Assembly (NCBI GenBank): GCA_028622995.1
Contig: JAJQJQ010000049.1
Span: 930,001 to 994,000, forward strand
DNA length: 64,000 bases
Direction of reading: 5' to 3'
DNA from: Panagrolaimus kolymaensis
Taxonomy: Eukaryota; Nematoda; Chromadorea; Rhabditida; Panagrolaimidae
Both the position numbers and the translations under genes were made by a program. Within the stretch, counting starts at the first letter, position 1, and every line of letters begins with the position of its first letter. The notes beneath the pieces are model-generated. The model was given only the letters and a program-made list of their open reading frames with translations. It made no database searches and was not told the origin of the DNA. Below are positions 1 through 64,000 of this stretch, in pieces.

Positions 1-2468
1 ATGAATCAAATGATGCAGATAAATCAGGATGAAGTTCGCATAAAAATTCTTTAGCATTTTCACCAAAATCTTGAAGTTCACATTCGTCGAAGCAATCAAC
101 ATCTGATTCATCTTTATCATCCGTAACATTTTCTTCTTCTTCTTCTCCATCTTCAACAATGTATTCATAATCAACCTCTTCAGCTAAAAAGTTTTAATTT
201 ATAGTTCTGATCATCAAAAAAGTTAAACAAAACTTACGAGTAGCTTTGGGCTTTCTTTTTCTTGGTTTTGATGAAAGCAATTTACTCTTCCGACGCTTCT
301 TACGCTTCTTTTTCTCATCATTTCCTTGAGTTGTTGTTGTATCCATGGCTTCGATTTCATCTTTATCAGCACTAATATTAATTAGATGAGCTATTGAAGG
401 AAGAGACGAAGTATCAGATGCAGAAAATTTGGGAATTGATTTGCGTGTTTTACCAGATGGAGTTCGAGGAATTAAAGATGGTGCAAGTTGGAGAACACTT
501 TTTGATTTTCCTCTATCACGACCAGATTCTTCTTCAACACGATGATGTTCAGCAGCTTCTTGAATAACAAAATTGCTAGGTTGGATGACAGGAAAAGAGA
601 TTTCGTTAGGTTCAAACGAATCGAAATCATCAAGTTCCATGGGAGTTATTTGAGTTTCAACAGGAGCAGCAACTTTGATATCATCTTCATTTGGTTGTTC
701 TTCTTTTACATCATCCACAAGTTCCATAGGCTTTTCTTGAATGGTTGTTTCATTTTGAGGCTGATTTACCACCACAGGAGACTTTTGTATTACTACAACA
801 GGAGATGGTGCTTGAAAAGGTGGAGTTGAAGTTGATTCTTTTGAAAATCTTTGGAACAAAGCATCAAAGGAAGGAAATTCGTTCTTTTGAGATGATTTAG
901 CAGATTTTCTAGTTGAAGATTTAGCAGCAGCAGCAGTCGATGATACAGGAGTTGAATGAGAAAGTCGACTAGAAGATGGTGGAGAAAAGTCTTTTGATTT
1001 TGGTTTTCGCAATTCTCGACTTGGAAAACGTGATGAATTCGAGCTTTCAGGTATTTGAGCCGTAACTTCAACTTGTTTGACAGGATCTTTAGGAAGTTGT
1101 GCCTAAAAACATTAAACGTTAAAATGTATTTAAAAAAGTTTAATAACAAACTTGTCCATTTAAAGCAAGAGGTGTTGGAATTTTTCCAGGTTCAGCAACA
1201 ATTAAAAGTGATAAATCTTCATCTTCGATCGGTTCTTCAGTAATATCACAAGTTGATTGAGAGGGTGAAAGTTGAGATAAAACAGACATTTCTTTTGCAG
1301 CCGATTTTGAATCATTTGAAAAGATCGCTGGAGATGCAGAAAAAACCGATGGTGCAATAGAGACAAATGGTAAAGTTTGAGTTACAACATGTGGATCATT
1401 TGAAATCATTGTTGATGGTTCAAATAAAGCTGGTGGATCATTTACAGGAGTTGGTGAAGAATGTTCATCCAAAACAAGAGGTTCATAGGAAATCATCGCA
1501 GAAGGTTGAGATAAACGAGGTGGATCATTTGAAACAACCGTTGAAGGTAAAGGCAAAAGAGCTCTTGGTGGAATTGAAGGCAGCGCTAAACGTCGAAGAG
1601 GTGTTGAAATTGAAGGAGTTTGACGTGATTTTGATGAGCGAGTATTATGACGAGGCATGGAAGAACTTGATGATGGATCCATTACTGTATTCTAAAAACA
1701 AACAACAGTTATTTAAAAATATGTTTTTGAAAAACTTACTTTAGTTGCTCTTTCAATGTTTTTTATTTCTTCTTCCAATGTTATTCTTGGTTGAGTTTCA
1801 TATGTTACTAAACGATGAAATGTTCGATTTCGTTCAGGTGGTAGCATTTCAGTCGTTTCACTTTCTTTAGTTTTGATTTCCATCTTGATTGGTTGAGCTT
1901 GAACGGACTTTCTTGGAGCATTTCGTCTAGATGATGATCTTGTAAGAGGATTATTTCCTTGAGATGACGACGTTGGAGCCATAGATGATCTTCAGGTTGA
2001 ATTTCTTTGAGACGTTGGAGCCGCAGAAAATCTTCCATTAGGATCTCTTTGAGATGATGACGTTGGAGCTACTGGTGATCTTCCAACAGAATTTCTTTGA
2101 GATGACGACGTTGAAACCACAGATGATCTTGTATTATGCTTTCCTTGAGTTGACGACGTTGAAACCACCGATGATCTTCCACTGCTACCTTCTTTTGATT
2201 TCTTCTCATCTTCTTTTGGTGGAACCCATTTTTTGATGAGTGACATCCTTTGACCATTGGCTGGAGTAGATACTGAAGTTGCAGCAGGTGTTGGTTCAAC
2301 AGGTTTTCTTGATGACGACCGAGTTGCTCTTGTATTTGGTTGAGGTTGATTCTTAGCTCCGACCAATCTTTTCTCTTTCGATGCTTGTTCTTCAGGTGTT
2401 GGAGAATATTTCCGTGGCTTTGACGTTGCTGATGATCGCAATGACCTTCTTATATTTGATTCTTCCAT
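1..2468 (-). CDS. Ser-rich/acidic low-complexity protein, 3' end outside window, one in-frame stop
   Basis: Exons on the minus strand: 2468-1740, 1691-1152, 1102-238 and 183 to the left edge. The introns of 48, 48 and 54 bp have GT..AG ends and keep one frame throughout. The product starts MEESNIRRSLRSSATSKPRK and is basic, Ser/Thr/Pro-rich and probably disordered. Residues around 115-170 contain a degenerate repeat of the type GRSxVxPTSSSQRN. Later parts have short Lys/Arg clusters that look like nuclear localisation signals. The last visible exon is strongly acidic (a run of Glu, then Asp-rich). In the repeat region a TGA at 1992-1994 stands where sister repeat units read GGA. It would end the protein after about 158 residues unless it is an allele, an error or bypassed by splicing; a Met at 1982 could restart translation. 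I do not recognise the family. Its start lies about 545 bp from the divergent gene at 3013, so the two may share a promoter region. Confidence 0.6.
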
Positions 2469-3012
2469 GTTGAAGAGATACTTTAGACGAAGCAAATAAA
2501 TTAAATTCAATACAGTTTTTTAATTTGCAGAATATTAAAAAACTTGGAGATTGAAAGAATTTTATTTTTCTTCAAACATAAATTTCTTAGATGAAGAAAG
2601 TTCGTTCCGTATTTGAGTTGCGTTTTGCCAAAATCGTTTGTGAAACATTTTTGTTTGAAATCTACAGTATTTTTTTTACCATTCGATTATCTAAACATAG
2701 GTACTTATTTTTTTGTTTTATTTTAATTTATTTTACAAACTCATGAATAATTATATCAAAGAATGGAATTACATACATCTTGCTTAAGGTTGCGTTGTTT
2801 TCTCTCCCCCAATAATATTTTTCTTTGTCCGCTTTCATTTTTTTCTTTAAATTTTACCATTTTTTATATCAAAGCTAAAAAAATTGATTGTTGTTAATTT
2901 GCTTCATAAAAATTCTTTTATTCGACAAACAAATTCCATAATAAAAACATGATTTCATTTTCTTGGGTTTTTCCATTTTTATTTTTACCATTTCTTTTTT
3001 TTACGAATAAAA
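2469..3012. other. Divergent intergenic region
   Basis: The 544 bp between two divergently transcribed genes are AT-rich with T tracts. No ORF or RNA gene is seen. It presumably holds both promoters, but no clear TATA box or operator stands out. Confidence 0.5.
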
Positions 3013-3683
3013 ATGGTTTATTCGTTTTCTTCTTCTTCTTCTAATACTAATAATACTAATAATACTAATAATAACAATGAAGAAACATGGACTCATCGAA
3101 TTTTTAATGGCATTTATAAAGCCATAAATGATTTCATTATTGTTCCTATTTATACGGTAGCAATTGTAACACTTTTAGTTTTTTTAATTTTGTTGTTTAT
3201 TATTCTTTGTTCTTCAATTGGATTTATGTTTGGATATTTTGGAATGAAATTTATTGCTTTTGAAATTTTTCCATCCGAAATTGATTTCACACAATTTTAT
3301 GGAATTTTTGGAATTCGTAAGAGTTTTTTTTAAATTCGATTCAAAGTTTTTTAATTTCCACAAAAATTTTGATAAACCTTACTAAAATTTAGTTTTGTTC
3401 GTTCTTTTTTTTAGTTGGTTCTGGAATTGGAATAATTGTATCAATAAATATTTTACCCACAACAACTTCATTTTTTTGGTTTCCATTATTTATTTCCTCC
3501 TTGACTGCCTTCCTCCAATATTATATTTTCTTTTGCTTTCGTAATTCCGATTTTATTGTTTGCATTTCTGGTGGAATTTTTCCTGCATTATTTTGTCTGT
3601 TTTATTGGACTTCCATTGAAAAGGATCGCTTCACTTTGAATTTGGTTGTTTCCATGGCTCATCGGATTGCAACCAACCAATAA
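3013..3683 (+). CDS. Small multipass membrane protein, unknown family
   Basis: Two exons, 3013-3316 and 3415-3683, give 190 residues; the intron is GTAAGA..TTTTTTTTAG. The N-terminus (residues 1-24) is a Ser/Asn/Thr low-complexity stretch made by AAT/ACT repeats, followed by a soluble segment with ETWTHRIFNGIYKAIND. From about residue 40 come four hydrophobic stretches: roughly 42-80 (long, with a SIGFMFGYFG turn), 103-145 and 150-170. There is no signal peptide ahead of the first helix. The C-terminal tail is short and basic. I do not recognise the family; size and topology fit a small integral membrane protein. It converges on the copper transporter gene with about 300 bp between stop codons. 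Confidence 0.65.
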
Positions 3684-3985
3684 ACCTATTTGGGAATGAA
3701 AGATTCAGTAATAATAAATTTTGTAGTATTTATTAATTTTCTTTTGAAAAAGAAAGTTACAATAAAAGTTTTTATAATAAATGCAGTCAAAAAAAAAGCA
3801 TCGTAAATCAAAACAAAGATATGATTTCCCTTTTACAAAACAAAAAGAATGGGGAAATATGACGAGATTCTGAATTCTTTTTAGGGATGTATTATAATAT
3901 AACGAAGAAAAAAAAGGAGTACAAAAAACAAATAAATAATAAAGCTCTAAAAATATTTTAATTTCAAATAATCAATAATTAATTC
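3684..3985. other. Convergent intergenic region
   Basis: 302 bp between two convergent stop codons. It contains AATAAA-like polyadenylation signals on both strands and A-rich tracts, and nothing else recognisable. Confidence 0.5.
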
Positions 3986-5226
3986 CTAATGGCATGCATC
4001 CGATGTAACGGCATCAGTTGTTTCAGCATTTGAATGAGAATCTTGAAGAACAGCAAAAAGCCAATGACCAAATCCCGCTCCAAATACAACTGCCGCCGTG
4101 AGATAAATATTGTATGTCATTGCAATGAGCATCAAAAAATATGCGATTGTTATTTGAATGCAATAAAGAAGAGCTTGAATGATTCGAACTTTATCGAATA
4201 AAGATGATTTTTTTGTTGACCATTTGATAAATCTGTAACATACAAAAGTTATTTTGGCGCTTTTTGGTAAAGGAAAAGCTTGAAGTAACAAAAGACTGAT
4301 TATTGTAAGACGCAATAGCTTTATGCAATTTCGATTACAAATTTTTCAAGCAACTTCCAACTTTTAAATTTCAAACAGAACAAAAATATGCCTCGTCATT
4401 TTCAAGCAATATAAAACTCACCCAACATCTGTTGCATCATCTCCATCATCGTCGTCTGCTTCTTTAACAGTACTAACATAAACTTGATCTCCATTAAGAT
4501 TAGATGGAGTTAATAAAGCTTCAGATGGATGATTTGATGATTGATTACCGCCATCAAGCCGTTTATTAACCGATGATTCAAGTTGACTCATTGAAACTTG
4601 AGTGGGTGAAAGAGTTCGATGTTTATGATGACGACGACGTTGAGTTTCTTTCATTTGAAGATAAATTCTAAACCATTTTAATCCTTCATAAGAAGCGCCA
4701 AGAATAAAAATAAGTATCCATGAAAAGAATAAACCTGGGAATGAATCGATTCTCCAAAAATCAAATAGGATTACTTCATCCATGCCACCATGAAACCACA
4801 TTTTCATTTGATGTCCAGCATGTGAATCATGGATTGAAGGATCATTAGCAACGTGAGATGAATGATCTGTAAATATATATTTTTTTAGTAAATAAAATTC
4901 TATAAATAATTTTGTGGGACGAAAAAATAGTTTGCAATGTCTGCTTTTTATTCACATTTTCATATATTCTGGGTTCCATGGACTCAACAACCAATAAGCT
5001 TCAAAATTAACTAACCATGATTTGAGTGATCTTCGCTTTGATCGTGATTATGATGTTCATGAGCATCATGAGATATCGGTGTTGTTGTTGCTGTTGTAGT
5101 TGTTGAATTAATAATAGCTTGAGTAGCATTTTTAATAACCGCTTCAACCACCGATGCTACGGTTGTTGCAATTGAAGGTGGATTATGTCCTTCATGACCG
5201 CTATGATCATGATGATCGTGATCCAT
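3986..5226 (-). CDS. Ctr-family high-affinity copper transporter
   Basis: Exons 5226-5016, 4866-4422 and 4232-3986 give exactly 300 residues. Ctr proteins form trimers that move Cu(I) across the plasma or endosomal membrane. The N-terminus is His/Asp/Met-rich (MDHDHHDHSGHEGH) and has an NST-rich linker, as expected for an extracellular copper-collecting domain. A Met pair (M91, M93) precedes helix 1 (about 111-135). A cytosolic loop with basic and Ser-rich segments follows. Helix 2 carries the MxxxM pore motif at 253-257 and helix 3 the GxxxG packing motif at 270-274, twelve residues later, which is the Ctr signature. I chose the Met at 5226 over an upstream in-frame Met at 5322 because a TTACAG splice acceptor (ending at 5230) lies 3 nt before it. 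The upstream Met would add 32 residues read through what looks like intron. Confidence 0.9.
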
Positions 5227-6062
5227 CTCCTGTAACTTGAATTTTTTTATATGAAATATTTTGACAAAAGAAAAAATCAATGACAAAACCGCAATAATTT
5301 GATAAAAGTTACACGCTTGCATATTCGCATTAACAAAAAAATGGGAAGAAAATTTAAAACAAAAAAAAAATATTGAAGGTAAAATAACAAAATGGCAGAA
5401 TAAAATAAAGAAGATTTCCTACTTTTTAAAATATTTACAACAAAATTGTGTTCTTAAAGATAATTTTTTTAAACCAGAAGTTAAAATGTTAATCACTCGT
5501 TTTCACAAAACTAACTCTTCTTGCTCAAAGCTTTTGTTTGCTCCTTTTGTTTTCTCGACCTTGAATTATTATTATATATAATTCCGAAGCATACTGATTG
5601 CCATAAACATGGCAGAAAAAAAGGGCTTTAAATTAAATAAATAGCAAAAAAATGCTATATCGAAAGTTTTACAATTTCAGTAGCAAAGAAAGAATACAAG
5701 GTTTATAAAATAAAAAACAAGCTAATTCAAGGTTGTTGTTGCTATGTTTCTATGTTACATAAAATGCCAAAAATTATCGATGGATTGAAATTTTCAAGCT
5801 TTAAAAAATGATAAAGAAATTTTCATTAATCTTTTTATTCTAAACTTTTTTGGAACCTAACTAAATTTGGAAAAAATTTTTGGGGAGCTGAGGTTAAACA
5901 AAAATTTATGACCAGTGTAAAAGATATTGTTGATAGCCGCTAAAGTTAGAGAAAAGAAAAATAAGGCACAAATGATGATAGAAATAAAAATATCTTTGAA
6001 TCATAACTTAAAAAATATTTTTGTGAATCACAAACAATAATACTCGTTTTTTGCTTGAATAA
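5227..6062. other. Intergenic region upstream of the copper transporter
   Basis: About 835 bp of A-rich sequence between the apyrase stop and the copper transporter start, which lie on the same strand. A splice acceptor at 5230 and a T-rich tract precede the transporter ATG. No ORF, RNA gene or repeat family is recognised. Confidence 0.5.
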
Positions 6063-7308
6063 TTAAATAAATGCGAGGCCTTCAAATTTGAAAGCTCCTT
6101 TAAGAGGAATTTCATCCAATAAAATATGGCCATCAGATAATCTAAAAACTGTAATATATGTTCCAATGGGAATTCCATTACGTTCTTCAGTTTTTAATGC
6201 TGCAATTAAATTATCATTTGTTTTTGGAACAAAATGAAATGCAGAAAATCCCCGCCATCCATCACCTTTATTTCCAATGTGTTTGATTTCGATATGTTGG
6301 AAATTTTCATCAGCGATTAATAAAAGATTTGTTCCAGCATATTCATCCGTGGCTTCCGTGTAAGGTTTATTAGAGGCGCGTCTAAATTTTTTTTTGAGAA
6401 AATGGAAATAAAAAACTTTCTCGAAGTAATTATTTTGTTACTAACCTTGGCATAAAAAACCATTTATTATGTATTTCACTCCATTGCCCAGATTCATGAA
6501 TCATATATTCCGGCCACTCAATACCCACAGATTTACGAACCTTTTTATAATTTTCAATCCAATCTATATGTTCCACTTCTCCTGTGGGACTTACACGTTT
6601 GACATACATAGGATGATAATTCATAAACACTCCTTCAGTGGTGGTCCATTCTTTACCAAGTCCACCAACATATAAATATTTATCTTTAACTGTGAGCCAT
6701 TCAGCTTTTAAACCTTTGCTGCTAACATTTCCTGGGCCATCGTTAACAAAAATCCATGGTATTATGGTTTCGAAGTTATTACCTAATAATTTATATATAA
6801 TTCCTGTTCTATCATCGATGGTTAATAAATTCCCGTTAAATACAACTAAATCTGATAATTCCATAGCTCGACCACCGGATGAAATTTGTGAGGATAAAAT
6901 TATCGTCGTCGTTTCTTCTTCATTATCATCGGAATCCTCCCAATGAATTTCAGAATTTTGATAATTTTTAGAAATAATTAATTCACCCATTTTTAAATAA
7001 CTTATCCATGTATTTTTCTTTGTTGGATGTTTACTATCTTGATCGAGATCGGTGACCACGGCTATTCGAAAAATATAATCTCCATTTGAGGTTCGCCTAA
7101 TTGTAGCTAAAGAAGTGGAATTATATTCTTTTCTTAAATCAAAACATGTTGTTGATAAAGGAAGATAATGAGCTAATAAACCAAAAGATAAAGCCAAAAT
7201 TAAAACAAGAAAAAATGTAAAATAAAATGTTCCATTTTTGCTTATTAATGGAATATCTCTTGATGGACTTCTTTGTTGTTGTTGCTGCTGTTGTTTATTT
7301 TTGTACAT
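6063..7308 (-). CDS. CANT1: Calcium-activated nucleotidase / apyrase (CANT1 family)
   Basis: Two exons, 7308-6446 and 6381-6063, give 393 residues, close to vertebrate CANT1 (about 400). The enzyme hydrolyses nucleoside di- and triphosphates (preferring UDP/GDP) with Ca2+, normally in the ER/Golgi lumen or secreted. The N-terminus has a poly-Gln run (residues 6-12), then one hydrophobic segment at about 26-49, fitting a type II membrane anchor. Family blocks appear in order: RIAVVTDLDQDS, NTWISYLKMGEL, RAMELSDLVVFNGNL, DDRTGIIYKLLG, KAEWLTVKDKYLYVGGLGKE, then the second exon with RASNKPYTEATDEYAGTNLL and the C-terminal KFEGLAFI. These are the blades of the five-bladed propeller that bind Ca2+ and substrate. 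A TTTTAG acceptor lies about 20 nt upstream of the ATG, supporting this start. It is orthologous in type to nematode apy-1. Confidence 0.93.
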
Positions 7309-10179
7309 TTTTGTTTCTGTTGAAATTGCCTAAAATTAAGAGATGGAATAGGGTATCAAATTGTCACAAAAAAATATTATATATATATAAACTATCAAAA
7401 AAAGGCATCGAAGAAAAGGATAGCTAAAAAGAATAGACTATTGATTCAAATTGAAATTAGTAAACAAAAGAATGCTGCAAAATTTTGAGCTAAAAATGGG
7501 GAAGAATCGTGAAAGGCATAAGAAAGAAGCAAAAATAGAATAAAGCTTCAAGGCAAAAAAAAAGTCCATGCAAATGACGTAAATTTGGGAGAAGAAGAAG
7601 ATGAGGAGGTGGTGAATGATGCTTGCTTGCTTTTTCTTGGCAAATAGAGAATTACGCATTTTGAAAATTATTTATAAAATTTTATTTATATATGAATTAC
7701 ATAGAAAAAACCCTAGCTGACGAATTAAACGGATTTATCGGAGGTTTGGTTTATTTGGTGAATAAAATAATTAGCAACAAAATACATATCTTTTTTGGTT
7801 TAGCTTAATTATTTGAAATGGATGATGCAAAAAATTAGAGAAAATTTATCCTGCTTAAAAATTCTTCACGCTTTTTGTTTTGTTTTTCTTTAAAGGGACA
7901 TAGCTATTTCATGCCTTTTCAAAAATTTCGATACTGGGGCTGATAGGAACAGTTGGGGCGGCGCGTGTTTGAATTACCGTGCACTTTCTGTCTTACACGG
8001 TAATTCAAACACGCGCCTTACCAAGTGTAACTTTCAGTCCCCACTATCGAAATTTCAAAAAAGGCATGAAATAGCTATGTCCCTTTAAAACAAAAAAAAT
8101 AAAGAAAAAAGAATGAAAACAGAAGAAAAAAAAGGAAAAAGGTAAAGCGGAGATGTAAGTGAAAAAAATAATATTGCTGATAACAATTTTCACTAAAAGT
8201 TGATTTCAGCAAGTTTTTAGAAATATCTTTATTTTTTTTTGAATATGAAAAAAACAATCTACGAGGTTTAAAAGTACTTCTGTCAAAAGCCAAAAGTAGG
8301 TAAAAAAATGAACTGTTTGTGCTTCATTTTTTTTAAACTTTTCTTACAATCGAGTAAAAGACATTGCAGAAACTAAAAGAGACCTTTTAAAAATTTACTA
8401 AAATTTCTTGTATCTTGACGAAACAGAACTATTTTTTTGTGTCTTTTACTTACTCACATTCACAATAAAAATATATTGAGGTCAAGACTTTGTTGATTTT
8501 TTTTTGTCTTTTTTCAACGCAAAAAACTTTTTTACCACATTTTTTTGTTGTTGCAAGAAACCTTGAAAAAATTAATTTTACTTACCAGTTATTCACTTTA
8601 CTCTTGAAATTCAGCAGCGCCGATTAAACATAAATATTTTTTTAAAGAGAATTGACAGAAAATTTAAAAGCCACAACAACAAGGCCACTCCCATTTTTTT
8701 TTCGACCATGAAAAATATTTAAAAAAAGCTTTGAAAAAAAGGCGAAGAAAAAAAATGTGCTAAAAAAAGGGTTTCATTCCAAAGCATTGAGCATTGAGCT
8801 GCTTGGTGGTTGTATGTATGTGTAACCAATGCCTTCTTCTGGCGCATAAATAGACAATTTTTTTTTTCTGCAGTAGCAGCGCAATCAAAAAAAAATACAA
8901 ATGCCTCTGATAAATGTTGTTTCTTCTTCTTTTTTTTTTGCAATGAAGAAAAAAAAGTGAAACCAACACACTAAATTTATTTTTTGTTTTGAATTTGGTG
9001 TTAGAAAAGCCGCCGCCTTTTTTTTAATTTACACGAACACATTATTTCCTTTCTTGCTGTTACAGCATCAAAAAAAATTTCTTACGTGGGATGGCACAAA
9101 AAAAAATTTACAAATGAACGAATAAATGCGAGACAGACGGATGCTTTTTTTGGAGGAATATTTATTAGGGAAATATTTGCTGTAAATTTGTGTCCAAAAA
9201 CAAAAACAATGTTTTCAAAACTTTGGTAATTTTTAAAAAACTTTTTTTGATAAGAAAAAAAGAAAAAATCATGTGTTTCCGTTGATTGTTTGTTTATTTG
9301 ATTCGCTTCGATGAGTAATACATACATATTATTTTTAGACTTTAATAAAAAGAATAATAATAATCAAAATCAAAATTTAAAGGAAAAAACATTTAAAGTT
9401 TTAATTCGGGTTTATTTTTTCGGTAACTATAACGATTTTGAAAATACCCATCTTAATTATCCTATTTTGAATTTTTGCTTTGTTTCTTTATTTAAAAGAA
9501 AAAAAGTCTTGGGTTTTTGAACATTTTTATTTTCAGTATTAATTTTCAAAAAATAAAATTTTGATTGGAAAAAAAAAAATAAATGCCAGGCAACAACAAA
9601 CAAAAAAAACTATCAAAGTAATATCATTTATTAATATCGTTTAAAATAAAAATACATACATAAAAAACAACATTGACGACTAGAAAAAATTTTTTTTTTA
9701 ATAAATCAAACAAACAAAAAATTAATTTGTTTGTTGTAAACAAATTATTATACATAATTATTTTATTTTATTTTTCTTTGGTTATGAATGAAGGAAAAAA
9801 AGGCTACTATCTTTTTTTAAAGTAAAGAATAATAATAAAAAATTGGGCAAGAATGAGAGACAACGAGAACATTGCAAAATTTTAGTGAAATTTGTAAAGA
9901 AAAAAAAATATGGGACATTAATCAATTTTTTTGGTAAATAAAAAATTCCAAAGAACTAGTTTTAGGAAAAATTATTGTAGTATAAATAATTAAATGGAAA
10001 TACATATTAGGCAATGGCAGTAATTAAAAAAAAAGAATGCCAAAGAATTAGATGATAAAAATTTTGGTTTCGAGTATTAAAATTTTAAAAATTATTTTTT
10101 GAAATTTTATTGTAAAATTAATTTATTTCATTTAATATTTCAGAATTGCTGCTGCTGCTACGATAGAATTTGTGGTTAT
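7309..10179. other. Gene-free AT-rich region with one MITE
   Basis: About 2.9 kb between the apyrase start and the stomatin stop, dominated by poly-A/poly-T tracts. The only structured item is the 191-bp TTAA-flanked palindromic element at 7894-8084. ORFs here are Phe/Lys runs from homopolymers and are not credible genes. Confidence 0.6.
7894..8084. mobile_element. TTAA-flanked palindromic MITE
   Basis: The 191-bp element is flanked by TTAA on both sides (7890-7893, 8085-8088). Its ends AGGGACATAGCTATTTC are perfect inverted repeats and match, with one change, the ends of the two 2.7 kb elements at 24678 and 57286, so it belongs to the same TTAA family. The centre is a second strong palindrome with roughly 21-nt arms (GGCGCGTGTTTGAATTACCG) around a short loop, so most of the element can fold into a hairpin. 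There is no coding capacity, so it is non-autonomous. TTAA target sites are typical of piggyBac transposons, but that placement rests on the target site only. Confidence 0.85.
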
Positions 10180-11619
10180 TCATTCATCTTTCTTTAAATA
10201 TGATGAAAAAAGCTCCACGGGAACGGGAAATATAATCTTAAATCAAATTAAAAAACTTATATTCATTAAAACTTAAAACTTAAAAACTTACTGTTGAATT
10301 GTGTTCGGCACTGAAAAAAAATAATTTATTAATTTCCGTTGGAAAACAAAAACAAAAAAAACTTACGCAATGCTATTTAACGCTTGTAAATGACGAAGTT
10401 GTAATGCAACGGGATTAGCTTGAATAACATCGGCTGCTTCTTTTAAAGCTCTTGAAGCCTTTTGTTCTCCCTCAGCTGCAACCACCTTAGCTCGAGCTTC
10501 TCGAGCTGCTTCAGCTTCAGCTGCCATAGCTCGAGTGAGTTGTTGAGGTAAACGAATATCTTTAACTTCAACTCGCTCTACTTTTACACCTAAAAATCAG
10601 AAGAAAAAAATGTATTTAAAGAAAATTGCAAAAAAAAAAGAAAATTAATTTTGACAAGGAGGTTAAAAAAATTTTTGTGGGAAAAGAAAGCTATTCGAAC
10701 CAAATTTACAGATTGGATGCTCATTCGCAATAAAGCTTTTTGTTTATTTCTGCAAAAAATCTGGCAAGATCGGGCGTTCAAGAATTCGAATCCAAATCAC
10801 GACAAAAAAATAAAAATTATTAAATCCTTTTTTTTCTTAATTTAATTTTATAAAATAATAAACACATACATATTTCTAACATTTTTTTAAATAATTTTTT
10901 TGATAACTCTTTCTTATTTTTTAAAATTTCTTTAATAAATAATTACTTACCCCAATGTTCAGTGCCTTCATCCAAAATGGTTTCACATAATTGTGCGATG
11001 GCTTCACGTTCGGTTAACATTTCGGTTAAAGTTTTCATACCCAATGCATTACGTAAAGTAGTTTGAGCGAGAAGTTTAGTGGAATAAATGGCATCATCTA
11101 CATTATTAACGGATGCAATGGGATCAGATGTTCGAAAATATACTACAGCATCAACGGATACTGTGACAGAATCCTTTGATAAAATTTCTTGTGGTGGTAC
11201 AGCATATGAAACCACACGTAAATCAATTTTTCGGCATGTATCTATGCAAGGTATTATAAAAACCATACCAGGCCCTCGAGCTCCACCAAATACTAATCGA
11301 CCAATTCGAAATATTACAACTCTTTCATATTCTTTTATTACCTATAAAAATAAATAAATGGAATTAGAGATAAATATTTTCTATTTTCGTGGTGAGACTT
11401 AAAGTTATTACAAAAAACTTTTTTGGGCTCCATATTTGTTTAACTTACTTTTAAACATACACACATACTAAATGGAAAAGTGCAAATTATAAGAATCCAT
11501 GATAATACCATTAAAGCATAACCAAATATAGTTCCAATGGTTTCATAATCAGGTGGAACATCTTGATTTGATGATGGCGTAACCCATTGAGGTTCACTTC
11601 GAGTTTCTTTTGATGACAT
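10180..11619 (-). CDS. Stomatin-family (band 7 / PHB domain) membrane protein
   Basis: Five exons (11619-11449, 11341-10951, 10589-10367, 10310-10292, 10236-10180) give 286 residues, the usual stomatin length. These proteins sit as a hairpin in the inner leaflet, oligomerise, bind cholesterol and tune ion channels; nematode members include UNC-1, MEC-2 and the STO proteins. The N-terminus is cytosolic and polar. A hydrophobic hairpin spans about 27-57, followed by the PHB domain: VIKEYERVVIFRIGR, then the RGPGMVFIIPCIDTCRKIDLR block, then RTSDPIASVNNVDDA. The helical MAAEAEAAREARAKVVAAEG segment is typical. The protein ends AEHNSTIIFPVPVELFSSYL. Exon 4 is only 19 nt, and the frame runs through all four junctions. 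A TTTTTTACAG acceptor at 11695 lies in the 5' UTR. Which stomatin paralogue this is cannot be told from the sequence. Confidence 0.93.
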
Positions 11620-11699
11620 ATTTATTTATTTTTTAAATAATAAAATTAATTTATATGGATATCAAATAAAGAAACAGCTACCGATAAATAAAACCTGTA

Positions 11700-14600
11700 A
11701 AAAATAATAATAACTTTAATAATTCAATAATGAAAAAATAAATGAAAATGATAGTAACACGAAATCAGCGATAATCAAGTAAATTTGCTTATTGTCAAAT
11801 GTGGGAATTTAAAAGAAAAACAGAAGTAAAAAAAGTTAAATACGGATCCAATTATTCATGAATGAGAAGAAAAATTAAAAATTGTTTAAAAAAACCTTGG
11901 ATCATTAATAATTACAAATATTATTCAGAAATAAGAAGCAAGAAAAAAATCATTTACAAAAAATACTATCACGAAAAGTTAAAAATTTTTTACAACTCTC
12001 AGAATTTTCTTATTAAACAGCCACCAATATTTTTACAGCCTTCAAAAAAAAAGTATGTCATTCACCAATAAAGAAAAAAATACAATTCTTTTTTTTTACT
12101 AAAGGCATAAAAGGCGGATTGGGTTGTTGGTGGTTTTTGTATTAAACAAGTGAATACTTCGTCGATGTTGTTAAAAGTATGTAAAAAAAGTAAGAGGAGT
12201 GAGTGAGGACATGCAAAAAAAAAAGAAGAAGAATTGAAAATAAAAAGAGGGCCAAAACATTTCCTCTTTTCTTTTTTCTTATTTCTCCCGTAGGCTTGTT
12301 TTGTTGTTCGTTGATGGTGGTGGTTAGCTTGGAGGATGGCAAAGGAAAAAGAAATAAGAAAGGAAAAAAACGACTTTCAAAAAAACAAAAAATAAATAAA
12401 AAAAGGCGCATTGCCGAAAATCAATGAGGAAAAAATAACAACGCTCGCTCGCTTGCCAAAAAAAAATATGCAAGCAGACAAGCAAGCAAGATAAAGTTGA
12501 AAGAAAGGAAAAAAAGTAAGTTTGAAGCTTGAAAAAAAGAAAAGAAAGAAAAACTTGTTTGAAAGCATTTTTTTTCTTTGATGTTAAAAATTGTGAGTGG
12601 TAATAAAATTAAATTTAGGCGCATAAAATATTACTTTTTTTTTCACAACTCGTAAAAATCTCTTTTCAAAAGTACAACTACATAGTTTGAAAAGATAGTA
12701 ACTGAAATGAAAAACAACAATAATTTTGAATTTAAGGTTACTGTCCTTGTATGTAATAAAAAAATGGAAAGAATTAATAGTAACCAAAATAAGACAATAT
12801 ATTGTAAAATTCATTTGCAATCAAGAGTAAAAAATTAAGAATTACAAATTACATAAAAGTTGGTCCACAAAATTAAAAATACAGCCTAAAAATTATGCTT
12901 AAAAAATTAAAAAGACTGATAAACTTTTTAATATAACATAAAACCGAAAAAATAAAGTTTCATCTTGCATTAAAAAAACTAGCATCTTTAAATAACCTAA
13001 CTTCGAAGCTATTTCTTGGCATTTTTATAATATTTTTTGTGCATGTAATGTCAAGTTCTAAAAGTTGCTGCTGCTTAATGGTTTACAGCTTTATGACTTC
13101 TTTCTCTTCTTTTTTTTCGTCCTTTACTCGACATACATTTTTTTGTTGTTGTTGCTCGCGCATAATAACATTTTTTTAAACATAATTTACATATATATAA
13201 AAATAAAAATGGACCTTTCATAATAAATTTACTTATTTCTTCTTCGTCTTTTTTTTAGCAAAAATAAAAAAAAATAATGGCATTCAATGGTTGCTGGTTG
13301 TGTGGTTGTGGAGGGCCTAGTTGAACAGTAGCGTCGTCGCTGTAGGGAAACGTGAAAAAAAAATAGACGAATGGATAAAAGAAAAAGAAATTCCGCTTTT
13401 CTCTTTTTTTTTATTCTTCGGTTGAATGCTTGGTTTTTTTTTCATGGTTGAGGTTTTCTGTATTTATATAAAAAAAACTTTTTTTATGAAGCTTTTCAAG
13501 TTTTTTTTCAAGCAATAAATATTCGAAAAAAATATTAAAAAAAGAAAAAGGAGAAATGGTTTTAAAAAAAGTGTACCGAAGCTGAAGGAAGGTCGAAGCC
13601 AAAACTTTTTTAGTAAAAAAAACTTTTTTGTTGAAGGAAATAAAAAACAAATTTTTCAAAAATAGACGTTCCATGTCTCGTGGGAAAAACTATATGAACA
13701 CAACATAATATAAATATAAAATTTATAATTTAGCAGCATTCAGAAAAAAAAAATATGGCGGTGGTGGTCAAAACTCTATTTTTATACTATAGAAAATTCA
13801 TTTTTAAATTGAAGATGACGCAACAAGAATATTTGTGCTAAAAATAATAAAAGATCAAAATTTAAAATTCTGTAATGGCTATCCAAAAAATATAAACACT
13901 GCGCCTCAAATAAAAAATCCTGTCATTTATCATTTTGATAAATTTTTCTTTAAAGCTATAAATCTTCATTCAACCTCATTAACTATCAAAAATAATAATA
14001 TTAAAAAAACCCGCAATCCATCCATTTTCTTGCCACACAAAAAAAATAAATGAAGAAGAATAAAAAAAAAAAAAACAGATGAAACTAATAAATTGCTGCC
14101 GCCTGCAACTTGGCTATTTCTTATTTTTTTATTAACTTCCTTTTTTATCGTCTTCTTTCTTTTATTTTCTTCATAAAAGTGCTTTGTTTATTGGCAAAAA
14201 AAAAGACTGCGTTCTCAAAGAATGAATCTTTTATTTATTTATTTCTTCAGATCTTTTTTCTCAAAAAGCAATAAAGCCGATTTAACTAAAAACTTTTAAA
14301 AATAAAGAAGTCTCCTATTTGCCATTTCTTCGTTTTTTTAAACGTAAATATAATTTCCTTCAAAAAAATGAAGAAGAAAGAAAAAACTTTATTTCAAAAG
14401 AAAATTGCCAAAGAAAAAAACTTTACTTGCATAAAATTTTTTTTGTTTGGAAGTGAAAAACCTCAAAAGTGGTTTTTGAGAAAAATAATGTTTAAAAATG
14501 GCTGCAAAAATTCTAGCTTTACAGATAAATAACTTCTTTTCAACATAAGAGCTTGTGTGAAATTCAGAGACAAAATTTTCATATTTCCATTGGACACAAA

Positions 14601-14704
14601 AAATTTTAGCTTTAAAAAATCACATTTTTTCTTCCATTCATTCATTTATGGTTAAACTAAAGAAATAAAGGTAAGTCTAAAATTGTCTAGCGTCAAATTG
14701 ACAC
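11700..14704. other. Gene-free AT-rich region
   Basis: About 3 kb of low-complexity sequence (A/T tracts, GTTGTT and CTTCTT runs). One imperfect palindrome of the GATAGTAAC..GGTTACTGTC type lies at 12694-12747 and resembles the family in the RhoGEF introns. No credible ORF or RNA gene seen. Confidence 0.5.
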
Positions 14705-14776
14705 GCCTCATTGGCTCAGTGGCAGAGCGTCTGTCTAGTAAACAGAAGGCCGCTGGTTCGATTCCAGCATGAGGCA
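14705..14776 (+). tRNA. tRNA-Thr (anticodon AGT)
   Basis: A complete 72-nt cloverleaf. The 7-bp acceptor stem GCCTCAT/ATGAGGC is perfect, the D arm is GCTC/GAGC, and the anticodon stem TCTGT/ACAGA encloses loop CTAGTAA with anticodon AGT. The variable loop is 5 nt and the T arm is GCTGG/CCAGC with loop TTCGATT. The discriminator is A. The A box (TGGCTCAGTGG) and B box (GGTTCGATTCC) are canonical, there is no intron, and a T7 run about 10 nt downstream fits Pol III termination. The AGT anticodon (read as inosine) decodes ACU/ACC/ACA threonine. Confidence 0.96.
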
Positions 14777-17700
14777 GGAAAAACTTTTTTTCATTTTATT
14801 AAAAGTTATTTGAAACAAAAAGAAAAAAAGTTACTGGTTTGCTTTTTTTAATGCATACAAAACTTCAAAGTCTTATTATTTTTCGTTTTTTGTATTGAAA
14901 AATTATTTAAACCAAAAATAACTATGCATTCGCCAAAATCCAACGAAAAAACTTGAAAAATAAAAATTTAAAACAAAAAACAAAAAAAATTAATGTCAAT
15001 ATCCTTACTCATATTTTTCCATCCAGAAACATAAAATAAAAAAAAAGTGACATGACAACCTTAGTTTTTTAGTTTTCTTTTCCATATCCAAGTTTGTTCA
15101 ACAACAAAAAAAAGAAGAGAGAAGCAAAAAAACTTAACACTGGAAAAATGAAAAAAGGAGAAAATATGGCCTCAGGGAATTTGCTTTTATAGATAAAAGG
15201 AAAATGAAACTTCTCTGAAGCAAAAAAAAAAAAAAGTAAACTAGAGTAAGCATTGCGACAAGGAGAAGCAAGAAGACTATGGATAATGGACATCCAAGAC
15301 CAAGCTGCATGCATGACACCAGATGGCATCAAATATTTTTTTAGTTCCATTCATCCACCATATCGAAATAATAAAAAAAAAGTTAGTTACAAACTTTATT
15401 TTTCTTCAACTAAAAACTTTCAAAAAGTAAAGTATTTAAAAAACCATTAATCAAAGGACCAGAAAAAAAATTGAAAAAAGCAAACGACGAGAAAATATTT
15501 TTAGTGGAAAAAATAAAAAACGGATGTTTATTATTTGAAAGCTTGAAGAGTTTGGAGCTTGCGGGGTTTGCCAGCGGCCTGCCAAGAAAAAAAAGGAGAA
15601 AAGAAAGAAGAATGCAAATTTTTTTCCCTCTCAAATTAGTAGCTTCTTTGTTTTTTTTTTCTCCTCAGTTCTAGTTGCTCTTATTTTTGGAGGAGTGAGT
15701 GTGTGGAAGGGCCAAACCCATTTTTTTCCATCCACCATAAAGTTGGAAAAATATATGCATGAATGCCAGCTAATTCTTCTAGCTCACGATGGCTAAAGTT
15801 TTTAGATTATTTCTCAAAATGAAAAAAGCTAGAATAAAAAATAAAATAAAAGAAAATTGAGATTTGTGGGATAATGAATGTGAATTTGAAGACATAGAGA
15901 AAAAAAAAGAAAGAGTTGAATTAATGATGAAAAAAAAAGTCAAAAACTTTATATTTCATAGAAAATGATGGCGGAATGAGTAAAATGATATCTATCTATG
16001 ACGGCGAAAATGGCAGCAGCAATATATTTAGTTACTTCGTTCGTCGTTTCAAAATAATTTTTACAAATTGCAAATGTTTCGAAAAAAAATTATATTAAAC
16101 ACCAAAGTTTAAAAAAGTTGAAAATTCAAGAAATAAAAAAAAAGAAATGCAGTCAAGGGTAATCAAAAAAAGTAATAATAATAAATTTATAAAACTCAGC
16201 AAAAAATTAAACTAATTTAGCGAAAAGAAAGTTTTTTGTAAGAAAAAAAAATTAAATTATTTTTGTACAAAGTAAAACAAAGTTAAAAAAAGTAATAAAC
16301 GCAGGTGTTTTTAAAAAAGGAAAGTTACCCATTTTAACTTTATGACTTTTGCTGCTCAAATACAGCGGCGCGGCATACAAGAATTTAAAATTATCAAAAT
16401 TAAATTCGCTCCCATTAACCACCATAAAAAAGTTATTTTTAAACTTTTTCTAATAAAAAAAAATATTGTTCGAAAACTGACATACAGAAAAAAAACTTAA
16501 AAACAGGCGAATAAAAATAAAATAATATAAAATCGTGTTAACATCCAATAAATTTTTTCCTTCATCAGTCGACAATTTTTTTTTCTCCTCTAAAAATTCT
16601 TTTTACTTTTTCTTCGTCGTCAACACTTTGTGGCACAACAAAAAAAGAAGAGAAGAGTATAGTAATTTTAACAAACTTCGACATATATTTTCAAGTTTGT
16701 TGAGTGTTGCAAAAAAATAGAATAAAAAAACTTTATCTTTCTTTTCTTTCAATTTTTCTTCTTCTAAGTTTTTGGAAAAAAAGAGAGTTAAATTTTTTTT
16801 TTGAGTGTCATCTTTTCAAAGAAAAAGCTGTTGTTGCTTGCCTTGTCCTGCTTTGCCCATGCCGGCTGTCAATAATATAAGCAAAAAATTTAAAAAAGAA
16901 GGAATAAAGAAGAAGGGCGCCCAACCCGAACGAACATAATAGAAACATGAAAAAATGAAAATGAAAATGGAAAGGGATGAATGTTGTTAACTCGAAAAAA
17001 AAAAGTAATCTTGTTAGTCACACTTTTCTTATTCGATCTTCTTCTTCCTTTTCTTCTTTCTCGTTTTAATGCTTCTCCAAACAAAAAAAAATAGTGAAAA
17101 GCCAGCCTGTCTAAAAATGGATTGGCGATGACAGATGAAAACTTTTCCGAAAGTTTATTATTTAAAAAAAATTGCAAATCAAGAAAAAACGACGACACTG
17201 GTTTATTGGACGTCTTTTAAAAAATTCATTGATACTTTTTTTTTATAAAAACCTTTGTTGTTGCATCAAATTCAGAAATTTTTTCATTTAAAATAATTAT
17301 CTCCATTTCTATCAATAATTTGCATTTTAGTGATAAAAAAAGAAGAAAAAAGCTTTCAAGTAATCTCTTCTCGAAAACCAAAAAAACTTTTGTTTTTGGA
17401 AAAAAAATATTAAAACTCAAACGCAAAATTCTTTGAGCTAAGAATTAAAATAAAAAACAACAAATCAGAAACATTTCGATGAAAATCAAGTTTATCGAAA
17501 GTAAAGAACTTTTTGGCTTTTTGCAACGAGAAAATCCAAGAGAAACAATCCATTTTCTCCCCAGACAAATTTTAGGAGCCACAATGACTTTAAAAATTGT
17601 TTATTTAAAATTTTAAGCTTTTTTAAAATATCAACAAATTTGTAAATTAGAAAAAAAAAGTTAAATTCTTTTCTTCAAAATTTTTTTTAAAATTCTCGGA

Positions 17701-18920
17701 CATCGCCACCGCCAGCAATTAACAATTACTAATTAGAAGCAAGAAGTAAGCAAAGAAGAAAGTATTCAGTGTTCCGCATGAAAAAAAAGAAGAAATAATG
17801 AAAGAATTATTTGTTTCGGAAGTCCAAAAACAACCAACCAAAAACGAAGGAAGCGCTGCAACAACAACATCCATCATCAACCAACAGCAACGATGGCGGC
17901 GAAACTGCCGTGCAAGCAAGCACGAAAAAGGAAAAATAAGAATCCAAGTTTTCAAAAAAAAAAGAAAAGCAGCCGAAGCTTAAAAATATAAAACTTTGCA
18001 TATAAAAACATTTTTTTTTCTATTCCAAACCAAAAAATATTTGATGCCACCCCAAAAAAAGAAAGAAGAGGAAGACGCAAGCAAGCAAATGCAACGAATG
18101 ACAAAAGCCAACAACGCTGCTGCTGCCTCAAGCAGCTTCAAGAAACAAACAGCAACAAACGAAAATGGCGGCGGCCGCCATCGACGACGAAGAACAACGA
18201 TAACAATTGCTTTTCTTCCTTCATTTTTGTTTTGTTTCGTTTTTGCTTGTTTAAAATAAAAAAATGCCATCTTTTCACTTCTTTTTTTTCTTGCCTTTGG
18301 AGTAAAAATTTTTTGTTCCATTTCTAAAATCTAAAACATGAAAAAAAAAATGGGAGGAGGAAAGAAAAAACAAAGCAAAAGACAAGAGAAATATAATAGA
18401 CTAGCTTGCTGCTGGCGGATGGGTTCACTTTCTTCCTATATATATTTTTTTGTGTCATTCTTCTTCGTTTTTAGGGTTTTTTTTTTCTAAAAAAAAAGTA
18501 AGTAAAATTGAGACGAGACAAGCCAAAGCGATATGAAAACGAAGATAGCCGTTGGCAAAAAAGAAAAAAATGAAACTTGAAACTTTTATTCCTTATCCTC
18601 GTCACTTCTCTCCTCCAAAAACACAACAAAAAAATTTCTTCATCTAAATGATAAAACGGCAAATTGGAATACATACTTACTTACTGACGGCTTCTCCAAA
18701 AAAAAAAAGAAAGATGAGAAAACTTTAATTTTTGAAAAGCAAAAATTAAAAACTTTATAAGCGACAAAATTGTAAGAAAAAAAGGTAAAGCTTTTATGGT
18801 AACATTAAAAAAAAATAAAGGTGATCCCATAAAAATTAAGAGTTTATATTCTAAACCAAATTCTGTGAGTAACAAAAATTTGCAAAATTTTTTAATTCTT
18901 CAACTAAAAATAATTATATA
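14777..18920. other. Gene-free AT-rich region
   Basis: About 4.1 kb between the tRNA and the Helitron end. The sequence is homopolymer A/T with short CAG/CAA-like and GAAGAA runs. A few ORFs of 60-110 residues occur, but their composition (Lys/Phe/Ser runs) and overlap on both strands argue against genes. Nothing functional identified. Confidence 0.55.
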
Positions 18921-18950
18921 CTAGGAATAAAGGCCGCCCTTCGGGCGGCC
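18921..18950 (-). terminator. Helitron 3' terminal hairpin and CTAG end
   Basis: A perfect 8-bp GC stem with a 3-nt loop, a 7-nt spacer and terminal CTAG, followed by T. In Helitrons this hairpin marks where rolling-circle transposition ends. The same geometry (hairpin, 7-nt spacer, CTAG, T) recurs on the plus strand at 37362-37389. Confidence 0.85.
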
Positions 18951-19365
18951 AAGAAAATGAAAATGAATTAGGATATATCTTAATTATTGTATCATATTCT
19001 TTTTTGAATACTATGTAAAATTTCGATTTTGCGCTCTATCTTGATCGCATCTTATGTTTGGACCCTATCTTCTATTTTTGAGGTAAGAGATGCTTCACTT
19101 TATTTTGGTCCTTGAATCTTTCTCTTGATATTAGCTTCATCAATCTTTCTCATGATATTATTTGATTGGATCGTTCACGATATATTAGTTCGATGGATTC
19201 TTGCTTAGTTATTAAGTTGTTAATACTTCCTGAAAAGAAGATCGTCGCTCATTTAGATTCAATAATATAAAATTCAAATTATAAATATTGTAAAAAAAGT
19301 TAATTCAATTAGTTGTTTATTACATATTACAAAAATTACATAAAATACAGTTTATTACAAAAATA

Positions 19366-20026
19366 TTATGCTTCAAGATGAGCATGATTTGCTTCAACCA
19401 TAATAACACCATCTTGAATCTTTACATTCCCATGGAAAACCCAAGTTTCACCAATAATAACATCCAAACCATCATGTAATGTAATTTCTGCAAAATTACC
19501 AAGTGGATCACGAATTACCATAATGAAAATATCTCCATCTTGTTCAGGAAGTTGTTCTATAATTCCAATTATTTGAATATTATCAAGTGCCCCGACGATC
19601 ATGTTAAAATCAGATATTGGTCCATCTTCTGGATTTGCCATAATCATAACATTTGAATTACCCCAAATGATAAATTCCAAATCCAAATCCAAATCCCCAA
19701 GCTTCCAAGTTGTTGAACTTCGACGGTCATTCTTTTTCCACAATCGTTGAAACATTACAATAGCACCTCTTCGAATATCTTCAACTATATTTAAATTCGG
19801 TGTAAAACATTTAACAGAGAAATTCTTCAAAAGACCATTTTCATCACGAACAGAACATGTAAAGAACTTGAATTTTTCACCAGTTGAAATACGAAGGACT
19901 CGAGCGATAATATCAATAGCACTAAAAAATAAAACATTGAGTTAAAATAAATAATTAAAAAACTTACTGACGGCGATTTCCTTTAGGAATTGTTTTGAGT
20001 AAGGCAACATTTGAAATTTGGTCCAT
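19366..20026 (-). CDS. Helitron-borne RPA-like single-strand DNA-binding protein
   Basis: Two exons, 20026-19968 and 19921-19366, give 204 residues; the 46-bp intron is GTAAGT..TTTTTTAG and the joined frame is exact. The protein starts MDQISNVALLKTIPKGNRR. It continues with two stretches typical of an OB fold as in RPA70: an ARVLRISTGEKFKFFTCSVRDENG block, then FSVKCFTPNLNIVEDIRRGAIVMFQ and a C-terminal FAEITLHDGLDVIIGETWVF region. RPA-like genes are a known accessory of plant and animal Helitrons and are thought to protect single-stranded intermediates. It lies between the RepHel stop and the 3' hairpin on the same strand, which is the usual arrangement. The reading frame is intact. The fold assignment rests on pattern and context. 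Confidence 0.72.
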
Positions 20027-20456
20027 GTTGAATTCAATCAAAAAATTTCACCCCAAGAAAAAATGTTGAGTAATGATGAATAAAAAAAACGTTGATTAAT
20101 GATGAAAGAAAAAAAGAAAAATGATGAACAGTTTAAAAAATTGAAAATAAAATGCATTGAACATTTCTTGTTGTATGCTAATTTTAACTAAATTTTCTTT
20201 TCGTTGATTTTCTTCATTTCTTTTTCCTTGAAAATTGCAAATTTGCATAGAGACAGAGATTTCTCTGTATTCTATCCTCTTTTTTTCAGCTAACCGATCC
20301 TTCACTTGATTTTGTCATTAAAACCTTGCCCAGCTATTAACTCCATGAATCCTTTTAGTGCTTTGATCCTTACCATTTCGGGCGACCAAAAATTGTAATT
20401 GCTTTTAATAATGCACAGCTCTTAGTTACTATTTTGTTTTAATTTAAACAAAACAG

Positions 20457-20520
20457 ATCAAGCTCCTTCGCCGCGTCAAGGCAGCTGTGCTCAGAAGGAG
20501 TGGGGCAAAGCCCCTTGATT
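20457..20520. other. GC-rich double hairpin inside the Helitron
   Basis: Between the RepHel stop and the RPA-like gene there is a GC-rich segment with two potential stems: CTCCTTC/GAAGGAG and GGGGC-AAA-GCCCC. It stands out from its AT-rich surroundings. It lacks the CTRR end of a Helitron terminus. Role unknown. Confidence 0.4.
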
Positions 20521-20922
20521 ATTTTATTAAGGCTACTTTTAAATTTTTACACATTTCATATATTTTCAATAATTTCTTTGTAAACAAAATTTTTAACTTT
20601 CTTATCGAGTCTTTGCTTTCCTAAATATGCTTTTAATGATGAATAACGCTTTACTCTTGAACACGCAACATACATTTGACCATGATTAAATACATCCTTC
20701 CTCAAATCAATTCCAACTTTTTCAAATGTTTGACCTTGACATTTATTTATTGTCATTGCAAATGCGATTTTAACTGGAAATTGTCGTCGGGCTAATGTAA
20801 ATGGGTAATTTTCTTCGTTGTAAAGTAGGATGCGATGTATCATAACAATGTCGCCTTTTTTGTCTCCAGTTAATATTTTACATTGCAATGTATGATTCAT
20901 TAAACCAATAACTAAAAGCCTT

Positions 20923-21403
20923 CCCAGCCTTCGTTGCAAGCGGAATGCACTAACTGCGCAGCGAATTTGCAGCGAACTTTTGCAGTAAATGCGCAGCTTA
21001 TTTTTAAAGCTGCGCAGTTAGTGCAAGAATGCAGCTAATCTAATTAATATTTTAAATTTTAAGAATCCGAGTTAATAGCTTGATTCTTATTATTTTTTTG
21101 TCCCCATAGTCAGGAAAAGTGTAATAATGATAGATTTAGTATCCCTATAGTGAAATCCCTGATTTTCTAGCCAAAATAATTAATTCTAAAAACATAATAA
21201 ATTAGCTGCATTTTTTGCATTTAGTGCGCAGTTAGTGTGCAGATAGTGCGCAGTTAGTGCACTAATGCTGCGTATCCTATTTGCAGCTAATTTTTGCAGT
21301 AAAGGCGCAGCTAAGCAAATTAGCTGCGCACTACCTGCGCCCCGTTAAAAAAATTCGCAGCTAATTTGCAGTTAGTGCGTGTTCGCAGCTATCGAGCCCT
21401 GGG
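20923..21403. mobile_element. Small non-autonomous element with CCCAG ends
   Basis: 481 bp with short inverted ends (CCCAGC../..CCTGGG) and a TT direct repeat on each side, so the presumed 2-bp target duplication is TT (AA on the coding strand). Inside are many scrambled copies of TGCGCAGTTAGTGC / GCAGCTAATTTGCAG on both strands, making the element highly self-complementary. It has no coding capacity. It interrupts the Helitron helicase, and its removal with one TT restores the frame and an expected helicase sequence. The superfamily is not assigned. Confidence 0.75.
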
Positions 21404-24400
21404 TTGTTCCATTGCATAAACCTTCACTTTGACTAAGATTTCGAATAAGCATAATAACAGTATTTTTTCTCAAACGAAGTTCATGAGGTGGTAATGACGG
21501 CGGGTTAAGACTGTTAAGATATTCCTGTGTCAATAATTCTTGCAAAGCTTCTCCTTCGATCGCTTTATCAATACTTGTGTAAACTTTTTCGCTTTCAGCT
21601 GGCAACATTTCCACAACTTCATGATTAATTTCATCAACATCGGCATTTCTTGCTGACAGAATGACGGAGTTTGCAACTTCTTCAAATCTATTTTGTTCAA
21701 TTAAGGTATGATAAACACTTTTCACTAAATCATTTTCAACGATAAGCTCTGAAGGGAATATCATGTTATCATCATTATCATTTACTTTTCCTTCGCCAAT
21801 TTCTAAAAGATATTTTGCAAAATCTGTTTCTTCTGGGTCTGCTCGCATATTTTGGTGCAATGTTAACTTTTCAAAATCTTTCCAAAGGTGGCAAAATTTA
21901 ATAGATAGACTGATACATTCTGAACGCGTGCCATTTTTTCGAACTGGTAATAATTGTCGAAAGTCACCACCAAGTATTACAATTTTTCCACCAAAAGGTT
22001 CATCAATTTTTGTCAAATCTCGCAAAAGTCTATCCATAATTTCAAGCCCATATCGTGGAGCCATAGGTGTTTCATCCCAGATAAAAACATTTGTTTTTTT
22101 TAAATTCTCAGCTTGTTTTGATTTTGGTGTTAAACTGGAGTTGGAATCAGCATAGAGAGGTACTGGCAATCCCAATGTTTTATGTACAGTTTTTCCTTCG
22201 GGTAACAAAATCGCTGCAATTCCAGTGAATGCCATAGTATGCACTTTTTTACCTTTAGATCGCAATAAATGCCATAAAGTTTTATAAACATATGTTTTAC
22301 CCGATCCTCCTGGTCCATCAAGATAATATAGCTTTTGGATACTTTCGGTATTATTATTACTTTCACTCGATTTTAAAATCTTGTCAACAATAATTTTTTG
22401 TTCTTTATTTAATGTTGCATACATTTGGTTGCCAATGTTTTCATCAAATATAGGGTCATAAACATCATAATCTTGATCAAAAATAACTTCTTGCTTCATT
22501 GTTGGAAAATCTTTTAAAGTTTTGTCTTCTTTTTCTAACAATTTGCTAATTTCTCTATAAGCTTTTTGAATGGCTATTTCAATAGGATCCTCTCTTGCAA
22601 AATCATCCGCCATGTCTTCTTTGAATTCTTCCCAAAGATCTTGTGGAGCTAAAGGTTGACAATGAATTAGTAGTCTAACAAATAAAGATCGCATTTGATA
22701 AGGGAGCATTGAAACGCGAGCTTCTGCAAGTACACGATACCATTCTTTATCATCTTCGACTAATCCTAATTCCAAGCAAGCCTAAGTGAATGTTTGACAT
22801 ATTTTTCCATCGACAGTTTTCAATGCATCAAAACTCGTTGCACCTTTTACATGATTAAGAAGAATTCGAAGATGAAAAAGTTCTTGATTAGTGGGACTTG
22901 CAGTGTACATTCGACCAAATACTTTAAATCCTCCTTTTCTTTGTTCCCATTGATATTTTGTTTTTTCTTTTGTGCCATCAGCATTTTTGGGTTTATTTTT
23001 ATTGATGTCTTTCCAAGTGTAATGTTCAGGGATTTCACTGTAAAAGTAATTCTTTGCTTTCGAGTCTCTATTATTGAGTTCAAAATAATCTAACAACATT
23101 GTTTTTTTATCCAAAGCTGCTTGTAAATCTTCAGGGTTGTCAGCATCAACAAAATTAACTCTTTGTTCGCCAGGTAAATGAATAGGTAAACGGGTTATCG
23201 AATGACTTTGACCATGCAACTCAAAATTTAAGATTCTCCATGCTGCTTCAGCTGCTCCCATATATCGGCTGTTTAAAAATGATTCACATTCATCATATTG
23301 AACAACGCCGTCGACAATTTTAATGGCTGCTGAATCGTGACCTTTGAAAATGTATTTATAAAGATATTTTACAGCTTTAATTGAGGAAACAACTTCAACA
23401 TTTATATGACAATTCATCAAAAGAAGTAAATTAGGACAGTGCGGAACAACATATTGATTATCTGCAACAAAGCCTGAACTTTTTGTTATTTCTCGGCCAT
23501 TATCTGGTCTCGCATATGTAGGATAAGCATCTTCGTCAAGAGTTGTTTTTTCTTGGAAACTTTTTGGAAAACCCTTAGAACAATCGCCTTCTTTTTCGCA
23601 TCGGAAACCGCAAGGTCCATGAATCATGTGAGTGGAAACTAAATTAAATAAGTTTGGAAATTTTTCAGGATCTGGTAATTGGGCACTTATATAACGATCG
23701 ATAACTTCAGCTGTTCGCATTTTATAATCACCTTCCAATGTAACCAAAAGATGAGCATGAGGAAGCCCTCGTTTTTGAAATTCAATTGTGTAAACGAATG
23801 CTTTACAACCGCCAAAGAAACCTTTTTTTTCTATCAAATCGATGACATAATTTAACTTTTGCTTAAAAACTCTTGCAACCAAATCAGGTCTATCAGCAGG
23901 TGTTTGTCCTTGAAAAAGATTTTCGGTAATTTCCGGCCAATTTGGATTGCATGTCATAGTAATAAATAAATCTGGTTTTCCAAGTCGACGAACAATGGCC
24001 ATTGCATCTTGGTAAATTTGTTCCATGTAACGGGGTGAACCTGTATGTGTTGAGGGAAGAATAAATTTTGAACCTATTGATTGCGCATTATTTTCAATTT
24101 GGTGTTTTTTCATAAAGTCATCAATGTTTACATAGCTATCACGAAATAGTTTATTTTGATTTTTTCTAAGAAATTCAACTCGCTCCTTAATCATTTTTAA
24201 AGCTGTGTCAACTAACCATTGTTGAAAAAGTCTCCCACCATGTAAAATAGCATTAAATTCCCCATTTCGGATGGCAATGTGAAATTTGGCATATGCATTT
24301 CGAGTGATTGTTTTATTGGAAAATAATTTTTTCATTTCATGGTGCCAAATTGGTTGTCCGTGTGGAAAGAAAATTGGGTAAAGCCATGGTTCAACATTTT

Positions 24401-24677
24401 TGTCTAACGCATTAACAGTTTTAAGTTTACGACCTTCTTTATCATAAATTGTTACATATGAGTCGGGGATTTCGCCATCATCCGTGGTAGCAAAAACAGC
24501 AGCAACTTCATTAGATGTTTGCAAATTAAAGCGACGGGGATCGACACCTTTTTTTAAGCCAAAATGCAATGATAAATTTAATGGTGGTGTATTATTTTGT
24601 AATGCTAAGTTTTGATGTATATTATATTGTTCATGTAACATTTGGAAAGCTTGAGCGTGACAGTTTATTTTGCTTAA

Positions 24678-27336
24678 AGGAACATAGCTATTTCTTGCCT
24701 TTCTTGAAATTTCACTTCCCGTAAAGTGAAAGATGAAAAAATCGATACTGGGGCAGGGCGGCAAATTCAAAAAAAGCGTTTTCGCTTTGAAATCATCGTT
24801 TCCTTTCTTTCTTTAATTTTTTTCATTTTGATTTTTTTGTTGACGATGTTTGTCCTAATATTGGTTGATGATTTGATTGTTTTGATGAAAATGGTTGCTG
24901 CTTCTTCATCTTCATGTCACAGGGGAGTTATTTTTATTCTTTTTGTCATATCTTTAGTTCTGTTTTTAGATACTTCGTTCGATGGCTGCTTCGTCGTCAT
25001 TTATCCCAGGCCAGTTTTTTCGTATTGTTTGATTTTTTCTTTAGTTCATTTTTTAGGTAATTTTGACGATCTATGGCTTTTGGATGATGATTGAATGGAT
25101 AATATTATGTAATTTCGTTTATGCCCAAATGAGCTCGATGCTTTATGAAACTTTTGATACAATTCAATGGTTAGTGATTATGGTTTTTTGCTATCGACAA
25201 TGGTGTAATTGTTGAGGGTTTGCCTGGGTTATTATATTAGTACATTAGCGTGATACATGTATAATTGTTGATTCAAAAGCTATAATGGAGTTGACTCAAA
25301 AACTGTAATGCTTTAATGCAAATTATTCTTGTCACAATTGTCTTTCCCTGATACTATCAAGTGGAACATCGTCGAAAAGGAGACATGTTTCACTTACAAC
25401 AAACTTTAGCACAATAAATATTTTTATGTTCAAAGGAAATAATAAACCACATTGCGATATCTGATTTTTACTCATATTCTTGGAAAGCTTTCATCTTCAT
25501 CGAAATAACATTCATTGTATCCTTTATACTCACTTGCGGATGATGGATAAAATTTTCTAACATGTGCAACAAAACAAGCTGGTAGTTGAAGCTTTTCACC
25601 TATTGTTTGATGGACATTGTTACTTTACGATAATCCATATTTTGCTGATTCTTCAGCATAACCGTATTATCACTGAACATATTTCGAGTAAGCTATGTGA
25701 CTTGTTTCAACTTTATTTGTTCAAGCAAAATAAAGGCATCAAGTTCCATACGGCTTTGATTTATTTGTTCAATGATGTCTTGATTTGCAAAGCATCTGAC
25801 TAAATTACTAATAAATCGTTGTCAATTAGTTGCCCATTTCGTTATACTTTCTCCAATACAGCAAAAAGAAACCATTTCCTCTATGGTTGTTAGCATTGGT
25901 AAACAACTGTCACACATATACCCCAATCATAGGACTTACGACTTTCGCTAAATTCATAACCAAGAAGATTACAATAATAAGAAGTTGGAGAAATTGTTGG
26001 TATGTTTGTTTCGTTTTCGGAAAATAAGCAAATGGCTTGATTGAATTTTCATTTACGTGTAAGAGTTTTTGAATAAGCAATAGAATGAAAGATGGAAATG
26101 AATATTATTTTCATTATGCAGATTATTGCTGGATAGGTAAATACATGTTGTAATTAATTATTATCAAAGGCCAGAGTCAACTACCTTTCTCGAAAATTCA
26201 TATTTCCGTTATTGCTTTGCTTGCCCCTTTCTTCATAGACAAAATAAAAGAATGAATATTTTTCTTTGTTCACTGATTGAAAGGTAAGAAGCTAGAAGAA
26301 TTACAGCCACATTTGATCCTCTTCCTACACCTTCTCCTGAATATGACGGTGGCAAACACTATTATCTTGTTAATGGTTCTTCTCAACATATTACATATTA
26401 CTGTAAAAAAAGAATGCCATAGCGCAAAAACAAAGATATATCAATGTGGACTAAGAAACGAGCCTTTGGAATCCTCCCTTTGTTGTTGAACTCCAAGAAA
26501 ATGAAGAACTTGTCGAAGATTTGATTGAATATGTAGGGATTGCCAAAAAATGCTTTTATCTTTTTTCAACCATTGCTATGAGTGCAAACCGGAACTAAGG
26601 GAAAAAGGAATTGAGTAAGATTGACCCCGATGGAAGCATTCCGCTTCGATGTCCATACTGGTGTCCTCAAAGTCACAAAAGACATGGGCACCACAAGAAG
26701 AATTCTTATAGCTAAAATTTATCAAGCAATTGCACTTTTGGCATTTACAACTTCGGTATTACATGTCGGGAAAAAAGTTACGAATATTTGAGCTTCTGAG
26801 GCACCGCAACGTTCACATAATCTCTTGTCGATGGCATAAAAATAATCATAAACCCTGAAAGGTTGCATAAATACATAATCGACATCATTTGAGAAAAGCA
26901 AAAACATCAATGATATGCGGCTTCCATCATCCAAAAGCCATAGATCGTCAAAATTACCTAAAAAATGAACTAAAGAAAAAATCAAACAATACGAAAAAAC
27001 TGGCCTGGGATAAATGACGACGAAGCAGCCATCGAACGAAGTATCTAAAAACAGAACTAAAGATATGACAAAAAGAATAAAAATAACTCCCCTGTGACAT
27101 GAAGATGAAGAAGCAGCAACCATTTTCATCAAAACAATCAAATCATCAACCAATATTAGGACAAACATCGTCAACAAAAAAATCAAAATGAAAAAAATTA
27201 AAGAAAGAAAGGAAACGATGATTTCAAAGCGAAAACGCTTTTTTTGAATTTGCCGCCCTGCCCCAGTATCGATTTTTTCATCTTTCACTTTACGGGAAGT
27301 GAAATTTCAAGAAAGGCAAGAAATAGCTATGTTCCT
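24678..27336. mobile_element. 2.7 kb TTAA transposon with ~415-bp inverted repeats (copy 1)
   Basis: Bounded by TTAA at 24674-24677 and 27337-27340. Ends read AGGAACATAGCTATTTCTTG inward, and the inverted repeats extend about 415 bp (to near 25092 and 26940), so nearly the same hydrophobic ORF appears on both ends; this is repeat sequence rather than a gene. The centre (25.1-26.9 kb) holds decayed coding-like fragments, for example EYDGGKHYYLVNGSSQH near 26340 and, on the minus strand, EYKGYNECYFDEDESFPRI near 25500, all broken by stops. No transposase is recognised. TTAA target duplication suggests piggyBac, although the termini do not begin with the usual CCC. It is inserted in the Helitron RepHel gene. 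Confidence 0.88.
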
Positions 27337-28214
27337 TTAAAGTTTCAGATAAAATTTTTGTAATTTCTGGTTTCAAATTCGAAAATGCTGCTTGCCTTGT
27401 TTCAGCTGCTTCGAGGGGATCAACGATATATAATTGACCGTATGATTTAAGAGTATTAGCTTCATTTTGCATAGTTGTATTTATTTGATAATAAACTTGT
27501 CCTTGAACAACAAAAGAATATGGTCCTGGTCGGTTTATACCAAAATTAACAGTATCAGCGTTAAAAGAAGCGAATGCATGTATGTTATTGTAAAGTCTAA
27601 TATTTTTTTGAAATTCTTGAATATCGAAAAGTTTTTTTATTTCATCTGGAAATGTTGGTTGGGTTGGAAATTTTATAGACCCATGTTGACAGCAACTGCT
27701 AAATGATGATCCTTTATTGCTAACCTTTTCGTTTTCAAAATGGTTTGCGCTACAATGCTCACAGTTAATGTTCATAGGACCGAGAAAATGTGGAGTTGTT
27801 GTATCAATAATATCTTTTCCACCTGCACAAATTAAGTTTGTTGGACGTCTCATGGATCGCATTCCAGATTTTGCATTTTGTGAATTAACTAACCTTTCTT
27901 CTTGAGTTAAATTTTGTCTCAACAATTGCATCCTTGCTCTTTTTTCAGCATTTTCAACTTCAATTTCTTCATCATTCATATTTGCTCTTGATACCCTTTT
28001 TCTTGTATTTTCATGACTTGTTCCCTTCTTTTGCTTTTTATTTAAACGTTGCGTTCTATCCCGTTCTTGCTTTCTTGCTTTTAAAACTTCTTTATGCCTG
28101 GCTTCTTCAGAAGGCGTACGTTGAATTTTAGGTGGCATTTTTGATAAATTTAAAATAGTTATATGTTAAAATTATTGATTATATAAGTATGAAAATGTTA
28201 TATGAAGTCTGAAG

Positions 28215-28650
28215 TAGGGTAAATTATCCCGTACCGTTCCCGCCGGGAATTCCCGCGGGAACGGTACGGGATACGTTCCCGTGTTCCCATTCCCGTCAAA
28301 TTTCCATTCCCGTTTTATTCCCGAGAATCATTCCCGCCGAATTTTTATTCCCGTTAACACATTTAACAATTTTTGCTAAAAGCTTTATTTTATTTTTAAA
28401 TTATCCCAAACGATGAAATAAGTACTGTTTTGACAAGCTTTTCATTAAATTTTATTATTTGAGGCTTTTAAACCATTAATTTATTCAAAAAATTTAAATA
28501 TTCCCGAGGGAATTCCCGGCGGGACGGTACGGGATAAGTTCCCGTCTTCCCGTTCCCGAAAAATTTTTATTCCCGTGAAAAATCCCGTGGTCAAACGGGA
28601 ACATTCCCGTTCCCGCATTTTTTGGCGACGGTACGGGATAATTTACCCTA
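28215..28650. mobile_element. hAT-type MITE with 8-bp target duplication
   Basis: 436 bp with 22-bp inverted ends TAGGGTAAATTATCCCGTAC, flanked by perfect 8-bp direct repeats GTCTGAAG (28207-28214, 28651-28658). The TAGGG start fits the hAT YARNG rule, and 8-bp duplications are diagnostic of hAT. The interior is made of repeated TTCCCG/CGGGAA words. No ORF. It lies in the 5' region of the Helitron, upstream of RepHel. Confidence 0.9.
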
Positions 28651-28738
28651 GTCTGAAGTCTGAAATATGAATAACGTGTAAAATGGAGTAGTTTAACTCT
28701 TTCGAGACGCACTAAACCGCGTTTCAAATAATATTCGA

Positions 28739-29407
28739 TTGTAATTTTAGCTATCAAATAATATTTTTGTGCTATCAGCTAATGCTTCAAGCAACCGTCT
28801 GCAAACTTGTTTACAGAGAAATCTGACAAATATTACTGACGTAAATGAAAGAACAAAACATTTTATGCAAATTTGTCTTTCTCTTTTCTCATTTTCATTC
28901 TTTTTTTCCTTCCTTTTCCTTTTGCTTGATATAGAAAGTAGAAAATTTGCATAGAAGCGCGGACGCACTAACAACATAAATTACTAGGAAGGAAAATGAA
29001 AACAATTTTTAACACAAAAAAAACAGCATTCATAAAACTTTGAAACCCGCTCGAACAAGCTTAACCTAAATATGCAAATTTCAACAACTATCTTCATTTG
29101 GTAAAGTTTTTTATGCATTGATTTTATTCATACACATATTTATCGAGAGCTATGTATTTTGTCGCTTTTTCCATTTCTCTGAATTTTTTTTCATCTCTTT
29201 ATTTTACTTTTCAAAAAAAACAAACAAACAAATTAAAAAAATCAACGCAAATATTTTTATTTTGTACGAACATTATTAATTTTTTAATTTTTTTTTTAAA
29301 CTACATAAATTTGAGCAGTGTTTTTGATTGATTAATTAAGTTTTAAGAAAATGAGGAGGAGGATTTATGAATGAAATTTAAAAAAAAAAGAGTTCAAGAT
29401 GAGGTCA
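28739..29407. other. Intergenic region between Helitron and RhoGEF
   Basis: About 670 bp of AT-rich sequence, including the RhoGEF 3' flank. No gene or repeat family recognised. Confidence 0.5.
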
Positions 29408-32400
29408 TTATTGTTGTTGATTCATTACCATTGCAAGACGCTTTTCGGCATTTGTAGGTGGCATAGGTCTTGGACGATTTCGAATGGTTTCAAGCCATAA
29501 ACCTTTTGTAGCTGGATCAGAGCAAGTAAATATGTATTCTCGTACGGGTCCAGCCAATTTGAAAGAATTTTTTAGCACTGCACCTGTGATTGGTTCTGAA
29601 AAATGAAAAAATAATAATGAATTTCGTATAAAAATTTTAAAAAAAATTGTTCTTTTTTAATTACTATCAGTGAGAGTAACAAAAAATTAACAATATTTCT
29701 AAATTTATGATTACTCTCTTTCAAATTTTCTCTTTCTAAAAATATCAAAAAATCATAAAAGAGACTTTACAAAAGAAACAAGAATTTTAAAAAAATTGTT
29801 CATTGTTCAATTTTAATTACGGTCAATGAAAGTAAAAAAATATTAACAATTTTTTTCTTTTTTTGATTACTATCTTCCAAAATTTTTTTTCATCTCCAAA
29901 AAAAAGTTAGTAAAAGAAGGCCTCACCTTTTCCATCATTGATATCAATAACATTAGCAGTTTGAAGGGACATACGTTCTTTAAAAACTAATGAATTTTTT
30001 TTAATTACATCTTTTTTACATAAAACTATGCTTTGATCAAATAAATAAATGTGAACCATTTTAGACCATTGAATGGTTCGCTTCATTATAGCCCGGCAAT
30101 GGAGTTCACCAGAAATTAATATTCTATGATTATTTTCAACTATATCAGGCCCACGAAATCCATGAACATTCTTTTGCCATAATATTATTTTTTGAATTGA
30201 ATCCACTCGTCTTTTTGAATCATTTATATGTATTGCCACAGCTTTCATAGTTCGATGGGCTTGCTCCAATGGAATTCGATCTTGATGATTGATGGGAGTG
30301 GATTTGAGTAATTCAAAAAGCTGAAGCGGATATCGACAAATTCGTTGCACTGGGGTTAATAGAAATCCTTCCAAAGTAAGTTTTGACATTCCTCGCAAAA
30401 GTCGACAAGCTTCAAAAAAATGCCGATATTTAGGTTGCCTTTCAATTGAGGCAAGTTCCGTGCAACTTATTGGTCGATTATTACAATATTCAGTGTAAAT
30501 ATTAAAGCTTCGACTCTGAAAAAAAAATCAAAGGTTAATATTCAAATTTTTCTATTTTTTTTTTGTAAATTTCCCGCCAAATTTTTTTGGTATTTTTTTT
30601 ATTTTATTTATTTATTTGGTTTTTGTTGTTTGTGTCTAAGCAGAATTTTGTGATTGTGTTTGCGCTTGATCTTCAAAGCTGCCACGCAAGCAGCAATTAA
30701 CGAAAAAAAAAATGTTGTTCAACTTTGACTTTGACGAACATCAAAGAAGAACAAAATAAAATTACAACAACCACAGTTTTTTTTATAATGCAAAGTACTT
30801 CTTGTTGCTCTTGTTGTTGCATTTTTTTATCGCTCAACAACTTCAACTTACTTTTTCTTTTTCTTTTTTGCAATTATTTTCTTAAAAAGTTCAAAAGGTG
30901 CAAAAAATCTCACCACAATTTTTTTGTTGATGTTGCAAAAACAATTTAGAAAGAATGCAACTTTTTGAAGTTTTTTTAAGCGCGGAAAGATAAGTTTTAA
31001 TGATTTTGCAAAAAATGTGTCAGAATTGTGAAGCGTTAAAATGCTGAAACAAAAGAGAGAGTAACGAAATTTGTTACAAAATTGTCAGAAATGAATTACT
31101 ATCTTTCGCAGATCGGAAATAAAAATTGCAAACTATTGTCAAAAATCGATTAATATCATTTATTTGCAATTAACAGTAACCTAAATTTGACAATTATAAA
31201 CTAAAATAAATTACTTTTATTCACAGATAGTAATGAAAGTTTGCAAGGTATTGCCAAAATTTGTTTACTATCACTTTTTTAATAGTAATTAAGATTAGTA
31301 AATTATTGTCAAAATTTGTTTACTATTTTTCCCCAAAAAATCAAAAAGAAAAACTTACATTTCTTAAAAATGCATTAGCAATCAATGAATTTTCTGGTGA
31401 TTCTTTATCAAAAGCTGTTTCTAATTCTTTTAATAAATTAATATGTAAAGATAAAATGGATGAAAGATTTCCAAATATTTTATTTATTTGATCATTTGAA
31501 AACATTTCTTTACGCTTTTTACATTGTTCCATAAAACCATAAACTAAATCCTTTAATAATTTAACATAATCCCGCTCAGTTTCAATTAATTCTTCCACAA
31601 CTCTTCGACGTTGATATTTAACTGACGAAGGGAAATCTTCATCCCTTAAAGGTGATGAATTATTAATTTGTGACAAAGGTTTAGTATTAATTTCTTCAGA
31701 TTTTATTTTAACGTATGAAGCTGGAAACCATCCAGTTCGATCTCGACACATTCCATACCATAATCCAGAATTTGAGGTAGCATCCAAAACGGTTATAATA
31801 TCTCCTTGAGCAAAAGGTAATTCATCAGCTAACATCGCTACATGATCCCATACAGCTTCAACCATTAACATCTGTAAAAAAATATGGATTTTAGATAAAA
31901 TAAAAGTCTCTTGAAATTTGATTTTTTTCCAAAAGGCATTTAAATTTAGATTTAATAATTTGCTTGGTTTAGAAACGAAAGTCCGCTATCTTTCACAAGA
32001 AAATTTTGAAAAGTTAATTTCAGTTTTAAAAATATGCAAATTTTATTACAATTTTTTCAACAGAAAAATTAGAAATTTTATAATTGCTTGGAAAATTTAA
32101 ATTTCTTTCAAACGTTGTAATTTAAAAGTTTTTTAGTTTTGTTACGAAAGTTTGGCTGAATATGAAACGTAAAATCGAAAGGCTTAAAATTTTAATAAGA
32201 TTGCATTTTTCGAACTTTTTAAAAAATTTTTAAATTAATTTTAGTGTAAAACTGTAAAAGTTAAATTCCTTCTAAAACTCTCGTAGCAAGACTCCAACTT
32301 TTCAATTTTTTGCTTTTTAAAAACATTGATTAGCGTTTTTTTTAAAGCTCCCATTACAAACCTCATCATTTCCTTGAGCATTCGAAATAGTAGTGCTTGT

Positions 32401-35400
32401 TCCAATGGATGATGTGGTGCTATGAGTGCTACTTCGAATTCCACTATCATTTGATCCACTTGTTTCACTATCCATTGAATATCGTTGTGCATCAATAAAT
32501 GTTGTAGCTGCAGCTGTATTTGAAATAGGAATATTATAATGATAATTATTATTATTATTATTGTTGCTATTATTAATAATAGAATTATTATTATTTTCAA
32601 AAAATCTAAATTGTTGCGGTTGCGAGCGCGAACGACGCTCCTTAGCTGAATGAAGTTGATGATGTTGAGAATGGGGAGAATGAATATAATTTTGATTATT
32701 TTGATTTTGATAACGCTGAAGATGTTTATTCATTAAATATTTTCTTGATAATGGATTATTAAAATCTTCATCATTTTTAATATAATTATAATTATTTTCA
32801 ATATATGGATTTTGATTCCATTCAATTATAGGCGATTGCTGAAAAAATGATTTTGGAAGCATTAAAAACGATTCTTTTAGAGATGAAGATTTTTTCATAT
32901 TTTTCATTTTTTCTCCTTAAATTTTGATGCTTGAAATTGAGAAAAGTGGTGATGAAAGTGATGGATTGAGAAGTTAAGAATGAACTTAAGTTAATTTTAA
33001 GTATAAAAAAAAGAAAAAAAGAGGATTTTTATTTTTTTTATTTTTTGAAGTGTTGTATCAAATAAAACAAAAAAAAATATTTATTGAGTGCAGCGGTAAA
33101 AATTATTCCTTTGATCTTCAAAAGGCTTTTTTTCTTTTCGTTGCTTATTTTTTGCTTGCTTGCTTTTTTCTTGAATGCTATGATTTTTTTTTTGATTTTT
33201 GTAGAAGAGGAGAAGCTGGAATAAAGACGACGTAAAGGAAAAAAATTACGTTTTTTTTTTGGGATAAAAAAATATTTTTTCAAGATCGCTAACGCAAAAT
33301 AAAAGAAAAGAAAAATGCGAAAGATTCGGGAGCATTTAAATTTGAGACATTTGTGTTTTGATTTTCCACAAATTTGTTTTTAGCTTGATTTCTTGAAAAT
33401 TAAAAATGTCATAAATTTTTTTGGGTTATAAACGATTACTTCGCCATGAAAATTAATTTTTTATAGGATCTTAATTTTATTTTCGTTATTCATTTTTAAT
33501 ATTTTTTCAACTTACTTCATGTTGATGATGATTATGTTGGGTTTGTTTGGAAGCTTCAGCTTGAGCATGACATCCTCGTGGGGCTACAGTTTTACGACGA
33601 AGCATATTTAATGAGTGTTGTTTACCTGCTGAAACCGTTGAGAAACCGTCATTCAAAAATACCTAAAAATGGAAAAAGATAAAAATAAAATGTTCGAGAG
33701 AAGAAATCAATTTTTTTTCGATATCAGCGTGTTTGCGTTGGCGGCGGCGGCAGAAAATGTTTGATTATGAGATAATAATTCTTTTTATTAGAAAGGAAAA
33801 GGCAAAATAAAACGTTTTAAAAGAATAATTGTACAAAATTTTTTTTTGGTTTGGAGCTTTAATATCGGAACGATATTTTTAAAAAAAATTTAAATTTTGA
33901 CCAAGCTTTGGCAAAAATACAAAAGAAAAATAAAAAGTTTGTGTCAAAAACATTTTTTTTTCAAACATAAATATTCTATGATTCTTATGCGCAAAGAAGA
34001 AACAACCAAGTTTTAGAGAAAATCGTACAACTTTCTTCCTTCATTCTTTAAAAGAAAAAAAAGAAAAAAATAACGGGCGGAAGAAAGAAGAAGAAATCAC
34101 TTGAAGCTCAAAAATGCATATACATATGTTTGTACAAAATCTTTTTCTTTTTTTTTTACTCTTCAACCATCAACTCGTCGTCGACGACATATTTTTTGTC
34201 GATGTAAAAGCAAAACAAAAAGTCAAAAGAACGAGAGGCGGATTTCCGTGACTTTTTTATTCACGTGAGTATCCTCCGTAGAGGTATGTTTGTTGTTCGA
34301 CGACGTGAGAAAAAGATTGAAAGATAAGTACTGTTTTGCTTTTTTTCTAAGATAATTGAGTTTTTTTTTTAAAAAGTTTAAGAAACATAAATATTGTGTA
34401 AAAGATACAAAATAAAAACATGTGATAATTGAAATGTTTTTGAGTAAAAAAAAGACAATTACGAAATTTTAGAAAATAAAATACAGAAGTTGAGAGAAGA
34501 AGAAAATTTATTAATGGTAATTTCAATGTAAAAAATTATTTAATTTTAAAAATAAATTATAAAACTTTGCGGACAGGAAAATATCAAAAAAAAACTTAAA
34601 ATTAGCTGTGAAAATCTCAGTTTTGTTATTATTATCAAAAAAAATTCCGGAAAACATGTTTTCCCAAAAAAGCCACACAAAAAAGTAACACAAAAAGAAA
34701 CATTTTTTGTTGCAACTTTTGCACCAACAACAAAAAAATCCGACTTTAGTTGCAAAAATAAAAAAATAATATAAAAACCAGATATTATTTGATCCATATC
34801 CTATTCTAACCAAATTCTAAACAGCTTTAAAAGTATGTATAAAAAATCTCCAAAAAAAACTAACTTTCACATGGATATATGGATATCATTGATTTATTAT
34901 ATTTATTATATTAATCAATCAGTCAGTCATCAACAAAAAAAGATATTTAGATTTGTTATCTTCACGTCTCTCTTATTCAATAAATAAATAAAATAAGTTA
35001 ATCAAATTTCATCCAAAAAAATTTATGTAAAAAAAAAAAGTGAAAATTATGGATTTATTGCTCAACAAAAAAAAAGAAAGAAGAGAAGACCCACTAGTTA
35101 GTGTAAGATGGATATCTTCCTCGAAAGCACCAATCTCCCGCCGCAAAAAATAAAAAAATAGATGAAGATAGATTAAAATTAAATATGAAATAATTTATCT
35201 TCTTCACGCCACCAATAAATCAAAAAAAAATTTTCTTCTCTCAAAGTCTCAAGTTTTTTGGTTTTGGATTAATATTTTGTATTATTTCTCGCGCAATTTA
35301 TCTTTTCTCTTTCGTTCGTTGACTTAATTTTTAGTTGGTTGCTGTTGATGATGTTTCAAAAAATAAAAAGTGATGATGATGATCGCCGTAAGCACTTATT

Positions 35401-37855
35401 TCACACAAAATAAATTATTGTGTTGCTGTTTTTCAAGTACTATTAGGATTAGGTGAGTGGCGGTGGCAATGCACTCAAGCAACAAGAAGAAGAAAAAAAG
35501 TGAAACATTTTTCTAACGGAAAAGTCAAGTCAAGGGTTGCTGATGATTGACTTCGGAGGATGGAACACGCAAAAGAGGCGGTGGCGGCTAGACGTGTTTG
35601 ATGTTTTAAGTTTTTTAAATTTTTCTTTTGCCGACGATGAATTTAAAATCAAAGTATGAATGTAATTTTTCAAACTTTAAAGTTCAAAGAAATATTTTGT
35701 AAAAGTTTTTGATTGGGTAAAAATTTTTCGAAGTTTGTAGCAACAAAAAAATATTTGAAGCTTCTTTGAAGTTTATTGGTTTTATTTTACAATATTTTTT
35801 TAAAGTGCTTACGTTTGCTTACGTGAAAAGAAAAAAAACTTGAGAAATGATGTAAGCTTCGTCGCTGCTAATTTGCAAAAAAAATAAGAACAAAAATCAA
35901 AAAAAGTTTGATAGTAAAGTAAATATGCGAATTATTGCCTCAAAATTGTTACTATCATTGCAAATCCAAACTTTGATAGTATAACGAAAATATGTGATAT
36001 TGCACCTAATTGCTTACTGTCATTATAATAAAAAATTAAAGCAATGATTTTTTACTGAAGCACTCAAGCTTAACATTTTTTTGACTTTGAGATAGTAATT
36101 AAAATTTAGCAATAATTTCATGCTTTCGTTTACTATCATCATTCATCAACCTGAAAGTTTAAAAACCAGAAACTTTCGATTTTTTTCTCTCTCAAAAATT
36201 AATCTCCAAAAAAGACCAAAAATATTTGTCGATCGCGGTGGTTTTTGCAATATTTTTTTTGTACGCACAAACAAGTAAATAACCTTAACCAACCAACCTA
36301 CCAAACAACGAAAGACCATAAAGTATCTATCTTCTTTTTTTAAAGACTCAAAGAAGGAAACGACAATAATTCGAAGATGATCGAAAAAGAAGAAGAATGG
36401 AATGTTCGAAATATATATATTTTGCACAACATTTTAAAAGTTCGCAAAATAGAAGAAGAAGGAAAAAGGCTTAATGAGGAGGATTTTTACAAAGTCTTAA
36501 AATGGAGGTTTAAACTTTAAAGAATAATTTTTAAAAAAGTTGAGAAGGAAGAAAAGAAAAAGTTCAAAAATGACACAAAATTGAAGAGAAACGACACGAA
36601 AACAAAAAAATATTTTGAATAATGGAAAAAAATGGTAAATGATGACAAAAAAATTTTTGAGACAGGAAAGAGAATCCTTCCTAGTAATTTTGATTGTTAT
36701 TTTGTCCATGGAAATCCATCATGGGAAAATTCAATAAAAATGAAAAAATTAACATATGAAAATGAATGAAAGCTCAAAATAAGAATCTTTTCATTGCATA
36801 AAAATGAAGCGGTGATGAGCGGTTGTTTGTTTGATGTATTCTAAGATACAAAAGGATCCAAATACCCAAAAGGATCTAAATACATAAAAAGATCCAAATA
36901 CCTTAAAAGATCCAAAATACCCAAAACGAATAATTGAAAGTTTTTAAAAAATGAAAAAATTAGCATAAAAAAGAATAATGGCTAAAAAAAATTTTAACAA
37001 TCGTAATGGAATGAATTTACCATAATTTGCATACCAAAAATTTAATTAAAGCGCTTGACAAGCGAAAAGTTTCAAATAAATTTTGCAAACTTGCTCGCAA
37101 ACGGTGACCTTGAAGCTCTTATGTTTTTCGATATTTCTAAAATAGAATTGCTTCATCTTGAATCCTCCAACAAGTATTGATAAGATCTTTTTCAACACTC
37201 AATCGAATCCTCAACCCTACCAACCCCAAAACTTCTTTCAACTTTAAACAAGAATCTCCGAAATTTATCTCAAATTTGTATTGTAAATTTCTTTTTTTTA
37301 TCGTATGTAATATGTTAGCAATAAAATTCAAAAAATAAATATTATTAATATAATAGACATGGCGGCGCGAAGCGCCGCTTCTTGCCTAGTTTAAGAATAA
37401 ATATTATAGAAATAAAGACAAAAAAGTCAGTATACTGTTAAATATAGTAATTTTCATTATTATAACCCACTTTGACAGTAAAAATTTTGAACAATATTTT
37501 TATAATCTAAGTTACTTTTATTGATAGATAGTAAGAATATTTTAACGATATTTTCATTGATTGTATTACTATCAATAAAATATTTTAGAAGCCTTGAATT
37601 ATCCGATTTTTTTAAAGCAAAAAGACAAAGCAAAAAAGTGGAGAGAAAGAAAAAAACCCTTACAGTTTGATGATCAAGAAAATAATCAGGTGGAAAGATT
37701 CTTATTATACACGATTCAGAACGCAATGGTTGATTACCAAAAAATGATGCGGATGATGTGAATGCGCTATTCCGCCTTCCAATTCTTGAAGCTATCGTTG
37801 ATGGTTGAGGTTTCATTATTATTTTTGGTGGAGGTTTATTAAAAAAATCATTCAT
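29408..37855 (-). CDS. RhoGEF of the ASEF/collybistin type (SH3-DH-PH), long isoform with alternative 5' ends
   Basis: Isoform A exons: 37855-37664, 33662-33516, 31871-31359, 30515-29927 and 29595-29408, giving 542 residues in a single frame. The protein activates Rho-family GTPases by GDP release. After a variable N-terminus comes an SH3 domain (VEAVWDHVAMLADELPFAQG to GWFPASYVKIK). The DH domain follows (YQRRRVVEELIETERDYVK, KYRHFFEACRLLRGMSKLTL, EGFLLTPVQRICRYPLQLFE), then a PH domain (ILISGELHCRAI to GLWLETIRNRP). SH3 before DH-PH and the matching block order point to ARHGEF4/ARHGEF9/SPATA13 relatives and not ephexins, where the SH3 is last. The VFLNDGFSTVSAGKQ exon (33.6 kb) is shared by the long form. 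It may be brain or epithelial as in relatives, but nothing in the DNA shows this. The introns are unusually long (1.6-4 kb) for this window. Confidence 0.9.
32362..32907 (-). CDS. Alternative first coding exon of the RhoGEF (isoform B)
   Basis: A 546-nt exon starting MKNMKKSSSLKESFLMLPKS and ending ..SNAQGNDE at a GTTTGT donor. It joins in phase 0 to the same SH3 exon (31871) and would give a 611-residue isoform. It is rich in Asn, Gln, His and Ser, with a long Asn run made of ATT/ATA repeats, so it is probably disordered. The upstream sequence offers acceptors that fail to preserve frame from the 33.6 kb exon, so I read it as an alternative promoter exon and not an internal one. A Ser/Thr stretch near the end may be a phosphorylation target. 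Confidence 0.7.
36849..36925 (+). repeat. Short tandem repeat, ~17-18 bp unit
   Basis: About 4.5 imperfect units of AAAAGGATCCAAATACC in a row within a RhoGEF intron. Probably replication slippage. Confidence 0.7.
37362..37389 (+). mobile_element. 3' end of a second, non-autonomous Helitron
   Basis: On the plus strand a perfect 7-bp stem GCGGCGC-GAA-GCGCCGC is followed by a 7-nt spacer and CTAG, then T. This is the same layout as the full Helitron at 18921-18950, but with a different stem sequence, so it represents a different family. The body would lie to the left (toward 36.7 kb or beyond). The 5' TC end cannot be fixed, and no Rep or helicase sequence is present, so it is non-autonomous. 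Confidence 0.65.
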
Positions 37856-40800
37856 AACTTTTAATAATAATTTTTCTTTCTTTCTTCTTAAATTTCTCTA
37901 GTTTCTCTAGGCTAAAAAAAGAATATGTGTTTCGTCGTCCTTGACTTTGATTTTACGAAAATCCACGAGAATGAGGTTTCACGAACACAAAAAAATGAAA
38001 TAATATTCTTTAAAGATTTAGGCCACAGAAATAAATACAATATATTTTTTTTCAAAAGAAAGAAGGTCAGAAGAAGAAGAAAAAAATAATAATAAAGAAA
38101 TGATACTCCTTTTTTTGAGGCAAACGATTATGGAGGAAACTGGGAAAAGAAAAAGAGTCCAAGACAAAGATCAAAAAAGAAAAAATAATTCGACTTTTTT
38201 TTGGTTATTTTGTTTATTTGGGAAGAAGGGGAGGTCTTTCTTGGTTTATAAAGAAGTAGGTAAAAAAGCTTAGGGTTTTTTTAGTTTTGTGTTGCCTTTT
38301 TTTGGTGGAAGTTTTATGATTTTTGATGATCCCAAAAAAAAAGTTGACCTTTTCATGAATGAAAAAAAAATATGATGAAAAATCTTATTTTTGATAGTTG
38401 ATGGAAAAAAATTTAATGAGCGCGTTCATTAAATATGTTTTTAAAAAATTGATAAAATTCAAATTTTAAAAAGTGAAAATCGAAAAAAAGTAATCAAAAG
38501 TTTAGAAAAGAAGAATAAATTTAGAAGAAAAAAAGAACACAATTATTTGGACAGCATTTGTTAGCAGTAAAAAGATTAAAATATTTAAAAAAACCAAAAA
38601 AAAATATTCACTAGCAAGCAACCGTTCAAAACCCCATAATTTTAATTCCTTTGATTCAAATATAAAAAAAATTATACAAAAAAAATGTCAGTTTTTATTG
38701 TCATCATCAATAATATTTTAAAAAAAGAGGGAGAAAAGACATAAAATAAAAGAAGAAGAAAGAATGAAGCGCAACAACAAAACAACAACAGACAGCGTTA
38801 ACAAAGTTGAATTCCATTTTTGTTTAAGCCGATTGGCTTTTTTCTTTCTTTCTTTATTCTCTTGCCTCCTCCGTTGTTGCCTCCGAAGTAGTAAGATTAT
38901 TTTTTGGCGAAAAAAAAATAAAAGAAATTTATTCTTCATTCCTCAAAATTTTTTTTAATACAATTGCATTAAAAAAGCTGCTTCCATTCACCAACAACCA
39001 TCATTGTCTCTTCCCTTTAAGCTTCTGTATAAAAAAAAGGTGGAAACAAAGAAGAAAAAAAGCCGAAAAAAAAGAAGCAAGCGATGATCAAAAATGCTGA
39101 AGAAAAAAAAGTAAACGATAACTATTTAAAGAATGGTCAAAAGGAAAAATAGTTGTCTAAAGCCTGATTTAAAAAAAATTATAGTAGCCGATGGTCAAAA
39201 GAAAAAAAATTAGTTAGTAGGCCACGACCGAAAATGGTATGAAAGGGATCAAAGAAGAAGAAAAAAAGAGTTTATTTTTATTTATTTTTTTTGAGTCAAA
39301 TAAAAAATTTCCTTGAATTAGAAAAAAAATCGCGATCAAAAAATTTGATTAAAAAAAGCGTAGTTTTTTTCCGATCGAATCACATTTAAAAAAATGGTTG
39401 CACGAATTCTTTAGAAAAAAAATCTTTTGCTTTTAGAAGTAAAGTAAAAAAAAAATAAAAGTAATAACAAACAAATAAATAAAATAAATTTTAAAAAAAC
39501 TGAGTAAATCTTTTTTCTCGAAAGACGACTATGCACAAAAAAGCAAATTTAAAAAAACGTGAGATTTGAATTAAATCAAAAAATCGAGCAACAACAAAAA
39601 AAGAAGGTTAGATGATCCAAAAAAAACTTGAGTTGTACCGAGATAAAAGAAAATTATGTTACAATCTCAAAAAAAAAAAATATGTATCAAAGTAAAAAGA
39701 AAAACCTTCGTCAATTAAATTTTACAATACTTTCTTTTTTTGATGTGCAAAAATAAAACAGGGAAAAGAAGAATAAGGAAAACAAGATTATTTGAATAAA
39801 TCTTTTTTTAATATTTTTTATTTGATTGAATTATTATTTTATGACACACATATTTTTTTGTTTAGTTAAATGAACCGAAAAAAAGCAAAAAGCAAAAAAT
39901 TAGTTTCATGGAAAAAGCAAAAATTGATTGATTTTTTTAAAGCGCATTGATTTGGATTTAAAATTTATTGGAGGATGTGCGTAAATGTTTATATGTCGAA
40001 AAAATTAATATTGACGAAGCTGAACAAACTAAACTATATAGCTTTTTTCTCCTGCAAATGTCTCTAAATGCGTTTTATTTGAGGTCTTAAAGATTTGTTT
40101 TTTTATTTTACTCAATAGTCTCTGGCTGAATGAATAAATTAGTTATCGAGTATGTATTATGTTAGTGAAGGGATAACTTTCTGATTTAATGGTTTATAAA
40201 ATTAGATATAGAACAAAAAAAGATGCTTTTAATATTTTTTTTGATTTATAATAAAAACATTCGAAAAACGCTAATTTTTATGCTTTTGAACCATTATCGT
40301 GTAAAACTAAAATTTTTTGCTTTTGTGGAAATCCACGAACCTTGGATTTCATTATTTCGAAGGATGGAAAAAATGGCATCTTCAGCCATCTTTGTTGTTT
40401 TGTAAATTCCTAAATAAAAAAAACAATATTCGGTATTTTACTTTCTTATTTTTACCCGCTTCCAAAAAAAAAAACCAATGTTTTTGATTTTCGTAGAATA
40501 CTTTTTTTAAAAATAAAATGCGGCTTTACTTTTTTTGTTTTCAGTTTTAAAAATATTTTTTTTAAAAATCTCAACAAACTTTTGTTTTTTCTCACGCATT
40601 TCTTTTTTTTCTTCTTCTATGGATGGAATGTTGTTTACCTCCAATAAAAAAATTATTTTTTTACGTTCTTAACGATGCCTCTTCTCATATTTGCTTGTTG
40701 TACAAAGATACACGAACATATTATTTTCCCATGTTTGTTTAAAAAATTCGTTTTCCAATCTTTTTGAAAAATTTTATCAATAAAAAACTGACTGACCAAA

Positions 40801-41927
40801 AGTAAAAAAAAGGAATACAAGAAATTCGACCTCGTTTTTTTGTGGCTTTTTTGAAAAAAATAATTTTGTTGTTTGCCTGAAAAAAAATCTGTGTGTTTTA
40901 CTACTTTTTCATACTTTTTCCAACAAAAAAAAGTTTTAAAAAATGTGATATACAAAATGTTATGAAGATGGAGGGAAAAAAGAGGAGCAAACAGTTATTA
41001 TGATCGAAGAGAAGCAAACGAAGAACTGACTGATAAGTGCTTGAAAAATAATATTGCTTTCAAGGAGGACACAGAGGAATGGAAAAATATATTTTGATTT
41101 TTTGCGACGACGAGAATAATAAGGAACGGATAACTAGAAGAAAAAAAAGAGAGAGGAAAATAAACAACAAAGGTGAAACATTAATAAAAAAAAAAGAGAT
41201 CGAAATTATAAATACGTTGATAAAAAAATGAGAGTAATATGAAAATGAAAATTATCCTTAAAATTTAGTTACTGTCATTGATTGAAAAGTTTAGCGATGA
41301 AATAAAAATTGGCAGCAAAACTCACCGAATAACTAAGAAAAAATAAAAACTAACAATGACATAAAAATACTGAATTCAGATATGAGTGTTACTGATAAAA
41401 AAAAATGAGAGTAATACGAAAATGAAAATTTTCGTTAAAATTTAGTTACTATCACTGGCAACTCTTATACGTAAAAAATAGAGAGTATCGACGTATGAGA
41501 AAAAATCTTTCGAAATGGCTACAACCTTAGAATTTACTATGCTGATTTTTTCATTTATAACCTTATTTTTTATATTTGCACTTTTACTTTGGGTTATAGG
41601 AACGTGTTCTTGGTGCTGTATTTTTTTTTGATAACAAAAGAAAGATTCGTTTGCCTTGAGCCCCACCACAACAATCAAATCTTTTGTAAACACTATTTAT
41701 TTTGGTAAGAACAAAAAGCTTTGCCATAAGTCTTTATTTGAGCAAATAGAGCTACTAACAATGAATGATAGTAAGTTATTCTCAACAAAATAAATGATTA
41801 CTATCGTTGACAGTAATGAAAATTTAGCAAGAATTTGAGTGGATTTTTTTACTATATCTTTTTAAATATTTATTTTTAATATTTTTTTTGTTATTTTTTT
41901 GCGATAACAGCCATAAAATGAACTAAC
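37856..41927. other. AT-rich region upstream of RhoGEF isoform A
   Basis: Probably the intron between the possible distal exon and the rest of the gene, plus the isoform A promoter. A TTTTTTTAG acceptor near 37911 lies in the 5' UTR of the 37855 exon. Palindromes of the GAGAGTAAT..TTACTATC family occur at 41407-41455 and 41767-41805, and a longer direct repeat links 41228-41280 with 41404-41458. No credible gene. Confidence 0.5.
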
Positions 41928-41969
41928 CTCATTCGCCATAGCTTCAATTAAACTTTTACGCCGACGCAT
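41928..41969 (-). CDS. Possible distal first exon of the RhoGEF (isoform C)
   Basis: A 42-nt open stretch coding MRRRKSLIEAMANE, followed by a good GTTAGT donor in phase 0. It could splice to the exon at 33662 or to the SH3 exon at 31871, both of which accept phase 0; it cannot join the 37.9 kb acceptor without a stop. It is too short to be sure of, and the support is the ATG, the donor, the phase and the absence of another gene nearby. Confidence 0.4.
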
Positions 41970-44900
41970 ATTTTTTTAATAAGCAGGTGGAAGCTTTAAA
42001 TAAAAATAATAATAAGCCACGGTAGCAGTAAAAAATAATTTTTTTACAATAAAACAGCAAAATAAAATGTAAGCTTTAGAATAAATGATAATAATAAAAA
42101 ATATATATATATTTGATATTTGATAGTTGTTGAATGAGAATCCAAACAAGATGTATGTGTATCAATAAATAAAAAAATGCAAAAAATGCAATTCCAATTG
42201 CTTCTTTTTTCTTTGTTGATTGCTGCTGGCTGTTGGCTGCGCATGGAAGAAAAAAAAAGAAGAAAAAAGCTGTTAAATACCTTTCCTTTTTTTTCTCTCT
42301 CAATTACTTACACCCCTCTTTTCTGCCTGTTATTTTCTTCTTCTGCTGCTGCTGTTCCTTCTGGCTTTTTGCTATTTGGCTGTTACCTTCGTCGTCGCTG
42401 TGGTTATTGCCTCAAGCAAAGAAGAAGAAAAAAATAGAGAGAGTGAAATGAGTAAGTGAGGCAATAATAATAATAAATACAAGCAGCATACAAAAAAAGA
42501 GAAGAAGAGAAAGTAATCTCTTCGTCGTCTTTCGTCGTCGTTTGTAGATGTCCTTGTCGGTGTAGTTGTCGGAAGACGAATCAGCGAACTAAGGATACGC
42601 AAGAACCAAGCAAGCAGCCAACAAACAAGTAAGCAAGCAAATAAATAAATATGAGAAATAGAATATATATGGAAATACGGAGATAAATGATGAGGGTGGT
42701 GGCTGAAACAGCAGATGGAGCTGGAGTTGTCTGTAACTGGAGGGAAGAAAGATTTACCTTTTCTTTTTTCTCTATCTCCTTTTTTTTTTTGCACTGATGT
42801 CTTTCTTTTTTTCCTCCTCTTTCGTATCTGTTTTTATTTGTTGTAGTTAGTTAGAGATGTTTGTTGTGTTTTCTTTGAAAAAAAAAAGTAGGCGACGACT
42901 ACCGAAGAAGAAAAAGTAAAAAAATCTTTTTTTGGTGATAGAAAAAAAGAGGTAGCGTTTTTTTTCTTTCACCTTGTAAGGAGGAGGAAAGGGTAAGTAG
43001 TTTACATGAAAGCAAAAAAATGAAAGCGAGAGATAAAAGCTTTGAGAGGAAAAAATAAATGTAAATAAAAACCTTTTTTTTCTCTTTCAAATTTTATTTT
43101 TCATGTTTTTGTCCATTTTTTTCATGTATGTTTTGTCAAACATCTGATTCGCCTCATACGAGAGAAACTAACAGCCTACCAATAGCAGAAGTAAGAAAGT
43201 AATGGGTTTCCCAGGGTTTTCTAGGGTTTTAGTGTCCATTTTGCATTTTTCCTTTTTTTGGATTTTGAAGATTGTTTTTCTCAAGGTTGGTTGCTTGCTT
43301 TTTTAAGAAAAAGAAAAAGTAAAGAGATACTTAAAAGTGAAAAGGTTAGAAATGGTTGGAAGCAGTAATAACAAACATACATAAATAGTCTTTGTAGTCG
43401 TGGGAAAATAAAGCTTAAAAAAGCTTTAAAAAAATCTTTTGTATTTTTAGTAAACATTTTTTATTTTCAAATGGATAATTCCGTTTTTTGTTAAATGAAA
43501 AAAAATTTATTGGCATAATAATAGCCCTTTAAAACTTTATTAGGTGAATGCAAAAAATTTTAATAATCAAAATTCAGCTTAATTTTTATTTGATTTTTGC
43601 ATATAAAAAATTTATCAACTGCAAAAAAAATATTTCTTAATTTTTTATTTAACAAGAAAAAATAAGAAGCTTATGAGAAATAAAAAAAAAACAGCTGCAA
43701 AACGTTCCTAATCTTCTTCTTTTTTTGTTTTAAATTGTTTGTATATCTATTTTTTTAATCATCAAAACTTCGATTTCTATGTTTCTATTTGCAATTTCTG
43801 AGAATTCCAGTTTCACAGGAAAGAAAGAAAATATCAAATTAGAACAGGGCAAGTAGCTATTAAATAAAAACGAATTGCGAAAAAATGGAATATGTTTAAA
43901 AAAAACAGAGAAACGTTAAAAAAGGAAAAACCCATCAATGGAATTTTTGAAGATAAAAAAATTAATAATTATGCAATTACAAAACGAAAAAGAAGGAAAG
44001 ATAGAATAAATTAAATTTAAAAAAATCAAAAAAAACTTAATCAGCAAAAAAGATTCAAAGAAACCGGAAGTTTCACATTTTTTAATGAATGAAATTTTTT
44101 AAATTGGTTCAAAGGGAAAAAAACTAGGGTAAAATAGAAAATGGCTCAAATGCAAATTAGAAAAAATCTATAAATCATGTGGCTAAAAAATAAAGATACT
44201 ACAAAAGCATGTTACCGTGACAAACAAACAAGAAAATTACCAAAGATTAAAGCCAATTTTTTTTTAACACGGAAGAAATAATTAGCATCAAATTTAGAAA
44301 GATTCAAACAAAAATTTTTTTAAATGATCCAAAAAATAAACGTGTGAAAAGTGTAAAAAAGCGATGCGATTATAGCGGATAATTTCACGCATCACCGCCG
44401 CCGCTTAAAATCAAGTCGTCTTCTTTATTTTTTATTTTTTCACGGAAGCGATAAAACTAAAAAAAGAAACATAAAAAAGGTAAGGACAAAAAATTTTATT
44501 GCAGAAAAGAAATGATGATGACAACGCAACCGACGACAACAAGCAGAGGCGACAATAAAAAAATATATACATATATGGAATAATTAAAAAAGCTTTCGAA
44601 TTGTGGTGGGTAAAATAAAAAAAAGAAAAGCTTGACGACGATTGCTGCTGCCTGCTGATTTTATATATAAAAAAAGCAGGTTTTCAATTTTTTTTTTGTT
44701 ATTTTTAGTAATGAATTATTGCATAAAAAGAAAATTTATATATGCGACGATTTCATGCCTTCTTCTTCTTTATCTATCTTTGTGATAATGGTGTGGTTGG
44801 TGTATGTTGCGAACGAACTTGCCGGAGGCGATAAATCTAATGAGATGCTTCTTTTATAGGATTTGCAAAGAAATTAGAGAGATTAAAAAAAGAAACATTT

Positions 44901-45246
44901 TGGAATTTACTCAAAAAAATTGAAAGCACAGATATGAATTCACTAATAAATTAAATTACATTAATTTTTAAGCTTGTAAAAATCAGAAAAATAATCTGGA
45001 GTCAAATAATTTTTTTGACAAATGTTCACGAAACGCGAAGATTACCACTCCTGAAATATAAACAGTTTTTAACCTAAAATTTAAATATTAAACTTTTATT
45101 TATGCCTATTTTTTTATTTGGGTTTTCAGATAAAAACAACTTGAAACATAAAATAAAAAACCTATTTTCTTCAAAGTTTTATGATTTGATGCGTATATTT
45201 TTTATTTTTTCCATTTAACTTTCACTTGTTTGCAGTCACTATCTAA
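41970..45246. other. Gene-free AT-rich region
   Basis: About 3.3 kb with poly-A/T, TCTTCT/CTGCTG-like triplets and short GAAAGA runs. ORFs up to 140 residues are Leu/Ser/Phe runs from these repeats, often open on both strands, and are not supported as genes. Confidence 0.55.
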
Positions 45247-46130
45247 TAAAAAAATATATATGAATTTCTTGATTTTCATGAATGACATTTTTTTATTGTT
45301 AAAGCAAATTCTGTTTTGATCTCTTAAAAGTTACTTACAGCAACTTCAAAAAAGAAAAAACCGACTTTCAGCTTCCTCTAAAACTATTGCATCCTCAAAC
45401 AAAACAAAAAACGCTAAAGATTGAAAAAAATTAGGCATAAAAAAAGCTATAAACTTTTTTTTACTTTGGAAGATGACAACCAACCACCACCTTCAGGAAT
45501 TTAAATTTTAATATTTTTTTTTGCATTTTTAAAAAACTTCAAAAAGAAATTTACCGAAAAAATTGGCCATCATCAAAATTTTAAGAAAATTTGCGGCGGT
45601 GATACTTTTGAAGTTAAAATAAATTTAATTTCCACGCCTTTTTTACTTCTTCTTTTATTTTTTTAAATATTGAATCATAAATCATAAAATAGAAATTGAT
45701 GATCAACCTTTTTTCTTTCAATGACAAAAGGATAATTTTTTCAATTTATATTTTTTTCCATTTTTTTGACAGAATCAAATCAAAAGAAAAAAGAGTGGAG
45801 ACAACTGAGCAATAGTTTAGTTTTGTTGATTATGCATGCTTTTTTTCCACCATTTCCATTTCCATTTTTTTCGTTTGTCCATTCAACCAACAATATTCGT
45901 TTCTTTTTTCTCCACAATATTGCAAGGTCCTGTGTTCTCTTTTCTATGCAGTTCTCTTCTTTTTTTTTTGTGCACAGGAGAAAGTTCACATTTACACAAA
46001 CACGTATGTATGTGTTTGATTGGTTTTTTTTTGCAATTTTTATTGATAACAAAAATTTTATTTTATTTCGTTACTTTATTTATTTATTCTTTAAGTTTTG
46101 GATTCTTACAAAATCTTAATTGATTGACTT

Positions 46131-46520
46131 TAGGGTTGGTTAATTTACCGGTGAAATAAAAATCGGTTAATTAACCAGTGAATTAACCGGTTAATTAACC
46201 GGTGTCGATGTTAATTAACCGCTACTACGAAAGCCTACAAAAATTTACGAAATGTTACGAAATGAGTGTTTTATAGAGCAAACACCATTATTTGACGAAA
46301 AATGATGGATTTTAGAGAAATTTAACGATAAAATGGGAGAAATAAACACTTTAACGTGGTTACCCATGTCTCTTTTTTTTGGAAAATGGTAGCAAAGGGT
46401 TTTCCCTGTGGTAAAACTTTTTTTAATTTACCGGTAAATTATGCCTCCGGTTAATAACCGGTTAATTAACTGGTTAATTAACCGGTGAATCTACCGGTTA
46501 ATTAACATTTGCCAACCCTA
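46131..46520. mobile_element. hAT-type MITE made of GGTTAATTAACC repeats
   Basis: 390 bp with ends TAGGGTTGG / CCAACCCTA. ATTGACTT flanks both sides (offset by one extra A on the right). The matching stretch of the other repeat copy (about 60738) has a single TTGACTTT and no insert, which is an empty site. The interior is dominated by CCGGTTAATTAACCGG palindromes. No ORF. Confidence 0.85.
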
Positions 46521-46587
46521 AATTGACTTTGAGAATTTTAGTAATAATTAATTAGTTTTAGAAATTGTTTTTTTTGTGAGTTACAAG

Positions 46588-46747
46588 CAGTGTTCTTCCT
46601 TTCCCAAAAAGTCGCCCCTGCACCGCACCGCGCCCCTGGAATTTTCGAAACTTCGCCCCTGCCCCGCCCCGCGCCCCGGGGCGGGGCGGGGCGGGGCGGG
46701 GCGGGGCAGGGGCGTGCGTGCGAAAATGGGGGCGAGGAAGAACACTG
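46588..46747. mobile_element. GC-rich hAT-type MITE with G-quadruplex tract
   Basis: 160 bp with ends CAGTGTTCTTCC / GGAAGAACACTG and a perfect 8-bp target duplication GTTACAAG (46580-46587, 46748-46755). The other repeat copy has the single GTTACAAG empty site near 60797. The middle contains six consecutive GGGGC units plus further G runs on the plus strand, able to form a G-quadruplex. It lies about 170 bp before the ATG of the first GTPase gene. Pro/Arg-rich ORFs through it are composition artefacts. Confidence 0.93.
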
Positions 46748-46917
46748 GTTACAAGTCTTTTTAAAAAATGAGGCAATTTTCCATTCGCGAAAAATCATAT
46801 GAAATATATTTTTTTTGAGACATTAAAAATGATGAGATTTTATTCGCTGTTTCATAATCGATGCATTTTAATTTTTGTTCCTGAACTTTTCATTTTTAAA
46901 TTCCTTTTTAGACAGGA

Positions 46918-48698
46918 ATGACTTCTGAATTTAATCTTCTTGTCTTGGGTCAATCGGGTACAGGAAAATCAACATGGATAAATTCATTTGCAAATTATTT
47001 AACTTATGAAACATTGGATGATGCTTTAAATTCCAACAAACCGATTTGTCTGGTTCCCTCAAAATTCAGTTTATCGGATGACCATTACCGCCAAATTTTT
47101 GTATCAATTGGAACACCTGATGCAAACGAAATAGCCTCTCCTGGAGCTTCATGCACTAAAACACCAAAAGTTTATTCTTTTCATCGCAATGGTCAAAAGA
47201 TAAATGTTATTGATGTTCCTGGTATTGCTGATACTGCAGGAACTGAAAAAGATGAAGAAAATACAGCTTTAATTCTTGATACCGTTGCATTGTTTAAAGA
47301 ACTTCATGCTATTTGCATTGTTATTAAATCGACTGAAAGCAGAATGTCTGTGGAGTTTAGATATAGTTTAAGCGAACTTTTAATGCATCTTCACAAAAAT
47401 GCATTGGACAATGTCGTTTTTGTTTTTACGAATACTCGTGGGGCTGATTACAAACCTGGATTGGCACAAACACCTTTGGTTGCTTATTTAGATGAATTAA
47501 AAAAATATAAAAAAATTAAAATCAATCTAAATCGTAATGTTAGTTTCTTTGTGGAGCGAATATATTAGAATAACAGAAATGAATTAATTTATAAATATTT
47601 TAGATAATGTACTGCATAGATAATGAAGCATTTCGCTTTCAATGTGCATATGCTCAACATCGACAATTCCGTGATATGAGTACCACAACATTTGCTAAAA
47701 GTTGGGATGAAAGTCGTAAGGCCACATTCCGTTTAATTAACCATATGAAGCAATTACGTCCACACGACGTTAAGGATACATTATCCATTAACGAAGCACG
47801 AGCTGTCATTTTAATGTTAATACAACCTCTAACAGCTATCACCGCTTTAATTCAACAAAATGCAGCAAATTATGAAGATAATTATGATGAAATTGTTGAT
47901 CAGCTGCAACAAAACCTTGCTATTTCTAATTTTGATATACAAATTGAAGAGCTTGAACGTCCTCGAACCGTGTGTACAGAAAAAAAGTGTATTACAGTTG
48001 AAAAACTTTCTGGAACTTCACGCTATATAACACATTACAAGCAAATTTGTCATGCGACATGCTATTTGGATAATATACCTTTAAAACGCTGCCCAGAACC
48101 TGGCCTTAGAAGTTGTGCAGCAATGAGGAGTAGTGAAAATTGTTATCAATGTGGTTGTCATTATACAAAGCATATGCACATCGATTATAATCAACGCATT
48201 CTTCTAAAAGAAACTACTATGGGCCAAACATTGAATAAGTTAAGTAAAGCAGCGGCTGTGGATAAACTTGACCAAACGCTCAAAGATCTTAAAAATGAAC
48301 AAAAGACAGTTACCGAGATAATGGTTAAATTTGCTGGATTTCTTTCCGTGAATGCAATTCTCGAATATAATGGTGACATCGATGAACGGTTAAAAATGGA
48401 AATTCGTAAAGAAGAAGCTGCAGCTGACATATCTAAAAATACTACTGCCCTTAATCGTTTGAAAACTGTATATGATGATTACATGAAACAACAAAAAGCT
48501 TTAGAAGCTACTATTAAAACTGCAAATGGAGTATGCGAAATAACCACAGAAGGAGTTGTTGATCTTCGTAATGCTCTTTTTAAGCTTCCTCTTCATGGTG
48601 GAAAAATTGAAGAACTCTACAGTAAGGGGCGAAATAATAATCTTGACAATTATTCCGGAAAAAATTTTATATCAGTCGCTGCTAATCATATGCCCTAA
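46918..48698 (+). CDS. Cluster GTPase A: P-loop G domain plus Cys/His-rich C-terminus
   Basis: Two exons, 46918-47538 and 47604-48698, give 571 residues. The P-loop is GQSGTGKST (11-19), switch II is DVPGIAD (99-105), and a TNTRG block (171-175) sits where the base-specificity motif is expected. The next segment (..YCIDNEAFRFQCA) is conserved in gene C. This combination matches a poorly characterised family of AIG1/septin-like large GTPases of invertebrates and fungi, not Ras or dynamin. The C-terminal half has a Cys/His-rich stretch from C331 to about 400 (CTEKKC, CHATC, CYQCGCHYTKHMH) that could bind metal, then a predicted coiled coil. A TTTTTAG acceptor lies about 7 nt before the ATG. An AATAAA overlaps the stop. 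The cellular role is unknown; such families are often defence- or stress-linked, but that is inference. Confidence 0.8.
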
Positions 48699-48853
48699 TA
48701 AAATGATGCCAAGATTAATACTTTCATATATTTTGTACTCATTATTTATAAGTTTTGTTATATAAAGTTAATTTAATTGAATTTCGATAATGAGAGGATG
48801 TAATGTTTTTAAACATTTGATTACTTTGTTGTTTTTTGTTGTGAATTTTAAAC

Positions 48854-51800
48854 ATGATTTTAGTTATGAATCCTTCATTTGGACTTGAGCCAATACCTGG
48901 CGAGTTATATCAATCTAAAAATCTCCAAAAATCTGGGTTTATTGATCTCGAAACCGAAACTTCACCATTATTTAATACCTATACTTCGGAAAGAATTATA
49001 AACCCAACAAATCTATTATCTGATATATGTGATCTTATGGAATGCGATGCATGGTTTTTGGTAATTTTTGCTTCTTCAAAACAAGAATGCGAGGGATTTT
49101 TGTATTTTCAGACAAAAGTAGTAGTAACTTTTGAACAAGCTTTAAAAGCAGCGTTGGATGTTTTGTGTTTTGAAGAAAACCCATTTCCATGTATAGTGGT
49201 GGATGTCATTAAAAGGGTAAAATCAATTAAAAATATTAAGTAAATATATATATAAATGTTTAGAAGATTGAAACATGTTATACTATAAATAGTGCTCAAA
49301 ATTCTCCTGGTAATTTAATGGTACGAGCTATAGAAATTGGACATTCCTTCGCTTTTATTTTGGGTTCAAAAGTTCCTATTAGAGATTTAAAAGGAGCCAC
49401 GCAAGTATGCTTTTAATGTTTCATTTATAATTATGTAAGCTATTTTAATTTTAAGAAATTTGCTGATATTGTACAGTCTTCTCAACCTTGCCATATTTCA
49501 AAATTCACTTGGTTTGATAGTGAAAATATTTACATAAGTGTTTTAAAAAACTGGTGTGATGTGGTTTGTGATAAAGTTAATGCTGCAAAAGCTATAGAAA
49601 CGATGTATGAAATTCAAAAAAACGAACCGTCAAGAGTAATAAAATTTGAATGGGACGATTTCAAGCATACTTTGCCCAAACATAGTTTCGCAGTTGATTC
49701 TAAATTTCAAAAATGCTACATACTGTTAAATGACATCATAAAAATGTCGAGGGAATTTGAAAAACTTATTGGCGTTTTACAAAATGAAAACGTGAATTCA
49801 ACGACGCTTAACGTTAAAAAAGCATTGGAGGGGCTTAACAAAGATTTAAAAACCCAGTCATATTTTATTACTTATGATAATATTCAAGATGTACTTTCAT
49901 TTGTTATGCCTACTATAAGTTCAAGCAAAGAAGACTTAAAACGTTGGGAAGCTAACAAGACGCAGCTGGATTTTCAAACTTATAAACTTTTGTTTGACTA
50001 TTTAAGTTTAATTATGAATCAATTTCAAAAAGGCAAATGCGTTATTAGAAATAGTATCTTATTTTATCAAAGCGAAAGTTCGGATGATGTAAAAAAGCTT
50101 TTCAAAAATAACGACGTCATCATAATAAACTCTTTTGATGAAACGTTTAAAAAATGGTTGAATCAGAAGTTTCTCAAAGATTATCCTATTTGTGTATTAA
50201 ATACTCATGATTTTGGTCCAGAACCTGTTTTATTTTATGAAAGTGGCGTTATTTATGGCTTTGGTTTTCTTATTTTAAACCAAAATTATCCAAGTGGTTG
50301 CAACAATTTAAAACCTACAGCTTTTAAATGTATTGATAAAAATCATGGCTTCTTAAGATATTGGAAGTGCACAACTTGCTTTACCTTTGTAAAATTTGAT
50401 GGAAAGTATATATTTTGCAAATGTGGTATTAACTCCTTTAACAATGCCCTAATGAAATGCGGAGCTTCAGCTAATGTGAAGTGTGAACCAGAAAAGCTTC
50501 ATAAAAATGGAAATGAAATTGATTCTTTCAAAAAAGTAGAAACCACGACAGGTTTGTTAATAATTCTTTTTTTCTTCACAAAAATAACTCAAAATTAATA
50601 AAAAATAATCTGAAGTGTATAAAATTTTATTTCCCATCTAGGTCACTTTTTATTCATTAGTTAAAAAAAAAACACATTATAAAATTTTTTTCACGCATCA
50701 ACATTAGTGTTCGATTACCGACCCGCCCGACCGAAATGTCGGTATTCGGTGATTTTTTAGGTATAAAAAATTGAGTCGGTAGGTAAATCGGTAATTACCG
50801 AAAATAAATAATTCGGATCGCTAAATCGGTAATTCATAAAAAAAATTTCCTTAATATAATTTAACTAATACTTTAAAATTAATGTAATATAGCTAATTTA
50901 CAAGTGCAATAGCCTAAAAACATTCAAAATTACTTTACAAAATACTTATAACTCATAGAAATGGACAAGTTTATATCATAAATTTTCACAATTTTTTGAA
51001 TTTTTTCGAGTCGGTATAAAAATTACTTCAGGTCGGTATTTCGGTAATTACCGACTTTCGGGTCGGTAATCGAACACTACTTGTGAGTAATATTTTTTGC
51101 AAACATTTTTTAGAGAAAAGTATTTATCTGTTTAAAAGCCCGAAATATTTAAATTTATTATAGAGATCTTTAATGGCTGTAGAAAGTGTTAACTGATAAA
51201 AGTTAATTTAATTATTGATTATAGACGCAAAAATAAACAACACTTATACTATTGTTTTATTTGGTCTTTCACAAAGTGGCAAATCAACTTTGATTAATTC
51301 AATCTTTAATTACCTTGAATATGAAACATTGCAAAGTGCTTCATCTCATGCACTTATGGCTCCAATCCCTTTTAACTACAATATTATTGACGAGAACTTT
51401 AAAGAACATACGGTGAAAAGTCAACAACTGCCAGAAAATAATAATGAAAATTTTTCAACAAATTTTTCAACAACCCTTAAACCCCATATTTATAAGCGAT
51501 GTTGTGATGGTATAACATATCGATTTGTTGATACGCCAGGTTATAACTCAGAAATAAGTGGAGAAACACAAAGCGAAATTACTAAGATGTGGGAAAGCTT
51601 GCATAAAATTGAATCTGTTTGGATTATAATATCAGCTGCTCAAAATATTCAAAAGTACGATTCATTAATGACGCAAATATTAAAATTAGTGCCAAAGATT
51701 ATGTTTTCTCGGGTATTTTTTATTTTCACAAACATTCAAAGTAAAGAGGATTTTTATATGAATGCTAACATTGCAACTTTAACAAATGACTTTAAACAAT

Positions 51801-52264
51801 TTGACTCATTTAAAAAGGAAAATATATTTTTTATGGAAAATAATTGCATAAGATATTTATATGCACAAAAACTTTTTCGCTTCCAATTACCTTCCACACA
51901 TTATGAGAATATGTGGAAAAATTCTCAACAGGCAGCTTTAGAATTACTTGACAAAACGAAATCAATTTATCCTGAAATGAAAAAAGCGATGTTTTTAATC
52001 GATTTAAAACATTTATATTATTATTTAAGAAGAAACAAAGTATGCAATCATTTAACACCATCGTATCAACTTCTTATCAATTCATTTATATTTATTCCTT
52101 TAGAAATATGTATTACTGACAATAATAATATTCCAACTTATGATGAAGTAATAAAATCGCTACGAAAGTTAAAAGAGAATCTCGCCTATGAAAATACCGA
52201 AGCTTACAAGTTGTTGTGTGATTTTCTTGAAAATTATGATAGCAAGTATGTTGAACGTTTGTAG
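48854..52264 (+). CDS. Cluster GTPase B: N-terminal novel region, Cys cluster, C-terminal G domain
   Basis: Exons 48854-49216, 49264-49404, 49456-50551 and 51225-52264 sum to 880 codons, so the protein is 879 residues. The N-terminal region (1-470) has no clear match. A hydrophobic strand-like stretch (MVRAIEIGHSFAFILGSKV, about 140-158) is shared in pattern with gene C. A helical part follows, then WKCTTC (471-476) and CKCG (489-492), resembling a zinc ribbon. The G domain starts near 535 with P-loop GLSQSGKST (547-555) and DTPG at 636. Gene A lies only 155 bp upstream, which would fit a nematode operon. The last intron carries a hAT-like MITE. Fusion to the G domain depends on the junction at 50551/51225, which preserves frame and is repeated in gene C, so I trust it. 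Function unknown. Confidence 0.72.
50705..51079. mobile_element. hAT-like MITE in an intron of gene B
   Basis: 375 bp with 20-bp inverted ends TAGTGTTCGATTACCGACCC and many CGGTAATTACCGA palindromes inside. TAGTG fits the hAT end rule, but no 8-bp target duplication is visible, so it is older or belongs to another family. It lies within the 673-bp intron of GTPase gene B. Confidence 0.75.
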
Positions 52265-52923
52265 AGGCTTTTTATGCTCCCGTGAATACATGTATACCAA
52301 GAGCTAAAGGAATAAATTTACCTTGTTTCAAATCTTTGTTTAAAGTTTAAAGTGTTCTACGAACTTCCAAAAATTTATCTTGTATTTTTAAGGCTATGTC
52401 TCTTGGTTTTTAATAGAGATGGGTTGGCGAAATGACCCGGGGACGCCAAAAAATGTCATCAAAACTTTTTGAATTACGATATTTCCCGTAAAAAAAATCT
52501 AAAACTACCATATTGTAGAGCTCATCGAGTGACATAACAAGGCAGTTTTAAATTTAATTTACAGAAAAAAACGTAATTCAAAAAGTTTTGATGACATTTT
52601 TTTGGCGTCCCCGGGTCATTTCGCCAACCCATCTCTAGTTTTTAATGTATTATTAATGCAATACAATTATTATTTTTATAATTATACTCAAGACATTTTT
52701 TTAGGAAAGAGAAGGCTGGATTTTTTGGCATCGTAGGTGAAAAAATAGGACAACTATTGATTAAAAATTTTATTTCTGAATGATTATTATTTTTTGGTGT
52801 TTTCTATTTTAAAGTTTTTAAAAATAAATACAGTTTCTTAAAGTTTGGCTATTGTTTTAAAAAGTTAAAATTGACTAATGTATTTTTATTTATTGTATTT
52901 TTTAAAAATTCCAATTTCTTTAG
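52265..52923. other. Spacer between GTPase genes B and C
   Basis: About 660 bp, of which 224 bp are the MITE at 52414-52637. The remainder is AT-rich. A TTTTTTTAG-preceded stretch near 52705-52740 could be a non-coding exon of gene C. A TTTCTTTAG acceptor directly abuts the gene C ATG. Confidence 0.5.
52414..52637. mobile_element. hAT-type MITE with long inverted repeats
   Basis: 224 bp with about 65-bp inverted repeats (starting TAGAGATGGGTTGGCGAAAT) around a short centre, so it could fold into one long hairpin. Perfect 8-bp target duplication GTTTTTAA at 52406-52413 and 52638-52645. No ORF. Confidence 0.93.
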
Positions 52924-55855
52924 ATGATATTGCAACTCCCAAGTTTTTTATTTGAAAACAAAGATTTTAATTTGGGACAAGAAATAGAAATATCATCGTT
53001 GAAGTTTTTAAGAAAAAAACCTATTTTTAATCTGCCAACCTTTGATATCAAGCGCTGCAAAAATGATTTTAAATTTTTTTTAGATATTGTTAGGCCCCAA
53101 AGTCGTTTTACAGACTTATCAAAGATTTTGAATGTACCTCAAAATTATCTTGCAAGTTTTTGATTTTTGTCAAGTTAATTAATGTTTTATTTTTATTTTA
53201 GTTTCAAGCTCATGTTAAAGAAAAGAAACATTGGTTAATAAGTCGTTTCATACAAGAGCCAGCGATATTTTTGTATTTTTTTCGACCAAAATCTGTTAGT
53301 TTTTATTATATTTTAACATGCATTTTTAAACATTATAGGCAAATATTATCATTCCGCCTAACGCTTTAACCGATATTTATATTACCGAAATAAATTACGG
53401 AACTTCTTATTTTGCTATAATTAAAGGGTTTGGCGATAATATAAATGAAGAACTCAAAAAGGTTTGTTTATTAATTTAAAAAGAAGAAGAAGCATTTTTA
53501 AATAATATTTCTTTAATAGGTGGGACACTTAAAATATGTAGGATAAAATTAGTAATTAGAGTGACAAAAATTGCTCAATATATTTTAGATAGCTATTTAC
53601 TAAAAGAAATATTTGAAGATGAAAACAGATTTGAAAACCGCCTTTGAGTTTTTGATTACTTACAAGTTTAATATTTTAGGACATTGAAGAAGCAATAAAA
53701 AGCAAGTCGCCAATCAGTCAAAAACAAATTGATTGCTTATGCTATATTATTTCACCGGATGATAAAGAAACTCATGTAAACTTTAAACAGCTTTTGACAT
53801 ATTTACATTCTGGCCCTGAAAAGGAATTATCTTCAACGGCCATCAATGTAAAAATAAATTTTGAAAAAAATGTAAAGGATGATAATAACTATGATAATTT
53901 TTTTCATAATGTTGACGCATGCCGAAATCTTGCAAGCAAATTTAGAAATAGTGCTGAATTCACTGAATCCAAAGTTTTTTTCAAAGGAGTTACCATTGGT
54001 ATGATAAAGACTTTAAATGATGAGATTGAAGCTTCCTACAAATATCCCAATGAAAAATATTCTTTGGCTTATAGATATTTTCAAATTATTGAAGGCTATA
54101 TTTATGATAATGAAAAGCTTGACGTTTTATTAAAAATTATTCCAGTTTTGGTAAAATTGTTAACAACATGCTTCGAAAGCACTAAGAAATTTAGCAAAAT
54201 TGATGGACATTGGTATTTATTTTGCGATGAATCGCTTCTTTTTAAAAGCGCGCCTGGAACCTTATTTTATATTAAAAATGGAAGCCCATCTATTTTAATT
54301 AATCAATGTGACGAAAAAGAATGGATATTTGCAGCAATGAATATTAAAAAACTAGAAGAAAAAGATCTTTTTTACATTTCAGACGGAAGCAACCAATTAA
54401 AAAGTTATGGTTTCCTAGATCTTCCACGTGGTGATTATTCAACATCAGCTCGTTCATTAAGTTCACAATTATTTATTTCTAAATGTCCATGTGGTAAAGC
54501 AAAATTTGAAAACTTTTGGATTTGTCCACTATGTAAAAGCTTTTTCTTTTATCATTTAAAACGAGCAAAATTTATATCATGTAAATGTGCTAGCTATGAA
54601 ATTAGCAAAATGTATGGTATATCATCTCAAACTGAATGTAAAACACATGAATACCTATTATTAACCAATAATTCTTTTAAAAAACCAGGTATGTATGACA
54701 TTTTTGATAGCAAAAAAATCAAAAAGCTTCAAGCTTTTTTTAGATTCGTTAAATAATGTTTATAATGTTTTGATCATGGGGCCAAGTGGCACTGGAAAAT
54801 CAACTTTAGTTAATGGAATTGCAAACTATCTTCATTTTGAAACATTACAACAAGCAGAAAAAAATAACAGAGTTTCATGTATAATTCCATGCAAATTTGA
54901 AGTTCAAGATGATGATTATAAAAATCATACTGTTGCTCTTGGACAACCAAATGAAAATGAAAATTTTAACTCCCATGGATATGCGGTTACTCAACGACCC
55001 CGCGACTATTATTTTGATTTAACTGATCATGAAATAATTCATATAATTGATACGCCTGGCCTTGCAGATGCTCGTGGTGTTGCTCAAGATGATATTAACA
55101 TGGAATTAATAAAGGATGCGGTAGCTGAAGCTGGGTATCTTCATGCTTTATGCTTTGTTCTGAAGCCAAATGAATCAAAGCTTTCAGTTGGTTTTGAAAC
55201 AACTATGCGTCGATTACTATCCCTTTTTCCAAAAGAAGCTGTAGCTAACGTAGTTTTTTGTTTTACTAATTCAAAAGCAACCCTTTATCGTCCAGGTGAT
55301 TCAATTGAACCCATTAATGCTCTTATTAAAAATTTAAAAGAAGAATCAGGAGTTAATCTCCCATTTGGACGTCAAAATGTTTTTTGTATGGATAATGAAG
55401 GATTTCGATTTTTATGCGCCCGATTTTGCAAAGTTGATTACACTTCATCCACCTTTGAAGAATATGAGGATAGCTGGAAAAAATCTCGCGCTGCAACATT
55501 TGCTTTTATTGATCATCTTAAAAGAATAAAACCATTTGAAACACAAAAAACAAATTTTTATGATGATCTTAATGAAATTACAAAAAAATGGGCAGAAGGA
55601 ATTGAAGGAAGAACTATGTCTTACAATGAGAATCAACGTTTTAATATTATTACAACAGTTCTCCTCAAAAATTTAACAGGAAAAAACGCTGAATATATCA
55701 AAAGAATTACTGAACAAAATGGTCAAAAATATTATCAACACGTTCCTTCTTCTCAGGATGACCTTATGGACACCATACATCAAGTATTTGTTGAAACAAA
55801 AAATCATAGCTTAGCATATAGCATTCGAACATTTCTCGATCGTCATCGTTTTTAA
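52924..55855 (+). CDS. Cluster GTPase C: same architecture as gene B
   Basis: Exons 52924-53133, 53202-53294, 53339-53461, 53680-54688 and 54744-55855 give 848 residues. The start MILQLPSF parallels MILVMNPSF of gene B. Residues 112-131 (ITEINYGTSYFAII..) match the strand-like block of B. Cys motifs CPCG (411-414), WICPLC (422-427) and CKC (443-445) form a zinc-ribbon-like cluster. The G domain follows with P-loop GPSGTGKST (491-499), DTPGLAD (581-587), TNSKA and CMDNEGFRF. It ends without the Cys/His-rich tail of gene A. The region 53510-53660 holds another open stretch (frame GTLKICRIKLVIRV..) that cannot be joined without a frameshift; I read it as a decayed or skipped exon and splice 53461 to 53680. 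B and C are tandem paralogues; gene A is a more distant relative. Confidence 0.72.
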
Positions 55856-57120
55856 TATTTATGCTTACTTATAAAATTACTTTTTTACATTTATGAGAAT
55901 TAATAAATATTTTATCTTTAGAAATTTGTCGCAAATTCAAAAAAGGAAGTTTTCTTGTTTGTGACTCACTCTTGTTATTTATTTTTTTTACTTTATATTG
56001 ACTCATTTATGATCTTTTTTGCTTATTTACGCATGTGAATATTTTCCATTTTTTTCTGGGAAACTGCCTTTTATATTTTATGAGTATGCCCCATCTTTCA
56101 CTGAATTAAAAAAAGTATAAAGCACAAAAAATTTGAAAATATCATCCAGCATTTCGTAATAAAGATTGACCATAAATATTTTTGATTTTTTTTTTTTGCC
56201 ATAGTCAGTATAAATATGCTTTCCAATGATGGCCATCTCATTTCTTTTTTCTGAGTTTGACTGGGAATTAGTAATCTACGCTTACTTATGCTAACAACCT
56301 GAAAATCTTTTCAGCTCATGCAATTGAAAAATACGTATGTTTCGCTTTTAAACATTTTTTACTTCTTTTTTATTTTTTATCAATAATTTCTTCGAAGCTA
56401 CCTTTAAATTTATTTTGATGTTCATTGACCTCTGTTTTTTTCCTTGTCTCTTAGAATTTTAGCTTTTGACAGCAATTTTTTTCCGTTTTTTAGTGATAAA
56501 ATTTTACAACCATTTTTTTTAATATAATAACTCAAGAAAGAAATGGTCATGATGATGATGGACATTTACAACTCTTCTATTTCTTTTTTTTGTTAGGTTG
56601 TACAGACTTGTGCCAAACTGCAAAAAAGAAAAAAAAAACACTTGTGACTCATTTTTTCTCCATTTTTTGATGAAATATTTTTTTGTCTGTGCTTCTTTTA
56701 AATTTTGCTTGCTTCAAATAAATTTTTTTAAAAATAAAATTCATATTCATAAATTGTTTATGTTTCATTTTTTGGAGATTGGACCGAGGATTGTATAAAC
56801 GTTTAAACGTTTATTGCTGAATTTTTTTATTTTTCAGCGTTTTTATGTTATTGCTTCTTTTTTTTTGTTGCAAAAAATAGAAAGTTGATTTTTTTATTTT
56901 GTTTTAACAAATAAAATTTTCTAAAAGCTTGCATTCCTTTTTAATCCACGTGATTATTTTTTTGGGCTTTGCTACACATTCTTATTTTTTTGTTGTTAAT
57001 CATTGTCATGAAAATTTTGTGAATCAAACATCTGCTAAAAAAACTATCGCTAAAACTAGCAAGAATTAAAAAAATTTCTTATATTTTTTTATCGTTTTGA
57101 GCGTTATTTTATTTTTGGAG
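55856..57120. other. AT-rich region after the GTPase cluster
   Basis: About 1.26 kb of T-rich sequence with no credible ORF. Short homopolymer ORFs only. Confidence 0.5.
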
Positions 57121-60100
57121 CAATAAAAAAATATAAATTTCGTGATTTTTCATGAATGACATTTTTATTTTATTTTAAAGGAATTTCTGTTTTGATCTCT
57201 TAAAAGTTACCTACCGCAACTTCAAAAAAGAAAAAACCGACTTTCAACTTCCTCGAAAACTTTCACATTTTAAAAAAAGGCTTAAAGGAACATAGCTATT
57301 TCTTGCCTTTCTTGAAATTTCATGTCCCGTAAAGTGAAAGATGAAAAAATTGATACTGGGGCTGCGCGCGAAATTTGAAAACGTTTTTCGTTTCAAAATA
57401 ATCGTTTGCTTTCTTTCTTTGATTTTTTTCATTTTGATTTTTTTTGTTGACGATGTTTGATCTAAATGTTGCTGTTTGTCCTAATATTGGTTGATGATTT
57501 GATTGTTTTGATGAAAATGGTATATGCTGCTTCATCTTCATGTTACAGGGAAGTTATTTTTATTGTTTTTGTCATATCTTTAGTTCTGTTTTTAGATACT
57601 TCGTTCGATGGCTGCTTCGTCGTCGTTTATTCCAGGCCAGTTTTTTCGTATTGTTTGGTTTTTTCTTTAGTTCATTTTTTAGGTAATTTGGACGATCTAT
57701 GGGCTGTGGTGGATGATGGTAGCTGCCTGTCATTGATGTTTTTGCTTTTCATCAATCGATGTCGATAAAGCATATTGATTTCATTTGCAGTTTAGTTATT
57801 ATAGTTTGATATCGACATTTCGATTATGGTTAGAGCTGCATGGAAGAATAGCATATAATCGTGCTTTTCCAAATAATGTTAATTATGTATTTATGAAATC
57901 TTTCAAGGTTTATGATTATTTTTATGCCATCCACAAGAGAGTATGTGAATGTTGAGGTCCCTCAGAAGCTCAAATATTCGTAACTTTTTTACCGACTTGT
58001 ATTACTGAAGCTGTAAAGGCTAATAGTGCAATTGCTTGATAAATTTTAGCTATAAAAATTCTTTCTTGTGGCGCCCATTTTTTTTCTGACTTTGAGGACA
58101 TCGAAGCGGAATTCTTTCATCGGTGCTAATCTTACTCAATTCCTTTTTTCTTTAGTTCCGGTTTGCACTCATAGCATAGCAATGGTTGAAAATAGATAAA
58201 AGCAGTTTTTTGGCAATCACTACATATTCAACCAAGTCTTCATTTTTTTGGAGAACAACAACAAATGGATGATTCCAAAGGCTCGTTTCTTAGTCCACAT
58301 TGATATATCTTTGTTTTTGCGCTATGGCATTCTTTTTTTTACAGTAATATGTTGAGGAGAACCATTAACAAGATAATACTGTTTGCCACAGTCATATTCA
58401 GTAGAATGCGTAGGAAGAGGATCAAATATGGCTGTAATTCTTCTAGCTTCTTGCCTTTCAATCAATGAACAAAGGAAAAAATTCATTCTTTTATTTTATC
58501 AATTATGAAGAAAAAGGCAAGCAAAGCAATAACGGAAATATGAATTTTCGGGAAAGGTCGTTGACCTTGGCCTTTGATAATAATTAATTAGAATATGTAT
58601 TTACCTATCCAACAATAATCTGCAAATGAAAATAATATTTATTTCCCTCTTTCTTTCTATTGATTATTCAAAAACTCTTACGTAAATGACAATTCAATCA
58701 AGCCATTTGCTTATTTTCAGAAAATGAAACAAACATACCAACAATTTCTCCAACTTCTTATTATTATAATCTTCCTGGTTATGAATTTAGCGTAAGTCGT
58801 AAGTCCTATGAATGGGCTATATGTTTGACAGTTGTTTACCAATGCTAACAACCATAGAGGAAATGGTTTGTTTTTGCTGTATTGGAGAAAGTATAACGAA
58901 ATGGGCAACTTATTGACAACGATTTATTGGTAATAAAGTTAGATGCTTTGCAAATCAAGACATCATTGAACAAATAATCCAAAGCCGTATGGAACTTGAT
59001 GCCTTTATTTTGCTTGAACAAATAAGGTTGAAACAAGTCACATAGCTTGCTCGAAATATTTTCACTGATAATACGGTTATGCTGAAGAATCAGTAAAATA
59101 TGAATTATCGTAAAGTAACAATGTCCACAAACAATAGGTGAAAGGCTTCAACTACCAGCTTGTTTTGTTGCACATGTTAGAAAATTTTATCCATCATCCG
59201 CAGGTGAGTATAAAGGATACAATGAATGTTATTTCGATGAAGATGAAAGCTTTCCAAGAATATGAGTAAAAATCAGATATCGCAATGTTGTTTATTATTT
59301 CCTTTGAACAAATAAATATTTAGTGTGCAAAAGTTTGTTGTAAGTGAAACATGTCTCCTTTTCGACGATGGTCCACTTGATAGTATCAGGGAAAGACAAC
59401 TGTGACAAGAATAAATTGCATTAAAGCATTAAAGCCATAGCTATTTAGTGACACATAAGTGAATTCGTAGTTGATTGAATTTAATCTTATTCAAATATAA
59501 ATGTCCTTCAAATGATTAGCAACGGAATAGGATGACGTTGATGATGAAAAGCAAAAACATCAATGACAGGCAGCTACCATCATCCACCACAGCCCATAGA
59601 TCGTCCAAATTACCTAAAAAATGAACTAAAGAAAAAACCAAACAATACGAAAAAACTGGCCTGGAATAAACGACGACGAAGCAGCCATCGAACGAAGTAT
59701 CTAAAAACAGAACTAAAGATATGACAAAAACAATAAAAATAACTTCCCTGTAACATGAAGATGAAGCAGCATATACCATTTTCATCAAAACAATCAAATC
59801 ATCAACCAATATTAGGACAAACAGCAACATTTAGATCAAACATCGTCAACAAAAAAAATCAAAATGAAAAAAATCAAAGAAAGAAAGCAAACGATTATTT
59901 TGAAACGAAAAACGTTTTCAAATTTCGCGCGCAGCCCCAGTATCAATTTTTTCATCTTTCACTTTACGGGACATGAAATTTCAAGAAAGGCAAGAAATAG
60001 CTATGTTCCTTTAAGATTGAAAAAATTTGGCACTAAAAAAGCTATAAACTTTTTCTATTTTGGAAGATGACAACCAACCACCACCTTCAGGAATATAAAT

Positions 60101-60884
60101 TTTAATATTTTTATGCATTTTAAAAAACTTCAAAAAGAAATTTACCGAAAAAATTGGCCATCATCAAAGTTTTAAAAAAATTTCAAAGTAGTTAAAAGTA
60201 AATTTGAGGCGGTGATACTTTTGAAGTTAAAAAAATTTAATTTTCACGCCCTTTTTTCTTCTATTTTTTTTTTTAAATATTGAATCATAAAGCATAAAAT
60301 GGAAAATGATGATCAACCTATTTTTTTTTTCAATGACAAAAGGATAATTTTTTCCATTTATATTTTTTTTGACAGAATCAAATCAAAAAAAAGAGTGGAT
60401 ACAACTGAGCAATAGTTTAGTTTTGTTGATTATGCATGCTTTTTTTCCACCATTTCCATTTCCATTTTTTTCGTTTGTCCATTCAACCAAAAATGTTCGT
60501 TTCTTTTTTTCTCCACAAAAAAAATATTTGCAAGGTCCTGTGCTCTCTTTTCTATGCAGTTCTGTTTTTTTTTTGTGCACAGGAGAAAGTTCAAATTTAC
60601 ACAAACACGTATGTATGTGTTTGATTGCTATTTTTTTTTGCAATTTTTATTGATAACAAAAATTTTACTTTATTTTGTTACTTTTTTTTAAAATTTATTT
60701 ATTCTTTAGGTTTTTGATTCTTACAAAATATTAATTCCTTGACTTTGGGAATTTTAATAATAACTAATTAGTTTTAGAAATTGTTTTTTTTTGTGAGTTA
60801 CAAGTCTTTTTAAAAAATGAGGCAATTTTTCATTCGCGAAAAATCATATGAAATATATTTTTTGAGACATTAAAAATGATGAGT
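57121..60884 (+). repeat. ~1.0 kb repeat, copy 2 (right of the GTPase cluster), split by a TTAA element
   Basis: Direct copy of 45247-46833. It lacks both MITEs of copy 1, giving empty sites, but is split at its own TTAA by the 2725-bp element at 57286-60010. In copy 1 the corresponding site reads CTAAAG with no insert. The flanks diverge right after ..AAAATGATGAG in both copies. Confidence 0.85.
57286..60010. mobile_element. 2.7 kb TTAA transposon (copy 2, reversed interior)
   Basis: Flanked by TTAA (57282-57285, 60011-60014) with the same AGGAACATAGCTATTTCTTG ends as copy 1 and inverted repeats of about 460 bp. The interior matches copy 1 in the opposite orientation, so the two are independent insertions of one family. 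The inner fragments are again broken by stops, so both copies look non-autonomous. The two copies differ in parts of the inverted repeat, including the GC-rich block next to the shared ends (GCGCGC versus GGGCGGC). Confidence 0.9.
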
Positions 60885-61924
60885 GAGCAAAAGGTCAAAG
60901 CACGCAAGCTCAATGACTGATAAGAATTTGTGAGTGGTCGTCGTCGTCTAAGTCGCAACAGAACCATAGTAATTTTCCGGCTTAATATAGTCGTCGTCGT
61001 CTGCAAATTTTTTTTATAATCCGATTTTTTTTTGTTTTAATCGTAAAAGTATTGATCGTCGGTCGTTGTTTCTATGAATGCTAGATTGTTGCTTTTTTTC
61101 ATTTAAAAAAGTTTGTTTTTGAGTTGTTAATTTTTTTTTGGAAAGAGAAAGGTCAGAGAATTCCCCATTAAAAGCCCTTAAGTAATAACCCATTTGACCA
61201 AAAAATATTGTTTACGTAAATAACCAAATGGCTAAATTGATGGGTGATGATGAACAGTAAACAAATTGGAAGGAGATATAAAAGCAGTGAGCTACCCAAT
61301 ATGAAAGTTTAGTTGTATCATTGGCTTTTAGTAGTTGCTTGTCTGTAGCTTGAATCAAATCGTTTTTTTTGTTAGTGATTATTAGTTTTTTAGTTATTAG
61401 TTTTTTTTTTGCCATTTTAATAATAAAAGAGGTGGGTATAAACCCAACATGGTTAAATCACCAAGTGAGGGAGGAATTAATTTATTGGTAAAAGCTTAAC
61501 AAAACGTTCTAAGCATGAATTGAGAATTCAGATTTTCCTGACTCAAAAATTTCAAAATCTTTAACTTAATCTTTTCCAAAAAAAAAGCTTTCAAAAACTT
61601 ATCACACTTTTTTTGCTTTTCTGAAAATAAAAAATATAGTTTTATCATTTTTCCGATTTTTGTGTATTTTTTAAACTAAAAAAATTAACAAACTTCAAAA
61701 CTTTTTTTTATTAAAACTTGGACAAAAAAAGCAAGCAACTAACAACTCTCTCTTGCATTCTGCATTTCTATCTTTTTTTTGCGCTGATATTCGTGTTTTT
61801 TTTCTTCTTCGAAGTTTTCCTCTAAAATTCGACTAAACCGTTTATTATAATATTTTAATTTTATTTTAGTCCATATCAAACTTTTTATTGATAAATTCAA
61901 CAACTAACAAACAAACAACAAAAA
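60885..61924. other. Upstream region of the dipeptidase gene
   Basis: About 1.04 kb. It holds a TATAAAAG at 61277-61284, a T-rich tract and a TTTTATTTTAG acceptor near 61869 that precedes the ATG by about 55 nt, consistent with a 5' UTR intron or spliced leader. Confidence 0.5.
61277..61284 (+). promoter_or_regulatory. Possible TATA box of the dipeptidase gene
   Basis: TATAAAAG in a purine-rich context (AGGAGATATAAAAGC), about 640 bp before the ATG. It could drive a 5' UTR exon spliced to the acceptor near 61869. Such motifs arise by chance in AT-rich DNA. Confidence 0.3.
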
Positions 61925-63733
61925 ATGGCTGGTTACGGAGAAATTGCATCGTAAGTGTTTTTTGTTTTTTGTTTGCCCTCGACCTCACAAACTTTAACTT
62001 TTATTGCTTTTCATCAATCATCACCCTTCCTTTCCTTGTGCTTGATAAATGATGCACTTTTCCTCCGCAGAAATAAAACTAAAAACACATAAAAAAATTT
62101 TTATATATATATTTTTTAGACTCATTGATAAGAAAAAGGGAGACTTTATTGAGCGTTTACGTCATGCGGTTGAAATCCCAAGTGTTTCAGCTGATGCTGC
62201 ATTCCGTAAAGATGTGTTTCGAATGGTTGAATGGACTAAAAAGGTTTTTGTTTTATATATTCCATAGTTTCTAAACCCTTTATTTTTTTGCTATAGCTAC
62301 TTGAAACCCTTGGAACTAAATGTGAATTAATTGAAAATGGAAAACAAACACTTCCAAATGGTGAAGAAATTGATTTGCCTCCGGTGCTTTTTGGAACCCT
62401 TGGAAATGATAAATCGAAAAAGACTTTACTCGTTTATGGACATTTGGATGTTCAACCCGCGGATATTTCAGATGGATGGAATACTGATCCATTTAAACTC
62501 ATTGAAATTGATGGAAAACTTTATGGCCGTGGATCCACGGATGATAAAGGCCCCGTGATGGGTTGGATAAATGCCATCGAAGTTATGCAAGAACTTAAAG
62601 TGGATATTCCAATCAACATTAAATTTGTTTTGGAAGGCATGGAAGAATCAGGTTCAGAAGGATTGGATGAAATTTTATTGAAGCATAAAGATTCATTCCT
62701 TTTCGATGTGGATTTTACTTGCATTTCTGATAATTATTGGCTTGGCAAAACTAAACCATGCATCACTTATGGATTAAGGTAAACCTTTAATTAGCTTTAA
62801 GCTTATCTCTAACTTTTTCGTTTTTAGAGGCATTTGTTATTATTGCGTCGAAGTCACTGTTTGTAAACAAGATTTACATTCTGGAGTTTTTGGTGGCACT
62901 GTGTAAGCATTTTTAAAATCTAAGCTCTTCTATAGATATATTCCTTCTTCTTTTTTATAGCCACGATGGAATGTCAGATCTTTGCTGGCTTCTTTCCCAA
63001 CTTACTGAAGTTGATGGAACCATTAAAATTAATGGCATCAGTGAAATGGTTGCTCCAGTAACTGATGAAGAACGAGAACTTTATGAAAAAATTGATTTCG
63101 ATCTTGATGGATATCGAGATGATATAAAAGTTGAAAAACTTCTCACAGATGATAAAATTAAAATTTTAATGAATCGTTGGCGCTTCCCATCCCTCTCAGT
63201 TCATGGCATTGAAGGAGCATTCTCAGGCCCTGGAGCTAAAACGGTTATTCCATCAAAAATTGTTGGAAAGTTCAGCATTCGAACTGTTCCAAATATGGAT
63301 CCTGAAGCCGTAGATAAATGTGTTACAGATTATTTGAATAAAATGTGGTCTCAACGTAAATCGCCAAACAAGTTTAAGTAAGCAACATTTTTTTAAAGCA
63401 TAATTCGTTTACTAAAAAATTTCCTTTTTTTCTAGGCTCACTCCTCTTCAAGGTTCCAAAGCTTGGGTTGCTGATTATAAACACCCACACTACCAAGCTG
63501 GAGCAGCAGCCATTAAGACTGTATTCGGTGTTGAACCCGATTATACTCGTGAAGGTGGAAGTATCCCTGTCACTTTGACTTTCCAAGAATTAACCCAAAA
63601 GAATGTCATGCTTCTTCCAATGGGAGCTTGCGACGATATGGCTCATTCACAAAATGAAAAACTCAATGTTAAAAATTATATTGATGGAACTAAAATGCTA
63701 GCTGCATATTTGATGGAATTGGGCAAATTATAA
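61925..63733 (+). CDS. CNDP2: Cytosolic non-specific dipeptidase (CNDP2 type, M20 family)
   Basis: Six exons (61925-61950, 62120-62243, 62297-62778, 62828-62902, 62961-63377, 63436-63733) give 473 residues, close to human CNDP2 (475). The enzyme hydrolyses Cys-Gly and other dipeptides with two metal ions in the cytosol and functions in glutathione turnover; C. elegans has related peptidases. Metal ligands are visible and land on the human residue numbers: H99 (YGHLDVQP), D132 ([10 protein letters not shown]), E166 and E167 ([10 protein letters not shown], catalytic base and ligand), D195 (ISDNYW) and H445 ([10 protein letters not shown]). H228 (DLHSGVFGG) lies in the dimer region. Each junction keeps frame, with GT..AG introns of 49-169 bp. 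The short first exon codes MAGYGEIAS. The gene looks fully functional. Confidence 0.97.
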
Positions 63734-64000
63734 AAATAAAATCATATATGTTATTATTACTTTTTATATGCTTTTTTATCGGTTTTTTACAATTCCGCGT
63801 AACAAAAGAACTATGTTGTATGATTCTTACTCGAATGTCGTCGTTACGTTGGATTAAATAAATAGTTTTATCAAAACAAAATTCTCAGATACTTTGGATT
63901 TAAAAATTAAAAAATCCTTCTTCATTACAACAGCACATAAAAGACGATTTTCACAATCTGGAATATAAAAAAATATTGAAATCGTTGAGATGTGATAAGC
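63734..64000. other. Downstream flank
   Basis: The final 267 bp contain an AATAAA just after the stop codon (near 63735) and AT-rich sequence; no further gene start is visible before the window ends. Confidence 0.5.

What the first reader, a model, noticed from the sequence alone, without database searches (positions are those of the whole stretch)
46918..55855. Tandem cluster of three unusual GTPases, two fused to a novel zinc-ribbon-containing N-terminal region
Genes B and C share an architecture I cannot place: about 470-490 residues with a strand-like block, a Cys cluster (WxCxxC..CKC) and then a complete P-loop G domain. The G domain belongs to a poorly studied AIG1/septin-like family. 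Gene A has the G domain first and a Cys/His-rich tail. The two layouts sit next to each other, 155 bp and about 660 bp apart, suggesting an operon or a recently expanded locus. An N-terminal region fused to a large GTPase is reminiscent of immune or membrane-remodelling GTPases. That role is inference.
Basis: partly seen in the sequence, partly recalled or inferred. Interest (0 to 1): 0.75.

Follow-up and report, generated by a model that had tools for sequence, protein, structure and literature searches.

The report
Split, hemizygous SNTX-type nematode GTPase cluster
Three neighbouring genes of a triploid nematode encode GTPases that look like complementary parts of one larger protein, and the cluster was found on only one of the animal's three chromosome sets, as is seen in some fast-changing defence genes.

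Summary
A (571 aa), B (879 or 875 aa) and C (854 aa) are open, spliceable genes at the stated place. The genome fits the published Panagrolaimus kolymaensis assembly (inferred from size, contig count, triploidy). A and C pass Pfam's AIG1 cut-off; B passes only MMR_HSR1. AIG1 expansion in a related nematode is published, so the G domains are not new. New here: (1) A matches the G domain plus Cys/His-rich tail of a fungal protein whose front half is MACPF_SNTX-DUF7656-zinc ribbon; B and C have a front region, a like-placed zinc ribbon and a G domain, but no such tail. The same genome holds an undivided gene with all these parts. (2) The front of C follows the exon layout of that gene's MACPF_SNTX region, but every direct sequence test failed, so SNTX descent is probable, not shown. 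(3) In the assembly the A-B-C block is absent at both homeologous sites; a second A-C pair on another contig is missing from the one homeologous site read. Best reading: a dispensable, fast-evolving GTPase cassette, probably of intracellular defence; the function is inference. New variant of a known kind.

The parts
46918..48698 (+). Gene A: G domain (about residues 1-265), then Cys/His-rich and helical C-terminal part; exons 46918-47538, 47604-48698
   Evidence: AIG1 44.2 bits, cut-off 27; 171 of 575 aligned columns identical to the C-terminal half of fungal P0004
48854..52264 (+). Gene B: front region, zinc ribbon, diverged G domain; exons 48854-49216, 49264-49404, 49456-50551, 51225-52264; start may be 48866
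   Evidence: MMR_HSR1 33 bits, AIG1 15.8 below cut-off; global hhalign to the C-type profile Prob 95
52924..55855 (+). Gene C: front region (residues 1-416), zinc ribbon, G domain; exons 52924-53151, 53202-53294, 53339-53461, 53680-54688, 54744-55855
   Evidence: Panagrolaimus homologues; AIG1 45.6 bits
54484..54588 (+). Zinc-ribbon-like Cys cluster of C (CxC..WxCxxC..CxC)
   Evidence: sequence; C-type profile aligned with fungal P0005 here
50329..50424 (+). Zinc-ribbon-like Cys cluster of B
   Evidence: sequence; hhalign to the C-type profile
45245..55960 (.). Block present on contig C48 and absent at the homeologous sites on C41 and C50; right end approximate
45245..46836 (+). Left part of the block: diverged duplicate of 57122-57261 and 60013-60883 (four pieces, 87-97% identical), with two MITE-like inserts
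52414..52637 (.). MITE-like element with 40-nt perfect inverted ends between B and C
50705..51079 (.). MITE-like inverted-end element inside the last intron of B; ends by eye
   Evidence: sequence

Best explanation
A, B and C belong to a group of large GTPases, seen here in nematodes and fungi, whose undivided form is MACPF_SNTX - helical - DUF7656 - zinc ribbon - G domain - Cys/His-rich tail. Here that plan occurs as complementary parts in tandem: A is G domain plus tail, B and C are a diverged front module plus zinc ribbon and G domain. Most likely they act inside the cell: GTP binding switches the G domain and its helical tail between states (oligomer or membrane association, as recalled for septins and GIMAPs), while the front module, which changes fastest, recognises a partner or carries the output. 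The block is dispensable: in the assembly one of three pseudohaplotypes has it. That fits a defence gene kept by changing biotic pressure. Shown: gene structures on paper, homology of A to the rear half and of the zinc ribbon-G unit, the undivided gene, presence/absence in the assembly. Probable: the front module of B and C derives from the SNTX-type region. Inferred: GTP switching, oligomerisation, membrane action, defence role, co-function of A with B/C.
For: P0005 carries MACPF_SNTX, DUF7656 and a GTPase domain over cut-off; P0004 the same with MACPF_SNTX under cut-off; A aligns along the C-terminal half of P0004. Undivided gene on contig C2: MACPF_SNTX E 2.7e-20, DUF7656 8e-17, MMR_HSR1 26.8 bits, and a C-terminal part that aligns with P0004 as A's does. 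Exon lengths in the front: undivided gene 76/38/61 aa then one long exon, C 76/31/41, C' 72/31/35, the introns between them phase 0; B keeps two of the three by alignment. Second A-C pair on C8. Empty sites on C41 and C50 and, for the C8 pair, on C30. NG86 dN/dS about 0.19 for A/A', 0.36 for the G part and 0.62 for the front of C/C', each with dS above 1. G-domain tree: A with A' in a clade with other tail-bearing genes, the undivided gene and P0004; C with C' and P0001-P0003. AIG1 genes are over-represented among dispensable lancelet genes (PMC12373286, passages).
Against: The fronts of B, C and C' show no match to MACPF_SNTX, Stonustoxin_helical or DUF7656, nor significantly to the undivided gene or P0005 by HMMER, hhalign or exon-wise alignment. 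None of 7 other GTPase frames of this genome scanned listed those models at E up to 1 (two of the seven tables show the best 25 families or fewer). The undivided gene and P0004 themselves score under the AIG1 cut-off (21.1 and 23.6 bits, cut-off 27). No usable model of the front. No expression data. In H. mephisto AIG1 transcripts were not heat-induced, and the passages read name no test of an immune role (PMC6872716). B's G domain lacks the conserved block after G3 seen in A and C.
Confidence: 0.55

Rival explanations
1. The front region of B, C and P0001-P0003 is a nematode-specific domain unrelated to SNTX proteins, joined to a zinc ribbon-GTPase unit by exon shuffling; the similar exon layout is coincidence.
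For: All direct sequence tests were negative; searches with B's front and with a C-type profile found nothing outside Panagrolaimus.
Against: Three phase-0 introns with similar exon sizes in C, C' and the undivided gene; same order of motif exon, helical part, alpha/beta part and zinc ribbon; helical bundle predicted at the expected place.
Confidence: 0.3
2. Decaying leftovers: the block is a set of dying duplicates on one chromosome set.
For: Absent at two homeologous sites; B strongly diverged, best partner 31%; MITE-like elements in and around the genes.
Against: Frames open and splice sites present in all three; dN below dS for A/A' and C/C', though dS is near saturation; A-C linkage and exon plan kept at a second locus.
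Confidence: 0.1
3. A selfish toxin-antidote-like or incompatibility pair, with A and the C-type gene as the two parts, kept by its own drive before parthenogenesis.
For: Two linked, diverged, complementary genes at two unlinked places, each hemizygous as far as read.
Against: No killing activity known to me for the family; the lineage is parthenogenetic; three genes, not two, at C48; purely by analogy.
Confidence: 0.05

Closest known systems
AIG1-like GTPases of panagrolaimid nematodes (Halicephalobus mephisto expansion, PMC6872716)
   Same: AIG1-type G domain, large expanded family, apart from vertebrate GIMAPs, related to fungal proteins (passages)
   Different: In the 12 of 21 passages shown to me the front module, the zinc ribbon, the split of parts and presence/absence are not described
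MACPF_SNTX-DUF7656-GTPase proteins of fungal type (P0004, Trichoderma asperellum; P0005, unnamed)
   Same: Zinc ribbon directly before a like G domain; A matches the C-terminal half of P0004
   Different: All parts in one protein; front domains recognised by Pfam. In B and C the front is not recognised and the tail is missing
Stonustoxin-type fish proteins (MACPF/CDC, FAT, thioredoxin, PRYSPRY; PMC6114736, passages)
   Same: Possibly the front module order: MACPF-like, helical bundle, alpha/beta domain
   Different: Venom proteins ending in PRYSPRY; a GTPase is not named in the passages read; the fronts of B and C fail the family models
GIMAP/IAN GTPases and septins
   Same: AIG1 Pfam model (A, C); weak septin similarity in PDB searches
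   Different: No front module of this kind known to me (recalled; lancelet ones can carry CARD); PDB matches mostly cover only the P-loop region

Membership tests
AIG1 family (PF04548) | A and C score over Pfam's curated cut-off of 27 bits | tested here: met
   A 44.2, C 45.6 bits
AIG1 family (PF04548) | Same, for gene B | tested here: not met
   15.8 bits, cut-off 27; MMR_HSR1 33.0, cut-off 21.9
AIG1 family (PF04548) | GTP binding and switching | not testable with these tools
   P-loop and DxPG seen in sequence only
SNTX-type MACPF proteins (PF24674) | Front of B or C matches the family model | tested here: not met
   No match at E up to 10; HMMER and hhalign against the undivided gene and P0005 not significant
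SNTX-type MACPF proteins (PF24674) | MACPF/CDC fold | tested here: inconclusive
   Models too poor in that region; C residues 1-148 were not in the second model
SNTX-type helical and DUF7656 domains (PF21109, PF24676) | Match of B or C to these models | tested here: not met
   No match at E up to 10. The undivided gene matches DUF7656 at 8e-17 and the helical model only at 0.079, below cut-off
SNTX-type helical domain | Four-helix bundle after the MACPF part | tested here: inconclusive
Undivided MACPF_SNTX-DUF7656-zinc ribbon-GTPase-tail proteins | Zinc ribbon just before the G domain | tested here: met
   C-type profile against the P0005 front: E 8.7e-5, Prob 60, over 46 columns, the ribbon
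Undivided MACPF_SNTX-DUF7656-zinc ribbon-GTPase-tail proteins | All parts in one chain | tested here: not met
   A lacks the front, B and C lack the tail
Nematode SL2-type operon | Downstream genes trans-spliced to a special leader | not testable with these tools
   155-bp A-B gap and acceptor-like TTTTAG/TTTAG before the ATGs only

The most novel reading that the evidence does not exclude
A linked A-type plus front-fused C-type GTPase is a two-part cassette, carved out of one SNTX-GTPase, in which one protein senses and the other executes (as in paired plant immune receptors, an analogy from memory). It sits hemizygously at two unlinked places in a triploid parthenogen, so the cassette is gained and lost as a unit.
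Probability: 0.15. Interest if true: 0.75.

Novelty: new variant of a known kind. Interest (0 to 1): 0.5.

Why it matters
It would give the orphan AIG1 expansion of panagrolaimid nematodes an architecture: MACPF-type front modules tied to GTPases, in undivided and divided form in one genome. Presence/absence between homeologous chromosomes of one animal offers a natural comparison, and a way to test whether invertebrate AIG1-type GTPases are defence genes.

Tried and rejected
Direct SNTX tests of the fronts failed, so B and C are not filed as SNTX members. HMMER with a 5-sequence profile (C, C', P0001-P0003): 5 targets, among them P0005 and B's front, scored -4.6 to -0.4 bits, below the 95% point of their own shuffles (210 to 388 of 400 shuffles were reported per target). 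hhalign: only the zinc ribbon, nothing for the pre-ribbon part. Exon-wise alignment of C, C' and P0001 to the undivided gene against 2000 shuffles: lowest P 0.134 per exon, 0.09 summed.

The protein search with B's residues 1-545 found nothing at E up to 1; profile A2 found only P0001 and P0002 and not even its own row P0003. PDB searches: A and the five-row alignment A4 (C and C' fronts, whole P0001-P0003) gave weak, mostly P-loop matches to septins and other P-loop proteins; C's front gave chance-level hits. A pattern search for the ribbon and tail in 30 frames found the ribbon in 2 and the tail in none; tblastn does show tails, so the patterns were too strict.

Considered and dropped: contamination (the block lies inside a 2-Mb contig with homeologous flanks); missing homeologs in the assembly (flanks of C41 and C50 are present on single contigs).

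Own-genome searches for MACPF_SNTX, DUF7656, the fronts of B and C and P0001 did not complete, so there is no census of front-fused genes. The AIG1 search (52 places) also rings in 12 of 14 bacterial and archaeal control genomes, so some of the 52 are other GTPases, and three have stops inside. The third homeologous site of the C8 pair (contig C2, about 9.42-9.44 Mb) was not read; one search lists no match on C2, but it also missed the undivided gene there, so this is weak.
Full report
WHERE IT COMES FROM. The window is contig C48:930001-994000 of a 265,843,910-base, 807-contig genome. The published Panagrolaimus kolymaensis assembly is triploid, 266 Mb, 856 contigs; a mitochondrial pipeline picked out 49 contigs (PMC10374039, passages). 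856 minus 49 is 807, if the 49 were among the 856. I infer this species; no tool named it. Elsewhere in the window Pfam finds ordinary genes and a Helitron.

THE GENES. Domain scores: A AIG1 44.2, C AIG1 45.6 (cut-off 27), B AIG1 15.8 but MMR_HSR1 33.0 (cut-off 21.9). A/C share 39% over 268 columns, B/C 28% over 437, A/B 24% over 342. B and C share a phase-1 intron just before the G domain and two phase-0 introns around a short exon. A global profile alignment puts B's front along the C-type front (Prob 95), although a local one reached only 99 columns up to and including the ribbon and HMMER on the pre-ribbon part gave nothing.

RELATIVES. C found 5 proteins at E up to 1 among 7992 scored candidates: three of Panagrolaimus sp. 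PS1159 (41, 40, 34% identity over 94-100%) and two more, matched over 42% of C (P0004 named Trichoderma asperellum; P0005 unnamed but nearly the same in its last 1100 residues). P0005 carries MACPF_SNTX and DUF7656 before the GTPase; in P0004 MACPF_SNTX is under the cut-off. The precomputed lists also give PF26633, which I recall as DUF8206; the local Pfam scan did not report it. A aligns with P0004 from the P-loop almost to its end, 171 of 575 columns identical, the Cys/His-rich stretch included. So A equals the rear half, and B and C resemble the front half plus G domain.

THE UNDIVIDED GENE. A fetched stretch on contig C2 matched P0004 over 723 columns at 32%. It holds one long open frame with DUF7656 at 5.7e-17. 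With 2 kb more upstream and three further exons, ends chosen by eye, the 1216-residue partial protein has MACPF_SNTX at 2.7e-20, DUF7656 at 8e-17, MMR_HSR1 26.8 bits, AIG1 21.1 (under cut-off) and Stonustoxin_helical 0.079 (under cut-off). Its exons in the MACPF part measure 76, 38 and 61 aa, then one long exon; more exons probably lie upstream. C has 76, 31, 41 aa, then a 1009-nt exon; C' on contig C8 has 72, 31, 35 aa, then 1003 nt; the introns between these are phase 0. This is the main support for SNTX descent of the fronts; I did not compute a chance value for it. Against it, no sequence comparison was significant. Short motifs at the same place run ATHVVVGIQWG (undivided), ATHTVGEVDYG (L022), DSFVTRIDYG (P0001), DIYITEINYG (C); this is by eye.

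PRESENCE AND ABSENCE. Window flanks match contigs C41 and C50 in order. Window 45245 to about 55960 has no counterpart there, except that 45245-46836 resembles 57122-57261 and 60013-60883, a duplicated flank with two MITE-like inserts. tblastn of six pieces covering A, B and C against 30 kb of C41 and 20 kb of C50 gave no E below 0.008. C41 has other sequence of its own near the site. The four pieces of the flank copy are 87-97% identical to their source, much like the homeologs to each other, so the event is probably old. On C8, A' and C' lie about 160 bp apart. The matching place on C30 has about 0.3 kb where C8 has 6.15 kb, and no A, B or C match (E 0.025 at best). Of 34 G-domain pieces from the window and 20 fetched regions, 27 have a partner at 70% or more; A, A', C and C' reach 61-63%, B 31%, and two others 61 and 66%. 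The 20 regions are only part of the 52 places, so partners of some may be unfetched.

RATES AND TREE. NG86 dN and dS: A/A' 0.335 and 1.735; C/C' front 0.792 and 1.274, G part 0.38 and 1.058; dS is near saturation and a second method failed. Identities: A/A' 327 of 568, C/C' front 129 of 454, G part 191 of 363. In a 37-row tree (rows under 200 residues left out) A and A' fall with other tail-bearing genes, the undivided gene and P0004 (19 rows, 100/99); C, C' and P0001-P0003 form a set (96/96); B is on a very long branch and its place is unsure. So A-C linkage is older than the split of the two loci, or arose twice.

STRUCTURE. P0001 with 6 rows: residues 1-490 are reported as a segment under pLDDT 50. 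C exon 4 with 4 rows: helices at 68-168, then short strands and helices of lower confidence. Fold searches were uninformative.

PRIOR WORK. An AIG1 expansion (84 domains against 0 in C. elegans), not heat-induced, possibly of fungal origin, is published for H. mephisto (PMC6872716, passages). AIG1 does not occur in the main texts of the P. kolymaensis paper or the panagrolaimid genomes paper (PMC6889759). AIG1 genes are enriched among dispensable genes of lancelets (PMC12373286, passages). Searches for SNTX or stonustoxin with GTPase (the latter listed 10 of 365) and for AIG1 with nematode listed no paper that by title or abstract start treats this architecture in nematodes; apart from the papers named I saw listings only.

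VERDICT. Real, open genes; known kind of G domain; unusual divided architecture and presence/absence in the assembly; SNTX descent of the fronts probable, about 0.65; defence role inferred.

Noticed in passing
window 20559-28165, minus strand: Helitron: PIF1 helicase (E 6.1e-56) and Helitron_like_N (E 4.9e-61); pieces near 24672-25089 and 26890-27357 recur at 57280-57718 and 59542-60028 (87-88%).
   Followed up: partly
window 62297-63730 and contig C48:997388-998971: M20-type peptidase gene with a nearby second copy at 80%, also on C41 and C50.
   Followed up: no
contig C8:3747267 to about 3766380 (starts in L040): Stretch beside the A'-C' pair whose ends of about 316 bp recur inverted (97%), with near-identical copies on C40 and C51; looks like a large mobile element.
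   Followed up: no
L022 (contig C56) 512-3439 and 6936-9326: Other GTPases with long, different front regions and a THxV..xYG-like motif; the first has a like-placed zinc ribbon. Near-identical G domains on C14.
   Followed up: partly
window 46129-46522, 46588-46747, 50705-51079, 52414-52637: Four MITE-like elements of different kinds in or beside the cluster (ends of the first three by eye).
   Followed up: partly
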